DNA from: Mytilus galloprovincialis
Taxonomy: Eukaryota > Mollusca > Bivalvia > Mytilida > Mytilidae
NCBI RefSeq assembly: GCF_965363235.1
Contig: NC_134843.1
Coordinates: forward strand, 63,713,865-63,777,864
Length of the DNA: 64,000 bases
Direction: 5' to 3'
Positions 1 to 64,000 of the stretch are shown piece by piece. The notes below the pieces were generated by a model. That model saw only the letters and a program-made list of their open reading frames with translations, did not search any database and was not told the origin of the DNA. Position 1 is the first letter of the stretch. Each line of letters starts with the position of its first letter. A program made the position numbers and the translations under genes.

Positions 1-1260
1 CACTTTACAATGTCTATTGTACCTGTTCCATTTCACATAATATCTTTCTGTTCTTCTGTAGGATAGCAAGTGATTTAAATATAAGCCTGTTGAGAATAAA
101 TTGCATGCAAGTTTTCCCTAAAAAGGCAAAAATCTGTGTATCAGACCATACTGTTTGTAAGAAAAGTTAATTGCAAGAGTCTTTTTGTGCTCAGATTTGT
201 TGTATCATGTCACATGAGTATAGAAATGATAAAAAAGACACAATTTTTTATTTCTTATAGCCTCAGTATGCATTTTTTAATGTAAATATATGGCACCGCC
301 TAAATTGACCCTAAATTTTTTCCAGTCTTACTTGGCCTAAGACCCTTTTAAACTAATATGATATGTTATTTGTTATATTTCTTTCCATTTAAAGTACTTT
401 CAATACATTTGTAAGGATCATTTATAACCAAAAAGCTTCACAAATTTAAAATTGCTGGAAAATATTACATCTTCATGTAAGGCTCCCCTTCATTGAAAAA
501 CCTCAATTTTTAGCCGCAGGCTCATATAAATTTTACTTTTGAATAATTATGCCAAGTCTGATAAATCAAATGAGTACTCTATTGCTTTTAGTACAGGATA
601 AGTTATATATTAAGGCATTTAAAAAGTATTTTTTTGCAATATTTTAATTTTTAAAGCCCCAAATGTTGATAATTGAATTTTTTCAATTTTAACGTCAAAA
701 TTTTACGCGCAAAGATGAGTATAGAACTTTACTTATTGTCTATAATATACATCCTATTGTCATGAAACTTTGTAAGCAGTGTTATAATTTATTAAGCTTT
801 GGTCATACCAAGTTTTTTAAAGATTTGTCAACTCTTTCTATCCTATTAGGTCCGAGACCACAATTGTCGTCCCTTGATTTTCGTTGTTCACAAATATAGT
901 CCCTAGTGTTGACAGTGGGTTACTTGCCATTAATTTTTATACCCCTTCCAAATTTATTTCTCCATGTTTAATGCCTCAAATTGCAAGTACAATGTAGGGG
1001 GGTGAAATTACACTGTAATAAAATTTGGGTCCAGAATTTTAAAGGAAAGTAGTGATTTGGTCCAGCTGAAAATGGTTGAAAATTAGCACTTCGGAAGCTG
1101 TCAAAAAATTCCAAGACGCCCTAAACATAAAATTGTCCATATTTTGAGTCAGAGACGATGAAGTTTTCTATAATTTTGATATAATTTGTCCCATTAGTTG
1201 TACAACACACTGTAAAAGTTTCTTTGAGAAGTCGCAGGTGGGATTTTTTTATTTTCATTT
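1..1260. other. AT-rich stretch without a recognised gene
   Basis: No open frame with coding character, splice-bounded exon or recognisable repeat was seen here. It lies on the 3' side of the minus-strand Ig gene, so it is probably intron of that gene or intergenic DNA. Confidence 0.4.
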
Positions 1261-1261
1261 A

Positions 1262-3330
1262 TGTTCTAAAAGAAATGCACTACTCGGACCAGTACACTTT
1301 ATTTTTTTTTAATAACTTTTTCAGATCAACTTAGATTTTCATCAAACTATGCAGTAATTTTAAATATATATTAAGTTTACTGAATTCCAGGTCATTTTGT
1401 GTTTTGTTGTATTGCTATACAATTTAAAAATTGAATTAATCTTGGTAAAAAGAGCTAGGATTTGCAATTCGGACAAAATAGAGATAGTACACTTTAATTG
1501 TTTTAATAACTTTTTCAAATCAACTTGGATTTTCATCAAACTATACAGCTATCTTAGAAATATATTGATCTTACTGAATCACAGGTCGTTATGCAGATTG
1601 GTGTATTGCTGTAAAATTTAAGAATTAAATTAATCTAAGTCAAAAAAGCTAGAATTTGTAGTTTGGACAAAATAGAGATAGTACACTTTAATTGTTGTAA
1701 TTACTTTTTCAAATCAACTTGGATTTTCATCAAAATTTACAGCTACTAAATGGGTTCCAAAGTTATCTCTATTTTGTCCGAATTGTAAATTCTAGCTTTT
1801 TTTACCAAGATTAATTGAAGTCTTTTATTTTACAGCAATGCAACAACCAAAAAATGATGTGGGAATCAGTAAGCTAAATATATATCTAAGTTAGCTGCAT
1901 AGTTTGATGAAAATCCAAGTTGATTTCAAAAAGTTCTTAAAAAAATTAAAGTGTACTAGTTCTATTTTGTCTGAAATTGCAAACCCTAGTTTTTTTTACC
2001 AAGATTAACTAAATTCTTAAATTTTACAGCAATACAACAAAAACAAAATGAACTTGGATTCAGTAAGCTTAATATATATCTAAGATGGCTGCATAGATTG
2101 ATTAAAATCCAATTAGATTTGAAAAAGTTATTAAAAAATTTAAAGTGTACTATTTCTATTTTGTCCGAATTGCAAATCCTAGCTTTTTTACCAAGATTAA
2201 TTTAATTCTTAAACTTTACAGCAATACAATAAAAACAAAATGCACTTGGATTCAGTAAGCTTAATATATATCTAAGATAGCTGCATAGTTTGAAGAAAAT
2301 CCAAGTTGATTTGAAAAAGTTATTAAAAAAATTAAAGTGTACTAGTTCTATTTTGTCTGAAATTGCAAACCCTAGTTTTTTTTTACCAAGATTAACTAAA
2401 TTCTTAAATTTTACAGCAATACAACAAAAACAAAATGACCTGGGATTCAGTAAGCTTAATATATATATCTAAGATGGCTGCATAGTTTGATGAAAATCCA
2501 AGTTGATTTGAAAAAATTATTAAAAAAATTTAAGTGTACTATCTATATTTTGTCTAAATTGCTAATCCAAGCTTTTTCTACCAAGATAAATTGAATTCTT
2601 AAATTTTACAGCAATACAACAAAAAACAAAATGACCTGGGATTCAGTAAGCTAAATATATATATCTAAGATAGCTGTATAGTTTGATGAAAATTCAAGTT
2701 GATTTGAAAAAGTAATTAAAAAAATTAAAGTGTACTATCTCTATTTGTCCGAATTGCAAATCCAAGCTTTTTTTTACCAAGATTAATTTAATTCTTAAAT
2801 TTTACAGCAATACAACAAAAAACAAAATGACCTGGGATTCAGTAAGCTTGATATATATCTAAGATAGCTGCATAGTTTGATGAAAATCCAAGTTGATTTG
2901 AAAAAGTAATTAAAAAATTAAAGTGTTCTATCTCTATGTCTATTTTGTACAAATTGCAAATCCTAGCTTTTTTTACCAAGATTAATTTAATTCGTAAATT
3001 TTACAGCAATACAACAAAAACAAAATGACCTGGGATTCAGTAAGCTTAATGTATATATCTAAGATGGCTGCATAGTTTGATGAAAATCCAAGTAGATTTG
3101 AAAAAGTTATTAAAAAATTTAAAGTGTACTATTTCTATTTTTTCCGAATTGCAAATCCTAGCTTTTTTACCAAGATTAATTTAATTTGTAAATTTTACAA
3201 CAATACAACAAAAAGCAAAATGAAAATTTGATTCAGTAAGCTTGATATATATCTAAGATAGCTGCATAGTTTGATGGAAATCCAAGATGATTTGAAAAAG
3301 TAATTAAAAAAATTAAAGATGCCTATCTGA
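1262..3330. repeat. ~190-bp satellite array with an orientation switch
   Basis: About nine to ten copies of an AT-rich unit of roughly 190-195 bp. Landmarks such as GCAATACAACAAAAACAAAA recur near 2030, 2221, 2417, 2610, 2805, 3007 and 3199. The copies between about 1262 and 1750 are the reverse complement of those from about 1760 onward, so the array changes orientation once near 1750-1760. Short open frames inside it are by-products of the repeat. Confidence 0.9.
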
Positions 3331-3487
3331 ATTTCTTTAATCATTTTTATTTTTACCTATTGTAAAATTAAATTCTTTCATTTCACAGCAATTAGTCAAA
3401 CTACCAAATAAGCTTGAATTTTTTAAGATCAATATTTAATTTAGTTAGATGGGCTAATTTACACCAGTCAAAACTAAATTTGAATGT

Positions 3488-3720
3488 CAAGACTAGTCGA
3501 AACAGGTCGAGACTGGTTGAGACTGAGTTGAGACTAGTCGAGACAGGTCGAGCCTTGGTCAAGTCCATTTCAGACTACACCAAGATCATCAAGTACCAAA
3601 TCGGACTAATTAAGGGAGGTCGAGACCTAGTCGAGTACACTTAAGTACAGTTACGTCTAGTCGAGACAATGTCGAGACTATTCGAGTAAAATGTGTGCTC
3701 GATTTTACTGGTCGAGCACA
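3488..3720. repeat. Short-period GTCGAGAC-type repeat
   Basis: The motif GTCGAGAC and close variants (GTCGAAAC, GTTGAGAC) recur about ten times at irregular 9-20 bp spacing. It directly follows the satellite array. It has no coding character. Confidence 0.7.
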
Positions 3721-3882
3721 AAAACTGGTCAATTCAGACTCTGAGCAGTTTGTAGTGAAAGAAGATTTGGTGATTGTAATATAAATACCTTCAATAGTAT
3801 TACAGAGTTATCTTTTTTCCCCTCTATAATTATAAGATGACTTTATTTTCACTAACAAAACTCAATGCATACAGATATTTAC

Positions 3883-4173
3883 CAACAGGGTTCACATTAA
3901 TGGTATCTGTATTCACAATGTTACCAGTGACAGCATCAATGCCTCTACAGACGTATTTTCCACCATCAGACTGCTGTACATTGGTAATTGTCAGAGATTC
4001 AGTAGTGACAGTACCACCAGTAAGTCGTGAATTAGTGTTTATATTTAGTTGAACGTTATCTTTAATCCATATTATTTGAGATGCAGTGCCTTGAGTTACA
4101 TTGCACAGCAGAGTTATTGTGGACTGCAAATTTGGATTATACTGGGAGACTTGAGCGTTAATTGTAATGGGTT
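3883..4173 (-). CDS. Ig gene exon 4: third Ig-like domain
   Basis: 291 nt, with acceptor TTTGTAG|AACCC, donor GTTG|GTAAATATC and phase 1 at both ends. It encodes PITINAQVSQYNP, ITLLCNVTQG (strand B), IIWIKDN (strand C) and SDGGKYVCRGID (strand F, the DxGxYxC Ig signature). The next exon lies outside or was not recognised in the first 3.8 kb. Confidence 0.9.
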
Positions 4174-7100
4174 CTACAAATGACAAGCATTACACAAATA
4201 TTAGCACGTTATTTACAAATGTAAATTAAACTAGAACCAAACAAACAAACAACGATGTGCAATTTACAGATATGTTGCCTTTCAGCTTTTTAATCACCTT
4301 TCCGTAGCAATTGAGATCCACCGGTGTTCTGTTTGGTTTGGGTTCATTGCGTTTTTTATATTGTTTTGTATATACTGGTTTTTTTATCGTTTCTATTTTC
4401 TAATTGTGAAATTTTCTTTGCCTCTTTAATAAAAGTAGCAGAACATGTTTATTTGGGGTCAGTGATTTAGTCGAGGTAAGACATTAGCCGAAAATAGTTT
4501 TCATTGAAATTCATTTATAAACTATCATTAAAAATGACAACAAGTAGTACATCACAGTGGTTCAAATACTGGATAAACCACTTAGTGTTGACTACCAATG
4601 GTTTCCCGGAAAAGATAAAACTTGTAAAAATCCCCATGTGTACTCATTGTACAATCAGAAATCATTATACACATAGTGGAAATGTAAAAATGAGTACAGT
4701 TCTGTTGGAAAATTTTGATATATAGACTTCATCTACAGCACTTAATAATCGTACGACTTTTGTTTTTGTTAATTTTTATGTTAGAAACTGTATTGTAAAA
4801 AGTAAGATATTGTTTGGGATTGAATAGTATATCTATTCAAGTCGCTGATTGAAAAAAGTTATATCACCACAGAAACTCATACCGAGTTAAATCATCTGTA
4901 CTGTATTAAAAAAAACTGGTGTTATATATGAACAAAAACAAGAACAGATTGTGAGAAAATTTTATTGCTGCTATTTCTGTGTTTTTACTGAAGACAAATA
5001 ACACAAACATAATTTGCTCATAAAACCTAAATATCTGACTTTTTACTTTCCGTCTATCGTGAATCAAGTTTAATGTAAATGAAGTTATATATAGAGCAAA
5101 CACGCGAAGATCACATTTTCTTTTTTCCTACAAAGTTTATACTTTTATACCTTTTTTCATCATCAAAATTAAACCAAACAGTGAAAACAAAACAAGACAC
5201 ACACGAATTACTTTGCAGCAGCTGTAAACTGAAACTATTCTTAAGAAGATAGTATCAATAGGAATTGCTCAAACTAACTTTATTGTAATTATCCGACATT
5301 ATGTTATCTGCTCTGCAAAGGATAATGTAAATTCCTTTGATATTATGACTTAAACAAATATCGAGAGTAATCAATACGGTTTCACAAAATGGTGGCTCGA
5401 AGAATGCTTTTGAAAATGTTTTTAGAATGTAAGTTTAAAGATTTGCACAAACATATCCTGTCTCAGTTTTTTTTTGGCAGAACTAAAAACTGCAAAGATT
5501 TAGTAAACTGTAATTATAGAGTGTTAACAAAGGGGTATCTTAACCATTACACTGAATTTTTTTTCAAATTTAAGGTTGTCGGTTCGAATGGCGACCCATA
5601 TATTCTTAATCGATGATTGAGAATATAGGAACTAACTGTTAGATTCAGTAAGACCCCTTTTTGGCCAATATATCAGTTTTTCAAAATTGTTATAATGTAA
5701 ACTTTTAGCTATTAATTAATAAGTATGATACTTCTGCTACATACATTTGGGCTGTTTTTGCACATATATCGGGTACTAGCATCATTAAGTCATGCTAAAT
5801 TACTGAAATCTTCATGATTCTATCATTTGAGTTAAATTCTAGACGGTTTTCGTCTTAAATCATTTAAATGGAAGTGGCCGCATTTGTGTTCATTCTTAAT
5901 ATTTAAATGTAAGTTGTAGTTTATGATAATACATAACATATATAAAGGCTGAGGAGGAACACGGATGCGGCCACGTTCGTTTTTGACAAAAACTATCTGA
6001 AAGTGACATATTATGGCATATTTGATATATTTGTCATATTTAACCTTAAATATGAACGTCTGAAATGACTAAATCAGTTAAAACTTTTACACGTCAAACA
6101 AATTGAATCGACTAAAGTAGACACTTAGCTGTACAATAATTTTCACCAGACGAACATGAAATTTGAGGAAAAAATGGGCCTTTGACGAAACTATGAAATA
6201 AAAAAAATCCGTTAATTTATCAATATATTACATTTTTTCATTACCTCATTTCTTAAACAAAGGATATCTTAATTTTTTTTAAGACAATTGAATACTATAT
6301 TACGTGTTGACCATCTAAAATATAATGACCAAATGTATTTGTTTTCTTTGTGTCGTTTCATTATCATTGACCGAAAAGTTATAGTCTTTTAACAGATTGA
6401 GAACAGAGGCTACAGTGATTGTATCGTGTCCAACAAGCAAAAATGTGTCTTTTTCTTGAATAGATAAGGTGTAAAATGTTCAAATTAGAAATACTCACGA
6501 GCGACTGTAATTTGTCTGCAGACTGTCTGTGGAGTACTACCAAGTGTGGTTGTATGTGTTACAGCAAATGGTATCCCCATTGTTAACAATCACGGGGCTC
6601 CAGGTTAAAGTACCGGTCACATCATAGGATTTTTGATCTAATACACTCCTAGATGTAAACTCAGTAGTAAACTGAGTATTTTTATTTTTATTTCTCATGG
6701 TCATTATACCTGCTGGAAAACCATTGGCAGAACTACATGTCCATGTGCCTTGTTGTCCTGGTGTTAAAGTGGTCGGTCCTGTCAAAGTTGGTGATTTTGG
6801 GGGAACTATCAAACATAGGTTATGATAAGAAATCAATATAATACAATTTAATATACAATTGAAACACCCTCTCGCTCTAAAAAATCATCAATACTCTATA
6901 AATACCAAAATGTCTTAAACATATCGAGTATGATGACGGTTATCAGACTCTTAACCCATTTCTAAAGTCGCTCGTTGATTATCGTTTACGAATCCACTAC
7001 TTCTTTTCAATTCTCTACTACAGAATTCAACCATATTTTATACCGGAGTGTATTTTTCAAGTCAAGTTTTGTGCATCGAGTACTGAGCAAACCTTTATGA

Positions 7101-10100
7101 CAGACAGCAAGATGAGAACAAATATTAAACAGGAAAAATCAATCCATCTGTTGTGTTTTAAATTAAACCATCAATTATACTAATATCGCATTTATGATCA
7201 TGATTGTTTAAATGATCATGATTTCTCATATGAAAAGCTTATCAAAGTCCTATATTTAATTCAGCAATTATTTTTTTCCGAGTAACTAAAATAACTCCAA
7301 GCTCTAAAATTGAAAACCTGAACAGAACTTTATTAAAAATTCAAAGAACAATTTATTAAGGAAGCGTATTAGCGCCACACATTTTTTCCCTCCTATCTTT
7401 ACATTATAACGCAAACATTTGCGATATAACGCAGACCTTTGCGTTATAACGCAAACATTTGCGTAATAACTCAAACATTTGTTTATCTTATATCTTATTT
7501 AAGATTCAAAGGAAACAGCAGTTATAACATGTATAAATGGAGGAGGCTGTATACATTTAAATTTATCACCTCAGTAGTCATTGCAAAGTAAAATGCTCGA
7601 ATAATTAGAACATATCAATGACTAATAATGAGTAGAAGATGTGGTATAAGTGCCAATAAGTTAAGAAAACTCTCCATCTTTTAAAGTCACTATTCGTAAA
7701 AATAAACCAACATAGGCCAAAGTATGGTCATCAACATGGAGCATTGGCTCACTCCGGATAGCAAACTATAAAGGCCCCCAAAAACGATATCCATGTTTCT
7801 ACTAGTATATATATTACAAATAAAATTGAGTAAATTGAGGTTATACCGAAGAAAAAATCAACCCTGTTAATATTGCTATAACCGAATATAAATATACTTC
7901 CAAAGTAAGCTCTCGTTTGAGAACTGTGTAAAGTTGGTTACATTCAAACAAGTTACCCTTTGGCAATAAATGTATACATTGTAGAATGAAGATGTTTTGT
8001 TAATAAAATTATGTTCTCTACATTCAAATTGCTACCCAAGCATCTTAAAAATACTTCATTATATTGAACTGAAGATTCAATGATTTTCTATTAAAGAATC
8101 TTTATCATATTCTGAGATTTAAAGAAAACGATTTTTTGCATCAAAATTTAAAAAAAATGTTTCCTTAATAATTCATTTTAAAGCATATAGATCATTTTGT
8201 CTATTTGACTTTGAAGTTTCACAATTGTAGACATTATTTTGTATCTTTCAATTTAAATATGCCTTTATAATATACTATTTCTATTTTCTTGTTAAATTAT
8301 GTACTTTTCTGATGCACAAATCAATCTTAATGTATGTATAATTGCACTTCAAGTATTCCATTATTCCTAAAAATTACTAAAATTGAGTATGGAAATGGGG
8401 AATGTGTCAAAGAGACAACAACCCGACCATATCAGAGACAACAGCAGAAGGTCACCAACAGGTATTCAATAAAGCGAGACATTCCCGCAACCGGAGGCGT
8501 CCTTCAGCTTGACCCAAAGCAAATATATATACTAGTTCAGGGATAATGAGCGCCATACTAAACTCCAAATTGTACACAAGAAACTAAAATTAAAAATAAT
8601 ACAAGACTAACAAAGGCCAGAAGCTCCTGACTTGGGACAAGCGCAAAAATGCGGCGGGGTTAAACATGTTTATGAGTTCTCAACCCTCCCCCTATACCTC
8701 TAGCCAATGTAGAAAAGTAAACGCATAACAATACGCACATCAAATTTCAGTTCGAGAGAAGTCCGAGTCTGATGTCACAAGATGTAACCACAGAAAATAA
8801 GCAAAATGACAATAATACATAAATAACAACAGCATACTAGCAGTTAACTGACATGCCAGCACCAGACTTCAATTAAACTGATTGAAAGAGTATGTCTTCA
8901 TCATATGAATATCAGGCACAATCCTTCCCGTTAGGGGTTTAGTATCATACCATCAAAACATATATGAGAAGAACATAACCCGTGTCATGCCAACAACTGG
9001 TTTTTAATTTGATGTGTTTAGTTCCGATGCAAAGACCCTATAAGTGAATCAATATTAACGCCAACATATGCAAGCTTTGATGACCTGACAACATTATTGT
9101 AACTTTATCCCTTCTTAATAAGTCTATTTAAAGGTTTTGCTAGCTTCTGAGGTGAATACTGACATGTTTGTGCTTTATAAATAATATTTCCATAAAACAT
9201 TGGATGTGAAATACCTGAACGTATAAGAAGTATGCATGTTGAGCTATATTTACGAAAGATGTCCTTATACCGATGATAACATTTGGTAAATATGTTGACA
9301 AGTTTGTGATATCTAAAACCCTGGTGTAATAATTTTTCAGTAATATATAAATTTCTCTCGTTGAAATCTAAAACATTATTACATACACGAGCGAATCATA
9401 CAAGTTGAGATATATAAACACCGTACGATGGTGACAAGAAAACGTCACCATCTAAAAATGGATAATTAACGATAGGAAATGAAAAATCATCTCTTTTAGT
9501 CCTGTGGTGTTGAGTTGTCATTTTAATGTTATATATCACATGGCTATAAAAGAGGGAGGTTTGGCATGCCACAAAACCAGGTTCAACCCACCATTTTTCC
9601 TTTAAAAATGTCCTGTACCAAGTCAGAAATATTGCCATTGTTATATTATAGTTCGTTTCTGTGTGTGTTCCATTTTAACGTTGCGTCGTTTGTTTTCTCT
9701 TATTTTTGAGTGTAAATTCACATTGCGATAAGACGTGTCACGGTGCTTGTCTATCCCAAATTCATGTATTTGGTTTTGATGTTATATTTGTTATTCTCGT
9801 GGGATTTTGTCTGATGCTTGGTCCGTTTCTGTGTGTGTTACATTGTAGTGTTGTGCCGTTGTTCTCCTCTTATATTTAATGCGTTTCCCTCAGTTTTAGT
9901 TCGTAACCCCGATTTTGTTTTTTGTCCATGGATTTATGAGTTTGAACAGTGGTATACTACTGTTGCCTTTATTTATCATAAATGTTAGTATTCAGCTTTC
10001 CTATGCATATTAATTATAATGATTTGGCCTGATGTATCCTTATGCATGTTTCTTTTTTTTTATCTACTAGTAAATCACATCCGAAATGCACGACAGACGG

Positions 10101-13100
10101 CCATATATGCAAAACTTAATGAATAATTGAAATCAAGATATTTGCTCTATAACGCAAATGTTTGAGTAATTTCGCAAAGGTTTGCGTTGTAACGCAAAGA
10201 TAGGAAGAAAAATAATTTTAAAAAAATGTGTGGCGCTAATACGCTTCCGTTATTTAAGGACTTTCCACCAATATTTCTTAAGAATTGAAACTACCTACAG
10301 TTTTATGCAAGTGACTATTGGTGTCCAATCAAAGGTTTCATCATACTAAAATAAGGGAGAATATTTGTTACTTCAGGTTCAGAAAATAAATGAGCTTTCT
10401 GATTTCTGTTGATAGCTGTAGTCGCACTGATTCCCAAAATGTATGTGATTTCAATATACTTTTGATTGCTAAATGGGAACAAACTGAAACTTCTGTTTAA
10501 AAATAAACCCACTTCCGATACCATTTGATCGGTTTAAACACACTATTTAAAAAAAAACCAGCTGTTTGTTAATTTCAAATGAAAGCCATGCCGGAAATGG
10601 TCAGTTTTTGGTTGATGCGGTCAAATAATTTGCTGTAGGAGTCAGCCTAAGGTATCAAAACTACGGATTTGTTTTACTTTTACTTAACAATATATTTAAA
10701 AAAGGGACGACATGCTGGAACTCTAAATATGTGCAGACAAAATTTTATAGTCATGTGTTCCTATATTACTTTCAATTCTATCCTGACATTAAAATATTGC
10801 TGATATATACTATGCGGCTATATAGATATACATTATTAAGTGGAAATATGGTTGAATTTGATAGGTATTGGAATATATATGCAATGATTGTTACCATTGA
10901 AACCAAGATAGTTTTTATGTTGATATAAACATGATAAAGGCAGATCAAGGATAAACTATAACTAGCAATGTTTTATGCGTACTTTATTTACAAATATATG
11001 TATTTAATGGTGTTTATATCACGAAAGTATTAATTTCACTTTCTTTTTCTATGTTTATCATGTTTATACCAAAAAACAAAGCTATTAAAAAAATATTTAA
11101 AAAAAATCGATGTAGAGCTTTCCTGGTTGCACGTTAACTTAGTGTTGAGCAGACCAGTCAAAGGTTAACTTGAAAACAGGTCTGGTTTCGATCGGAATTT
11201 TTCAAATCAAAGTTAACTTATGTTGACTTATGGCAGGACTGGTTTCGAAGTTAACATAAGTTAACTTATGTTAACTTATGACAGGACTGGTTCGAAGTTA
11301 ACTTAAATCAATAGCGGATCAATAGCGGACCTGTTTCAAAGTTAACTTTTTGGCAGATTTAAAAACAGTCCTAGAACCAACATCTATCATGAACGTAAAG
11401 TATTTATCATTAATTTCCATATATGTCAGAATGAAATTGTATTTGGTCCTAGTCATGTTGATAAATTGGTAGTTGTAAACTTTCTCCTTTCATGATTAAA
11501 ACATATATTTTCTGACTTGAACTTTCTTATAATCATTCTGTTATAATATTTGAACAATTTCTTACGTCAACAATATGCCAAAGGTCTAAGAACTAAGAAA
11601 TAAGACTTATGATGGAAGTGCGGTCATGGGATAATAAAATGCAGTATTTAATCGATGTTCACCTGCAAAGCGTATACTGTGAAAGTCCTTCAATTCGTGG
11701 GTATCAATTTTCGTATTTTGAGCAACATTTACATGTTGCTTGGGTTTTTAAGTTCGTGGATTTTAGTTTTTCTAAAAATAAATATTGAAAATTGAAGTCA
11801 TTAGGAACGTAGGTTAAAAATTGTCTGGATTGTCTGGAGATTGTCTGGAGATTATCTGGAGATTGTTCTCCTCTTATATTCAATGCGTTTCCATCAGTTT
11901 TAGTTTATTACCCCGATTTTGTCTTTTGTCCATTGATTTATGAGTTTTGAACAGCGGTATACTACTGTTTCCTTTATTTAAAGGAAATTGCAAACATTGA
12001 ACTGTGTAAATCGTTGTGATCACTCTAATATACCATGAGATAAAGTGATCAACAGCTAAAGACCATCAAAGGTGTTAATTAGGCCACACACATGTCACCT
12101 AAAGTAAACATTACATAAACAAAGATATACACGTTTCTTGAATGGTAAAATAATTTTTTTTCAAAAGCAGGTACAGCATGAAATTAGTGTTTCCCATACG
12201 TACGAGAATTATGAGGATATATATAAAATGAACTCTTTATCATTGAATGTCAATACCGGAAATCCGACTTTTATCGATTAAAAATATTTTTTTATGAGAA
12301 TGTTTAGATGAAAAGTTGTACAGTTTAGATTTTTAAAGATTAAATGGGTATATTCCTGCATGCAGTTGAAGTTCATGGTGTGTTTGCTTTATGACTACTA
12401 TAATAATAGTATTCTCAGATATTCAATATATTACGTAAGTAGTCAAACCTTCATGGGGATCTGTCAATGTCTTGAATTGGACAACGGTTGTTTTATTTCG
12501 TTTGACACTTAATTTCGTGGATAAAGTCATCCACGAAAACCACGAAAATTGGTTCCCCACGAATAAAAGTACTTTAACAGTATATATATATGAAATGTAA
12601 TAAGTAGGTCGTTGAAGATGCCAAACATATATTGTACGTTACAAATTAAAACAAAAATATATCCATACTACTCAAAATACAATAATTATTCTGCTTTTTA
12701 TCGTGGAATATACTTCTACAGCCGTTTCTCCCTAAAAAGTTACCATTTTGCCATACAAGCGCACATAAACAGATTTGATTTGGGTACTGTGTGTCATGTT
12801 CCCTGTGGTACTGTTCATCTCCAAATAGTTGGAATTCAATAGTTCAATTCCAAAACCAATGTCATAATACTAACAGAAGCGTTTTTATATATTCACTTTT
12901 AGTAAATTCAAAAACAAGCTCATGAATATTTTTCGGAGTTTAGTGTGACGTCGTTTTTCACTGAAATAATACACATTTGTGTTTAGGGGCGGGTGGAAGC
13001 ACGCCTCTGTGTGTGGGATTTTCCGCTGTGTTGAAGACCAATTGGAGGCTTTTGGCTGATTTCTGTTCTTTGGTCGGGTTGTTGTCTCTTTGATACATTT

Positions 13101-16100
13101 CATATTTCCATTCTCTATTTTAGTGGCCAAATCAGTATATATACATGCATTATAAGGTCGTTATAGGCCAACATTATATTTGACTGCTGGAACATGTAAG
13201 TTTCCGAAACTGCAGACATATAGATCATTCAATGCAAATCATGTAATGCCTATTTTCGATTGAACCTCAGTCGTGCTGAACGGTCTGTAATTGCACAATT
13301 TAAATGCGGCATACATCCTTTGAGGATCGACGCAGGACACTTTGTGTGAGAAGCAAAAGCAAACTATTGTTTTCGACACTTTTTAGTGGACTGTCATGTT
13401 TACCGTGATTATTCAGCCGAACTTGATTTTGAATCTAGGGAATTTGTTGAAGTCCTCGGAAAATTAACGGTATAAGGAACAAAGAACTGTCTGCATTGAA
13501 AAAATCAAATGTAATGCTTATGTTGTTCCGCTGTTGAATATTTATTTTCAAATATTAAAGTTCAAAGTTACTTAAAAACGCCGGTTATTGCTATTTCACC
13601 CACTTATTAATACATTTTAGATTATAATGAAATACGCGTTAATATAATAAATAATTTGGTATTGGTCGTGATTGTAAAGGGGAAAAGTTTAGATATGCAC
13701 GTGGGTGTACCCGTCTTAAACGAAGAACCGTGTCAAGTAATTTCGAAGGTCTTATCAAATCAAGTTATGTGTTGTTTCAAGAGTGTAATACGACCTCAAA
13801 ATCTGTTTATCTATTCATAAACCTTTGAATAGACTTATTAAGAAGGGATATAATTACGATACTGTTGTCAAGTCATTAAAGATTGCATATTTTGGCGTTA
13901 ATATTGAGTCACTGATAAGGTCTTTGCATCGGAACTAAACACATTTATTCTAAAAACAGTTGTTGGCATGACACGGGTTATGTTCTTCTCATATATGTTA
14001 TGATGGTATGATACTAAACCCCTAACGGGAAGGATTGTGCCTGATGTTCATATGATGAAATCATAATCTTTCAGTCAGTTTAATTGAAGTCTGGAGCTGG
14101 CATGTCAGTTAACTGCTAGTAGTCTGTTGTTATTTATGTATTATTGTCATTTTGTTTATTTTCTTTGGTTACATCTTCTGACATCAGACTCGGATTTCTC
14201 TTGAACTGAATTTTAATGTGCGTATTGTTATGTGTTTACTTTACTACATTGGTTAGAGGTATAGGGGGAGGGTTGAGATCTCACAAACATGTTTAACCTC
14301 GCCGCATTTTTGCGCCTGTCCCAAGTCAGGAGCCTCTGGCCTTTGTTAGTCTTGTATTATTTTTATTTTAGTTTCTTGTGTACAATTTGGAAATTAGTAT
14401 GGCGTTCATTATCACTGGACTAGTATATATTTCTTTAGGGGCCAGCTGAAGGACGCCTCCGGGTGCGGGAATTTCTCGCTACATTGAAGACCTGTTGGTG
14501 ACCATCTGCTGTTGTTTATTATTTGGTCGGGTTGTTGTCTCTTTGACACATTCCCCATTTCCATTCTCAATTTTATATCAACATCAATGTGTATCACATA
14601 GAAAATGGCCATGAATATAATGTCATGTATAGTTTCAAGAACGGAAACGTTACGATTCAATTTAAGACAACAAATAAATGAAATAGAAACTAATTCATTT
14701 AAAAGACAACCGAAGAAAGGTTTTTCAGTTCCATACATTTAAACAAAGTTAATCACATGCTGCTAAAATGATCCAATTCTGCTGTATTTTTCACCTACAA
14801 CTTTACAAAAGGGCATGGAGTTTAAAAACATAAAAAAAATATTCAATAGACAACTCTATTGGATATACCCGTCTTTTTATTATTCACAAATAACTTTCGT
14901 GTGTCATATTCGATGCATAATTCATAATAAAATGACTTATAGTAAAGTGTTTCTACTTATCACGTTATGCAGACTACTAGACTATAATTAATCTTCCTTT
15001 AAACTGAACCCTTACAACATTCTATATAAAAGTGAAACTTACAGTGTACTTCAATAAATTTAGTAGTAGTTAGTGGATTTTGTAGTACACCATTTTCAGC
15101 CTGGCACTCGTACACCTCAATATGATCATCTAAAGTTGCAGTGAATGTCAAAGATGTTGTCACTGCTGTACCAACAGTTGTTGTAGAAATACCAGTTGTT
15201 ATTTCTATGTGGTCCTTGAACCATTTCACAGTCGGTGGTGGATCACCTCTGGCAGATGTACATGTTAATGTTATCTGTGAATTCAGAACAAGGACAGGAG
15301 GTCCGTCGATAACTGGTGGTCCAGGAGGAATCTGAGATGAAGCTATAAATATAATTAAAATAGTCAACATGAAGTGCATTTTACGTGTATCAAATTTGCA
15401 ATTCACTTTTAATTTAGTTAGTAGATAATAGTGTAATATTTGAATTCCGCAAACATTACCTTCGGTGGGATCTATGCTGAAGCTATGATTATAATTAATG
15501 TCATTAATTAAATAGAGTGTATGATAAGAGAATATACCGAAATGATATTTTAATAAAACTTAATGAAGAATAGAATCATTTTGCTGTAGTAAATTCTCAT
15601 ACATAGTGATTAATTACATAAATATTTTGGCAGTTTAATGATAACTAATTTGATATTTTGTTCAAAAAAATAATAATAATATTCATGGATTTCACGAATC
15701 TAGAGAATCCATTTTAAAGATAGTCTTTTTGATTAGTTTAATACAAAAAAAATACTTTCCAATATATGCACGCATTATAACAGAATCTCCTATTGAATGT
15801 TATTAGTAAAGTGTTATACAATTTCATGCACAATTTAAAAAAAAATATTTGTAAGGGACGAAAATTGAGAATGGAAATGGGGAATGTGTCAAAGAGACCC
15901 GACCGACCAAAGAGCAGAAAATAGCACAAGGTCACTAATGAGTCTTCAACACAGCAAGAAAAATCAGCAACCAGAGGATTTGATATGACATGTTTTGTTA
16001 GAGTTGCATTTAGCCTCTTCATGGTTATCCCGAGAGGTTTTATTTTATTATATGTTCTTCCTAGTGCCATTACCCACAAAAGGGTGTCTCAGATTAAGGA

Positions 16101-16897
16101 TAGAGTGTTAAGATCAAATTTTACACTTTATCAATTATTATCTACATTTATGTGGTAAGTATGTTTACACAAATTACAGATTTATGAGAGATTGGCATAT
16201 GGCAGCAATAATTTGAGACACCCTTTTTGTAGCTCCTGTTGTGTTGACGAAGATTTCGTTAAAATTTCCTGTATAGTTTTAGAGATTCATTCAAGTGAAC
16301 TGACCAAGACTTTGCCATTAATTGCATAATAATTGATGACAAAATGATATCAAACCAAAAATATCGCATTCATTTAAAAGATTAATCTTTAATCTATCTA
16401 TATTTTAAATTACTTCTATTATTAATTTATATGCATTCTTAAGAAAGTAACAGGATTTGAAAGGTTGGAGATTGGAAGTTTAAAAATCTTTGTTTTGTGC
16501 TACTTTAAACGTGCAAATGTATAGTATGTTAAATATTTTAAACTTTTACACTAGTTTGTGTCCCACCACAGAGGTTACAATTCTGAGTGATGGTTTGATT
16601 AACACACATACATGTAGAACAGGGTTTCAAAATCATGCCTGTAACCTGAAAATTTTTAACTGAAACATAAATGACAAATATTAACATTATCCTTACGATC
16701 ATTTAATTCAATAGATCCGTTAACCCGTTTTTGTAATTTCTAGGTCTGTAACAAAGAAAAATAAAGATTGATCGACTGTTTACTATACCAATAGACTAAA
16801 TGTATTCGTGGAGAATTAAATACTTTCATAAATATATGAAATACTTACCGAGCATAAGGACCATATAGATTATTACCAACAAAAACAAATATTCCAT
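3883..16897 (-). CDS. Immunoglobulin-superfamily protein, secreted or membrane (5' part of gene)
   Basis: A minus-strand gene assembled by eye from four exons: 16849-16897, 15043-15342, 6499-6805 and 3883-4173. All introns are GT-AG and all junctions are phase 1, the usual arrangement for Ig-domain exons. The product starts with a 16-residue hydrophobic leader (MEYLFLLVIIYMVLML) and continues with three Ig-like domains carrying the paired cysteines and, in domains 1 and 3, the core tryptophan. No transmembrane segment or stop follows, so the gene runs off the left edge. IgSF proteins of this build act in cell recognition or immunity; I cannot say which. Exon 3 is 307 nt rather than a multiple of three, so this copy does not read through as it stands. 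Confidence 0.8.
4174..6498. other. Intron of the Ig gene
   Basis: AT-rich intron sequence between Ig exons 4 and 3. I saw no further exon and no recognisable transposon in it. Small open frames (for example at 4504-4725 on plus and 4906-5103 on minus) have no coding character. Confidence 0.5.
6499..6805 (-). CDS. Ig gene exon 3: second Ig-like domain, with frame change
   Basis: The acceptor is GATAG|TTCCCCC and the donor GCTC|GTGAGTAT. It encodes PPKSPTLTGPTTLTPGQQG, WTCSSANGFPAG and the strand F region GDTIC. The length is 307 nt. The frame entering from exon 2 meets a stop near 6537, while the +1 frame from about 6560 onward (THTTTLGSTPQTVCRQITVA) is open to the donor and rejoins exon 4 in phase. 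So there is one extra base, or two missing, near 6556-6568. This could be a real frameshift allele, a dying gene or an assembly error. Confidence 0.75.
7630..7800. repeat. Dispersed repeat family C (GATGTGGTATGATTGCCAA type), fragment
   Basis: It begins with AGATGTGGTATAAGTGCCAA and continues with CTCTCCATC and ACATGGAGCATTGG. Other members in this window are at 18232-18480, 37845-38110, 42195-42290 (reverse), 48955-49070 (reverse) and 59850-60100. Noncoding. Confidence 0.6.
8376..9515 (-). mobile_element. Penelope-like element, 5'-truncated 3' part
   Basis: On the minus strand this matches the last part of the reverse-transcriptase ORF and the 3' UTR of the longer copy at 50371-52815: the residues KRDDFSFPIVNYPFLDGDV and SPSYGVYISQLV, then the conserved 3' UTR ending CCATTTCCATACTCAATTTT. 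Only the C-terminal end of the protein remains, so it is a dead 5'-truncated insertion nested in the 2.9-kb inverted-repeat element. Confidence 0.85.
9530..9978 (+). mobile_element. Retroelement 3' tail (LINE-like, ends in TTTA repeats)
   Basis: Noncoding 3' tail ending ...CTACTGTTGCCTTTATTTA. The last ~115 bp recur at 11862-11978, ending in the same TTTATTTA, which suits 3'-anchored retrotransposition. The family assignment is from memory of mussel repeats and is not certain. Confidence 0.5.
11150..11345. repeat. GTTAACTTATG-type short repeat
   Basis: Degenerate repeats of GTTAACTTATG and GGACTGGTTTCGAAGTTAAC, about five copies, partly self-complementary because GTTAAC is a palindrome. Noncoding. 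Confidence 0.65.
11862..11978 (+). mobile_element. Retroelement 3' tail, second copy
   Basis: Matches the end of the tail at 9530-9978 (TTCTCCTCTTATATT... to ...CTTTATTTA). Severely 5'-truncated. Confidence 0.6.
12985..13125 (+). mobile_element. 3' tail related to the Penelope-like family
   Basis: Shares GGTCGGGTTGTTGTCTCTTT and CATTTCCATTCTC with the 3' ends at 14573 and 52815 but is more diverged, so it is an older or different subfamily. Confidence 0.6.
13258..13480 (+). pseudogene. LINE reverse-transcriptase C-terminal fragment
   Basis: The plus strand reads LSRAERSVIAQFKCGIHPLR and then IDAGHF, resembling the end of many non-LTR ORF2 proteins (a phrase like LRCGxxPLRIETGR before the terminal cysteine-histidine cluster). 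The frame is broken beyond this. A dead fragment; the family is not determined. Confidence 0.45.
13826..14576 (+). mobile_element. Penelope-like element, 5'-truncated copy
   Basis: From AAACCTTTGAATAGACTTAT onward it is almost identical to 52064-52815, including the last ORF codons (...ESLIRSLHRN, stop) and the whole 3' UTR. One small difference is seven extra bases near 14080. Near identity suggests both copies are young. Confidence 0.9.
14577..15042. other. Ig-gene intron segment
   Basis: Nothing recognised between the Penelope-like copy and Ig exon 2. Confidence 0.4.
15043..15342 (-). CDS. Ig gene exon 2: first Ig-like domain
   Basis: Exactly 300 nt between the acceptor TATAG|CTTCATC and the donor CACT|GTAAGT, phase 1 at both ends. 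It encodes a proline-rich start (PPGPPVIDGPP) and one Ig domain with ITLTC (strand B), VKWFKD (strand C tryptophan) and YECQAENG (strand F). A complete Ig domain in one exon is typical of IgSF genes. Confidence 0.9.
15865..15985 (-). mobile_element. Penelope-like 3' tail fragment
   Basis: The reverse complement carries the conserved terminal block (GTCTCTTTGACACATTCCCC, CATTTCCATTCTCAAT) found at 14573 and 52815. A short 5'-truncated remnant in the intron between Ig exons 1 and 2. Confidence 0.75.
16849..16897 (-). CDS. Ig gene exon 1: signal peptide
   Basis: The start codon is at 16897-16895 on the minus strand, followed by 16 codons rich in L, V, I and M. The exon ends after the first base of a codon at a good donor (CTCG|GTAAGTAT). 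Joining to exon 2 gives a leader ending ...LMLASSQ, a plausible signal-peptidase site. Confidence 0.82.
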
Positions 16898-17269
16898 TTT
16901 AAAATCATTAGAGGGTATATTTCTTAAACTTCTAAGTACATTGTCATGATGAACGAAGCATACAGGGTAAACCTACGCAATTATGTGTAGATGTTTTGTT
17001 CTTTAAACGATTATTATCTCTGCCTATTTATTAAACTGATTGGTTAGTTTTTGTTATTTAAATCCCTTGTGTAGTTGTTAAAAATATTTCACCGATCATT
17101 GTCAAATTTATAAAGAGTCAATATATACAATCACATCTAAATTGATTCGGGGTTGATCAGACCTTGGATCTTTTTGTTTATTTGTTTAATTGTCATTATC
17201 ATTAAGTTTGTTGAGATTAATTTTGCGGAAAAATCTGTATACTATTTTTAAACGTTTAAAAAAATGGAA

Positions 17270-17690
17270 CCAAGCACAGTGGTCATGCCATGGCATGCAT
17301 CAATCATCGATATTAATTGCTCTGACAACTTTTCGTATTCTATTTTTTTTTATGTCATATTTTTGTAAATATACAGGACATGGATTTTCTAGATTAAATT
17401 GTTTAATATTTTGTCACGTTGTGGTACCTATATATATATGTCTTCTGTATTTTTATTTGTCTAGATCTGTCTGTCTTTTTAGTTTTAGCCAGTGGTCATG
17501 CCATGGCATGCATCAATCATCGATATTAATTGCTCTGGCAACTTTTCGTATTCAATTTTTTAATGTCATATTTTTGTAAATATACAGAGCATGGGTTTTC
17601 TAGATTAAATTGTTTAATTTTTTGTCACGTTGTGGTACTTTAAATATATATATGTCTTCTGTATTATTATTTGTCTAGATCTGTCTGGGT
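17270..17690 (+). repeat. Direct tandem duplication, ~215-bp period
   Basis: The block beginning CAGTGGTCATGCCATGGCAT occurs at about 17277 and again at about 17491, followed in both by CATCAATCATCGATATTAAT and GTCATATTTTTGTAAATATA. The 129-aa open frame over it repeats itself for this reason and is not a gene. Confidence 0.85.
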
Positions 17691-17696
17691 TTTTTT

Positions 17697-18125
17697 TGTA
17701 GACGAAAGGCGCGTCTGGCGTATATACAAAATTTAGTCCTGGTATCTATGATGAGTTTATTCACAACCACTGGGTCGATGCCACTGCTGGGGGAGATTTA
17801 TTTCCCCGAGGGTATCACAAGCCCAGTAGTCAGCACTTTTTGTGCTGACATGAATTATCATAGATATTGTTATATTTATAAATTAACTGTTTCAAAATTC
17901 TGATTTTTTTTGTAATAATAAGGCTTTTCTACCTCAGGCATAGATTACCTAAGCTGTATTTGGCAACACTTTTAGGAACTTTGGATCTCAATGCTCTTCA
18001 ACTTTGTACTTTATTTGGCTTTTTTAACTTTTTTGGATTCGAGCGTCACTGATGAGTCTTTTGTAGACGAAACGCGCGTCTGGCGTATATACAAAATTTA
18101 GTCCTGGTATCTATGATGAGTTTAT
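17697..18125 (+). repeat. Dispersed repeat family B (GACGAAACGCGCGTCTGGCG)
   Basis: A ~350-bp unit beginning CACTGGGTCGATGCCACTGC and ending TAGACGAAACGCGCGTCTGG and CCTGGTATCTATGATGAG, preceded at 17697-17760 by a copy of the unit's own end, so at least two units were in tandem. The same family lies at 59340-59670 and 63090-63530 and is split around the element at 18839-25589. Confidence 0.8.
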
Positions 18126-18133
18126 TTATTTTT

Positions 18134-18830
18134 AGCCATGGCGTTGTCAAATAATTCTAAATCTATGAGTTTGACTGTCCCTCTGGTATCTTTCGGCTCT
18201 CTTTATAAATACACCTTGTACATAAAAAAGAAGATGCGGTATGATTGCAATTAAAACATTTTTTTATTAGAAAGGAAATGACACAGAAATTAATCAACTA
18301 ATATAATAGGTAACTTTACAGACTTCAACAACGAGAAAAGCCAATATGGCGCATTTTCAGCTATAAATAGACCCGAAATGACAAATGTAAAACCAAGCGA
18401 GAAAAACTAACAAATAATAAGTAGCACTGTAACAAACAAACAACCACTTATTATATGCTTCTGACTTGGTTCACATAATCATAGGTTAGGACGTTGTTTT
18501 CAATTCACTTGTTAATACTAAGGATGTTCTTATCCCTTACAGATATTACATTAGCCGTAGTTGGAATATACTTTTGGAATGTTAGTCCTCAGTGTTTTTC
18601 AACCTTATACAAGCTTCGCTTTCCAACTATTTTTGCAGGAAATGCGTACCCTTCCGGAGCACCGGATTTCACTCCCGGTTTTTAGTGGAGTTCGTGCTGT
18701 TTCATATTTATTATTTATAACTGCTAATGTAAATGTCCTTTGGTTTTATGAGTCTTGGTATACTCCTTGGTTTTAATTGTTATTGTCTTTTTATCTGAGA
18801 GTTTCTGATCTGTCTTATGGAGACGAAACG
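18134..18830. repeat. Mixed dispersed-repeat fragments
   Basis: Contains a tail with GCCATGGCGTTGTC and TTTGACTGTCCCTCTGGTAT, a family C fragment from GAAGATGCGGTATGATTGCA (18232), and a tail with GCGTACCCTTCCGGAGCACC. These look like pieces of retroelement 3' ends. The open frames at 18494-18776 fall inside them and are not genes. Confidence 0.5.
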
Positions 18831-19149
18831 CACGTCTTCACGGCCGACACTCGGCTAACCGAGAGATTGGTCGGTTAATCTGTATTGAGTATGTGGCTAT
18901 ATGGGCGATTGGTCTGTTAATCGGGTTGGTTATACGTCTGTTAAGAGTAAAACGCACAATTTAATGTTAAATCCTATTTAATATACAGATTTTTGGCATA
19001 TTATAAGAACCAAATCAAAAAAAGAAAAGTGTCTGACAAAATGATATCTATCATAGAACATTTTCCACCTGTAAAAACGAAAACATTGTAAGACAATTGA
19101 TGTTATTAGAAGAGTTCAAACAATGTGTTCATTTACACTTAAAACACAT

Positions 19150-22100
19150 TTAGACGACAAAACGGTTGGGACAATACATGATGCAGCTGTTATTTAAGAT
19201 AATTATACCCTTTCACATAAAAGAAGTTTCAAGGGTCAAAATGTTAATACTTCAAATGGAAATTACAAAAATCAAAGCACTGAGCGTACTGATAGTAAGC
19301 CTGTTGTACAGAATAAGAGTCAGTCCAATTATAATGTCTAGTCCAAAATTTGATACTTTTGAGAAGAAGTCACTGATTTGTGCTTATTGCAAGAAAAATG
19401 GTCACCTGATGGCTGATTGTTTTAGACTCCAGAAGAAGAATGAACGAGATAATAAGCCAAAATCCAGTGCTTGTACGACACCTTATATTACCAGTACGTT
19501 GGAATGTCCTGCGAGTCAGGCTTTTAAGTCCAGTTTTTGTGATTACATGGAGGAATATAAACCCTTTATGTCTGATGGGTTTATTTCTATTGTTGATGAT
19601 ACCACTCTTCAGCCTATTAAGATTTTACGGGACACGGGAGCTTCTCAGTCTTTATTGTTAGAAGGTGTGTTGCCTTTGTCCGAGAAGACTTCTGTTGGTG
19701 CCTCCGTTTTGTTACAAGGTGTAGAGTTAGGTTGTATAGATGTTCCTCTCCATCGTATTTATCTGAAGTCAGATTTGATAACTGGACCAGTTATTGTAGG
19801 TGTTCGTCCTAATCTCCCTGTAGAGGGTGTTACATTATTGCTAGGAAATGATCTAGCTAGGAACAAAGTGGTTGCTGAACCAATTGTTACCTGTGAACCA
19901 GTGGTGGATGTTAAATCACCTGAAGATGATGCTGAATTCTATCCAGCTTGTGTTGTTACTAGGGCGATGGCTAGAAAACAACAAGATGAGGATTTGCAAG
20001 AAAACCAGTTTGATTACATGGACCTTTCTGACACTTTCCTAGCCGACATTGAAGGTCCTGGTAGCTCAGAAAAGGCCATAATAAGACAAATTTATGTTAA
20101 CAAGAATGTAATTATGCCATGGCCAGACGTAAACAGCCATTCATTAAACAGAAAGAATTTATTGGAAGAACAACATAAAGACCCTGAGATTCTTCAGCTC
20201 AACCAGCGGGCTCAACCACAGGAGGAAGCAGACAAAGTGGCTGAATGCTATTTCCATCAGGACGGCATTTTAATGAGGAAGTGGAGGCCACCTGATGCTA
20301 CCCCAGAGGAGGAATGGAGAGTGGTATACCAAGTGGTGGTGCCTAAAGTTTATAGGCAAGAAATTATTGGTCTTGCTCATGACACCCCCTTGGCTGGACA
20401 CTTAGGTATAAGGAAGACTGCCTAAAAATATTGCAACATTTCTACTGGCCCAGACTTAGAAATGATGTCGCAGAATACTGCAAATCATGCCATATATGAC
20501 AGGTTGTTGGTAAACCTAACCAGAAAATACCACCAGCACCACTTCTGCCTATTCCAGCCTTTGACGAACCTTTCAGCAGAGTTCTAATTGACTGTGTTGG
20601 ACCTTTACCAAAGACCAAGACTGGAAATGCATATTTATTGACAATCATGTGTACATCTACCCGCTTTCCTGAAGCTATTCCGCTCAGAAATATCAAGACA
20701 CCTACTATCGTCAAAGCTTTGATCAAATTTTTCACATTAGTAGGACTTCCTAAGTCTATACAGTCCGACCAGGGATCAAATTTCATGTCAGGTTTATTTC
20801 AGCAAGTCGTATACCAGTTAGGGATTGCTCAGTACAGATCAAGTGCTTATCATCCAGAATCTCAAGGTGCGTTAGAACGTTTTCATCAAACATTGAAGAA
20901 CATGATTAGAACTTTTTGTCTTCAATTTGACAGAGACTGGGATGATGGAGTTCACTTTCTACTCTTTGCGGTTCGAGAGGCTGTTCAAGAATCCCTTGGA
21001 TTTAGTCCCTTTGAGTTGGTATTTGGTCATACTGTAAGGGGACCGTTAAAATTGATTAAGGAAAAGTGGCTTACTGAACATACTGACTTGAATCTTTTAG
21101 ACTATGTATCTAGATTTAAAGAAAAATTGTATACTGCTTGTCAAATTGCTCAAAAAAAGTTAAAAAATGTACAGAACAAGATGAAAATATGGTATGATAA
21201 AGCTGCCAGGGACAGAGTTTTTGAGCCTGGTGATAAGGTACTTGTATTTCTGCCTGTCCCTGGACATCCTTTACAGGCTAAATATTGTGGTCCTTATACA
21301 ATAGAGAATAAAATTAATGATTTGAATTATATTGTAAAAACTCCAGGTCGGCGCAAACAAAATAGAGTGTGTCATATTAATATGTTAAAACCATATTTTG
21401 AGCGTACTAATGTACTATATGATAGTAAACCAGTTGCCACGTTAGGCATGGTTAACTTTGAGAACAATCATGACAAACCAGATGTAATTGAACCAACTTT
21501 TAGTTGTAAAACTATGGAAGAGACAGTTAGATTGAAAAATTCAGAAATTTTGTCAAATTTAGATTCAAAACTTGCACATCTGTCTTTTGATCGTAGAGAA
21601 GAAATAAAAACTTTGGTATTTTCTTTTAAAAATCTTTTTCCAGATGTGCCAAACAAAACCACTGCTGTTTGTCATGATGTTGATGTCGGAGATGCTTCTC
21701 CAATTAAGCAACATCCTTACAGGCTCAATCCACTCAAACTTGAAGTTATGAGAAAAGAAATTAAATATATGCTTGACAATGATATTATTGAGCCGAGTAA
21801 CAGTGAATGGAGCTCTCCTTGTCTCCTTGTGCCAAAACCAGATAAAACTTTTCGTTTCGTGACTGATTTCAGAAAAGTAAATTCAGTCTCAAAATCGGAT
21901 TCCTATCCGATTTCAAGGATAGACGATTGTATTGACAATATTGGTCAAGCAAAATTTGTGAGCAAATTTGATTTATTGAAAGGTTATTGGCAAGTTCCAT
22001 TGACACAGAGAGCTCGTGAAATATCAGCTTTTGTTACACCAGATGGCTTATTTCAATATACTGTAATGCCATTTGGCATGAAAAGTGCTCCAGCTACATT

Positions 22101-23624
22101 TCAAAGAATGATCAATAATGTTATAAAAGATTTAGACTGTTGTTATGCTTATATTGGTGATCTTATTGTATGTAGTGATAGCTGGGAACAGCATTTAAAA
22201 CATTTGTATGATACTTTTGATAGATTGTCAAATTCAAATTTGACTGTTAATCTTGGTAAAAGTGAATTTTGTCAGGCCACTATTGATTATTTAGGGCATA
22301 CAGTTGGCCAAGGTCAAGTAAAACCTATTATGGCTAAAGTGGAAGCTATTTCCAAATTTCCACCTCCTACAAATAGAAAACAACTTGTGAGATATTTAGG
22401 CATGATAGGATTTTACAGGAAATTCTGTTCAAATTTTGCTACTGTTGTTCAACCATTGACTCATCTTTTACGAAAAGATTCTAAATTTATCTGGAGTGAA
22501 AATGGTCAAAAAGCTTTTGAAAATAGCAAATCACTTTTAATTAATAGTCCAGTTCTGATTACTCCAGACTTTGAAAAACAATTTAAACTTGCCGTTGATG
22601 CAAGCGATGTAGGAATAGGAGCTGTTTTATATCAAGAAACAGATGATAATGTTGAAAAACCTATATCATATTTTTCTAAGAAATTAGATAAACATCAGAA
22701 AAATTATTCAACTATTGAAAAAGAGTGTTTTGCAATGTTGTCAGCACTTCAACATTTTGATGTATATTTGAATCCCACTGTATATCCTATTCTTGTTTAT
22801 ACTGATCATAATCCTCTCACCTTCATGCATAAAATGAGAAACAAGAATCAGAGGTTGACTAGGTGGAGTTTATTGTTACAGGAATATGATGTAATTGTAA
22901 AACATATTAAGGGTAAAGATAATGTAATAGCTGATGCTTTATCTAGAGCTTATTAAATCACTTTGTATATATTATGTATTTTTGTTCATATTATTCATGA
23001 TAAGTTTTTGTTACACTAAAACTTCTTTTAAAGGGGGAGGTGTTATGATATTGTAATTATTATGTTTATTTATGTTGGCCTAATTTGTGTTGTATGGCCT
23101 GATAGTTGTTTACCAAATAATCTTATAACTGTGCAGTTTAGGAATGATTGGAACTTTCTAGAATGATCCTTATAAAAGATGCGTAATTTAAACTTCTACG
23201 TTATTCCAGAAACTTCCGTTGTAACTTTCCAGGATTTTCCACAATGTTCCATTATAGAGTGTTCTAGAATTTTCCATGACAACACTATATATACAGACAC
23301 TAAAGTTAAACTCTCATAATTAAACTTGGACATAGACATTGATAGACATTAGTATTCACAGCATTTGGATTGACACTTTTATTCTACAAACAACATCATA
23401 CTGGATTGTGACCTTAGTAGTGAACATAATATTCAGATTGGATTCCGAAAGATTTCCGGATACAGATAAAGATAACAGATTGGACTCATATTTTGACAGT
23501 TAAGTTAACAGTAATATTTGTGTAATACCTTTTGTAAACTTTTGTATAATAAATATTGTTAAATTTTACTATTGATTTGTGTCTTTTGTTGGCTACAATT
23601 TAAAGGCGATTTCTGGCCGTAACA
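19150..23624 (+). mobile_element. Ty3/gypsy-type retroelement with Gmr1-like domain order (fossil)
   Basis: Parts in order on the plus strand: CCHC zinc knuckle of gag (~19378-19425), aspartic protease with DTGAS (~19630), integrase zinc-binding region (~20370-20480), integrase core (~20500-20960) with a downstream linker, reverse transcriptase (~21700-22320), RNase H (~22560-22950), a purine tract (23029-23040) and a 3' LTR (23041-23624). Integrase precedes reverse transcriptase, unlike the usual Ty3 order and like the Gmr1 group. The copy is broken, with at least one interruption, and no 5' LTR was recognised. It is probably fairly old, and it sits inside the inverted-repeat element at 18839-25589. 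Confidence 0.88.
23041..23624 (+). repeat. 3' LTR of the Gmr1-like element
   Basis: 584 bp starting TGTTATGATATTG directly after the purine tract AAAGGGGGAGG and ending GGCCGTAACA, so it has TG...CA ends with a short inverted repeat. It contains TATATATACAGACAC (a possible promoter box, ~23286) and AATAAA (~23550) as a polyadenylation signal. Confidence 0.8.
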
Positions 23625-24054
23625 ATACGCATAGCAATTTTTTTAATAAAAGGCGAAACAAACAATTTTAGATATCATTTAAAGGACACAAAATAGTACT
23701 TTGGTTCTAAAAATTAAATTGACATTAGTAAATATTTCATAATTGTAATATAACGTGAATAATACCTCGTTTTAGTGAAAATTATGGGAATAAAGTCTGT
23801 TAATGGGTTGGACAATTGAAATTGTGTCAGTTAAGAGTTATTTAGCCACGATAATAGTTTTGCTACCTTTATATTTTCCCATTGAAAAAGTTAAGAATGA
23901 GATATTCTTGAGTAAAAAAAATGACACTGAATACGGGGCAAGAGTATCCTTCTAGTAAGAGCATTTTTATTTTGACTTTCTTTGCATTTAATGGAAGGAT
24001 GTGTCTATGAATCGGCCGCTGGAATATGCATGCATTTATTATTAACGTTTACAA

Positions 24055-24249
24055 TCAGCCTTTTGTTTGTGTGTGTTCAGTGTAGCACGTTCTCAAATCC
24101 GACTGACAGTGTCTTTCTAATACAGCACAGGATACATATAACGTGTTGTCGTTCTCATATGCCTCATAATGTTTGTCACTGGACGTTAATCCAAATTCGT
24201 CAGAATCATCTAATTGATTCTTTTCTTCTATTACTTTATCATATGTTGT
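24055..24249 (-). other. Possible coding exon inside the 6.75-kb element
   Basis: The minus strand has a 65-codon open stretch with a protein-like composition (EEKNQLDDSDEFGL, NDNTLYVSCAVLERHCQSDL), bounded by a stop on each side. It might be a remnant of the element's own gene, but I recognise no family and no splice sites decide it. The overlapping plus-strand open frame (23982-24380) looks less protein-like. Confidence 0.2.
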
Positions 24250-25754
24250 TTACAAATCATTCTAAAGAAGTACATGGAAAGGAGCGAATGCTGCTACATA
24301 AGGTTATCTTAAGTTTTAACTCATTTCATTCCATTTCTAGTTCCTTTTTACATAAGTGCAGAGGAGAACTCCACATGTAAACTTCTAGCATTTGTCACCA
24401 ATATGAGTACATCGCAATCCGTTACTGTTTCAACACTCAGGGGTTTCATGTCTGTATTCTTAAAAAATATTATTTGTTCTCTCCTTTTTTAGCAATGCAT
24501 CAGTCTCTACTGTTCTTATCTATTATTCTATATTCTACGTCTCCATCCAGATTCTCGTGTATACCATGAGGGTCCGGATCGGGGTGTTGTTTATTTCTGT
24601 GCTATTAAAATTGTTATGTAACTTTTTTTCAATTTTATTTATCTTACTCATTATTCTTTCTCCATTCTTTATATTTTAGCATCCCAATATATTTTACTTA
24701 GTGATGTTGAGTTACATTACGACGTTTATCTCTGATTTATATACTGGTTACAAATGTAGATGACAAATTGGTGGCATTCATGACAATTAAACAGAATCCA
24801 CATGATATATGGGACCATTCTTGGATGAAATTAATATTACTACAATATTACACTTTTTGAAACCATTTTTATCAATTTTCATTTTCCATTGTCTAAATTG
24901 TTCATTGTTCATGTGTTGTTTCCGTATATTTTATGTTTCACTGCCCATGTGCTGTTTCCGTTTATTTTAGCCGCTCGTCTTGAGGCTACCCATTTGATTC
25001 GATCACAGCCAATATAGCAATAAAATTATACTTTATTGCCATTCATTACTCTTAACAGACCAATTAACAGACCGGGTTTTATACATCCAACCCATTAACA
25101 GACCAGGTTTTAAATAAAAATTGATTTATGTTACGAAAACACAGATTTTCGTGTAGATTTTTCACACAATGATATCAATATGGTTAACAAACATAATGCC
25201 TGTCTTTTTTCAATGTTCAAAATATTGCATGCAAGTAAATTCAACCAACGTGTCATTTTGTGTACTTTATGTGTGTGTAAAATGTGTATAAATTTATTGA
25301 TGAGTAACCCGCCTTTCCATTTTATAGATCGTACATTGAAGCTAGAAAAATAATAATTACACCACTGCATTCAGTACATTAAATTGTTTTGTTAGACATG
25401 AATAATTCTTATGATAACAATATATTTAAAAAGTTATACAATGAAACATGCTGATCTTTCAATGATTTTCTCGATAACACCTGATTAACAGACTTTAGCC
25501 AACCCGATTAACAGACCAACCGCCGATATAGCCGAATACTCAATATAGATTAACCGACCAATCTCTCGGTTAGCAGAGTGTCGGCCGTGGTCTTACGTAT
25601 CAAATTATAAACCTGGTGCCTTTGATAACTAACTACATAAATATATATTGAAATATATAAGTATGAACATTACACCCAACATTTTTAGAATTAGATTATT
25701 AAGTCACCAAAACGGAGTTTTTGGCGACTTATTGTTTTTGTATCGTTTCTTATT

Positions 25755-26850
25755 ATGTCACCCTGACGGAGGTCGGGTGACATATTGTTATTGTACGATT
25801 CTTTTTTTCTTATTCTTATTCCGCACTTTTTGTCCAGCTTATTTCTCGGAACTGAATGGACCAATGTTGATGGAACTATAAGATAATGTTAATCACCATG
25901 TGTAGTTTTGCACCTGACTTTGGAATTAAAGACATGGCTGCCATTGCCATGGAAACAGCAAAAATATGAAAAATTTCATGGAACATTCCAGAACATTAGG
26001 GTTAAATTAATTCTACAGCCCTTAAATGTTATATGATGGTATAATATTATGGGGAGCTAATATGAAGCAGCAGTATGACTTTGGAATTTTCAAATGTTGC
26101 CATGGAAACTGTTCAAAAATAGCAAAATTTTGAAAATTCTTCAAAAATGTATGAAACGTTACAGAAATGTTCACTTGTAAATCTAGATGCGGCATTCAAC
26201 TTTGAAATTTCCAAAATGGCTGCCGTTATCATGGCTGCTGTTTAGTGGCAATTGGTGGACCAGGGTGACATCCGCTATTGCTTGCAATGGCAATTCTAGT
26301 TATTATGTCACCCTGACTGAGGTCGGGTGACATATTGTTATTGTACGATTCTTTTTTTTATTATTATTATTCCACACTTTTTTGTCCAGACTATTTCTGA
26401 CAATAGGATGGACCAATTGTTATGGAACTATACCAAAATGTTAATGGCCATATGCAGAAGTGCAGTCGAGGGTTGGCATATCCAACATGGCTGCCGTTGT
26501 CATGGTAACAGAAAGAATGTAAAAATGTAATTGAACATTCTAGAACATTAGTGTTACAGTAAATCTACGGCCATTAAATGTTATATAATGGTATAATATT
26601 ATGAGGAACACAATATGAAGCAGCAGTATGACTTTGGAATTTCAAATGTTGCCATGGAAACTGTTCAAAAAAAGTTAAATTTTGAAAATTCTTCAAAAAT
26701 GTATAAAACGTTACAGCATATTAATCTAGATGCGGCTTTCAACTTTGGAATTTCCAAAATGGCTGCCGTTACCATGGCTACTGTTTAGTGGCAATTGGTG
26801 GACCAGGGTGACATCCGCTATTGCTTGCAATGGCAATTCTAGTTATTATT
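25755..26850 (+). repeat. Tandem pair of ~550-bp repeat units
   Basis: TTATGTCACCCTGAC and GAGGTCGGGTGACATATTGT occur at about 25754 and 26305, and each unit ends in CATCCGCTATTGCTTGCAAT and GGCAATTCTAGTTATTAT. The two units are direct neighbours and share their whole length. Noncoding; the small open frames in it are repeat-derived. Confidence 0.85.
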
Positions 26851-27290
26851 CTTATTCTTCTCTTTCTGACCCCTTAAACTGTCCTACCATTTTTTGGGAA
26901 GCAGTAGAGGATGGAAACTTTATATTTTTTCTGGGTATGGGTCTGCATCATGGGGGTTGCAGAACCCAATGTCCGTGATACCAGGGTGTCATCTTGGCAT
27001 AATTAGGGGGGCTCAAAGATGGGTGGGGTCAATTTTTTTTTACATTTCTTAAATTTCCTACTGTATGTAGAGTAGATGGAATAATGATTACTTCTATGAA
27101 TATTAAGAGACACATGTCTGCTTCAACATGGAACTTTTTTTATTTCAGTAGGGGGTCTCCTGGCATAATTTTAGGGGGGTGAATTTTCATGGAACATTCC
27201 AGAACATCAAAGTTAAATTTATTCTAGACACATTTAATGGTATATGATGGTATATAATTATGGAGAGAACAATTTGCAGCAGCACTTTGT
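26851..27290 (+). repeat. Diverged continuation of the same repeat region
   Basis: Contains pieces such as GGAACATTCCAGAACAT that recur in the flanking units, plus GGGGGTCTCCTGGCATAATT and similar. No gene seen. Confidence 0.4.
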
Positions 27291-27745
27291 CTGTGGAATA
27301 TTCAAAATGGCCGCCGTTACCATGGAAACAGCAAAAATATGAAAAACTTCAAAATGCTTCAAATTTAATGAAACTTATAACTAATGTTGACTAACTTGTG
27401 TAGAATTGACTTTTGAGTTTGGAATTTTCAAAATGGCCGCCGTTACCATGGAAACAGCAAAAATATGAAAAACTTCAAAATGCTTCAAATTTAATGAAAC
27501 TTATAACTAATGTTGACTAACTTGTGTAGAATTGACTTTTGAGTTTGGAATTTTCAAAATGGCCGCCGTTACCATGGAAACAGCAAAAATATTAAAAAAA
27601 TCAAAATGCTTCAAATTTAATGAAACTTATAACAAATGTTGCCTAACTTGTGTAGACTTTAATTTTGAGTTTGAAATTTTCAAAATGGCCGCCGTTGCCA
27701 TGGAAACAGCAAAAATGTCCCAAAAAAAATGTAATTCTTCATATT
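27290..27745 (+). repeat. ~127-bp tandem repeat (AAAATGGCCGCCGTTACCAT)
   Basis: Four copies of a unit starting TTTGGAATTTTCAAAATGGC and GCCGTTACCATGGAAACAGC, with the GGCCGCCGTT landmark near 27308, 27434, 27560 and 27686. The repeat fills the stretch between the ~550-bp units and 27.75 kb. Confidence 0.85.
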
Positions 27746-27845
27746 GAATTAAACTTTACACACACATTATTTGGCATCAATGATACCGCAGAACAATGAT
27801 GTGGGGTCCGTTTTGGTGACTTTTGTGTTAGCATCCTAACACAGG

Positions 27846-28991
27846 ATTACTAGTTATTTTTGTCACTCAACGGTATTCGAACTCTCACCCCATATGGAAT
27901 TTACTGACTCCATCTATATCGTATTAGGTCAATAACACACCATATAGCTAATAATATGAACGCATAAAAGAGTACAAAACAACACTGATAACAAAAAAAG
28001 GAAAAATTAATTGTAATTGTCTATAAATATTTCAGATAAAAGATATCCTTCATTAGTATGATTACGATGTAAAAAGGACTAACACTCAACTCTGAATAAA
28101 TAATAACAATCTTCAAATTTATACAATAAAACAGTCAAAACCCGTCACAAAACTTTTGTACAATTCTCAAATTTCCAAAATGACGTAGGTTATATAGTTT
28201 GTTTACACCAGAGGACCTAAAGATATGCTTCAAATAAAAAATAGTTTTTTTATGAATGTATATATATATATTTATCATATACTTAGCATTAATATGATAG
28301 CTTTTACATATGTGTAATGAGTGGAAGTACACAAGCCATAATTTCACACCGGGCTGACAACCCATATCAGGGGCATCTCGTGCACATAACCCATAATAGT
28401 GCTTCTCGTGCAAGTTACTTCCAGTATTTCTGGTGTCGGGTGTTTACTTTTTCATTGTGACGTCAGATATTTTTTTATGACGACGTCAAAATTTACCGGA
28501 ACTTTTGTGGGAATAGTTTAGTACTTGCTAACAAATGCCATTGACAATTATGAATATAACAAACATAGAGTAGCAATGATCGTAAAACTCTTTCAAATTG
28601 TCAATGTTTCAAAATGCCTTTATTGGAAATAGTAACATGAATAAATATGGAGGTAGTGATGTTATTGTTGGGCAATAAACGTATTTTTACTTTTGGTATT
28701 TAGCTGAATTTTGTCTCCAAATGACCTTAGATCGCCTCCGAATAACTTTCTGACGTCAAGCAATAATCACTTTTTTATTGTGAAGTCAATTTTTTGAATT
28801 GTTATGTCAAAGTTTACGGGAACCTGTGTGATTTTACGTAATGGCCGACAAATTTGCATACAAGTGTTTATACGTCTATTATAGTGTTTTTGTTGGAATC
28901 AAAATTTAACTTTTTTTATAAAGTTTTTGACTGTTTTCTTAAAGTTAATTATTTGTTAATTTGTCATACATGTCGGAAGTATATGATAAAG
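27846..28991. other. No recognised feature
   Basis: AT-rich. The open frame 28135-28413 (minus) has no coding character and no family match I know. Confidence 0.4.
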
Positions 28992-29124
28992 TGATTAATA
29001 CATGGCCTTTTCCATATCAGCCCGGGTATCATACCTTGAGCCATATCCCTCGACTACGTCTCGGCCTGATATTGGGATCTCGGGATGATACCCGGGCCGA
29101 TATGGAAATGGCCATGTATTAATC
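28992..29124. repeat. Foldback repeat, ~40-bp arms
   Basis: The left arm from GATTAATACATGGCC (28992) to CCCGGGTATCAT (~29032) is the reverse complement of the right arm ATGATACCCGGG (~29085) to GGCCATGTATTAATC (29124). The loop is about 55 bp. It would form a strong hairpin; probably a miniature inverted-repeat element. Confidence 0.8.
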
Positions 29125-29936
29125 GTTCTATATATATAGCTTAATAAACGGTATGGAATGTTCTTTCAATAAAAGAACAAGAATTTGATAAGGTCAGCGA
29201 TATGTTAATAATGAACAAATTTATATCTCATTTAAGGTCAAATTCGTTTCTTTTTCGTATTATGTTTCGTTCAGTATGTAATAGGTGAAATAATTTTTGA
29301 AATGATATAGAAAAGTGAATATCATTACAACTTAAAATAACACATTCCAATTCATAAGCCCGCATTACGTAAAAACGACGAATCAAAGACTGCAATTTTG
29401 TATAACTTATATACAAGTATTGGTGTTGTTTGAAAATAAAAAAAAATGTTTTCCATATGATTAATATTACCATTATGTTCCTGGTCGAATTGAATACCAA
29501 TTTTAATAGTATAGGTCACGATTGGTGTACAGTGGATACCTGATTCGTGTATTTCGCGTATTTCCACTTCAAATGAGTTTTTAGAGAAACGCACGACTGC
29601 AGGTATCTATTTGTTTCTTCTAATCTGAATTTAATTTTTTTTTTTGCATTAGTCATGTTTGTCAAGATTTAAAATCCCTCTTTATATCAACCCCTAACAG
29701 GGATCTTTGCTTTAAGGGGTTACTAGAAAATATTGCATTATCAAGATGTATTGCTGACTAATTGTTTTTTTTTTTAACATATGAGTTTCTTTTAAGGTAA
29801 TTTATAATTCCATTTAAATATTCTGTCTTTATCTAACTTTTTCTTATGAATTGCTAATACTTTTGATTCAACTGCTGTTCTACAAAACGTTTTCTAAAAG
29901 TATTTTTTAAAGACAAACATAATTAGTTAATAATAT
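29125..29936. other. Left flank of the 20-kb element
   Basis: No exon was recognised here. The two overlapping minus-strand frames at 29228-29594 lack coding character. Confidence 0.35.
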
Positions 29937-29980
29937 AACTGATTCCATTTCTAAAAGGGAAAATCCATTGTTTTCCTTTT
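29937..29980 (+). repeat. Left terminal inverted repeat of the 20-kb element
   Basis: Begins AACTGATTCCATTTCTAAAA and continues GGGAAAATCC. It is the inverted counterpart of 49927-49970, with four mismatches in 44. Sequence similarity stops outside both copies, which sets the boundary. Confidence 0.85.
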
Positions 29981-30139
29981 TTATCTTTGTAAACCATTTT
30001 AAGATTAATTTAATACATTAAATGCTTTTTTAATACTTTATTACTAACTTAAGTATTAGATTTTTCATATTGGCTATAGAATTTTTACAAATTTTACAAT
30101 ATCTTGTAAATTTATTATGAAATGTTTCCTTCAATATAC

Positions 30140-30459
30140 TAGTCCAAAGACCATTTTTAACATGTACACATAGCATAAAATTTGCTATCTGGTCGTTAGA
30201 CCAAAACTGAAGAAGTGACTTTTTATTGTTGTAAAAAAAAACATCAATACAAACTTAATAAATACCAAATGTTTAATCAACAAATGTTTTGAATAAATAT
30301 TGTGGTCTTTCAACCAAAACGAATGTTGTCAAACGATATTGTATTATTCTGGTCTAAAGACCAAATATTCATGTATTTTCTTATTCATATAGAAAAAACA
30401 ACCAAACAATTAAACCAATCTATAGGTTGTTTGATACTCATAAACTGGTCTTTAAACCA
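30140..30459. promoter_or_regulatory. Left cluster of TGGTC-N4-GACCA palindromes
   Basis: Five 14-bp sites: 30140-30153 (TAGTCCAAAGACCA), 30190-30203 (TGGTCGTTAGACCA), 30303-30316 (TGGTCTTTCAACCA), 30350-30363 (TGGTCTAAAGACCA) and 30446-30459 (TGGTCTTTAAACCA). Two are perfect in the arms and three have one mismatch. The central four bases vary while the arms hold, as expected for binding sites of a dimeric protein. They lie 160-520 bp inside the left end. Confidence 0.8.
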
Positions 30460-30970
30460 AAAAAAAAAGAAAAGAAGAAGAAAATGATTCGGTAGAATTT
30501 TTAGTATTTACTATTAAAAACAAAAGATCAATATCAACGAATAAAAGCCAGATAATAAAAAACACAAAACACATCTAGGATTCACTGTCAATGTCATTCT
30601 AAGCGCTTTGGGTCTCTCACATGTTATCAATAAGTTACTACTAAGATATTTTGGAGAATAAAACAATTTTTATTAATGAAATATTTAAAATGTGTTCGAA
30701 ACTTGTAATTACAACTGACAACTGTCTGAATAATATATAAGTTGGTTTGAAATAGGAGGATAGATATGTGATGTAACAATTCTTTCCCAAAGACTTAGGA
30801 ATATTTTGAGGTAAAATATCAACACTAAATGCAAATATTCGTCTATCAAAAAATACATGAACAATGATTCTAAAAGAAAATATATCGCTAAGTATAATCT
30901 ATGTTTTTGGTAATAACTTTTAATTTTAAAAAAATAAATATATGAAGAGTAAATTTTTCTGGAAATTTCT

Positions 30971-31010
30971 TTAACATTCTTCTTCCTTTTCTTTGCTTGG
31001 CATGTTTTCT
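30971..31010 (-). CDS. DUF7869-like gene probable last exon
   Basis: The acceptor region is TATTTCAG|AG or TATTTCAGAG|. The second choice reads ENMPSKEKEEEC and a stop at 30973-30971; the first stays open much further through AT-rich DNA. I prefer the short acidic ending, but the sequence alone does not settle it. Confidence 0.35.
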
Positions 31011-34000
31011 CTGAAATAGAAGAAACGATATATTTACATAAATTTGCTTAATGCATATTCATCTTTTTTTCTTCAGCTTTAAAGGAAGATATCAATATGA
31101 GGTTGAAAATGGCGATACCTTCGTGACTATTCACGGAAAAATTCTTGTCAATTGTCGCGATCGTAAACGATAATTTTTGGGCATACTTACCCTCCAATAT
31201 ACTTAAAATTTCTCAAATGATAGAACAAAATACAAATTACATTATACCTTCTGATTCTTTTCTATTTCCTTTTGATGTCTTTTTTTGTTGTTTTGACTGT
31301 ACTTGCACCTGAAATGTACGAGTTCATATACATTGTAGTTTGTTTGAACAAATCACGTTTCTACATTTTGAAAATAACATCGAATGCAGATTTTTAAATA
31401 ATTGATCTTTGACTTAACATATAACAGAAGACGATAGCGAAAAAAAAAGGTGACGTATAGTATTTTTGTGTCCTATATTGATAAACTATGTCTTATCTTT
31501 TAGTTAAATGAACTCTGGAAAGCATAATATACGGACAAACTTTTCACATCGACTTAAAGCATTATTTATATTGTGATGGTCTATTTTTTTTACTTTTTTA
31601 TTTCAATACAATGAAACTAGAGATTAAATTGATTAATATATAAAATGAGCAATGTGAAAACTTATATAGATAAGAACTAGACCGACTTACAAAACATTCC
31701 TCTCGCTCATTTTCCAATAATCTCCTTAGTTCTGCTGGAATGTCTTGATCAACGGATGGTCTTTGTCTTTTCAATTGCTGTTTGGGTAACAAAGGGAGAA
31801 TCCATTTTGCCTTTGATAGAACTTTTGTCCTTCTGTATGGCAGACTGTCTCTAATTTTTTCTAGATGTCCAAGAAATCCTCCCCACCACTTTTGCTCTGT
31901 ATGTTCTATTTGATCAGTGAATAGACATTGCCACTGTGGTATTCTAGATTTGATCTTATTTATATCTATCTTCTCGAACTGAGGATTGATAACTTTTGGT
32001 ATTCCCTTTGGTAAATTAGGTTTCCCGGAAATTAGTTGAATAATGCCATGTTCAGTTTTCCATTCGCTGTCTTGGAAAGCTTTGTACTGCATTTTCACAT
32101 TATGTGTTGCTAAATCCCGGATAAACTTATAATGCAAAGGTTTAGTATGCTTACGAATGTCGTTAAGGCTTGATGTTATCCATGAACGAATGTCATAAAT
32201 AGCCTCTATATCCTTAACGTTCGGAAGCATCTCCTTCAGACGAGGCATTGTTTCAGCATCATTCCTACGAAGAGTTTCAGCTATTCGGCTAAAAGCAGCA
32301 TCCACATCTTCGTGTGTATGTCCTACTGGTAAAAATGATAAATGCACCTGAAAAGAAAATTTGCTATTTGTAACAGTAAAATAATTGGTGATTTAAATAC
32401 GCTAACCTGTAATGCTAGAAAGAACTAACATTATAAGTGTGTAAAATGCCAAATTGCTTGTATTTTAAGAGTTTACAATACCCATCGTATTGAAAGTCAA
32501 AATGTATATGAATAAAGAGCACGTGATACGCCCGTAGTATTTTCAAAGAATTAAGTTCCAGTACTCCTAAATGTCATGTTATAAATTTATATAAAAAAAA
32601 AATTCAAGGGATGTTATATTGATAGATATAAACCAGCCTTCAAAAGTTTCATGAAATCTTTTTGAGTTGTTGTCCGAAAACTGACTAATCCCCATCCCTT
32701 TATGACTATAACCTCACAACTAGGAACGGTAATTGCCATAATATATAACATCGATAGCATACTTCAATAAACACTTCACCAAAGTATCATGAAAAATGTT
32801 CAAAGCATTTGACAGTTATTATCCGAAAACACTGGAAAATACCCCTTTTAAATGGATAAAATTCCTATAACTTAATTGAACACGTAAAATCTAAAATTCA
32901 TAAAAAAAGAAAGAGACTCACGTAGACAGATCTATATAAATAATGTTTGATGCAGATTGTTATTATCCGACATGTTGACAACGGACGGACGGACTAACGT
33001 TCAGCGGTATACCATAATACATTTTGTAAACAGATGTACATGTACTTATACAAACTGTGAGTCAACTAGCCTATTTTTAAGATGTGTGTGTTAGCTCTCT
33101 GGTTAGAAAAAAGTTCCACCTAATTCATTAAGATATTAATAACTTCTATTCAATATAAGTTTCACTGGGAAAAACATTTCTAACTAAAATCGTAGAAGTA
33201 TTTTACTTCCATGCTAAAACCTTATATTACAGGCATCATAACTTACATGATCAACCAAAAGTCACACAAAAAATCCCCAAAAGGGGGTCTTGTAAATGAG
33301 TGTTTTACAGACAGACGTACCATTAGCATGTATAAACTATAATCAATGATACATACATGTGTGCAATTTCAGAGGTAATTATATGGATAGGCAATAATTA
33401 ATGTGTCAATTGATCATATATTTTCATAGTCTGGTAAGATACAATGTATATGTATATACTGTGCACTGTTCTTTTTATCTACTTGATGTGAATGACCCCA
33501 TGTGGTTAGCATCTTTATCTGTGGAATTATTGTTGACACAAGATAATTAATCCTTATTAAGATGTCACTGATTATAATATGTTAGAGAGGAAATATATAC
33601 AAACCATTAATATAGTATAACAAGAGGCTACGTTTTTCAAGTCCAGTCCTACATTTATAGTCCCTCCTCGTGAAAAAGAAGGGGGAAGACGGTTCTGATC
33701 CCAAAATCCCGGGCTTAAAAACATGAAATCCCGAGGTCCCGAATTTAAAAAAAAAAATCCCGACATCCCGAACTTCGGAAAGAGAATTCCCGGGTCCCCA
33801 AAGCGTAAATCCCGAAATCCCGAGCTTATAAACACCCCGAAAAATGTCCTGCCGCCCCTCAAGACCATACAATTTCGAATAAAGCAAATCATTGTATTTA
33901 TTTCTCGAGTAATAATAACACATAAGAATTCAGTGCTGATGAGTTTTAATGTACTATATTTTCAAGGATTTGAGGGATCACAGGACCTTATAATTATCCA

Positions 34001-37000
34001 ATACCCACCCCTCCCCCGGTTGGATCTGCCTATACATTATGTTTAACACTTCCCACAGTTTTAACCCTTAAACCAAACCGTTTTAAATCTTGAAATAACC
34101 ACACCGTTTAAATCTAGCAATAGCTAATACTTATTTCTTGAAGTGAAGAGGAAGTCCTCAACAAATTTGCCGAGCGGAGGTAAGAGGAATATATATATTT
34201 TTTTTGCGTAAAACTATTTTCACCTTTAAGGCTCATGTATATACCCACACAACCACCGGGTAACTGTTCCTTTCAATAAAGTAACAAGAATCGCAATGAT
34301 TTGTAAATTGCAACTTACCTCATTGAAAATGCGTTGGTGAACAAGGAGTTCACAAAAACCCAATACATATCGATTTTTATTTTCCCGCCAACAATTATCT
34401 GCTTGCAAGTACAAAATAGGCGGTAACTTGTTACCCTACAAGAACAATAATCATAAAATTACTTCAGTATAGTATCTTACCACAGTTTTACCTTATAGAC
34501 ACATCGTTTTATAATAAACTTCTTATAATCACTCGTAATAATCCGTAAATGGCTCCCGAACAATTCATTAAAACTGTCAAAACTGTCGCAAAATGACCAA
34601 ATCGTAAGGGTTTGTGAATGTGTGTGATCCTTAAGGGCTCGTTAGATAAGTTCGTGGATGTGAAACGGTGCATGATAACTTGGATTGTCCATAGATCAAC
34701 TCAAACCATCTACAAAGTCAACTCGGATCAGCCTATTCAGACAAAGAGATGTTCTACTTTTTAAATGATTAAACGAGTGTCTACGAAGAAGACAATTCAG
34801 ACTGTCAATGAAAATGCAGCGAGATTATTAATGATAATCATCTATATATAATAAAAAAGAATTCAATTTATGGAAAAATTACGGATTTACATAAAACTTT
34901 TTGGGGGCACATTAACTCGATTTCAAAGGCAACAAGTTAAAATGGCAATTGTTATGCCCCACCTACAATAGTAGAGGGGCATAGTGTTTTCTGGTCTGTG
35001 CATCCGTAAGCCCGTCCGTCCGTCCGTTCGTTCGTTCGTGTACTTTGGACACATTCTTGTTATGTTAAATATAACAACTAACCATTCAAAAAGCACAAAA
35101 CTCTGTCAAATTATATGGCTAATCAGACGAACTTATTTGTTTTGGGTGTATAGATTAATTATTTTTAACAAATTAAAAAGATATGTAGAAATGTGGATAA
35201 CAGTAAAACTCGAAACCAATTCAATACTTAATTGATATGGTGTGCCGCTTGGATTCTGTTATCTCATCCTTTACATAATACTTTCGATTCAAAAAATGTA
35301 TTACTTTTCATATAATGCCTAGGATAAATGCAACTTTTTATTGGTATGATTTTGTGTGATGTGTTCATAGGAGTTCAAATCTGAGAATCAGCTATTCCTT
35401 ATGTCATGTTTACCTACGGCGAGACTTTTTGATGTGAAAAAAATACAGGGCGTGTCATACAACAAGTAATTGGAACTCTTTTGACCTTATTTCCGATTGT
35501 TTTCAAATATATTCATATATTTTCAAGCTGGAAATGTGACCAATTCAAGCGGCACGCGCTATCACTTTGTATATAGTATAGGGAGTGTTCATCACCACCC
35601 TCACCCCACCCGAGGTCACACATGTATTGCCTGATTATACGTTTAAATTGTGAAGTGTTTTACTTACCATAAGTTTTGAAATCTGGTGAAGAATTAGCAT
35701 AAGGATATTCATGGTCAGGTTAGAGTCGTGCACATATTGGTTCCAGTCGAGAAAGGTGAAAAATTTATTTTGTCCATGAGCTAAAACTCCGGTGACATGT
35801 GTCGTTAGTTGATCAACTTTATTCACAGCCTGCAATAAAACGTGTCAATAAGACAACTACATATATATGTAAGGACCAAAGTAAAAGATATATACAGATA
35901 TAGATTCGTTTTAAATTTTTTTTTTACTATACTAAAGAAATATAATAAAAAATAATTTACAAGACATACTAAAAAGAGGAAGTCTGTAAAAAACTGACAA
36001 AATCAAACGCTGTGTACGGAACAAGTTAATTCAAAACACAATTGCCATATTCCTACATTTTTGTAGCTTGGTACATAAATTTTAATTTAAAAAAATGGAG
36101 GTACAATGTCGCGTATGACTGTATGGATCTGTCATTTAATTTACAGTTGTGGCGTGGTCGTAAATTCGCGAATAATTCCTCTCAAACTGCCGTCTAAAAA
36201 CTTGCAATGAGATAAAAGCTTAGTATGATAAATTAATTGTACATAAAAAAATCGCTCTAAATGGATAGATTGATTTATTGTTGGTTGCTTAACCTCTAGT
36301 GTTCTTTAAAAGAAAACGTTTGCATGGTAAAAGATACAAAATAATGTCTGCATAATTCAAAAACAAATCATAATCCCCTCCCCTTTGAAGTTTAATGGTC
36401 GTTCTCTAATTTTGGTGCTATTTTCACATTTCCTGACCGGTGTGAGAAAAATAAAATTCTCCTCACTATTGAAAAATCTGTTCTCGGAAAATGATTGGTT
36501 GAAAAGTTAATTGTGACGTTTTCTTCTTAATTCAATTGAATGTCTTATTTAAGTCTCACCCCTCAACAAGTACATGTAAATAAATACATTGTAACTTGAA
36601 CTAACACTAAATAAATTGAGAGCCATTATCAGAGACTATAACATGCTTAGATATAATACACTAAACAATATGAAATAAAATACTATTTACACATGTACAT
36701 ACGGAGAGTGAAATCACTTTATATAACAATATCCATTATTCAGATGACGATAGGTCATAAGTTGGAAATAAGTACCGACTGTATACCATAGCAAAAAAGA
36801 AATTAAAAAACAAACAACGGAAAAAACAAACAACTACCAAATAATTTAAAACACTACATGAAAAATACGGAAATGGGGGTTAGCAATACGAGCGCATTAA
36901 ACAAAATCTTATCGCATGTGCTGGAATATAGAAAAAAAAAGTAACTGTAGGTCTGAATAAATTACCCATTTTTTTTTTTATTATTTAGAGTTGTCGTCTT

Positions 37001-38432
37001 GCTGTATTCATACAATATTATATAGGCTTATTAAACAGTTGTTACAGTATAGCTAAAACAAATAGCAAAGAAACAATCACCACTGCTTAAGACGTAATCC
37101 CACTGAATGTGTGGATCGTAGCTTTTAAGTTATGCAATGTCCAGATAAAATGTTACAGAAGCTGCGCCCCGTGGTGAAAATTGCCGTAAAAGTAATGTAT
37201 GTATACTAAGTATTCCGATCTATAACGAAAAATCTCACCCGCGATCACATCCTCAAAGCAAGAAAACACTTACATGTAATGCGATTAGCTCTCCAATTAT
37301 AACATTTAGGAGGATTAATACGTTACTATTAACAGGATTATATTAAAGTCTGTTTTGTGAAAATTCGTAACTTGATAAACTTGTCTAAGTGGTTTTTTTA
37401 TTAGATGTCCGCTCCTGACCCCATACTTTTGAAATTTATCATTTGATATCAGTCCTGTGACTGAAAACAAGCTCAGCGTATTTTAAAATATACAGTGCTA
37501 GGAAATTTCACCGTCACAGGCCGTAGGAAATTGTATATGGAAATAGGAAGGTACAAACATGTGCAGTTCCCATGAAATTTTTTTTGTATATATAAAAAAA
37601 CAAAGGAAACATTTTAGTCTTGCTACCCACGTGTAACTAGCAAATCGATGTTTATCCTCAAGAATACCAGATTAACCTTTATTTGATTTATTAGGTTAAT
37701 AAGGTCCACTAATTTTCCCTTATCTAAATATTAAAGCATACCCAAAGAAAAGTGATATATACTGTATGATCTGTCTGCATTGAATATGTTAAATTCATTA
37801 AAAAGGAGTGAAAGATATAATCACAACAATAAATCATAATAAAAGAAGATGCGGTATAATTACAAAAAAGGCATTTCTCCGCAAGAGACCAAATTACACA
37901 GACATTAACCACTATATGTCACCATACGGCCTTCAACAAAACAAATGTTAATCAATTCAAACGAGAACACTAACGGCGTAACTTATGTACAAAATAAGGA
38001 TCGAACAAAATAATATGTAAAACAGCAACAAACGACAACGTTACCACTGAATTACAGGTTCACGAATAGGGACAGGCAATTTTAGAATGTGACCGAACCA
38101 AGTATATATAAGCGAACGCCTTACACCCCTCTTTTTTCTGTAGAGTATACATTCGGTTTAAAAAAAAAACGCCAATAACTACCCAAATGTATCTTGAAGT
38201 CTTTGATCATGAATATTTAAAACATTTTAATTATAATAATATATGTGAACCTCTATATTTTTGAATTAATCATTTTTTTTAAATTTTTTTTTAAAGATAT
38301 GAATATTTCAAATTGACTTACCTCTGAAACTGGGTTGCAGTTCTCTCTTATATTCGTCTTGACACCATTCAAAGTTTGAACAGATAACAACACGCTTAAA
38401 CACAGAGCCGATAAAAAAATACAGCAGTCCAT
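30971..38432 (-). CDS. DUF7869-like, transposase-like protein with hydrophobic leader
   Basis: Minus-strand exons: 38322-38432, 35668-35829, 34319-34435, 31691-32347, 31248-31308 and a short last exon near 30971-31010. The first five junctions are GT-AG and in phase; the product is about 380 aa. The domain reads NKVDQLTTHVTGVLAHGQ (from ~39), ILYLQADNCWRENKNRYVLG (98-117) and FLPVGHTHEDVDAAFSR (135-151), the hallmark order of the domain Pfam calls DUF7869 (number from memory). The acidic/asparagine motifs QADN and GHTHEDVD suggest an RNase-H-fold nuclease core, which is inference. Residues 1-20 are strongly hydrophobic, odd for such a protein, and the part that usually precedes this core in relatives is not visible. 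The tail is rich in K, R, Q and E. Confidence 0.78.
31248..31308 (-). CDS. DUF7869-like gene exon 5: basic linker
   Basis: 61 nt, acceptor ATTTCAG|GTGCAAG, donor GAAG|GTATAAT, phase 0 in and phase 1 out. It encodes VQVQSKQQKKTSKGNRKESE, a charged, possibly nuclear-targeting stretch. The short length makes it less sure than the exons before it. Confidence 0.5.
31691..32347 (-). CDS. DUF7869-like gene exon 4: GHTHEDVD motif
   Basis: 657 nt, acceptor TTTTCAG|GTGCAT, donor TGTTTT|GTAAGTCGG, phase 0. It encodes SFLPVGHTHEDVDAAFSRIA at the start and a variable region to ENEREECF. Histidines and acidic residues in the motif (H140, H142, E143, D144, D146) are candidate metal ligands, by inference. 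Confidence 0.92.
33655..33850. repeat. AATCCCG-rich repeat in an intron of the DUF7869-like gene
   Basis: ATCCCG and TCCCGA recur about ten times between poly-A runs. The overlapping open frames on both strands come from the repeat. Confidence 0.7.
34319..34435 (-). CDS. DUF7869-like gene exon 3: QADN motif
   Basis: 117 nt, acceptor TTCTTGTAG|GGTAAC, donor AATGAG|GTAAGTTGC, phase 0. It encodes LYLQADNCWRENKNRY and LGFCELLVHQRIFNE. D104 of QADN followed by ENKN is the most conserved signature of this family. Confidence 0.9.
34950..35240 (+). repeat. Dispersed repeat with (CGTC/TTCG) microsatellite, intronic
   Basis: Starts ATGCCCCACCTACAATAGTA, then GGGGCATAGTGTTTTCTGGT and a CGTCCGTCCGTTCGTTCG run. 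A related copy is at 46105-46550. In an intron of the minus gene. Confidence 0.75.
35668..35829 (-). CDS. DUF7869-like gene exon 2
   Basis: 162 nt, acceptor TTATTGCAG|GCTGTG, donor CTTATG|GTAAGTAAA, phase 0 at both ends. It encodes AVNKVDQLTTHVTGVLAHGQ and FTFLDWNQYVHDSNLTMNIL, the N-terminal part of the domain core. Confidence 0.85.
37845..38130 (+). repeat. Dispersed repeat family C, intronic copy
   Basis: AGAAGATGCGGTATAATTAC, then GCAAGAGACCAAATTACACA and ACGGCCTTCAAC, the family C order. It lies in the first intron of the DUF7869-like gene. Confidence 0.65.
38322..38432 (-). CDS. DUF7869-like gene exon 1: leader
   Basis: The start codon lies at 38432-38430, then MDCCIFLSALCLSVLLSVQT and NGVKTNIRENCNPVSE. 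The donor is TCAGAG|GTAAGTCAA, phase 0. It could be a true first exon giving a secreted or membrane-anchored form. An AG six bases before the ATG could instead be an acceptor; the reading frame would be the same. Confidence 0.6.
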
Positions 38433-38607
38433 TATGTTCTAATTGGAAAGTAAGAAACACATGGTTTAAAAATATACATGTAAAAAATGCGCACGTGTCT
38501 AGCAGGCGTGGCTTCGCAATGCGATTAAATATAACCAGTGGTGTGACATTGTAGCAGTCCACTATTTTTTTTTCTAAATCGAGATCAAACGGTCATATTA
38601 CGCAATA
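38433..38607. promoter_or_regulatory. Bidirectional promoter region between the two genes of the element
   Basis: 175 bp separate the two start codons (minus ATG at 38432, plus ATG at 38608). It contains a CACGTG E-box at 38492-38497 and GGCGTGGC just after, a GC-richer patch in AT-rich surroundings. No TATA box is placed convincingly for either gene. Head-to-head start sites this close normally share one promoter. Confidence 0.6.
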
Positions 38608-38730
38608 ATGTCGGGTTCAGAGAGATGGAAAATCATGATTGAAAACGGAAGACTTTGTGTAGAGGAAAATGGTAGATATTTTGAGGACATCGACAATGTT
38701 GGAACAACAAGAGAATTTGGAATTATCAAG
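38608..38730 (+). CDS. ParB-like gene exon 1
   Basis: Starts MSGSERWKIMIENGRLCVEE. The donor ATCAAG|GTGACT is weaker than the others but in phase 0. This ATG is the first in frame, and exon 2 continues the same small domain. Confidence 0.75.
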
Positions 38731-41700
38731 GTGACTATATAAACATTTTAGTAATTTACAATTTTATTTGGTCAATTGTGGATAAGAAAAGCCATCGGAA
38801 AAAAAACTACAAGCTCAACAAACTTGTATTGAAAGCAAATAAAAATATTCAAATCAAAATAATACATAAAAGTAAAGAGATACTTTTAAGTATAGAGTAG
38901 ATAACTTTCTATTAAAAGTTGCATTTAACTTATATTAAGGACGTCACTAACACAATTAGTGTACTACATGTATACTATTGTTTCTTAACACATTGTTTTG
39001 GAGTTGTAAACATAGGAAACTCTAAAAATATAAACTGAAATAGTAAAACTGTTTTCTTCTTCTGTATTGAACATTGTTGAATTACATCTTCAAATGTTAG
39101 GGCAAGTACATTTAGATTTTGAATTCCTTGACATCATGTCAGTGTTATAAACAAAATCATTGATTGATCTTGTACATCTCTCTACATAAATATCTCAACT
39201 CTCGTTTTCAGAATGAAGTTTACTTTTATTAATGTTAATCCATCAATACGCTGCATATTCTTTATTACATTTACTCTTGTGAAGTAACAACTGTTCATTT
39301 TATTGTGGAACGGTCATACAATTCACATTTGTTTTTATTTTAGACTTAACACATTATCAATCAATACATGTATATTAGTTTTCGTCAATACAGAAATACG
39401 ACTGTTGGCTTCATGTTCAATGTTTGTCAACGTTCACAAAAACATGATGTTTTCTTATAATTTAAGGTTACATATGAATCTGGAAAAGCAAAAATGTATA
39501 GTTTGAAAAACTTATGCGAAGGTCTTGGTTTTGGGCCAGCTGTCAAGACTCGTTCAGGTTTTATGAAAATATGGAACTCCTTGAAAGGTGAGAAATGTAT
39601 TTGAAATGTGTGTGTTGTTCTTGTATCATGAGTACATAGTATATGTATGAGTATTTGCTTCTCTTGCATTCGTCACAACTCGGCCGATTCCGTACCTCCA
39701 TCTAAAGATAGAAGGAGAGTAGCGGTGACTCCGAGGATTGCCAACTGCTACTCTTGATTTTGACATTTTGTCCGATATTCGGAATCCTCTAGTTTTATTC
39801 ATGTAGTACCAATAAAAAAAACACTACCAACCCTTACTTTTTTATTCATATTTTTATTAAATATAGTTAAACTAGTCATTCATGAAAATCTTATACAATT
39901 CTTGTTATTTTTTCATAGTGTTTGAAAGAAAAAAGGTACCAATTTTAAATGTGTATGCATTCCAAGAGAGAATCATTTCCCGCAAAATTTTCAATTGATT
40001 ATATCTTAAAAACAAAGTCGCGGACCTATTATTTTTTCCTGCTTTTTAGCCTAGGTTCAGTTATTAGTATACTATCAATTTATACCAGTTGATCAAAAAG
40101 CTAGTTATTGTCAAAAAGAGAAGCGAATATCCTTAATCAAACTAAGGCCCTAGTTGCTGTCGTATATATTTTAAACATTGAATTTTTGGCGATGTCAAGA
40201 GGCTGATATTGTTTTTAAAAAAATGACTACCATGAACAAACATTGATAATACCGTATTTCCATGACTAGTAATCCTCGCTCCAAACTCCGCTGGACCTCC
40301 TACGACACCCGCTGGTACTTGTAGTTAAATATTTGATTGTATTCAACAAATTTATTTATGAACTGCATGTACGTGACGCTTGTATACCAAATGGTCAATA
40401 TTAATCATCCGTGTTATTTGCTCTATGGGATGTTTGTAAAATTTCAACGGAGGCAATGTCTTGGCATGATAATATCAATGAGCTTTTATTCGTATATTTG
40501 TCAAGTCTTTGTATGTGTTTTATTTCGTGATAGGAGGGGGGAAAGAAAAAAAGGTAAAAGGGGGTGGGTTATTGGCTGTCTTTGCCTACAACAATGTACT
40601 AGTGGGGTGCGTGTGAGTGCTTTTCTGTGTTTATTTGTCCAATTGGACTTGTCGTTTTTTTTACTGAAGAATATAACTGTAGCAAACAAGTTTTAACTAT
40701 ATAATTTTTTACAGCAAACGTAGACAATTATCAGCTACAGACATCTTCAACAGATAACATTGATCAGCCGGAGAACCAAGTTAATATGAATATTTCAGGT
40801 AGATGTGATTCTTTTAATACATATTTGATATTTACACACGCTTTCGTGAAATCAAGTTACTAAAGTAATCCATAAATATGATAAAATTCGGATTGAAAAA
40901 CTCTTACCATAACCAATATTATTGCATAGCAATATAATATTTCCCACAGAAAGTAACCAAAAGTTATCGTGCAATAAATTCTAATATTGCACTAGTGCAA
41001 TAAATCATCAAAATTTATGACGTCATCAACAACAAAATCTGAATTATAAAAGGAAGTTTACCCACTCACCTTACCCAGTTGCTAGTATTAGTGGTTTTGA
41101 AGATCATCCAAACAAAAATTCAAACCTCAGTGAATATTCTAACATAAGACGTAGCTTTCCAAAACAGAATTTGAAAAATGGGAAAATAGGGGGGCCAAAA
41201 ACAGGCCTTATCGTACCAGAATTGCCAGTTTTCCTGCCACACCGACTTCTTGCAACAGAGATTGGTTTTGTTTCTGTTATAATTAAGAGGTCTTTTTACT
41301 ATTCACTGAATCATAATATGGGTCATGTGGTCAATTTTATTCGTTGAACTTACATGAAGTTCTAAAGCATAAAACATGACGCGGACGTTATGATTTTGTT
41401 CGAGTATCCGGACAAAAATGATACAAGAAATTGGTATCTGTTGAAGATTTTTTTTTTTACAAAACATACATTAAAATTAACATTATAACAATTGTGTTTG
41501 CAAAGTTCCATTCTATTGTTGTGACAAATACGAAACATCTAATTCAAGATAATGCCTTTTTTCTGTGAATAGATGTACCAGGAGGGGAGGATTTAACCAG
41601 CACCGACAACAACGTAAACACATTGCATAATGTGCAAAGAAAATCCTCGACGCCAATATCACCAGTCCAAAAGAAATTATTGTCACCAATGGACAGTTCT

Positions 41701-44700
41701 GAAGGTATTTTTTGATTCCTCCTTCTTGCAAACAATTGATCTGCTGCGTCGTAATACAAGTCATGTGAATTCGGCAAACAAAAATCAATAGATATGTATG
41801 CAAGTAATATAAAATCTATAATTGCACTTAATATATATGCTTTTACAATAAAACTGAAAGAGACCAAGAACAAGTTAAAAATGTTAATGAAAATTATTAA
41901 CTATTTGAATAAAAACCATAATTACGATGCGAAAATTTTATGTATATTTTTCTTTTGCAACAGATGCATCGACAGTTGAAGATATTCTAGAACGTAGCGT
42001 GATTTCTTGCATTGAAGCGCACATAAATACAGAAGACGCTTCCGATAGCACACCAGTTACAGTGGAGCAGTCAATTTTGGACGATTATTTAATAGGTATG
42101 ATATACCATCTTCATTCTCTTAATAGGCGCTACTCATGGTATGAAGTATAGAAACTTTTAATATTAACTTTTATACTGACTATATGTTGAAGGTCGTATG
42201 GTGACTTATATTTGTTAATTTGTGTCATTCGGTCTCTTGTGGAGGGTTGTCTAATTGGTTATCATACCACATCTTCTTTTGTATACTTGTCTGTTATTTT
42301 GACATCGCCAAACATATTTTATCTCTAGTTGCTGTTTTTGTTTAATGACCATTTAAGAAAAATAATGTGCAAGTCTTAGTTTTGAACAAACTTGGGGATC
42401 GAACACACGATTACAAGGATCACTTCCAGAGGCAAGTCCTCCGAGGATGTTATTTTTTTTATTGCATATACGGGTACTGGAAACTATAACCATATCAACT
42501 TCAGAAATATTACTTTTACATCAAATGTTCAAACACTTGCTCATTAAATGAACAACATATTTTTTTTTTTTTATATATTTTGAACTCGAAAAATTACAGC
42601 GCCCCCTTACGGTCATTGTCCTCCTGGAGTGATCAAAGTGATCGTAATAGAACGACTGGATTATTCGGGTTATTTGAATTGTTGATTTTCCATTCTAAAG
42701 TGATAGCATTTGTTTTCTTCTAGGAGACGCATTAAAGGTACATATTCAGAACTTAGTTATACCCGCCGATGATCGCTGTTTTCGAAATCTGGACACGAAA
42801 CATGCTCACTGTCTAAAACAATTTTATGAAAATCAGCAAATGTGTCATACAATTCTCATTGGCAACATTGTCGGCGATGTTACTACTGATAAAGGTAATT
42901 TGTCAAAGTTTCTTCAAGAACCTGGCAAAGTAGTAGTTGAAACTTTAGGTAGTAATCATACAAGACATGCGCTACAATGTTTATTCGCAAGCCAAACGAA
43001 GCCTATTAGCATGGTAACATGTCGGTTATACAACAAATTACCAGACGAGTTGGCGCTACAATTAGGGTATGAACACAATGCATCTAATACATTAGGAAAA
43101 CCGACAAGTTTTGTTGATTTAGTAAAGATGTTTCGAAAAGAAGCAACAAAATTAGTAAGAGATACAGATATTAGCTGCATGCAAAGTAGTGAAGTAAAGC
43201 AATGGAAAGATATTATATGTACCATTCTAGGGATGGACAGAAAGGCGGAAGAATTTCATAACAAGTACAAGATTGTTTTAAAAATTGCAAAATCAAAGGA
43301 TTCCGTATGGAGAAAATTTTTAGAATTCTGTTCCGCTTTCGAAATGAATGAAATTAGAAATACTCCAAGAGGATCCTTAAAGATTACACAGTTGAGAGAT
43401 TTTTCAATGCTTTCTAGTGATAACCAAATACATATTTTGGAAGAAACTTTACAGACAAAAGACTGGAGAGTATTTAAGAGAGAAGTAGAAAGGTAAATAA
43501 ATGCAAATCATGTCGTGTGTACTGGGAAAAAAAATTCACTGCACTACATGATTTTCTTAAATGTTGATTTTATATTTGTAACTTGGTTTGTAAAATATGC
43601 TTCATAAAAAAGGCATTCAGCATACATTTACGTTATATCGGGAATATTATTAAAAAAAAAAAGAACCGTGGTTTTCGTAATTTAATTCACAGTTTAAGGA
43701 ATAATTGGAGCATTTCATCAACCTTGAGGAAACTCATTTGTAATATTATGATATTAAAAATGAGTTATGAAAAAAGGAATGTACATACCAATTTTTAAAA
43801 ATTTATCACCTATAAAATTGTTCACGAAAACAAAACACAAAAAAAACCCTAATAAACACCAAGACAAGAATAAAAAAAATGTACAGGCAATGTTAATGAG
43901 AGACAGCAACCAAACGACACAAATAAACTAAAATTATCTAGAGACAACACATAGCCTTACAAATATAGGCGGTCTCCATGCACTTTATCAAGCTCTTAAT
44001 TTTCCATTATATACATCTTGTGAATAAGTTATACAAAGACTACCAAAGATCTTTCGTTTAATCTAAATCCCCCCAAAAAATGTATTTATGAAATGTCAAT
44101 CGCAAAGTCATCTTGTCAACCTTCTTGATAGGTCGGGTATTTGGTGGTTGATGTAGACTGCAGCCTTGTAATTTTGTAGACTTATGTTTTTTTTTTTGTT
44201 TTTAATGTATAATTGGGCTAAAGTGCAATTTCAAAGATCTCATCGATATTTATGATAATAAGCCCACCTTTCATTAAAAAAAAACCCGGTATATTGAAAT
44301 ATTACAGAAAAGAGCTCACACTGTATATACATTGTATATCAGTAATGAAGTTACCGACTTAGATAATATCACTGGATTTATTTTGCAGTGTAAGTTCAGA
44401 TCGAAAGAAAACGATTGGGAAAACGAAAGCAGATCCGTCAGATGTTGACAGAAAGATCAATGAAAAGTATGTTAGCATTTTAAACGAACATACAGAATAA
44501 GTTTCATGCATCCATTTATGACAATATTTTTTTCAGTTTTATCATTTCACGGGATTTCCAAATATCATTGATTTATATGATTGCGTACTTTAATGTTTGA
44601 ACATCATTTGGTGCATTTCCGAACGTGCATCTAAATTATAAATTCCTACAGGCGGCACAAAACTGCCATTTTGATTTATTTTAGTTTACGATATTATTTC

Positions 44701-47700
44701 AAAACTGTCCTTTTGTTAATAACTGTTAAGAGATATTTTTTTAAATTTTAAGGTTTTCATTTGTTGATGAAATTTTCAATATTATATACCTGCAGACTCT
44801 CAAATTTCTGTTGCAAGCTGGTTTAACTGTAGTAATAAGAGAATAGTTCACTCCTCCTCCATTACAAGCATTTAAAATGTGCCTTTGCTTATTTGAATTA
44901 ACCCATTAAATTATTGAGCATTTCATTATATTTATCTAGTGAATGTAAAATAAAACAACTGACTGCCGAAAGAGAAAAATTGGCAACTACTTCATCAACA
45001 TTAAAATCAAAGTTGACAGAAGAACAAAAGAAAACAGAGGACTTCGAGACATTGTTGAATCAAGAAAGGAAAAAATGCAGTGCACTTGAAATTAAATTAC
45101 AGCAACTGAGGAGATCAGAGAATGAACTCAAAGTTGTCTTGGATAAGCAGATTGATAAAAATGAAAAATCTAGTAATCTGCTACAAGTTGAAAAAACAAA
45201 ATACCAAACCCTGGAAGAAATGTACAATAAATTGGTAAGTTGAGTACTCTGTTTTTTAGGGCTGTAATAGCCCTTTTGACAAAACGCTTATTTTGTTGAT
45301 GATATATGGAATAATATTCTGCAACAGACTTACGATAGTTATCAGATCACATTAATGATGCATAAAGAGTTGTTCAATTGACCATGCAGTCTGATGATCT
45401 TGATCTTGCATTACATAATTAATCAAACATATTTACCAGCTTAGAATAACATGAATAAATACCAGAGACAACAAAGAAAAATGATTTATACAATAAACAT
45501 CTTACATGTTATGTACTTGTATTTAAACATAATAAGAAAATATTCCTTATTCAAATGTTCTCAATACGCAAACTCTGAAAACAATGATGTTTTTACAGGA
45601 AGAAGCAAAAGCTTGTTTAGAAAAGAAAGTTCAGGAATTTGAAGAATCTAGTAGATGTCAACATATTGAAAAACACAAAAGCCAAGTAGACAACTCTATT
45701 GTAAGTTTTATAACCTACGTATATATTTACCTTACAATTAAAAAAAAATGTCCTTTAATTTTTGTTAATTGTTTGTTCAACAAATGATATTCACTTTGTT
45801 GGTCTGAGTGAACGTAATTAACTTAAAATCGGGAAAATGTGTTGAGTTTCGTACGTAATTCTTCTTTCGATGCAAGTTACAAAATAATGTTGACCCCTGC
45901 GTTCATAATTTCTCATTTTTTTTAATTTGGTCTGATTCTGTTATTCATATGCATTTGCTTTGCAAATGAATGATTTTCATTGGATAATTTTACAGTTTTT
46001 CCTTTTTATTATATTTTATTATAAATTTTAGTTCCAACGTGTGTATCGTCACGTTTGTTTCATCAACTATTATCTATATCAGTCTATATCAAGTGTACGT
46101 TAAGTTTTTATGCACAACCTACGATAGTAGAAGGGCATTACATGTATGTTTTCTGGTCTGTGCGTCCTTCCGTCTGTTCGTTCGTTCGTTCGTCCGTCTG
46201 TCCGTCCGTCCGTTCGTCCCACTTCAGGTTAAAGTTTTTGGTCAAGGTAGTTTTTGATGAAGCTGAAGTCCAATCAACTTTAAACTTAGTACACATGTTC
46301 CTTGTGATATGATCTTTCTTATTTTTAAACCAAATTAGACTTTTGACCCCATTTCCATGGTCCACTGAACATACAAATTAAAAGTGTGAGTTTCAGGTTA
46401 AAGTTTTTGGTCAAGGTAGTTTTTGATGAAGTTAAAGTCCAATCAACTTGAAACTTTTAAGACCAAACTAGATCTTTTACCCAATTTCACGGTCCATTCA
46501 ACATGGAAAATGGTAATGCGAGTGGGCATCCGTGTACTTTGGATACATTCTTGTTCAATATAGATTTGTATATTAAGTTTGTTTGCTGTTAATGACTACA
46601 TATTACTGTAACTGTCTGTGACGTGCCATTGTCTTTAGAAAACTTTTCATAATATCTCTTAAAAAGATATACACAACATATTTGTATATATTTACAGGTA
46701 TCTGGTAGAGATTTGAATCCAAAACAAAAACTAAAAAATGACTGCAGTCACAGTGACAACTTAAACAAGAAGAAAAGAAGGATGAGTTCAAAGGTAAATA
46801 AAAGAATAAAAAATGTGTACAAACAACTATAACAAAATCTCCGATTACAGAATAATTCTGGACAGTATTGGCGTAAATAGACAGTGGGCAAATTTGAACA
46901 TTCTGGACATTTCTGCCTCTCTAATATTTGTTTCTATCCAGAGCAATTTTGAAAAAAAAATCTCAAAACTTGTGCTTTACTCCAAGTCTATTTTAGCCAT
47001 GCGGGCCATATTAGTTGGCAGGTGGGATCATAAGAAAATTTAAAAACAAAATACTCCAATGATGCGTATTGCCGAATTTAGATAAATCTGGCAATGTAAT
47101 TTCATAGAAGATTTGCTAAAAGGTTTACAGATAACGACAATACATGTTGTACGATATTTTTAACCTACTTTTAGGACGAGTTTAACTGCTGGACAGGTGG
47201 AGACTAGTCGGCCATGTCTTTAAACCTTGTCAATCTTTCGGGTCTAGACACAAAGAAATACACGGTGTGGTATAAACTCTATCATATGTTTTGTGCAGTT
47301 GTAAGATGCTTATTTTTCATTTATGTTGTAGGAGTTTGAAGTTGGTACGTCTGTTGAAGCATTTTGGTATCCAGACAAGTGTTGGTATACTGCAAAAATA
47401 CTAATGAAGACAGGAAAAGGTAAGTACTGTTTTATGAAAACAAAATTTGGGGGGCAAATGTTATCAGATATAATATCAGACTGCACAAAGATAATTCTGT
47501 CGTATAAAGAAATAAAAGTGGAAATGTTTTGTACTCAATCAACACATGTACATATAAGTTGAAAAATAATCATATTAGTAAAAGTTTTCAATTCATGGTA
47601 GCTATCCTGATGAAACAATTCAACAAAAAAGACTTGACGTTTATTTTTACAGAGGAGCACTTGTACTAAACTATCGTTTCGGTATATATTTATTTAATAA

Positions 47701-48264
47701 ACTTTTTTAGTTTATGAACTTTGTTTTAAATCCATTTGCAAAGAGAACGTCAAATATAAGTTTACGGTAATACAGATTTTTTTCAAAAGTACTACTTTTA
47801 GTACTTTTAGGCGTTGCATCGTCAGGTCAAGCATATTTGACTTCACAAATCTAATACTTAATTTAACAAGGACCAGAGCAGAAGATATTGGCATGTAGTC
47901 ATGTATTCTAAAACCAGGATTTATGACACTTAATCTATCTGAAAAAGTACCGATAAAAGCATTACATGCTATATAATATATAATCACACATACTCCTGTA
48001 TTTATCAGTAATTTATATGGCCAGGGGTACTATTTTGAACCGACAAAAATACATCTTATTAATCGAAGTCAGTTACTCTTTACTAGTATCATTATAGTTT
48101 CAACATTCAAGTAAATTAGTCCACAATTTATTATTGATTAAGACTCAGATCTTTAAAAAAAAAATGATTTTTTTACAGGCTATGAAGTAAAGTATGATGT
48201 TGATAAATTTGTCAAAGATCTCCCTTTAAAGTATGTGAGAGCGGGAAAAAATTCTACAGAATAG
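38608..48264 (+). CDS. ParB/sulfiredoxin-like and Tudor-like domain protein, 701 aa
   Basis: Twelve plus-strand exons, all GT-AG and all in phase from ATG (38608) to TAG (48262-48264): 38608-38730, 39467-39587, 40715-40798, 41573-41704, 41964-42095, 42724-43492, 44389-44466, 44940-45234, 45599-45700, 46698-46793, 47332-47419 and 48179-48264. Residues 1-81 form a small unrecognised domain; 82-197 are polar and probably disordered. Residues ~203-330 resemble the ParB/Srx fold: VIPADDRCFRNLD, then GSNHTRHAL (273-281) in the place of the ParB GxxR motif, then ALQLGYEHNASNTL. Residues ~480-612 are coiled coil, 613-644 basic, and 645-701 Tudor-like (SVEAFWYPDKCWYTAKIL, YEVKYDVD). Likely nuclear. 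Its divergent partner is the transposase-like gene; the pair probably acts together. The domain calls rest on motif memory, not a search. Confidence 0.8.
39467..39587 (+). CDS. ParB-like gene exon 2
   Basis: Acceptor AATTTAAG|GTTACA, donor TTGAAAG|GTGAGA, phase 0 in, phase 1 out. It encodes VTYESGKAKMYSLKNLCEGL and then GFGPAVKTRSGFMKIWNSLK. Its compact charged/aromatic pattern suggests a folded N-terminal domain shared with exon 1; family unknown. Confidence 0.8.
40715..40798 (+). CDS. ParB-like gene exon 3
   Basis: 84 nt, acceptor TTTTTTACAG|CAAACG, donor TTTCAG|GTAGAT, phase 1 at both ends. Encodes a polar N, Q, S and T-rich linker. Confidence 0.7.
41573..41704 (+). CDS. ParB-like gene exon 4
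   Basis: 132 nt, acceptor CTGTGAATAG|ATGTAC, donor TCTGAAG|GTATTT, phase 1 at both ends. Encodes a linker with RKSSTPISPVQKKLLSP, whose SP/TP sites could be phosphorylated. Confidence 0.75.
41964..42095 (+). CDS. ParB-like gene exon 5
   Basis: 132 nt, acceptor TTGCAACAG|ATGCAT, donor TTAATAG|GTATGA, phase 1 at both ends. Encodes DASTVEDILERSVISCIEAH and an acidic stretch ending ILDDYLI. Confidence 0.75.
42195..42290 (-). repeat. Dispersed repeat family C end, intronic
   Basis: The reverse complement starts GAAGATGTGGTATGATAACC; a short end of the family within intron 5 of the ParB-like gene. Confidence 0.6.
42724..43492 (+). CDS. ParB-like gene exon 6: ParB/Srx-like core
   Basis: 769 nt, acceptor TTCTTCTAG|GAGACG, donor GAAAG|GTAAAT, phase 1 in, phase 2 out. 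It holds the whole ParB-like segment: NLVIPADDRCFRNLD (207-221), ILIGNIVGDV, VVVETLGSNHTRHALQCLF (267-285), CRLYNKLPDELALQLGYEHN and a helical region to residue ~454 that may bind DNA. Confidence 0.88.
44389..44466 (+). CDS. ParB-like gene exon 7
   Basis: 78 nt, acceptor TTTTGCAG|TGTAAG, donor GAAAA|GTATGT, phase 2 at both ends. Encodes a lysine-rich linker (DRKKTIGKTKADPSDVDRK). Confidence 0.7.
44940..45234 (+). CDS. ParB-like gene exon 8: coiled coil
   Basis: 295 nt, acceptor TTTATCTAG|TGAATG, donor AAATTG|GTAAGT, phase 2 in, phase 0 out. Encodes a long coiled coil with leucines at heptad spacing (KIKQLTAEREKLATTSSTLK and onward), probably for dimerisation. Confidence 0.88.
45599..45700 (+). 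CDS. ParB-like gene exon 9: coiled coil end
   Basis: 102 nt, acceptor TTTTTACAG|GAAGAA, donor TCTATT|GTAAGT, phase 0. Encodes EEAKACLEKKVQEFEESSRC and a polar end, continuing the coiled coil. Confidence 0.8.
46105..46555 (+). repeat. Dispersed repeat with (GTTC/GTCC) microsatellite, intronic
   Basis: CCTACGATAGTAGAAGGGCA, TTTTCTGGTCTGTGCGTCC and a GTTCGTTCGTCCGTCTGTCC run, then two similar blocks starting TTCAGGTTAAAGTTTTTGGT (~46224 and ~46392). Lies between exons 9 and 10 of the ParB-like gene. Confidence 0.8.
46698..46793 (+). CDS. ParB-like gene exon 10: basic segment
   Basis: 96 nt, acceptor ATTTACAG|GTATCT, donor TCAAAG|GTAAAT, phase 0. It ends NKKKRRMSSK, a good nuclear-localisation signal. 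Confidence 0.75.
47332..47419 (+). CDS. ParB-like gene exon 11: Tudor-like domain, first half
   Basis: 88 nt, acceptor TGTTGTAG|GAGTTT, donor GAAAAG|GTAAGT, phase 0 in, phase 1 out. Encodes EFEVGTSVEAFWYPDKCWYT and AKILMKTGK, with the aromatic residues typical of Tudor-family barrels. Confidence 0.85.
48179..48264 (+). CDS. ParB-like gene exon 12: Tudor-like domain end and stop
   Basis: 86 nt, acceptor TTTTTACAG|GCTATG, stop TAG at 48262-48264. Encodes GYEVKYDVDKFVKDLPLKYV and RAGKNSTE. AATAAA signals occur downstream near 48757 and 48863. Confidence 0.85.
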
Positions 48265-48954
48265 ATCGATTAGCTGAAACAAAGAAGAATGACCATCATT
48301 GGAGGAAAACTATGATGCACTTGCTAGCCAAAGTGGAGAAATATTTGACGAACATGTGTTTTTTTGAATTATTATTGTTGTCCCTATAGAAATAATATAG
48401 ATATTGTAAATAATGCGTAGTTGTTAATTATTGTCATAGAAAGTATCATATAGCTTTACTCTGCGTAAGGAATTTACAGCAGTCATTGTGACAAAGATGG
48501 GGATTTCTTTATCATTTACACCAGAAATTTGCGAAAAACAAAAGGAAAGCAATGGAAAATACCAATAATAATCAGCCACGTTTTGATTCATTATGCTTAT
48601 TAATTGCATTTGAAGTTGGATGGTGATGTTTAATTGATAAATGATATGAAAATATCATTGACTTTAAGTGTTCTACCATCTTAGATGAAGCGAATTAGTA
48701 TCTACAACGCACATTTCAATATTAAAGACAGATACATACGACCGGTTCACAAAATCGTTAGAAAAATAAATCTAATTTCAAATAAAGAGTTCCAAAGTAA
48801 TATGCAATTTCAAAGTAATCAATAGATCTGAAAAAAGAAACTTTTATATGAAATTCATCTTTAAATAAATACTTCGACAGGTATGGTACACGTTTTTGTT
48901 TACCAGAAATATGCATCATTTCAGGGCCTTTTATTGTTGAAGATTCGGTATGGA

Positions 48955-49075
48955 TTTTGCTCTTTTTTGAAGGCCATACGTCACAGTAAACCTATAGCTT
49001 TTTTATGTCATTTGGTCCCTTGCGGAGAGTTTTCTCATTTACAATCATACCACATCTTCTTATTGAATATTTGAA
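48955..49075 (-). repeat. Dispersed repeat family C end, near the right end of the element
   Basis: The reverse complement starts AAGAAGATGTGGTATGATTG and includes GAGAAAACTCTCCGCAAGGG. It inserted downstream of the plus gene inside the 20-kb element. Confidence 0.65.
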
Positions 49076-49139
49076 AACGAAAATGTTACCGGTTGATTAT
49101 GATATACATGTACGTACCTTTCTAATCTATGAATAAGTG

Positions 49140-49352
49140 TGATTAGAGTAACGTTTTCACGTTGTTCTTGGTCTAAGAACCAAAAAGCAATTTACGCATT
49201 ATATTTTACATTCAATTTTGTTCTTGGTCTAAGAACCAAAATGCGATATACGCATTATATTTTACATTCAATTTTGTTCTTGGTCTAAGAACCAAAATGC
49301 GATATACGCATTATATTTTACATTCAATTTTGTTCTTGGTCTAAGAACCAGA
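49140..49352. repeat. 56-bp tandem repeat carrying one palindrome per unit
   Basis: TTCTTGGTCTAAGAACCA recurs at 49165, 49221, 49277 and 49333, exactly 56 bp apart, with near-identical sequence between (CGCATTATATTTTACATTCA). The whole unit is repeated, so this is not a CRISPR-like repeat-spacer pattern. Confidence 0.9.
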
Positions 49353-49696
49353 AAAAATAAGATTGATACTAATTTATTTGATATCATTCGTTTAGTTGGT
49401 CTATAGACCAAAATCTGGTGGACAACAGCTCTATCATCTGCGTGAATGTAACATTTTTGTTTGTTTAAATTAGTTAAATATAAACAACTTAGCGCTGACG
49501 CCTGATGTCCAAAGTGTTTCTGTTTTTGGTCTCGAGACCAGACTTTTTCAAGCATAAACAGTTTTATGCAAGTAAATACAAATAACAGTTTGTTGTGTTG
49601 TTTTCAAATGATGGGTTCATGCAGGGATTCAGCCATACCAGTTTTATATTCAATGTGAGAACTTACCCGTTTTTTTATATTCTGGTCCAATGACCA
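49169..49696. promoter_or_regulatory. Right cluster of TGGTC-N4-GACCA palindromes
   Basis: Seven 14-bp sites: 49169-49182, 49225-49238, 49281-49294 and 49337-49350 (all TGGTCTAAGAACCA), then 49397-49410 (TGGTCTATAGACCA), 49527-49540 (TGGTCTCGAGACCA) and 49683-49696 (TGGTCCAATGACCA). The last three have perfect arms with different centres. Their placement mirrors the left cluster, which makes chance unlikely. Confidence 0.85.
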
Positions 49697-49926
49697 AAAT
49701 ATGTATACACCGATCTAAAAATGATTCCAATTCTGTTAGACAAAACTGTTATAATTTATCAAAAAACAATTTGGGGAAATTTCAATGTCACTGCTAGTGA
49801 TATATCAATGGTATGGGTGTTAGAATTTTCAAAATTATTCAAACTTTTCAATGAAGTCAGTTAAATATGTCGATCTGCATTGGTATTTTAACTAGTACAT
49901 GAATGTATAATGGTTGACATGTTTCA

Positions 49927-49970
49927 AAGAGGAAAAGAATGCATTTTCCCTTTTAGAAATGGATTCAGTT
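49927..49970 (-). repeat. Right terminal inverted repeat of the 20-kb element
   Basis: Reverse complement begins AACTGAATCCATTTCTAAAA and continues GGGAAAATGC. It is the partner of 29937-29980. Confidence 0.85.
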
Positions 49971-50043
49971 ATATATAAAATATTCTATCGCTATTATATT
50001 AACTTTTCCTTTGATCTTGCTCACTGATAATTTCCTTTCTCAG

Positions 50044-50101
50044 CGAAGAAACTAAAAGAGCGCGTGCCTGTTGTCAATGAAATAAAACAACGTCGTCACA
50101 G
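50044..50101 (+). CDS. Unrecognised gene: exon A
   Basis: 58 nt, phase 2 in and phase 2 out, open only in the frame KKLKERVPVVNEIKQRRH. It starts 74 bp outside the right end of the 20-kb element. Confidence 0.45.
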
Positions 50102-53100
50102 GTAAAATTCCGATAACCAGATTACCCTTCGCCTTCTTAACTCGGATGTTTTTCTCAATTTCTTCTTACCGCCCCAAGAGAGAAATTTAACCAATCTCGT
50201 TGAGATAACCAACTATAATTTATAACTTTTTCTTACCATATGGCAAATCAAAGGTATTTTATTCAAATGATTTGCACCACGTGACTTTGTCCCTTTTGAT
50301 CAAATTACTTCCCTTAGCTTAAGATTGAAAATATGGATGTAATAGCAGTAATTCCGAATATATTTATGGACCCATTTCCCATGTTATAACAGGAGATCTT
50401 AACATCGTTCAAGACCGAGAGTTAAAATCATTCCTCAGTAAAGGACCTAAATATCGTCCCCCGTCAATTATTAATTGGAATGAGTGTCGTAATATCATCC
50501 ACGACTCACTCCATACTTACTGTATGAAATGGATAAAACGGGAAAAAGCTGACAAAAATTTTTTAATTCAGTAATGAAGATAGTTGATATACGTATTCAA
50601 CATTTTAAAGAACATTTTACTATAAACAATAACCACAATAAACCTATTTCTCGTATCAAACATAAACTAAAAGAACTAGCCAAGGAATTTGTTTTTGTCC
50701 CGGCAGATAAAGCTGCTAATAATATTATTATTGTTTGACGTAAATTTTACATTGAGGTTCTGAAAAAGGAAATCATCAATTCACCAACATTCCAACTGAC
50801 TCCATTTTCAGAAAACGAAATCGGTAACAAATATAAACTTTTAGCCACCGCTTTACAAGCAGAGCCAAATACAATGAAAGTCCCAACTATGTATTGGCTT
50901 CCGAAACTACACAAAACCCCTTACAAATATAGATTTATTTCGTCTTCAAGCCATTGTTCAACTACTAAATTGTCTATTCTTCTTACCAGCACACTTGGCA
51001 CAATTAAAAACCTGATAATAAATTGTTCAAATAAGGCCTTCGAAAATAGTGGAATGAATTACTTTTGGAGTGTCAAGAACTCGTTGGAAGTACTTGATAA
51101 ATTGCATGCTCATATTGGTGATTTTGAATCTGTTCAAAGTTTTGATTGTTCTACCCTGTATACCACATTGCCTCACATTTTCATTAAGAAAAAATTCATA
51201 CACCTAATTAAATGGGCATTCAAAAAATCAGAATGTGAATATATATGTTCAAACTCTTTTAGGTCATTTTTTAGTAGCAATAAACAAAAAAACTATGTTT
51301 ATTGGACATGCTTTGATACTATATATGCCCTTGAATTTTTACTAGATAGCATTGTTGTTCGCTTTGGGGATTCCGTATATCGTCAGATTATCGGAATTCC
51401 AATGGGGACTAACTGTGCACCACTTATTGCGGACCTGTTTTTGTATTGTTATGAGTTACAATTTATGACAAAAATAAGCAAAGACCCATCGAAACAACAT
51501 CTGATAAACAAATTTAATAATACTTTTAGATATTTGGATGATATTTTGGCTCTCAATAATGACGACTTCAGTTTGTATATTAATGAAATTTATCCTGTTG
51601 AACTTACTTTAAATAAAGCTAATACTAACAATGACCACTGCCCTTTTCTCGATCTTGATATCTATATCACTAATGGAAAGCTGAATACTAAAATTTATGA
51701 TAAAAGGGATGATTTTTCATTTCCTATCGTTAATTATCCGTTTTTAGATGGTGACGTTCCCTTGTCACCATCTTACGGCGTTTATATATCTCAACTTGTA
51801 CGATTCGCTCGTGTATGTAACAATGTTTTAGATTTTAATGAGAGAAATTTATGTATTACTGAAAAATTATTACACCAGGGTTTTCGATATCACAAACTAG
51901 TCAAAACATTAACTAAATTCTATCATCGGTATAAAGACATCATTCGTAAATATAGCTCAACATGCAGACTTCTAATACGTTCAGGTATTTCAGATCCAAT
52001 TTTTTATGGTAATATTCTTTATAAAGCACAAAGGTATCAGTATTCACCTCAGAAACTTACAAAACCTTTGAATAGACTTATTAAGAAGGGATATAATTAC
52101 GATACTGTTGTCAAGTCATTAAAGATTGCATATTTTGGCGTTAATATTGAGTCACTGATAAGGTCTTTGCATCGGAACTAAACACATTTATTCTAAAAAC
52201 AGTTGTTGGCATGACACGGGTTATGTTCTTCTCATATATTTTATGATGGTATGATACTAAACCCCTAACGGGAAGGATTGTGCCTGATGTTCATATGATG
52301 AAATCATAATCTTTCAGTCAGTTTAAGTCTGGAGCTGGCATGTCAGTTAACTGCTAGTAGTCTGTTGTTATTTATGTATTATTGTCATTTTGTTTATTTT
52401 CTTTGGTTACATCTTCTGACATCAGACTCGGATTTCTCTTGAACTGAATTTTAATGTGCGTATTGTTATGCGTTTACTTTACTACATTGGTTAGAGGTAT
52501 AGGGGGAGGGTTGAGATCTCACAAACATGTTTAACCCCGCCGCATTTTTGCGCCTGTCCCAAGTCAGGAGCCTCTGGCCTTTGTTAGTCTTGTATTATTT
52601 TAATTTTAGTTTCTTGTGTACAATTTGGAAATTAGTATGGCGTTCATTATCACTGGACTAGTATATATTTGTTTAGGGGCCAGCTGAAGGACACCTCCGG
52701 GTGCGGGAATTTCTCGCTACATTGAAGACCTGTTGGTGACCCTCTGCTGTTGTTTTTTATTTGGTCGGGTTGTTGTCTCTTTGACACATTCCCCATTTCC
52801 ATTCTCAATTTTATTTATTTTAGATATGTGGATAATCCAGTCCTTTTTCGTCATGTATCTAAAACTAATGTATCTTTAAAAACTTCCTTTGGCGGATATT
52901 TGCAAAACAAATGTAATTCTAAGGGAAAATGCTTAAAATTTGACTTTTTACGAAATAGGAAGATTGAAATCATCATGTTTTTAAAAGAATTTGGCCAAAA
53001 ACTTAAGAAAGCAGGTAAGTTAAAATTTATTTAACTTTAAAATTCAACTTACAAGGTGTTTCCCTATATGCAAACAAATCATGAACAATATCCTCTTGCA

Positions 53101-54159
53101 TATGTATAATTGTTTTTAATCTTTCTATTTTGCGATTTTCCGTCATTTTTAAAATATGATCGTACATGTATATAGCAATTATACTATGGTTATGCTTCCG
53201 ATTTAAAACGAAAAAGGCCGACAGAGTAGATAAAGTCCATTTGTACACGGGCAGACGCCTAAATACATGTACAAATCACCTATATTATATGCGAACAAAT
53301 TGTTCATTCGACATAGGAATTGGCATATTGACATTTTTATTTAAGGGGCTAATATAATCCTATTGTATTGGCTGCCGTCATGATAAGGCAAAATGGCCGC
53401 TATTAGCAAACTAGCAAATTATCCCAAATTTTGCCATGATGAAAAGGAAACAATTTTTAATATCATATTAAGTGTAAAGAAACTTATATTTATTATAGTA
53501 TCATTATGTACAAAATAGTGTAAGTTGCTGTGATGCTTATTATGAAAGATGATATTAAAAATCTCTACAGGCCTTTTTGTTAATCATGATATATTTTTTA
53601 TTGATGAAGTTTCAATAACAAACAGTTTTTCAAGTTTAGAATAAGTGCCTGTTGTCGTCTGCAAACTGCTTTAAAGTGATTCATAATCATTGATATTAAT
53701 TCTTTTTATGTCAGGATCACCTTTTAATTTCAAAAACTGAAATTCAACACCGATTACAAATTTATATTCAAAATTACGAAGACAAGTGTCCAATGTTTTT
53801 AACACAATTTGATGCGTATCAGTATCGAATATAGTAATTCAACACAGATCAAAATAGAAGTTGCGTTAAATGTCTCCGTATCTGCAATCTCTTTCCTCAT
53901 ATCAAAACTTAGAAAAGTCATCAGAAATTATAACACAACTTAATGAACCTCAGTTTCAAAGATAGTCGTTCAACGTATTTACATAAATAATTTTCAAATT
54001 GCAGAAGAAAATAACAATTGTAGTAAATCAAGAACCTTTTCAAAATCAACAAACAATTGTCGCTTTATGCGGCCGTTTCACTTTTTCTCATTTAAATGTT
54101 TTCTCCTATCCCTTTTGCAAACGCGAAAACGAGATATTGAGAAGGCGAAAAAAAATTGA
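50044..54159 (+). CDS. Unrecognised plus-strand gene, last exons
   Basis: Two exons fit with matching phases: 50044-50101 (acceptor TTTCTCAG|CGAAG, donor CACAG|GTAAAA) and 52824-53014 (acceptor TTTATTTTAG|ATATG, donor GCAG|GTAAGT). A possible last exon runs from 54005 (acceptor AATTGCAG|AAGAAA) to a stop at 54157-54159. The joined product reads KKLKERVPVVNEIKQRRHR, then YVDNPVLFRHVSKTNVSLKT and SFGGYLQNKCNSKGKCLKFD, lysine-rich. I recognise no family. Upstream exons must lie before 50044, either left of the 20-kb element or unrecognised. A Penelope-like element fills most of the 50102-52823 intron. Confidence 0.5.
50371..52815 (+). mobile_element. Penelope-like retroelement
   Basis: Protein-coding similarity starts at about 50371 (HVITGDLNIV, GPKYRPPSIINWNECRN) and runs to the stop at 52179-52181. 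A 3' UTR of about 630 bp ends at 52815 with CCATTTCCATTCTCAATTTT. The exact 5' end lies between 50102 and 50371. The N-terminal part is interrupted, so the copy is not intact, while the RT domain is one long open frame. The 3' end is shared by copies at 8376, 14576 and 15865. Confidence 0.85.
50874..52181 (+). CDS. Penelope-like reverse transcriptase
   Basis: 435 aa. Motifs in order: PTMYWLPKLHKTPYKYRFIS (RT fingers, ~5-24), FDCSTLYTTLPH (~89-100), IIGIPMGTNCAPLIADLFLY (~167-186), FRYLDDILALNN (catalytic YxDD region, ~216), PFLDLDIYI, and a thumb/C-terminal region with SPSYGVYISQLVRFARVCN. The WLPKLHK and GIPMGTNCAP phrases are typical of Penelope-like RTs. No GIY-YIG endonuclease follows the RT before the stop, so this belongs to a group without a C-terminal endonuclease or has lost it. 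The ATG used is internal; the true protein began further upstream. Confidence 0.88.
   Translation: MKVPTMYWLPKLHKTPYKYRFISSSSHCSTTKLSILLTSTLGTIKNLIINCSNKAFENSGMNYFWSVKNSLEVLDKLHAHIGDFESVQSFDCSTLYTTLPHIFIKKKFIHLIKWAFKKSECEYICSNSFRSFFSSNKQKNYVYWTCFDTIYALEFLLDSIVVRFGDSVYRQIIGIPMGTNCAPLIADLFLYCYELQFMTKISKDPSKQHLINKFNNTFRYLDDILALNNDDFSLYINEIYPVELTLNKANTNNDHCPFLDLDIYITNGKLNTKIYDKRDDFSFPIVNYPFLDGDVPLSPSYGVYISQLVRFARVCNNVLDFNERNLCITEKLLHQGFRYHKLVKTLTKFYHRYKDIIRKYSSTCRLLIRSGISDPIFYGNILYKAQRYQYSPQKLTKPLNRLIKKGYNYDTVVKSLKIAYFGVNIESLIRSLHRN
52824..53014 (+). CDS. Unrecognised gene: exon B
   Basis: 191 nt, phase 2 in and phase 1 out, open throughout, with composition unlike random AT-rich DNA (RHVSKTNVSLKTSFGGYLQN, NRKIEIIMFLKEFGQKLKKA). 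Its acceptor tract lies directly against the 3' end of the Penelope-like insertion. Confidence 0.6.
53015..54004. other. Intron of the unrecognised gene
   Basis: Nothing recognised. Small open frames on both strands near 53027-53357 have no coding character. Confidence 0.4.
54005..54159 (+). CDS. Unrecognised gene: possible last exon
   Basis: Enters in phase 1 as EENNNCSKSRTFSKSTNNCR, then runs into the repeat at 54066-54365 and stops. The coding end may have been replaced by the repeat, or the exon may end before it. Confidence 0.3.
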
Positions 54160-54365
54160 GAAATTGAGAAATCGGGAAATAAGGAAATCGAAAAAGCAAA
54201 GACAAATTCCCCGAATTCTCTTTTTTTCAGTATCTCCATTTCGCTCAGTTGATTTTTCGATTTCCCTGTTTCCCGATATCCGGATTTCTCGATTACGCGT
54301 GAAAGTGAAAGTGAAAGTAAAAGGAGAAAACGCGAAACGGCAAAATTGCCGCATTCGGCCACCAT
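54066..54365. repeat. Self-complementary GAAA/TTTC-rich repeat
   Basis: The ends GCGGCCGTTTCAC (54069) and CAAAATTGCCGCATTCGGCC (to 54360) are partly inverted. Between them lie GAAAACGAGATATTGAGAAG on one side and TTCCCGATATCCGGATTTCT and CGATTACGCG on the other, with GTGAAA triplicated near 54299. Long open frames on both strands result from the low complexity. Confidence 0.65.
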
Positions 54366-54597
54366 AACTTACACCTGTTTTGTACAGTTATAACAAAGGC
54401 AAATTCGTAAAGTCCTTTCATGTAAAATTCATCTCAAACGAGGATTACTTATTCTATGCACTGTAAATTATCTTGACCATTACATGTCAACTTTCAATAG
54501 CTGTAAATCGAAGTCTTAAATTACAAGATCAGCTAAAATATAGGCGAATGTCTTTTTTTGAATGATTCTTTAATCGTAAATTCATTGTGCTAATAAT

Positions 54598-54978
54598 GTT
54601 CCTTCATCCAAGCATATCTTGGATGTGCGTGAGGTAGGTCATTCTTAGAATATGAGCCTGAGGCTCAAAATTAATAAAATAGCTTTACTTGTTTGTGAGG
54701 GGTGAAGCATACATGTAATATCTCTGTTTAAAGAAACAAACTATAACCACCAGACCATAGATGGCCAATGAGTTTGACCCTAGTTTATTAGCACCTGTTA
54801 CATAATAACTTGTCATAATTTACAGTAAGTTTGTGTCGACCATAAAAAAACATAGGAAAAGGGTGGGTCTGGCTAATTATCCTTAGGGTGGGAAGTAATT
54901 ACGTTAGAGCCTCATGCTCATATTCTAAGAATGACCTTCATCCTGCACATCCAAGATATGCTTGGATGAAGGAACATT
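54598..54978. repeat. Foldback repeat with ~70-bp arms
   Basis: The left arm GTTCCTTCATCCAAGCATAT... to ...AGAATATGAGCCTGAGG (54599-54667) is inverted at 54908-54978 (CCTCATGCTCATATTCT... to ...GCTTGGATGAAGGAAC). The middle part carries a block also present, inverted, at 59095-59235. Confidence 0.8.
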
Positions 54979-57900
54979 CTTATTCATATTTCGACTTCGG
55001 TCTCAAGTAATGAATTAGCTGGTTAAAGTTAAGACACAAACTATTTTTTTTTACACAAATGGTACATTGAACAAAGCATAAAAAAATCACTAGGTCATCC
55101 AGGAATTACAGTACCGAAAATATTTACTTCCCTGTTAATCACTTAAATTTTTTTTCACATGTCCAGTAAAATACATTTGTAGCTGTAGCCAAAAAGTCTT
55201 TAATAGAACATCATGAGGCTTAAAAGTCGCTTATGGAGAGGCCCCTCTAAAAAAGTGAGACTTAAAATTGTAATATCAATGCCTGCTTAAAGTTGAAACT
55301 ATACCAAAAATTGCATAAGAAATAAAACAGACAAGATGTATGCCTCACATCTTTGTATGCAAAACATAATTAATCATGGTCTTAATAACACAAAATTCTG
55401 GTTTATAAAAAGGCTTGAACAACACATTAGGTGGGCAAACACCAGGTCTTGTATTTTGCAAAAGTTTCTTTATATGAAAAACTATAGTGCCATGTCCTTG
55501 ACTAAAATACATTAAAAAGACATATAATGTTAATCTACAGCTGATCAAGATTGAGCTCTGGCAGCTGTAGTCAATGTAACTAAAGACACAAGTTTTAAAG
55601 TCAAAGTCTTCAATGTAAATTCCTCTATTAACAACTAAAACTATTTAGCACTTAATTCACCTTCCAAGTGAAAGAGTATCTAGCACTTCACTGGCAGATT
55701 CAGGTTTAAGTAACCTTTCAACATATGGTCAATAAAAACATATTAAGTAAAATCTACTCCAAAGAAGGATAAAGTCTGTTTCACCATAGATAGGGTAGTA
55801 TTTAACACTCAATATAAAAAGAACACAGTTTCTTAATTGAATACTTTTCAGATGGTAAAAACGGAATAGGGTTTCTACTTTTAATTGCCACTATGTTCAA
55901 TCTGTAAAACTTCTAGATATATGATAAGCATACAAATTTTCTTTCCAGGAATATAATGAGCTGTGTAAAAATGTATCATTTTGAACACCAAGCCCAAATA
56001 TTTGCAGCAAGCCTGTCAAGTGACAATGAGGTCATGCCTCCCATTTCATTAATATAAGCTACTGCAGTTGTATTGTCATATAGAATACCAATATGGCAAG
56101 ACTCTTTGTGTCTAAAATATGAAAAATATAGCCAACAATTCTGTATTTAATAAGAAATGATAGTTCCGATAGGCTCCATCTACTCCCAGGAAATTGTCCT
56201 TCAAATTTAGATCCCTAACATTCTAATAAGGCATCTTATTCAATCTAAATATTCTAAAAAATATTTGGATAGGTGTTATCGGATTTTCATTTTCTGATTT
56301 AACAATAAATGTTAACCCACCAAAACATATCAGTTTTTGACTCTTGTGTGATAATTATTTCAGAGTTAAAATCCCGCTATTAACTATACTTCAACTTTAT
56401 TTCTCTCCATGTTTCTATAATGGAACTGTCCCACAGATACTGCATTAAAAGCATGTATCACAAGACCAACAAATTAATGCATGTACCACAATAAACGATG
56501 CAAAACATCTTACAATTACACATTTCTGTTTAAAAACTTTTCCAATGGAGATAATTTTGACTCATCTTTTAGACAAATCTTGAATAACTCAGTATCAATA
56601 ATAAGACCAACAAAAACAATGTGTTTTGAAGGAATGAGGATAAACTTCTTATAATTTATTCTGAAACCAAATTTATCAAGCTTCTGCACCAAGTTTTCTG
56701 TAATCACAGTAACAACTATCTTAATTCTGATCCATAATAAAAAAAAAAATCATCAATGTTATATAAACATCAATTTTTTTCGAAAAAATTCAGACTCGTT
56801 TAAAAACCTAAGAAAAAATTCTTGGTGCAAAAGCCAATCTAAAATAAAGAACCTTTTCCACATGAACGGCAAATATTTCTTGAAATTATCATGATTATTA
56901 TTTATGCTAAAGCTTAAAATGCATCTGCGATATCACTTGATGTAAGATAATCATCCCTTTGAATTACATCTAAACAAATGATACATGGTCCAGGCCTGCT
57001 TAAAATTTTGTTTAAATTTTTCGAATTGATAAACAAGCCTTAAAGACCAATCTTTCTTAGGAACTAAGAAACTTTTGGAAATAAACTAATGATACAATGA
57101 TTCAACCTCTTTAATAGCTCCATTAGCTATCAATGTTATGACTTTTTATGAAATATTTCAACCTTATGTAAAGGGAAATGTATTTTCTTTTAAAAAGATG
57201 AACCTTGTGGCATAACATCAAATTCAATTTTATAACTATTCATCATTGTATCTTATATCCATAGATCATATGGAATGTTTTCCAACTCAAAATAATTAAG
57301 TTCTCTCAACTGATCTACTAAAAGAAAGATTTTTTTGTTAGAACCCTCTCTTAGAGTTGTGACCCCTTTGAGATCCTCTGTTCCCTATTTGCAAACCTCT
57401 CCCTCTGCCTCTCAATGAGGGGAATTGCCATCCACCCTGTCGACCGACTGAGCCTCTGGAGTTTATAGACCGATATTGGTATCTCCCATAACTGTTGAGA
57501 GTACTATAATTGTTAGACCTAGACCCCCTTTCAAGGAATTTAGGATTTGTTATAGGAATCACACAGTTCCTTCATTTGTTTCATGTAATCAAAACCAAAA
57601 GTGATGAATCCACCGAAACATCAGAATAACAAAGTGGTAAAAATTCATTTAGATAAGGTCGAAGAGTTGAGCGTATCCTTTGTGTTAAACTAGAAAACTT
57701 TGATCTATCAAACAAATAGAATCTAACAATTAATTATGTGTATTATTAAGATTTAATGGCGCATTCTTACAACAAAGATTAGCCAACTGAACAATAGGTG
57801 TCAACCCCTAAACAAAGTATCACTGTGTTTCCTGCATCTTTGAATCCACATTTTGAGCGTTTAGGCAGTGTCATTCATATCTCCTTATTTACCCTAGATT

Positions 57901-59275
57901 TTGACGATTCTCAGGTTGAAAGTATTTCTCCATTATCAACTTGATACTATCCTGATATGATTTTACTAATATGGCAGCAATAATAGTCTTACAAAGACCA
58001 GTCGAAAACTTATACCCAGTTTCTACTCTGTGTTCAACACGAGTGGAGATACAAATAAACTGGACCATTAATCTCACTAAGAGGAGACCTAAAGGCATCT
58101 GAACAACCTAATGTAGGATCAAAGGAAGTATCAGCTGGGGCTGGACTTTCATCATTCCTAGTACAAACTCCAGGAGAAGATACATGTACTGTTTTATCAA
58201 AGTAGTCCAAATTAAGATCTTGAACTGAACCTTCATTAAAGTATGCCTATAATGACAAGGTCGAACTATAAGGGGATACAACAGCAGGGTTTTCTAGAAC
58301 CTCTGCTTTAGTCGAAGGCCGGGAAACTGTCTCACACCTAATGGTTCTTACAATCTCTTTACCACCTGTATTTATAAAACCTAAGTTAATGTATCAATGC
58401 CCATTGTAAATATGCTCACTTTATACATCAAAACTACTATCTCCTCTGGAGAAATTCCTAAAAGAGAGATTTTGCAGCTATACCAGAAGGACTGTACTTG
58501 AACTTTCTTTTGACAGGTTTATGTGTTTTGTCACTTGCACTGACACTGCCTTTTAATTCTACCAGGTTTATTAAAACTACCATTAGTTTTTCTATCAAAT
58601 TCATCATCTTTAATTTTATCAGCAACCTCATTAATGACAACATCATTTTCATCATCTTGCAAAACGAATTTTATGCATTTGTATTATCAAATTCAGCTAT
58701 TGTATTAAAATAATGTTTACATGTACAGGTAAAACAAGTGCAAATTCTGGAGAGTACAAACGACCTTCAGGTAAAAAAAACACCTGTTATTTTCTACCTG
58801 TTCAACAAACAGGAGTATTAAAATGAATAAAGTAATAAATAAGCCGTACACCGGAGACAAAAACTTTAATGAATAAACTTGTCATACATCGTAGACAAGA
58901 AATTTCTAATTCATTTCCATTAACACTTGTCATACATCGCAGACCAGAAATTGTTTATTCATTCACATCAGCACTTGTCGTACATCGTAGACAATATAAA
59001 TATAATTTAAGTAACTTTCCAACTTCCGAAATTTAAGATAAACAAAAAATAACTAAAATGAATTAAAGTGAAGTGTTGTGTTCACTTCACACCCTCTAGA
59101 AAAATAATGACATGTTATTATTGAACAGGTGCTTATATACTAGGGTCAAGATCACTGGCCATCTAAGGTCTGGTGGCTATATTTTGTTTCTTTAAACAGA
59201 GATATTACACGTAAGCCTCACCCTTCACAGAGAAGTAGAGCTAATTCATGACTTGAGACCGAAGGCGAAATATGA
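54690..59275 (-). mobile_element. DIRS-like retroelement (fossil)
   Basis: Minus-strand element with an arginine/glycine-rich gag-like region (~57340-57560), further gag-like pieces (~57890-58650) and a reverse transcriptase resembling DIRS-type RTs (~56520-57140). Terminal blocks of about 130 bp are inverted at ~54695-54820 and ~59095-59235, and another block (TATTTCGACTTCGGTCTCAA) at ~54990-55010 has an inverted partner at ~59250-59270. Inverted ends suit DIRS elements. The copy is heavily decayed, with many breaks, and appears old; no tyrosine recombinase was clearly recognised. Confidence 0.6.
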
Positions 59276-59339
59276 ATAATAATGCAATTTCACAAACATC
59301 AGTTGTATCGAGACTTATTAAACGTGTTGTTTTCAATTT

Positions 59340-59680
59340 TTTACATCACTGGGTCGATACCTCTGCTGGTGGACTATCAGTCCCCGAGGGTATTATCAGC
59401 TCAGTAGTTAGTGCTTCGGTACTGACATGATTTTACAAACTTTACTAAAATTGTCCGTTAATAAATTTTGAAATTATTATGAAACTAAGGTTTCAACTCC
59501 CTCAGTCAAAGTTTACTTTGAATGAATTTGGCTATTTATTTTAGTTTTGTTTTACATATAGCTCTTCAACGATTTTCGGTACTTATCTTTTTTCGGATTT
59601 CAAATGTTTGGCTTTAAGCGTTCCTGATGAATGTAAATCCAGAAAAGCGCTTCGGACACAAGAAATTATTAAACGCGTTG
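59340..59680 (+). repeat. Dispersed repeat family B, diverged copy
   Basis: ATCACTGGGTCGATACCTCT, CCCCGAGGGTATTATCAGCT, GTGCTTCGGTACTGACATGA, and an end CTTCAACGATTTTCGGTACT, in the same order as the copies at 17764 and 63180 but more diverged. Confidence 0.75.
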
Positions 59681-59849
59681 TTTTAAATTTTTTACTGATA
59701 AAGGATTTTCCATCATTATACTGACTTGATACTCAAACGCACCAAACGAATTGATAACAACTGTCATATTCATTACTTGGTACAGACAATTTCTTATGTA
59801 GAAAATTGATTAAACCTGGTCTCACTTGTATGACAGTTGCATATATATA

Positions 59850-60240
59850 TATAAAAAAAAATATGTGGTATGATTGCCAATTAGACAGCTCTCCACAAGA
59901 GATCTAGACCAAAATGACACAGAAATTGACAACTCTAGGTCACCGTAAAGCCTTTAACAATAAACAAAGCCCATATCGCATAGTCAGTTATAAAAGGCCC
60001 CGAAAATACAATGTAAAACAATTCAAACGAGAAAACCAACGGCCCATTGATGTTATTCATTTGTACAAACATCGATGACCAATCGATGTGTGAAATAATC
60101 TGACTTACGTAATATGCAAACATGTCAAAATATAAGGATACAGCAATTTAAATTACTATAAAAAAAACAAATATGCATAAAAACAAACCACACTAGCCAG
60201 GATGAAAGACAGGAACATACGAATTAACCACAGCACAATA
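59850..60240 (+). repeat. Dispersed repeat family C, longest copy
   Basis: TGTGGTATGATTGCCAATTA, AGCTCTCCACAAGAGATCTA, ATGACACAGAAATTGACAAC, TAGTCAGTTATAAAAGGCCC and CAATTCAAACGAGAAAACCA. This order defines family C in the window. Confidence 0.75.
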
Positions 60241-60539
60241 ACGAATATATACAGGATGAACAATTACCGAGCCACGTTAAATAGACACTTCAAAAAAATT
60301 CTCAACAGGAAATGATTTACAAAAACAAAAATACAATAATATAAAACGTTATAAAGACGAAAATCAACGCTAGTACTTAAAATCTTGGCATCAAGACTGT
60401 CGTATATTCTTTGCGAAGTTGATACGTAATATTTATCAATTTTAGAAAAAAAGACGAGACGTGTTTTGACATACTTCTGGTTCATCAACTTGCTGCTCAT
60501 TGACGTTTTGCAATATCTGATTATCATCTGCAAGCTCTA

Positions 60540-61600
60540 GATCACCGACGGAGTTGGGATTTGTATATCACATGTGCAGGTGAATGTGGTATTTGGTACT
60601 AACACGTCTAAGGTGGAGAAAATTAATATTTTCAAAATATAAATCGTCTCGTGTGTTGTGGAATCTAGTACTGAGATGACCGCATATGTCAAATTCGAGG
60701 TATGAGTCAACAATGAGGCATAAGAAGTCGTGTCCTTTCCTTCTTTTATTTCTAGTTCTGGAAAATATTTAATGGATTTTTGTCGACTATATATCTGGAT
60801 GCAAAATTAAATGATCTGACATCTTTGATTTTGTTGTGTTTGACAAGTGTCTGAAGGAACTCCGACTAATATGAAAATCAGAGGGAGATAGGCAAGGACA
60901 TGCGCATAATTCGTTACCATATGAATGACAACAATTTGTTGAAAATGTCTACCTCCAAATTCAACAGATATGTTGTCAATAAGAATCTCCAGCATACTGA
61001 TCACTTTTACCACCGTTGCGCATGTTATCCATTCTCTCTTTTAAAATGTTTAACAAACTATACCGTGTGATAAATTAAAAGCGCATGGTACCATTTTCAT
61101 GTTAAAAAGCATGTGGATGATTACCGTGATACGATTTTTCAATTTCATATACGGAATGGTGGTATGCAGGGTTGAAAAATCAAAGCTTACGTAGAAATAA
61201 TTTCGGAGAAAGATATCAAAACTTTTCCTGAAGCTGTTATGAGTTTTTTTATAATCCACATATGGTTAATACCAATATGCAACACAATATTCAAATTATT
61301 TCTGACGACCCCCTTAGATACATGCAGTATCTTTTTTTTATTTGCTTGCGTTGAGCAATGCAGATGAACCGGTAATGTGTCGTTGTTTGTACGAATTTTT
61401 GTTTAAGCCTATGGATCCAATACAAACAAGGCAATTTCAACGACCTGCTGCTCAATGTAATATTCATTGAAGGTGTGATTCTCTTAGGGACGACATAAAA
61501 ATCAATGACTGATAAACAACTGAATGCAAATAGTTTGGGTGGGGGTCAAAATTGCTGATTAATTTACATCGATTTTATATATATATCCCTATTGGTCAAT
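60540..61600 (-). pseudogene. Decayed Penelope-like reverse transcriptase
   Basis: The minus strand reads YVSFDFSTLHTTIPYMKLK (near 61150) and ILIDNISVEFGGRHFQQIVV with HMVTNYAHVLAYL (near 60900), recognisable as the RT motifs seen intact at 50874-52181 (FDCSTLYTTLPH; DSIVVRFGDSVYRQIIGIPM). Several frame changes follow down to about 60560. A different and much older Penelope-like lineage than the young copies. Confidence 0.7.
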
Positions 61601-61780
61601 CAATTTTTCCCAAATTAAGTTAAAAGGGGGTAGGGGGTCTGTGAAAAACACTATATGAATTCATTTATTTTTTATCCTACATCGATTTTTTTTATGTCGT
61701 CCTCTACAAGGCACTCGCAAAAGTACGATCTACATACATAGACAATATCATTTGAAACTTTGGCAGGAATAGTAGCATAC

Positions 61781-62017
61781 TTATTGTGAAGAAATGTTAG
61801 ACAGACATTTTACAGTCTCTTTATTTCGAATTTTAAACTTATGAATGTGACTTTTTATGTGTGACCCGATTGTTTTCCTGACAAAGTGTCCAGTTTCATT
61901 TCTTCTCGATTTTGCCCGGGCTCTAGCGTAGTCCTGAATGAAATCCATAATCAGTTTGAAGTTATGATTCAAATTGATGTGTTGAGGTTCTTCAAAATTA
62001 AGACCATGAGATAACAC
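61781..62017 (-). other. Open frame of unknown nature
   Basis: 78 codons, with IMDFIQDYARARAKSRRNET and a basic helical end. It lies just 5' of the decayed RT on the same strand and may be its upstream part or an unrelated exon. I recognise no family. Confidence 0.25.
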
Positions 62018-62590
62018 ATTCTGGAGATGTTAATTTTGAGCTATGTTTAGATCCCCAGTAATAACAGGGTCAGAAGGGCTGCGAATATTATGCGAGTGGG
62101 AACAGTCAAACTTCATAGGGCTGTTTTTGCATTGTTCTTCATCAACGTCCTGTATTGCTTGATTAGAGTAAAATACTTAAGATGCAAAAGTTTTATGTAA
62201 ATTTAGAATACAATAGGAACAGACTGATTTTTAAAATAAAGAGGAATCTCGGATATTACCTCCTTGTACTGTAGAACGTGGCTGATGTTGATTCTTTTAT
62301 TGGAAAACTGAATTGTTAGCAATTTCCCCTTTTCCTCGTGTACAGATTCCGATCTTACTGTTCAAAAAGATGGAAGATTTTAGGGGAAAATGTATTATGA
62401 ATCCTTTTCCATTTTAGAACATTTTCAGGCACTGAAACCGCATGTAAAAAACATTACCAGACAGTGAAAAAGTAGTTTTAATGTTATGTTTACATAGTAG
62501 TATATACACTTAGCATTCAACTTCATTTTTACACTACTTTATCAAAACATTCATACATGTCCAGACGTTTCATTTTGATCGTAATGTGTA
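62018..62590. other. Probable 3' UTR of the receptor-like gene
   Basis: On the minus strand this follows the stop codon at 62591. An AATAAA hexamer (TTTATT on plus, 62297-62302) lies about 290 bp downstream of the stop and could be the polyadenylation signal. Nothing else recognised. Confidence 0.35.
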
Positions 62591-62909
62591 CTACGTTGTA
62601 GACGTCATTGAGTTTCCATTTATGGGTTCAATGTTAATCTGACCTGGCTCCAAGTAAGCATTGTCTGGTGTTAAAATAGAATTGACCGGTTCTAAGTAAG
62701 TATTGTCTAATTTCAAGTAAGTATGGTCTTGTTTCAAGTTGGAATGGTTTAGTTCCAAGTAAGTGTTTTCTCGTTTTAAGTTTGTATGGTTTGGGTCCTC
62801 AAACACATAATCTGCTGGTATTGTCGAATAATGACTATACTCTACATGGTCTTGTGATGTGTTATATACATGCACCTCTCGTCTGTTATAATCCAACCCT
62901 TCATAATCT
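62591..62909 (-). CDS. Last exon of a receptor-like gene: tyrosine-rich cytoplasmic tail
   Basis: The minus-strand exon begins at the acceptor TATCTATAG|AGATTATG and ends at a stop (62593-62591). It encodes about 106 aa: DYEGLDYNRREVHVYNTSQD, then HVEYSHYSTIPADYVFEDP, then a repeat of about 10-11 aa with NTYLEL, HTYLKL, NTYLEP and NAYLEP. Spaced Y-L-[EK]-[LP] motifs are what SH2-domain binding or ITIM-like tails look like in membrane receptors. The membrane segment and ectodomain would lie on exons to the right, beyond the window. The incoming phase is 2. Confidence 0.65.
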
Positions 62910-63087
62910 CTATAGATAATAAAAAATATATAAAGTATTCCATTTTATTCCTGATTATTACTGATCAAGTATCAAGATAAGGTCGCCAATGATAAACAGT
63001 TGAAGATTCTGTGTAAGTTCGATTATCAGGTTTGGTAATGGCAGTGTGATAACTCTTCAACTTTGTACTTGTTTTGCTTTATAAATA

Positions 63088-63535
63088 TTTTGATATGAGC
63101 GTCACTGATGAGTCTTATGTAGACGAAACGCGCGTCTGGCGTACTCAATTATAATCCTGGTACCTTTGATAATTATTTACACCACTGGGTCGATGCCACT
63201 GCTTGTGAAAGTTTCGTCCCCAAGGGTATCACCAGCCCAGTAGGCAACACTTCGGTGTTGACATGAATATCAATAATGTGGTCATTTTCATAAATTTCCC
63301 ATTTACAACACTTTGATATTTTCGAAAAACTAAGGATTTTCTTATCCCAGGCATAGATAACCTTAGCCGTGATTGGCACAACTTTTTGGAATTTTGGATC
63401 ATCAATGCTCTTCAACTTTGTACTTGTTTGGCTTTATAAATATTTTGATATGAACGTCACTGATGAGTCTTGTGTAGACGAAACGCGCGTTTGGCGTACT
63501 AAATTATAATCCTGGTACCTTTGATTACTATAAAC
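63088..63535 (+). repeat. Dispersed repeat family B, one full unit preceded by a unit end
   Basis: A unit end at 63088-63170 (GACGAAACGCGCGTCTGGCG, CCTGGTACCTTTGATAATTA) is directly followed by a full unit 63178-63535 (CACTGGGTCGATGCCACTGC to GACGAAACGCGCGTTTGGCG and CCTGGTACCTTTGATTACTA). Tandem units like this also occur at 17697-18125. The minus open frame 63173-63415 is a by-product. Confidence 0.85.
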
Positions 63536-64000
63536 ATTGATTTCAATATAATGCCAATTACGTTATCATGATTTTGCTAGACCATAGCAGAGTTGTTGTA
63601 CTAGACCAAATAGAAACGTGACTGTGCAATCATGGTTGTACTAACATATTTGTAATTACTTGCACATTATCACAACATTATGCCTAAATAATCATTAGCG
63701 TTCTACTTTTTATAATAAACAAGTGATTAATCATGGGTGTGTCAGTGATGACGTGACCTATTTGATTCAACCAATATATCAAATTACTTCAAATGTATTG
63801 CTGTTTTTTGCATATTGTGTGTCAAATATTCCATACTTATACACTAACACACAAATTATTAGAGGGAGATAACATGATGCTTTGCAAAGACCATCAAGTG
63901 TCTGATCACCAATATCTGATTCTTACATACTTTTGATTTTTTAACCCTGTATGTTAACATTGCCTAACTAAAATTTTAAATTGTTTGTATGCACATTGAA
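63536..64000. other. No recognised feature
   Basis: Probably intron of the minus-strand receptor-like gene whose last exon is at 62591-62909. No exon or known repeat was seen. Confidence 0.35.

Follow-up and report, generated by a model that had tools for sequence, protein, structure and literature searches.

A probable internally deleted copy of a giant DUF7869-bearing cut-and-paste transposon family in Mytilus galloprovincialis

Inverted ends and palindrome arrays around two genes

The stretch of the Mytilus galloprovincialis genome that we analysed (64 kb; hereafter the window) contains a segment of 20,034 bp, at 29937–49970, that is delimited by 44-bp terminal inverted repeats at 29937–29980 (plus strand) and 49927–49970 (minus strand). 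BLAST self-comparison of the window pairs these ends at E 5e-12, and the left repeat matches the reverse complement of the right at 40 of 44 positions, reproducing the coordinates and the identity given in an earlier, sequence-only reading. End-to-end similarity continues to 30001 on the left, reaching 69 bp at 84%, and stops after about 69 bp. Both ends begin with AACTGAWTCC and are flanked by an exact ATAT (29933–29936 and 49971–49974), a target-site duplication that the sequence-only reading had considered unclear at this copy. The mirrored palindrome clusters that it described just inside the ends are also present, as five TGGTCN4GACCA motifs on the left (30140–30459; two exact and three with one mismatch) and seven on the right (49169–49696; three exact and four with one mismatch, the latter spaced every 56 bp), the right array being recovered by self-comparison as well as by pattern count. 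All five exact motifs in the window fall inside these arrays, as do 12 of the 15 with at most one mismatch, which lie within 0.81 kb of the element ends; in a first-order Markov control, stretches of 2 kb contained 0.02 motifs on average and never more than 2.

Two divergent multi-exon genes lie between the ends, as had been proposed. Gene 1, on the minus strand, retains exon 1 (36596–36626; MALNLFSVSS), exon 7 (35668–35829), in which the DUF7869 domain begins, exon 8 (34319–34435; QADNCWRENKN motif) and exon 9 (31691–32347; DUF7869 with a GHTHEDVD motif), and a 3′-terminal exon at 31260–31312 with approximate limits. Exons 2–6 were not found in the window copy, and alignment with other copies places the junction of an internal deletion of about 5.0 kb at 36356–36362. 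The exon bearing the first conserved Asp is among those lost, and splicing of exon 1 (31 nt) to exon 7 would be out of phase. A Pfam profile search identified DUF7869 (PF25273) in gene 1 at E 2.1e-74 (249.7 bits; cut-off 26), and no named transposase family of Pfam matched. On the basis of a predicted fold with modest scores and the conserved acidic residues of DUF7869, the gene 1 protein is modelled as a DDE/RNase-H transposase, and we regard it as a probable DDE-type enzyme. In P0004 the candidate transposase is 861 aa long; a PDB sequence search with P0001 and P0004 gave no matches.

Gene 2 (38608–48264, plus strand) is intact, with 12 exons, GT–AG introns and consistent phase, and encodes 701 aa. 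Its exons lie at 38608–38730, 39467–39587, 40715–40798, 41573–41704, 41964–42095, 42724–43492, 44389–44466, 44940–45234, 45599–45700, 46698–46793, 47332–47419 and 48179–48264. The protein combines a novel core in exon 6 (42724–43492), a coiled-coil-like region in exons 8–9 (44940–45700) with an SMC-like match far under the family cut-off, and a weak Agenet/Tudor-like tail in exons 11–12 (47332–48264). The Tudor-like label of the sequence-only reading therefore survives as a sub-threshold Agenet resemblance (22.5 bits; gathering cut-off 27), and its ParB-like label found no support in profile searches: Pfam, PHROGs and NCBIfam listed no match to ParB at E values of up to 10. Relatives of the core were found in Mytilus only, in two protein searches that returned the same three clusters and that detect relatives with short exact words in common. 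The structure model of exon 6 is too poor for use (pLDDT 39.9), and a PDB sequence search with the tail gave one weak match (E 0.48).

Dispersed copies and a second DUF7869 family

Searching the M. galloprovincialis genome with the right end returned 29 end matches; the sequence-only reading had named occurrence of the ends at this locus alone as an outcome that would count against a transposon. These matches include 12 inverted pairs, which delimit ten copies of 20–31 kb and two short, same-ended derivatives of 3.5–4 kb. Of the 12 pairs, 11 lie between exact 4-bp target duplications, giving the clarity across copies that had been looked for, and the flanks of the paired copies are mutually unrelated. 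The duplications are AT-rich and varied (ATAT, GTAT, ACTT, CAAT and AGTA, among others); TTAA target duplications characterize elements of the piggyBac/Kolobok/Sola3 type, which we rejected because the duplications here are not TTAA. Protein searches, which set lower bounds, located close copies of both genes at the same ten long paired loci, in agreement with the expectation that both genes sit between such ends and with the earlier view of an undescribed-looking transposon. The second outcome named as counting against it, the two genes in conserved synteny across bivalves with no inverted repeats around them, was likewise not encountered. Beyond the paired copies, gene 2 occurs as at least one old, broken copy of roughly 80% (C14, 64.1 Mb). 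Outside exons, the copies differ by 0.8–2.3%. Inverted AAC ends on dispersed copies, a fixed 4-bp duplication at independent sites and a predicted DDE/RNase-H transposase inside are the features of cut-and-paste elements with terminal inverted repeats, and the sequence evidence points to a family of young, unusually large transposons of this kind.

Gene 2 is element-borne, and it is intact in the window copy and in two other copies. Between subfamilies, its core shows 7 synonymous and 10 non-synonymous differences (p 0.038), indicating purifying selection; among 11 comparisons, those of gene 2 between subfamilies gave ratios of 0.39–0.57, with 1.09 in one covering exon 8 only. Excluded from the subfamily comparison were C10 gene 2 exon 6 and C10 and C5b gene 1 exon 9, each cut or absent in the fetched stretch. 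Pooled ratios cover the 15 pairs that six copies form, and all pairs involving C5a or C10s were excluded; among the excluded comparisons, those of C5a gene 1 and most of those of C10s gene 2 are misalignment artefacts. The excluded C5a gene 2 comparisons (ratios 0.50–1.79) are not obviously wrong.

A second giant DUF7869 family in the same genome has similar ends, 4-bp target duplications in 9 of 11 cases (ATTT among them) and its own mirrored end palindrome, GGGGAN4TCCCC. The 5+4+5 palindrome layout is thus common to both families, whereas the sequences differ. No relative of gene 2 was found by tblastn (E 1e-5) in 18 kb from each of three copies of this family; for the two copies whose length is known, some 4–9 kb lie beyond that span. 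The recurrence of similar ends, 4-bp duplications and a family-specific palindrome supports DUF7869 as the transposase.

Proposed mechanism and competing explanations

Taken together, these data make it very likely that 29937–49970 belongs to a giant (about 25–31 kb) cut-and-paste transposon family with recent activity, as a copy that has suffered an internal deletion and is non-autonomous. We propose that the DUF7869 protein of gene 1 would cut at the AAC ends and, with a 4-bp stagger, join them to targets rich in AT. A dimeric protein of the element would bind the subterminal palindromes and pair the two distant ends; for this part the transposase itself is a likelier candidate than gene 2. 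Gene 2 would be an element-encoded accessory protein with a possible role in chromatin binding or in assembly. The sequence-only reading had proposed an autonomous or recently domesticated element; the window copy is neither, because gene 1 has lost exons 2–6, and it would be mobile only with transposase supplied by another copy.

Twelve exons are unusual for a transposon gene, and the exon count of gene 2 could therefore suggest a segmental duplication, or a host segment whose two genes happen to be enclosed by a short repeat in inverted orientation. We consider this scarcely credible, given the 12 inverted pairs with unrelated flanks (11 with 4-bp duplications), the abrupt end of the terminal similarity and, as a lower bound, a single old and broken gene 2 copy outside the pairs; a chance repeat or segmental duplication is contradicted by the dispersed paired copies with their target duplications. 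That the window copy has been domesticated, retaining both genes for a host function, would fit its intact gene 2 but is very improbable, since gene 2 is equally intact in two further copies and gene 1 has lost the exons described above, leaving exon 1 out of phase with exon 7.

A division of labour in which gene 2 acts as a TnpA-like end-binding protein on the subterminal palindromes and the DUF7869 protein only cuts is better founded, and still rather unlikely. The coiled coil permits dimers, in keeping with a site that is palindromic; the searches located gene 2 in the first family only, save for the one old broken copy; and its core is under purifying selection. The second family, however, has the same palindrome layout and yielded no gene 2 relative in the stretches searched. 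The strongest competitor, with a chance of being right that falls somewhat short of even, places the family in the Sola superfamily, most probably as Sola2-like, with DUF7869 being the Sola transposase domain renamed and the novelty confined to size and the cargo gene. As described, Sola elements have 4-bp duplications, which in Sola2 are AT-rich (ATAT, AAAT, ATTT); a length of 888 aa is given for one Sola2 transposase, and Fanzor1 is present as a second gene in some Sola2 elements (PMC3627910); the two mussel families likewise show ATAT and ATTT, and P0004 is of similar length. Sola elements of more than 15 kb exist (PMC10741241), but Sola1 (mean 5445 bp) and Academ are given as generally the longest in a curated bivalve library (PMC10294476), far under 25–31 kb, and subterminal palindrome arrays of the kind seen here set the mussel family apart from these descriptions. 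Somewhat more tentatively still, DUF7869 might define its own superfamily of giant (20–31 kb) cut-and-paste elements, widespread among animals, with 4-bp duplications, ends paired by family-specific 5+4+5 palindromes and a dedicated second protein.

Known systems and distribution of DUF7869

CACTA/En-Spm elements encode two products, the second of which binds subterminal motif arrays, and have CACTA termini and 3-bp duplications. The mussel family shares with them inverted ends, subterminal motif clusters and two genes, and differs in its AAC termini and 4-bp duplications. Polinton/Maverick duplications are 6 bp, again unlike those observed here. Polintons are otherwise similar in their large size (15–40 kb), inverted ends and RNase-H-fold integrase (PMC6431247), a fold that is predicted here, and they encode a protein-primed DNA polymerase B, but only two genes were recognised in the mussel element, neither of them recognisable as a polymerase: open frames of at least 120 aa in the window element, a count that a split gene could escape, are the exons of genes 1 and 2 and one other of 129 aa. 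KDZ and other fungal transposons that bear TET/JBP cargo (PMC12730594) resemble the mussel family as cut-and-paste elements with a second, possibly chromatin-related gene, whereas the mussel cargo is an unrelated novel protein and gene 1 of the mussel element matches no named transposase family in Pfam.

The Pfam entry for DUF7869, of which gene 1 is a strong member, gives no function; tied here to elements with terminal inverted repeats, this widespread domain gains a likely role as the enzyme that moves giant elements. Gene 2 adds a second gene, confined, within the reach of the searches, to the inside of the element. A cut-and-paste element of 28 kb is now available in young copies that are nearly identical and, together with palindrome arrays that differ in sequence between two families of one genome, these make the pairing of distant ends testable. 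In the open-access PMC literature, no paper mentioned DUF7869, and among the papers listed we saw no description of the mussel element. Among viral contigs, the terminal-repeat pattern had 0 matches, and the gene 2 core and the DUF7869 alignment had no confirmed relatives. The best 120 of 187 DUF7869 matches come from bivalves, amphioxus, a sea urchin, corals, sponges and a liverwort.

Ends and copies of family 1

The element under study spans positions 29937–49970 (20,034 bp) and is bounded by terminal inverted repeats, AACTGAWTCCATTTCTAAAAGGGAAAAT, with ATAT at both flanks. The sequence-only reading had described 44-bp inverted ends with 40 identical bases, and our recount gave the same value (40/44). 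It had also reported mirrored palindrome clusters just inside both ends; 12 of the 15 TGGTCN4GACCA sites in the 64 kb (one mismatch or fewer) indeed lie within 30140–30459 and 49169–49696, for a Markov-control mean of 0.02 per 2 kb. The left and right ends resemble each other over about 69 bp and no further, so the arrays did not arise by copying of one end; each is a separate assemblage of the same motif.

Searching the 1.385-Gb Mytilus galloprovincialis genome with the 113-nt right end returned 29 matches, of which we read 16 as right ends and 13 as left ends. They form 12 inverted pairs; the ends therefore recur elsewhere, as the earlier reading had proposed to check. Lengths derived from the coordinates of the end matches are 20.0 kb for the window copy and, for the others (named by contig), 25.1 kb (C5, 79.8 Mb), 26.3 kb (C5, 63.1 Mb), 27.4 kb (C11), 27.5 kb (C12), 27.8 kb (C6, 28.5 Mb), 27.9 kb (C9), 28.5 kb (C7), 29.9 kb (C10, 35.7 Mb), 30.8 kb (C2), 4.0 kb (short copy, C10, 10.9 Mb) and 3.5 kb (short copy, C14, 57.9 Mb). 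Four right ends have no partner among the listed matches. Target duplications, which the earlier reading had proposed to look for across copies, are exact and 4 bp long in 11 of the 12 pairs (GTAT, ACTT, ATAC, ATAT, CAAT, AGTA, ACAT, ATAT in the window, ATAT, ATAT and ACTA); the exception is the C2 pair, with TTTA and ATTT offset by one base. No similarity between copies was found among the left flanks of nine copies or the right flanks of eight. Six long copies have mean identities, with gaps, of 96.2–97.9% to the window or C12 copy; for the short copy on C14 the figure is 87.6% across 2.0 kb. Family 1 bears the marks of mobility: inverted ends, 4-bp duplications, dispersed young copies and deletion derivatives.

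At C2:3495850-3544100, two left ends lie 16.7 kb apart, together with one right end and 100 N. Because the two left ends have identical flanks, the extra one looks as if part of one copy had been duplicated, either locally or in the assembly.

The two genes and their relatives

Gene 1, on the minus strand, encodes a putative DDE transposase that matches DUF7869 in a profile search (E 2.1e-74). Its full-length relative P0004, from M. edulis, has 861 aa and 34 members. The window gene retains only P0004 residues 1–10 (MALNLFSVSS, exact, 36626–36597) and those from about 535 onward; exons 2–6 are missing because about 5.0 kb has been lost at about 36359 relative to the C12 and C9 copies. At 36596–36650 (−), a stretch that we take to be decayed integrase-like sequence, SKHVIVSDNGSQFI, overlaps exon 1 in another frame; a Gypsy-type remnant may therefore be the source of that exon. 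Two predicted Pinctada imbricata proteins, P0027 and P0032, fuse DUF7869 to an OTU domain or a DNA glycosylase; these unions could reflect cargo, fusion with a neighbour or an error in the gene model.

Gene 2 (38608–48264, +) comprises 12 exons with GT–AG introns and consistent phases, encoding 701 aa. Among 5.8 billion proteins, a search reaching relatives with short exact words in common found three clusters, all Mytilus (P0001, P0002 and P0003); P0001 (M. edulis, 701 aa, 21 members) is 97% identical to gene 2. P0003 (M. edulis) resembles part of gene 2 at 79%, joined in the predicted protein to another domain (PF00058), and is probably a decayed older copy.

Both genes were found in all seven long copies read (C2 to about 1.3 kb short of its right end; the other three were covered for ends and some exons only). 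DUF7869 has its full span in five of the seven, being shortened in the window and in C5 at 79.8 Mb. Gene 2 is open throughout in three copies, gene 1 exons 1–9 are free of stops or length changes in three (one with a changed exon 9 acceptor), and a single copy combines both states. Genome-wide, the gene 2 core, exon 6, was found at 10 loci, each a paired long copy (64 of 329 candidates scored, the count being a lower bound), and close DUF7869 matches (91–99% in large exons) occur at least at the same 10 loci (53 of 301 scored, likewise a lower bound). The suggestion that both genes lie between such ends thus holds at the same 10 paired long copies. The short C10 copy retains a gene 2 exon piece. 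Pieces of an old, roughly 80% gene 2 copy lie at C14:64106371-64108640, outside the listed end pairs.

Selection on the two genes

In six non-independent comparisons with the C7 copy, substitutions amounted to 0.75–2.30% outside exons, 0.20–1.38% in gene 1 exons and 0.66–2.04% in gene 2 exons; exons had fewer substitutions than non-coding sequence at p<0.05 in five of six comparisons for gene 1 and one of six for gene 2. Within the young subfamily, pooled non-synonymous/synonymous ratios, computed from summed changes and site numbers over 15 pairs of six copies, were about 0.68 for gene 1 (118 and 45 changes) and about 1.1 for gene 2 (259 and 58 changes). Changes in the closest gene 1 pairs are mainly non-synonymous, which argues against simple purifying selection. 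Between the two subfamilies, tested against neutral site ratios, gene 1 exon 9 had 8 synonymous and 3 non-synonymous fixed differences (p 0.0003, one B copy), and gene 2 exon 6 had 7 and 10 (p 0.038, two B copies). On our reading, selection in the active lineage maintained both genes, acting more strongly on the transposase, and copies decay once they have inserted.

A second DUF7869 family and a proposed mechanism

The genome search also gave at least 24 further DUF7869 matches at 37–48% identity, and the three such loci retrieved all belong to one repeat family, a second giant DUF7869 transposon family (family 2), with ends AACGCRTTC and right end AACGCGTTCTATTTGAAAAAG. A search with that right end yielded 40 matches, comprising 27 right ends and 13 left ones, and 12 inverted pairs could be formed from them at spacings of 21–30 kb (C6:23133814-23159896 and 11 more, L046–L073); 15 right ends and one left end have no partner among the listed matches. 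Exact 4-bp duplications flank 9 of the 11 pairs with ends read and are absent in two. Seven exact GGGGAN4TCCCC sites lie 281–670 bp inward of the right end in each of three copies, and six and five sites (one mismatch or fewer) 149–547 bp inward of the left end in two; the interior, covered over 16.4 kb, had none, and the Markov-control rate was 0.01 per kb. A tblastn comparison (E 1e-5) of the 18 kb read from each of the three copies revealed no relative of gene 2. In the one copy inspected at the GHTHED motif (L047), the frame there is decayed.

Common to both families are DUF7869, AAC ends, 4-bp duplications and mirrored 5+4+5 palindromes. The palindrome sequence differs between them, as expected if the palindromes are the sites of a protein that has diverged family by family. 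From what is known of such families, DUF7869 dimers or tetramers would bind the subterminal palindromes and bring together ends some 28 kb apart; cleavage would fall at AAC, and joining would take place with a stagger of 4 bp. Incomplete repair after excision would explain how deletion derivatives, the window copy among them, arise. By description, Sola elements have 4-bp target duplications in common with family 1 (PMC10741241), and Sola2 can also carry a second gene (PMC3627910); family 1 may or may not belong to Sola. The available portion of a review of giant eukaryotic transposons names no element of this kind (PMC6431247). Our hypothesis for the gene 2 product is an accessory or chromatin factor.

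Long open frames elsewhere in the window, at 19154–22956 (+), are presumably a Gypsy-type LTR retrotransposon remnant with integrase-like and reverse-transcriptase-like sequence. A short way beyond the element's right side is an open frame at 50739–52181 (+), which we assume to be reverse-transcriptase-like; its 3′ part is repeated at 8370–9498 and 13819–14576 (91–98%).
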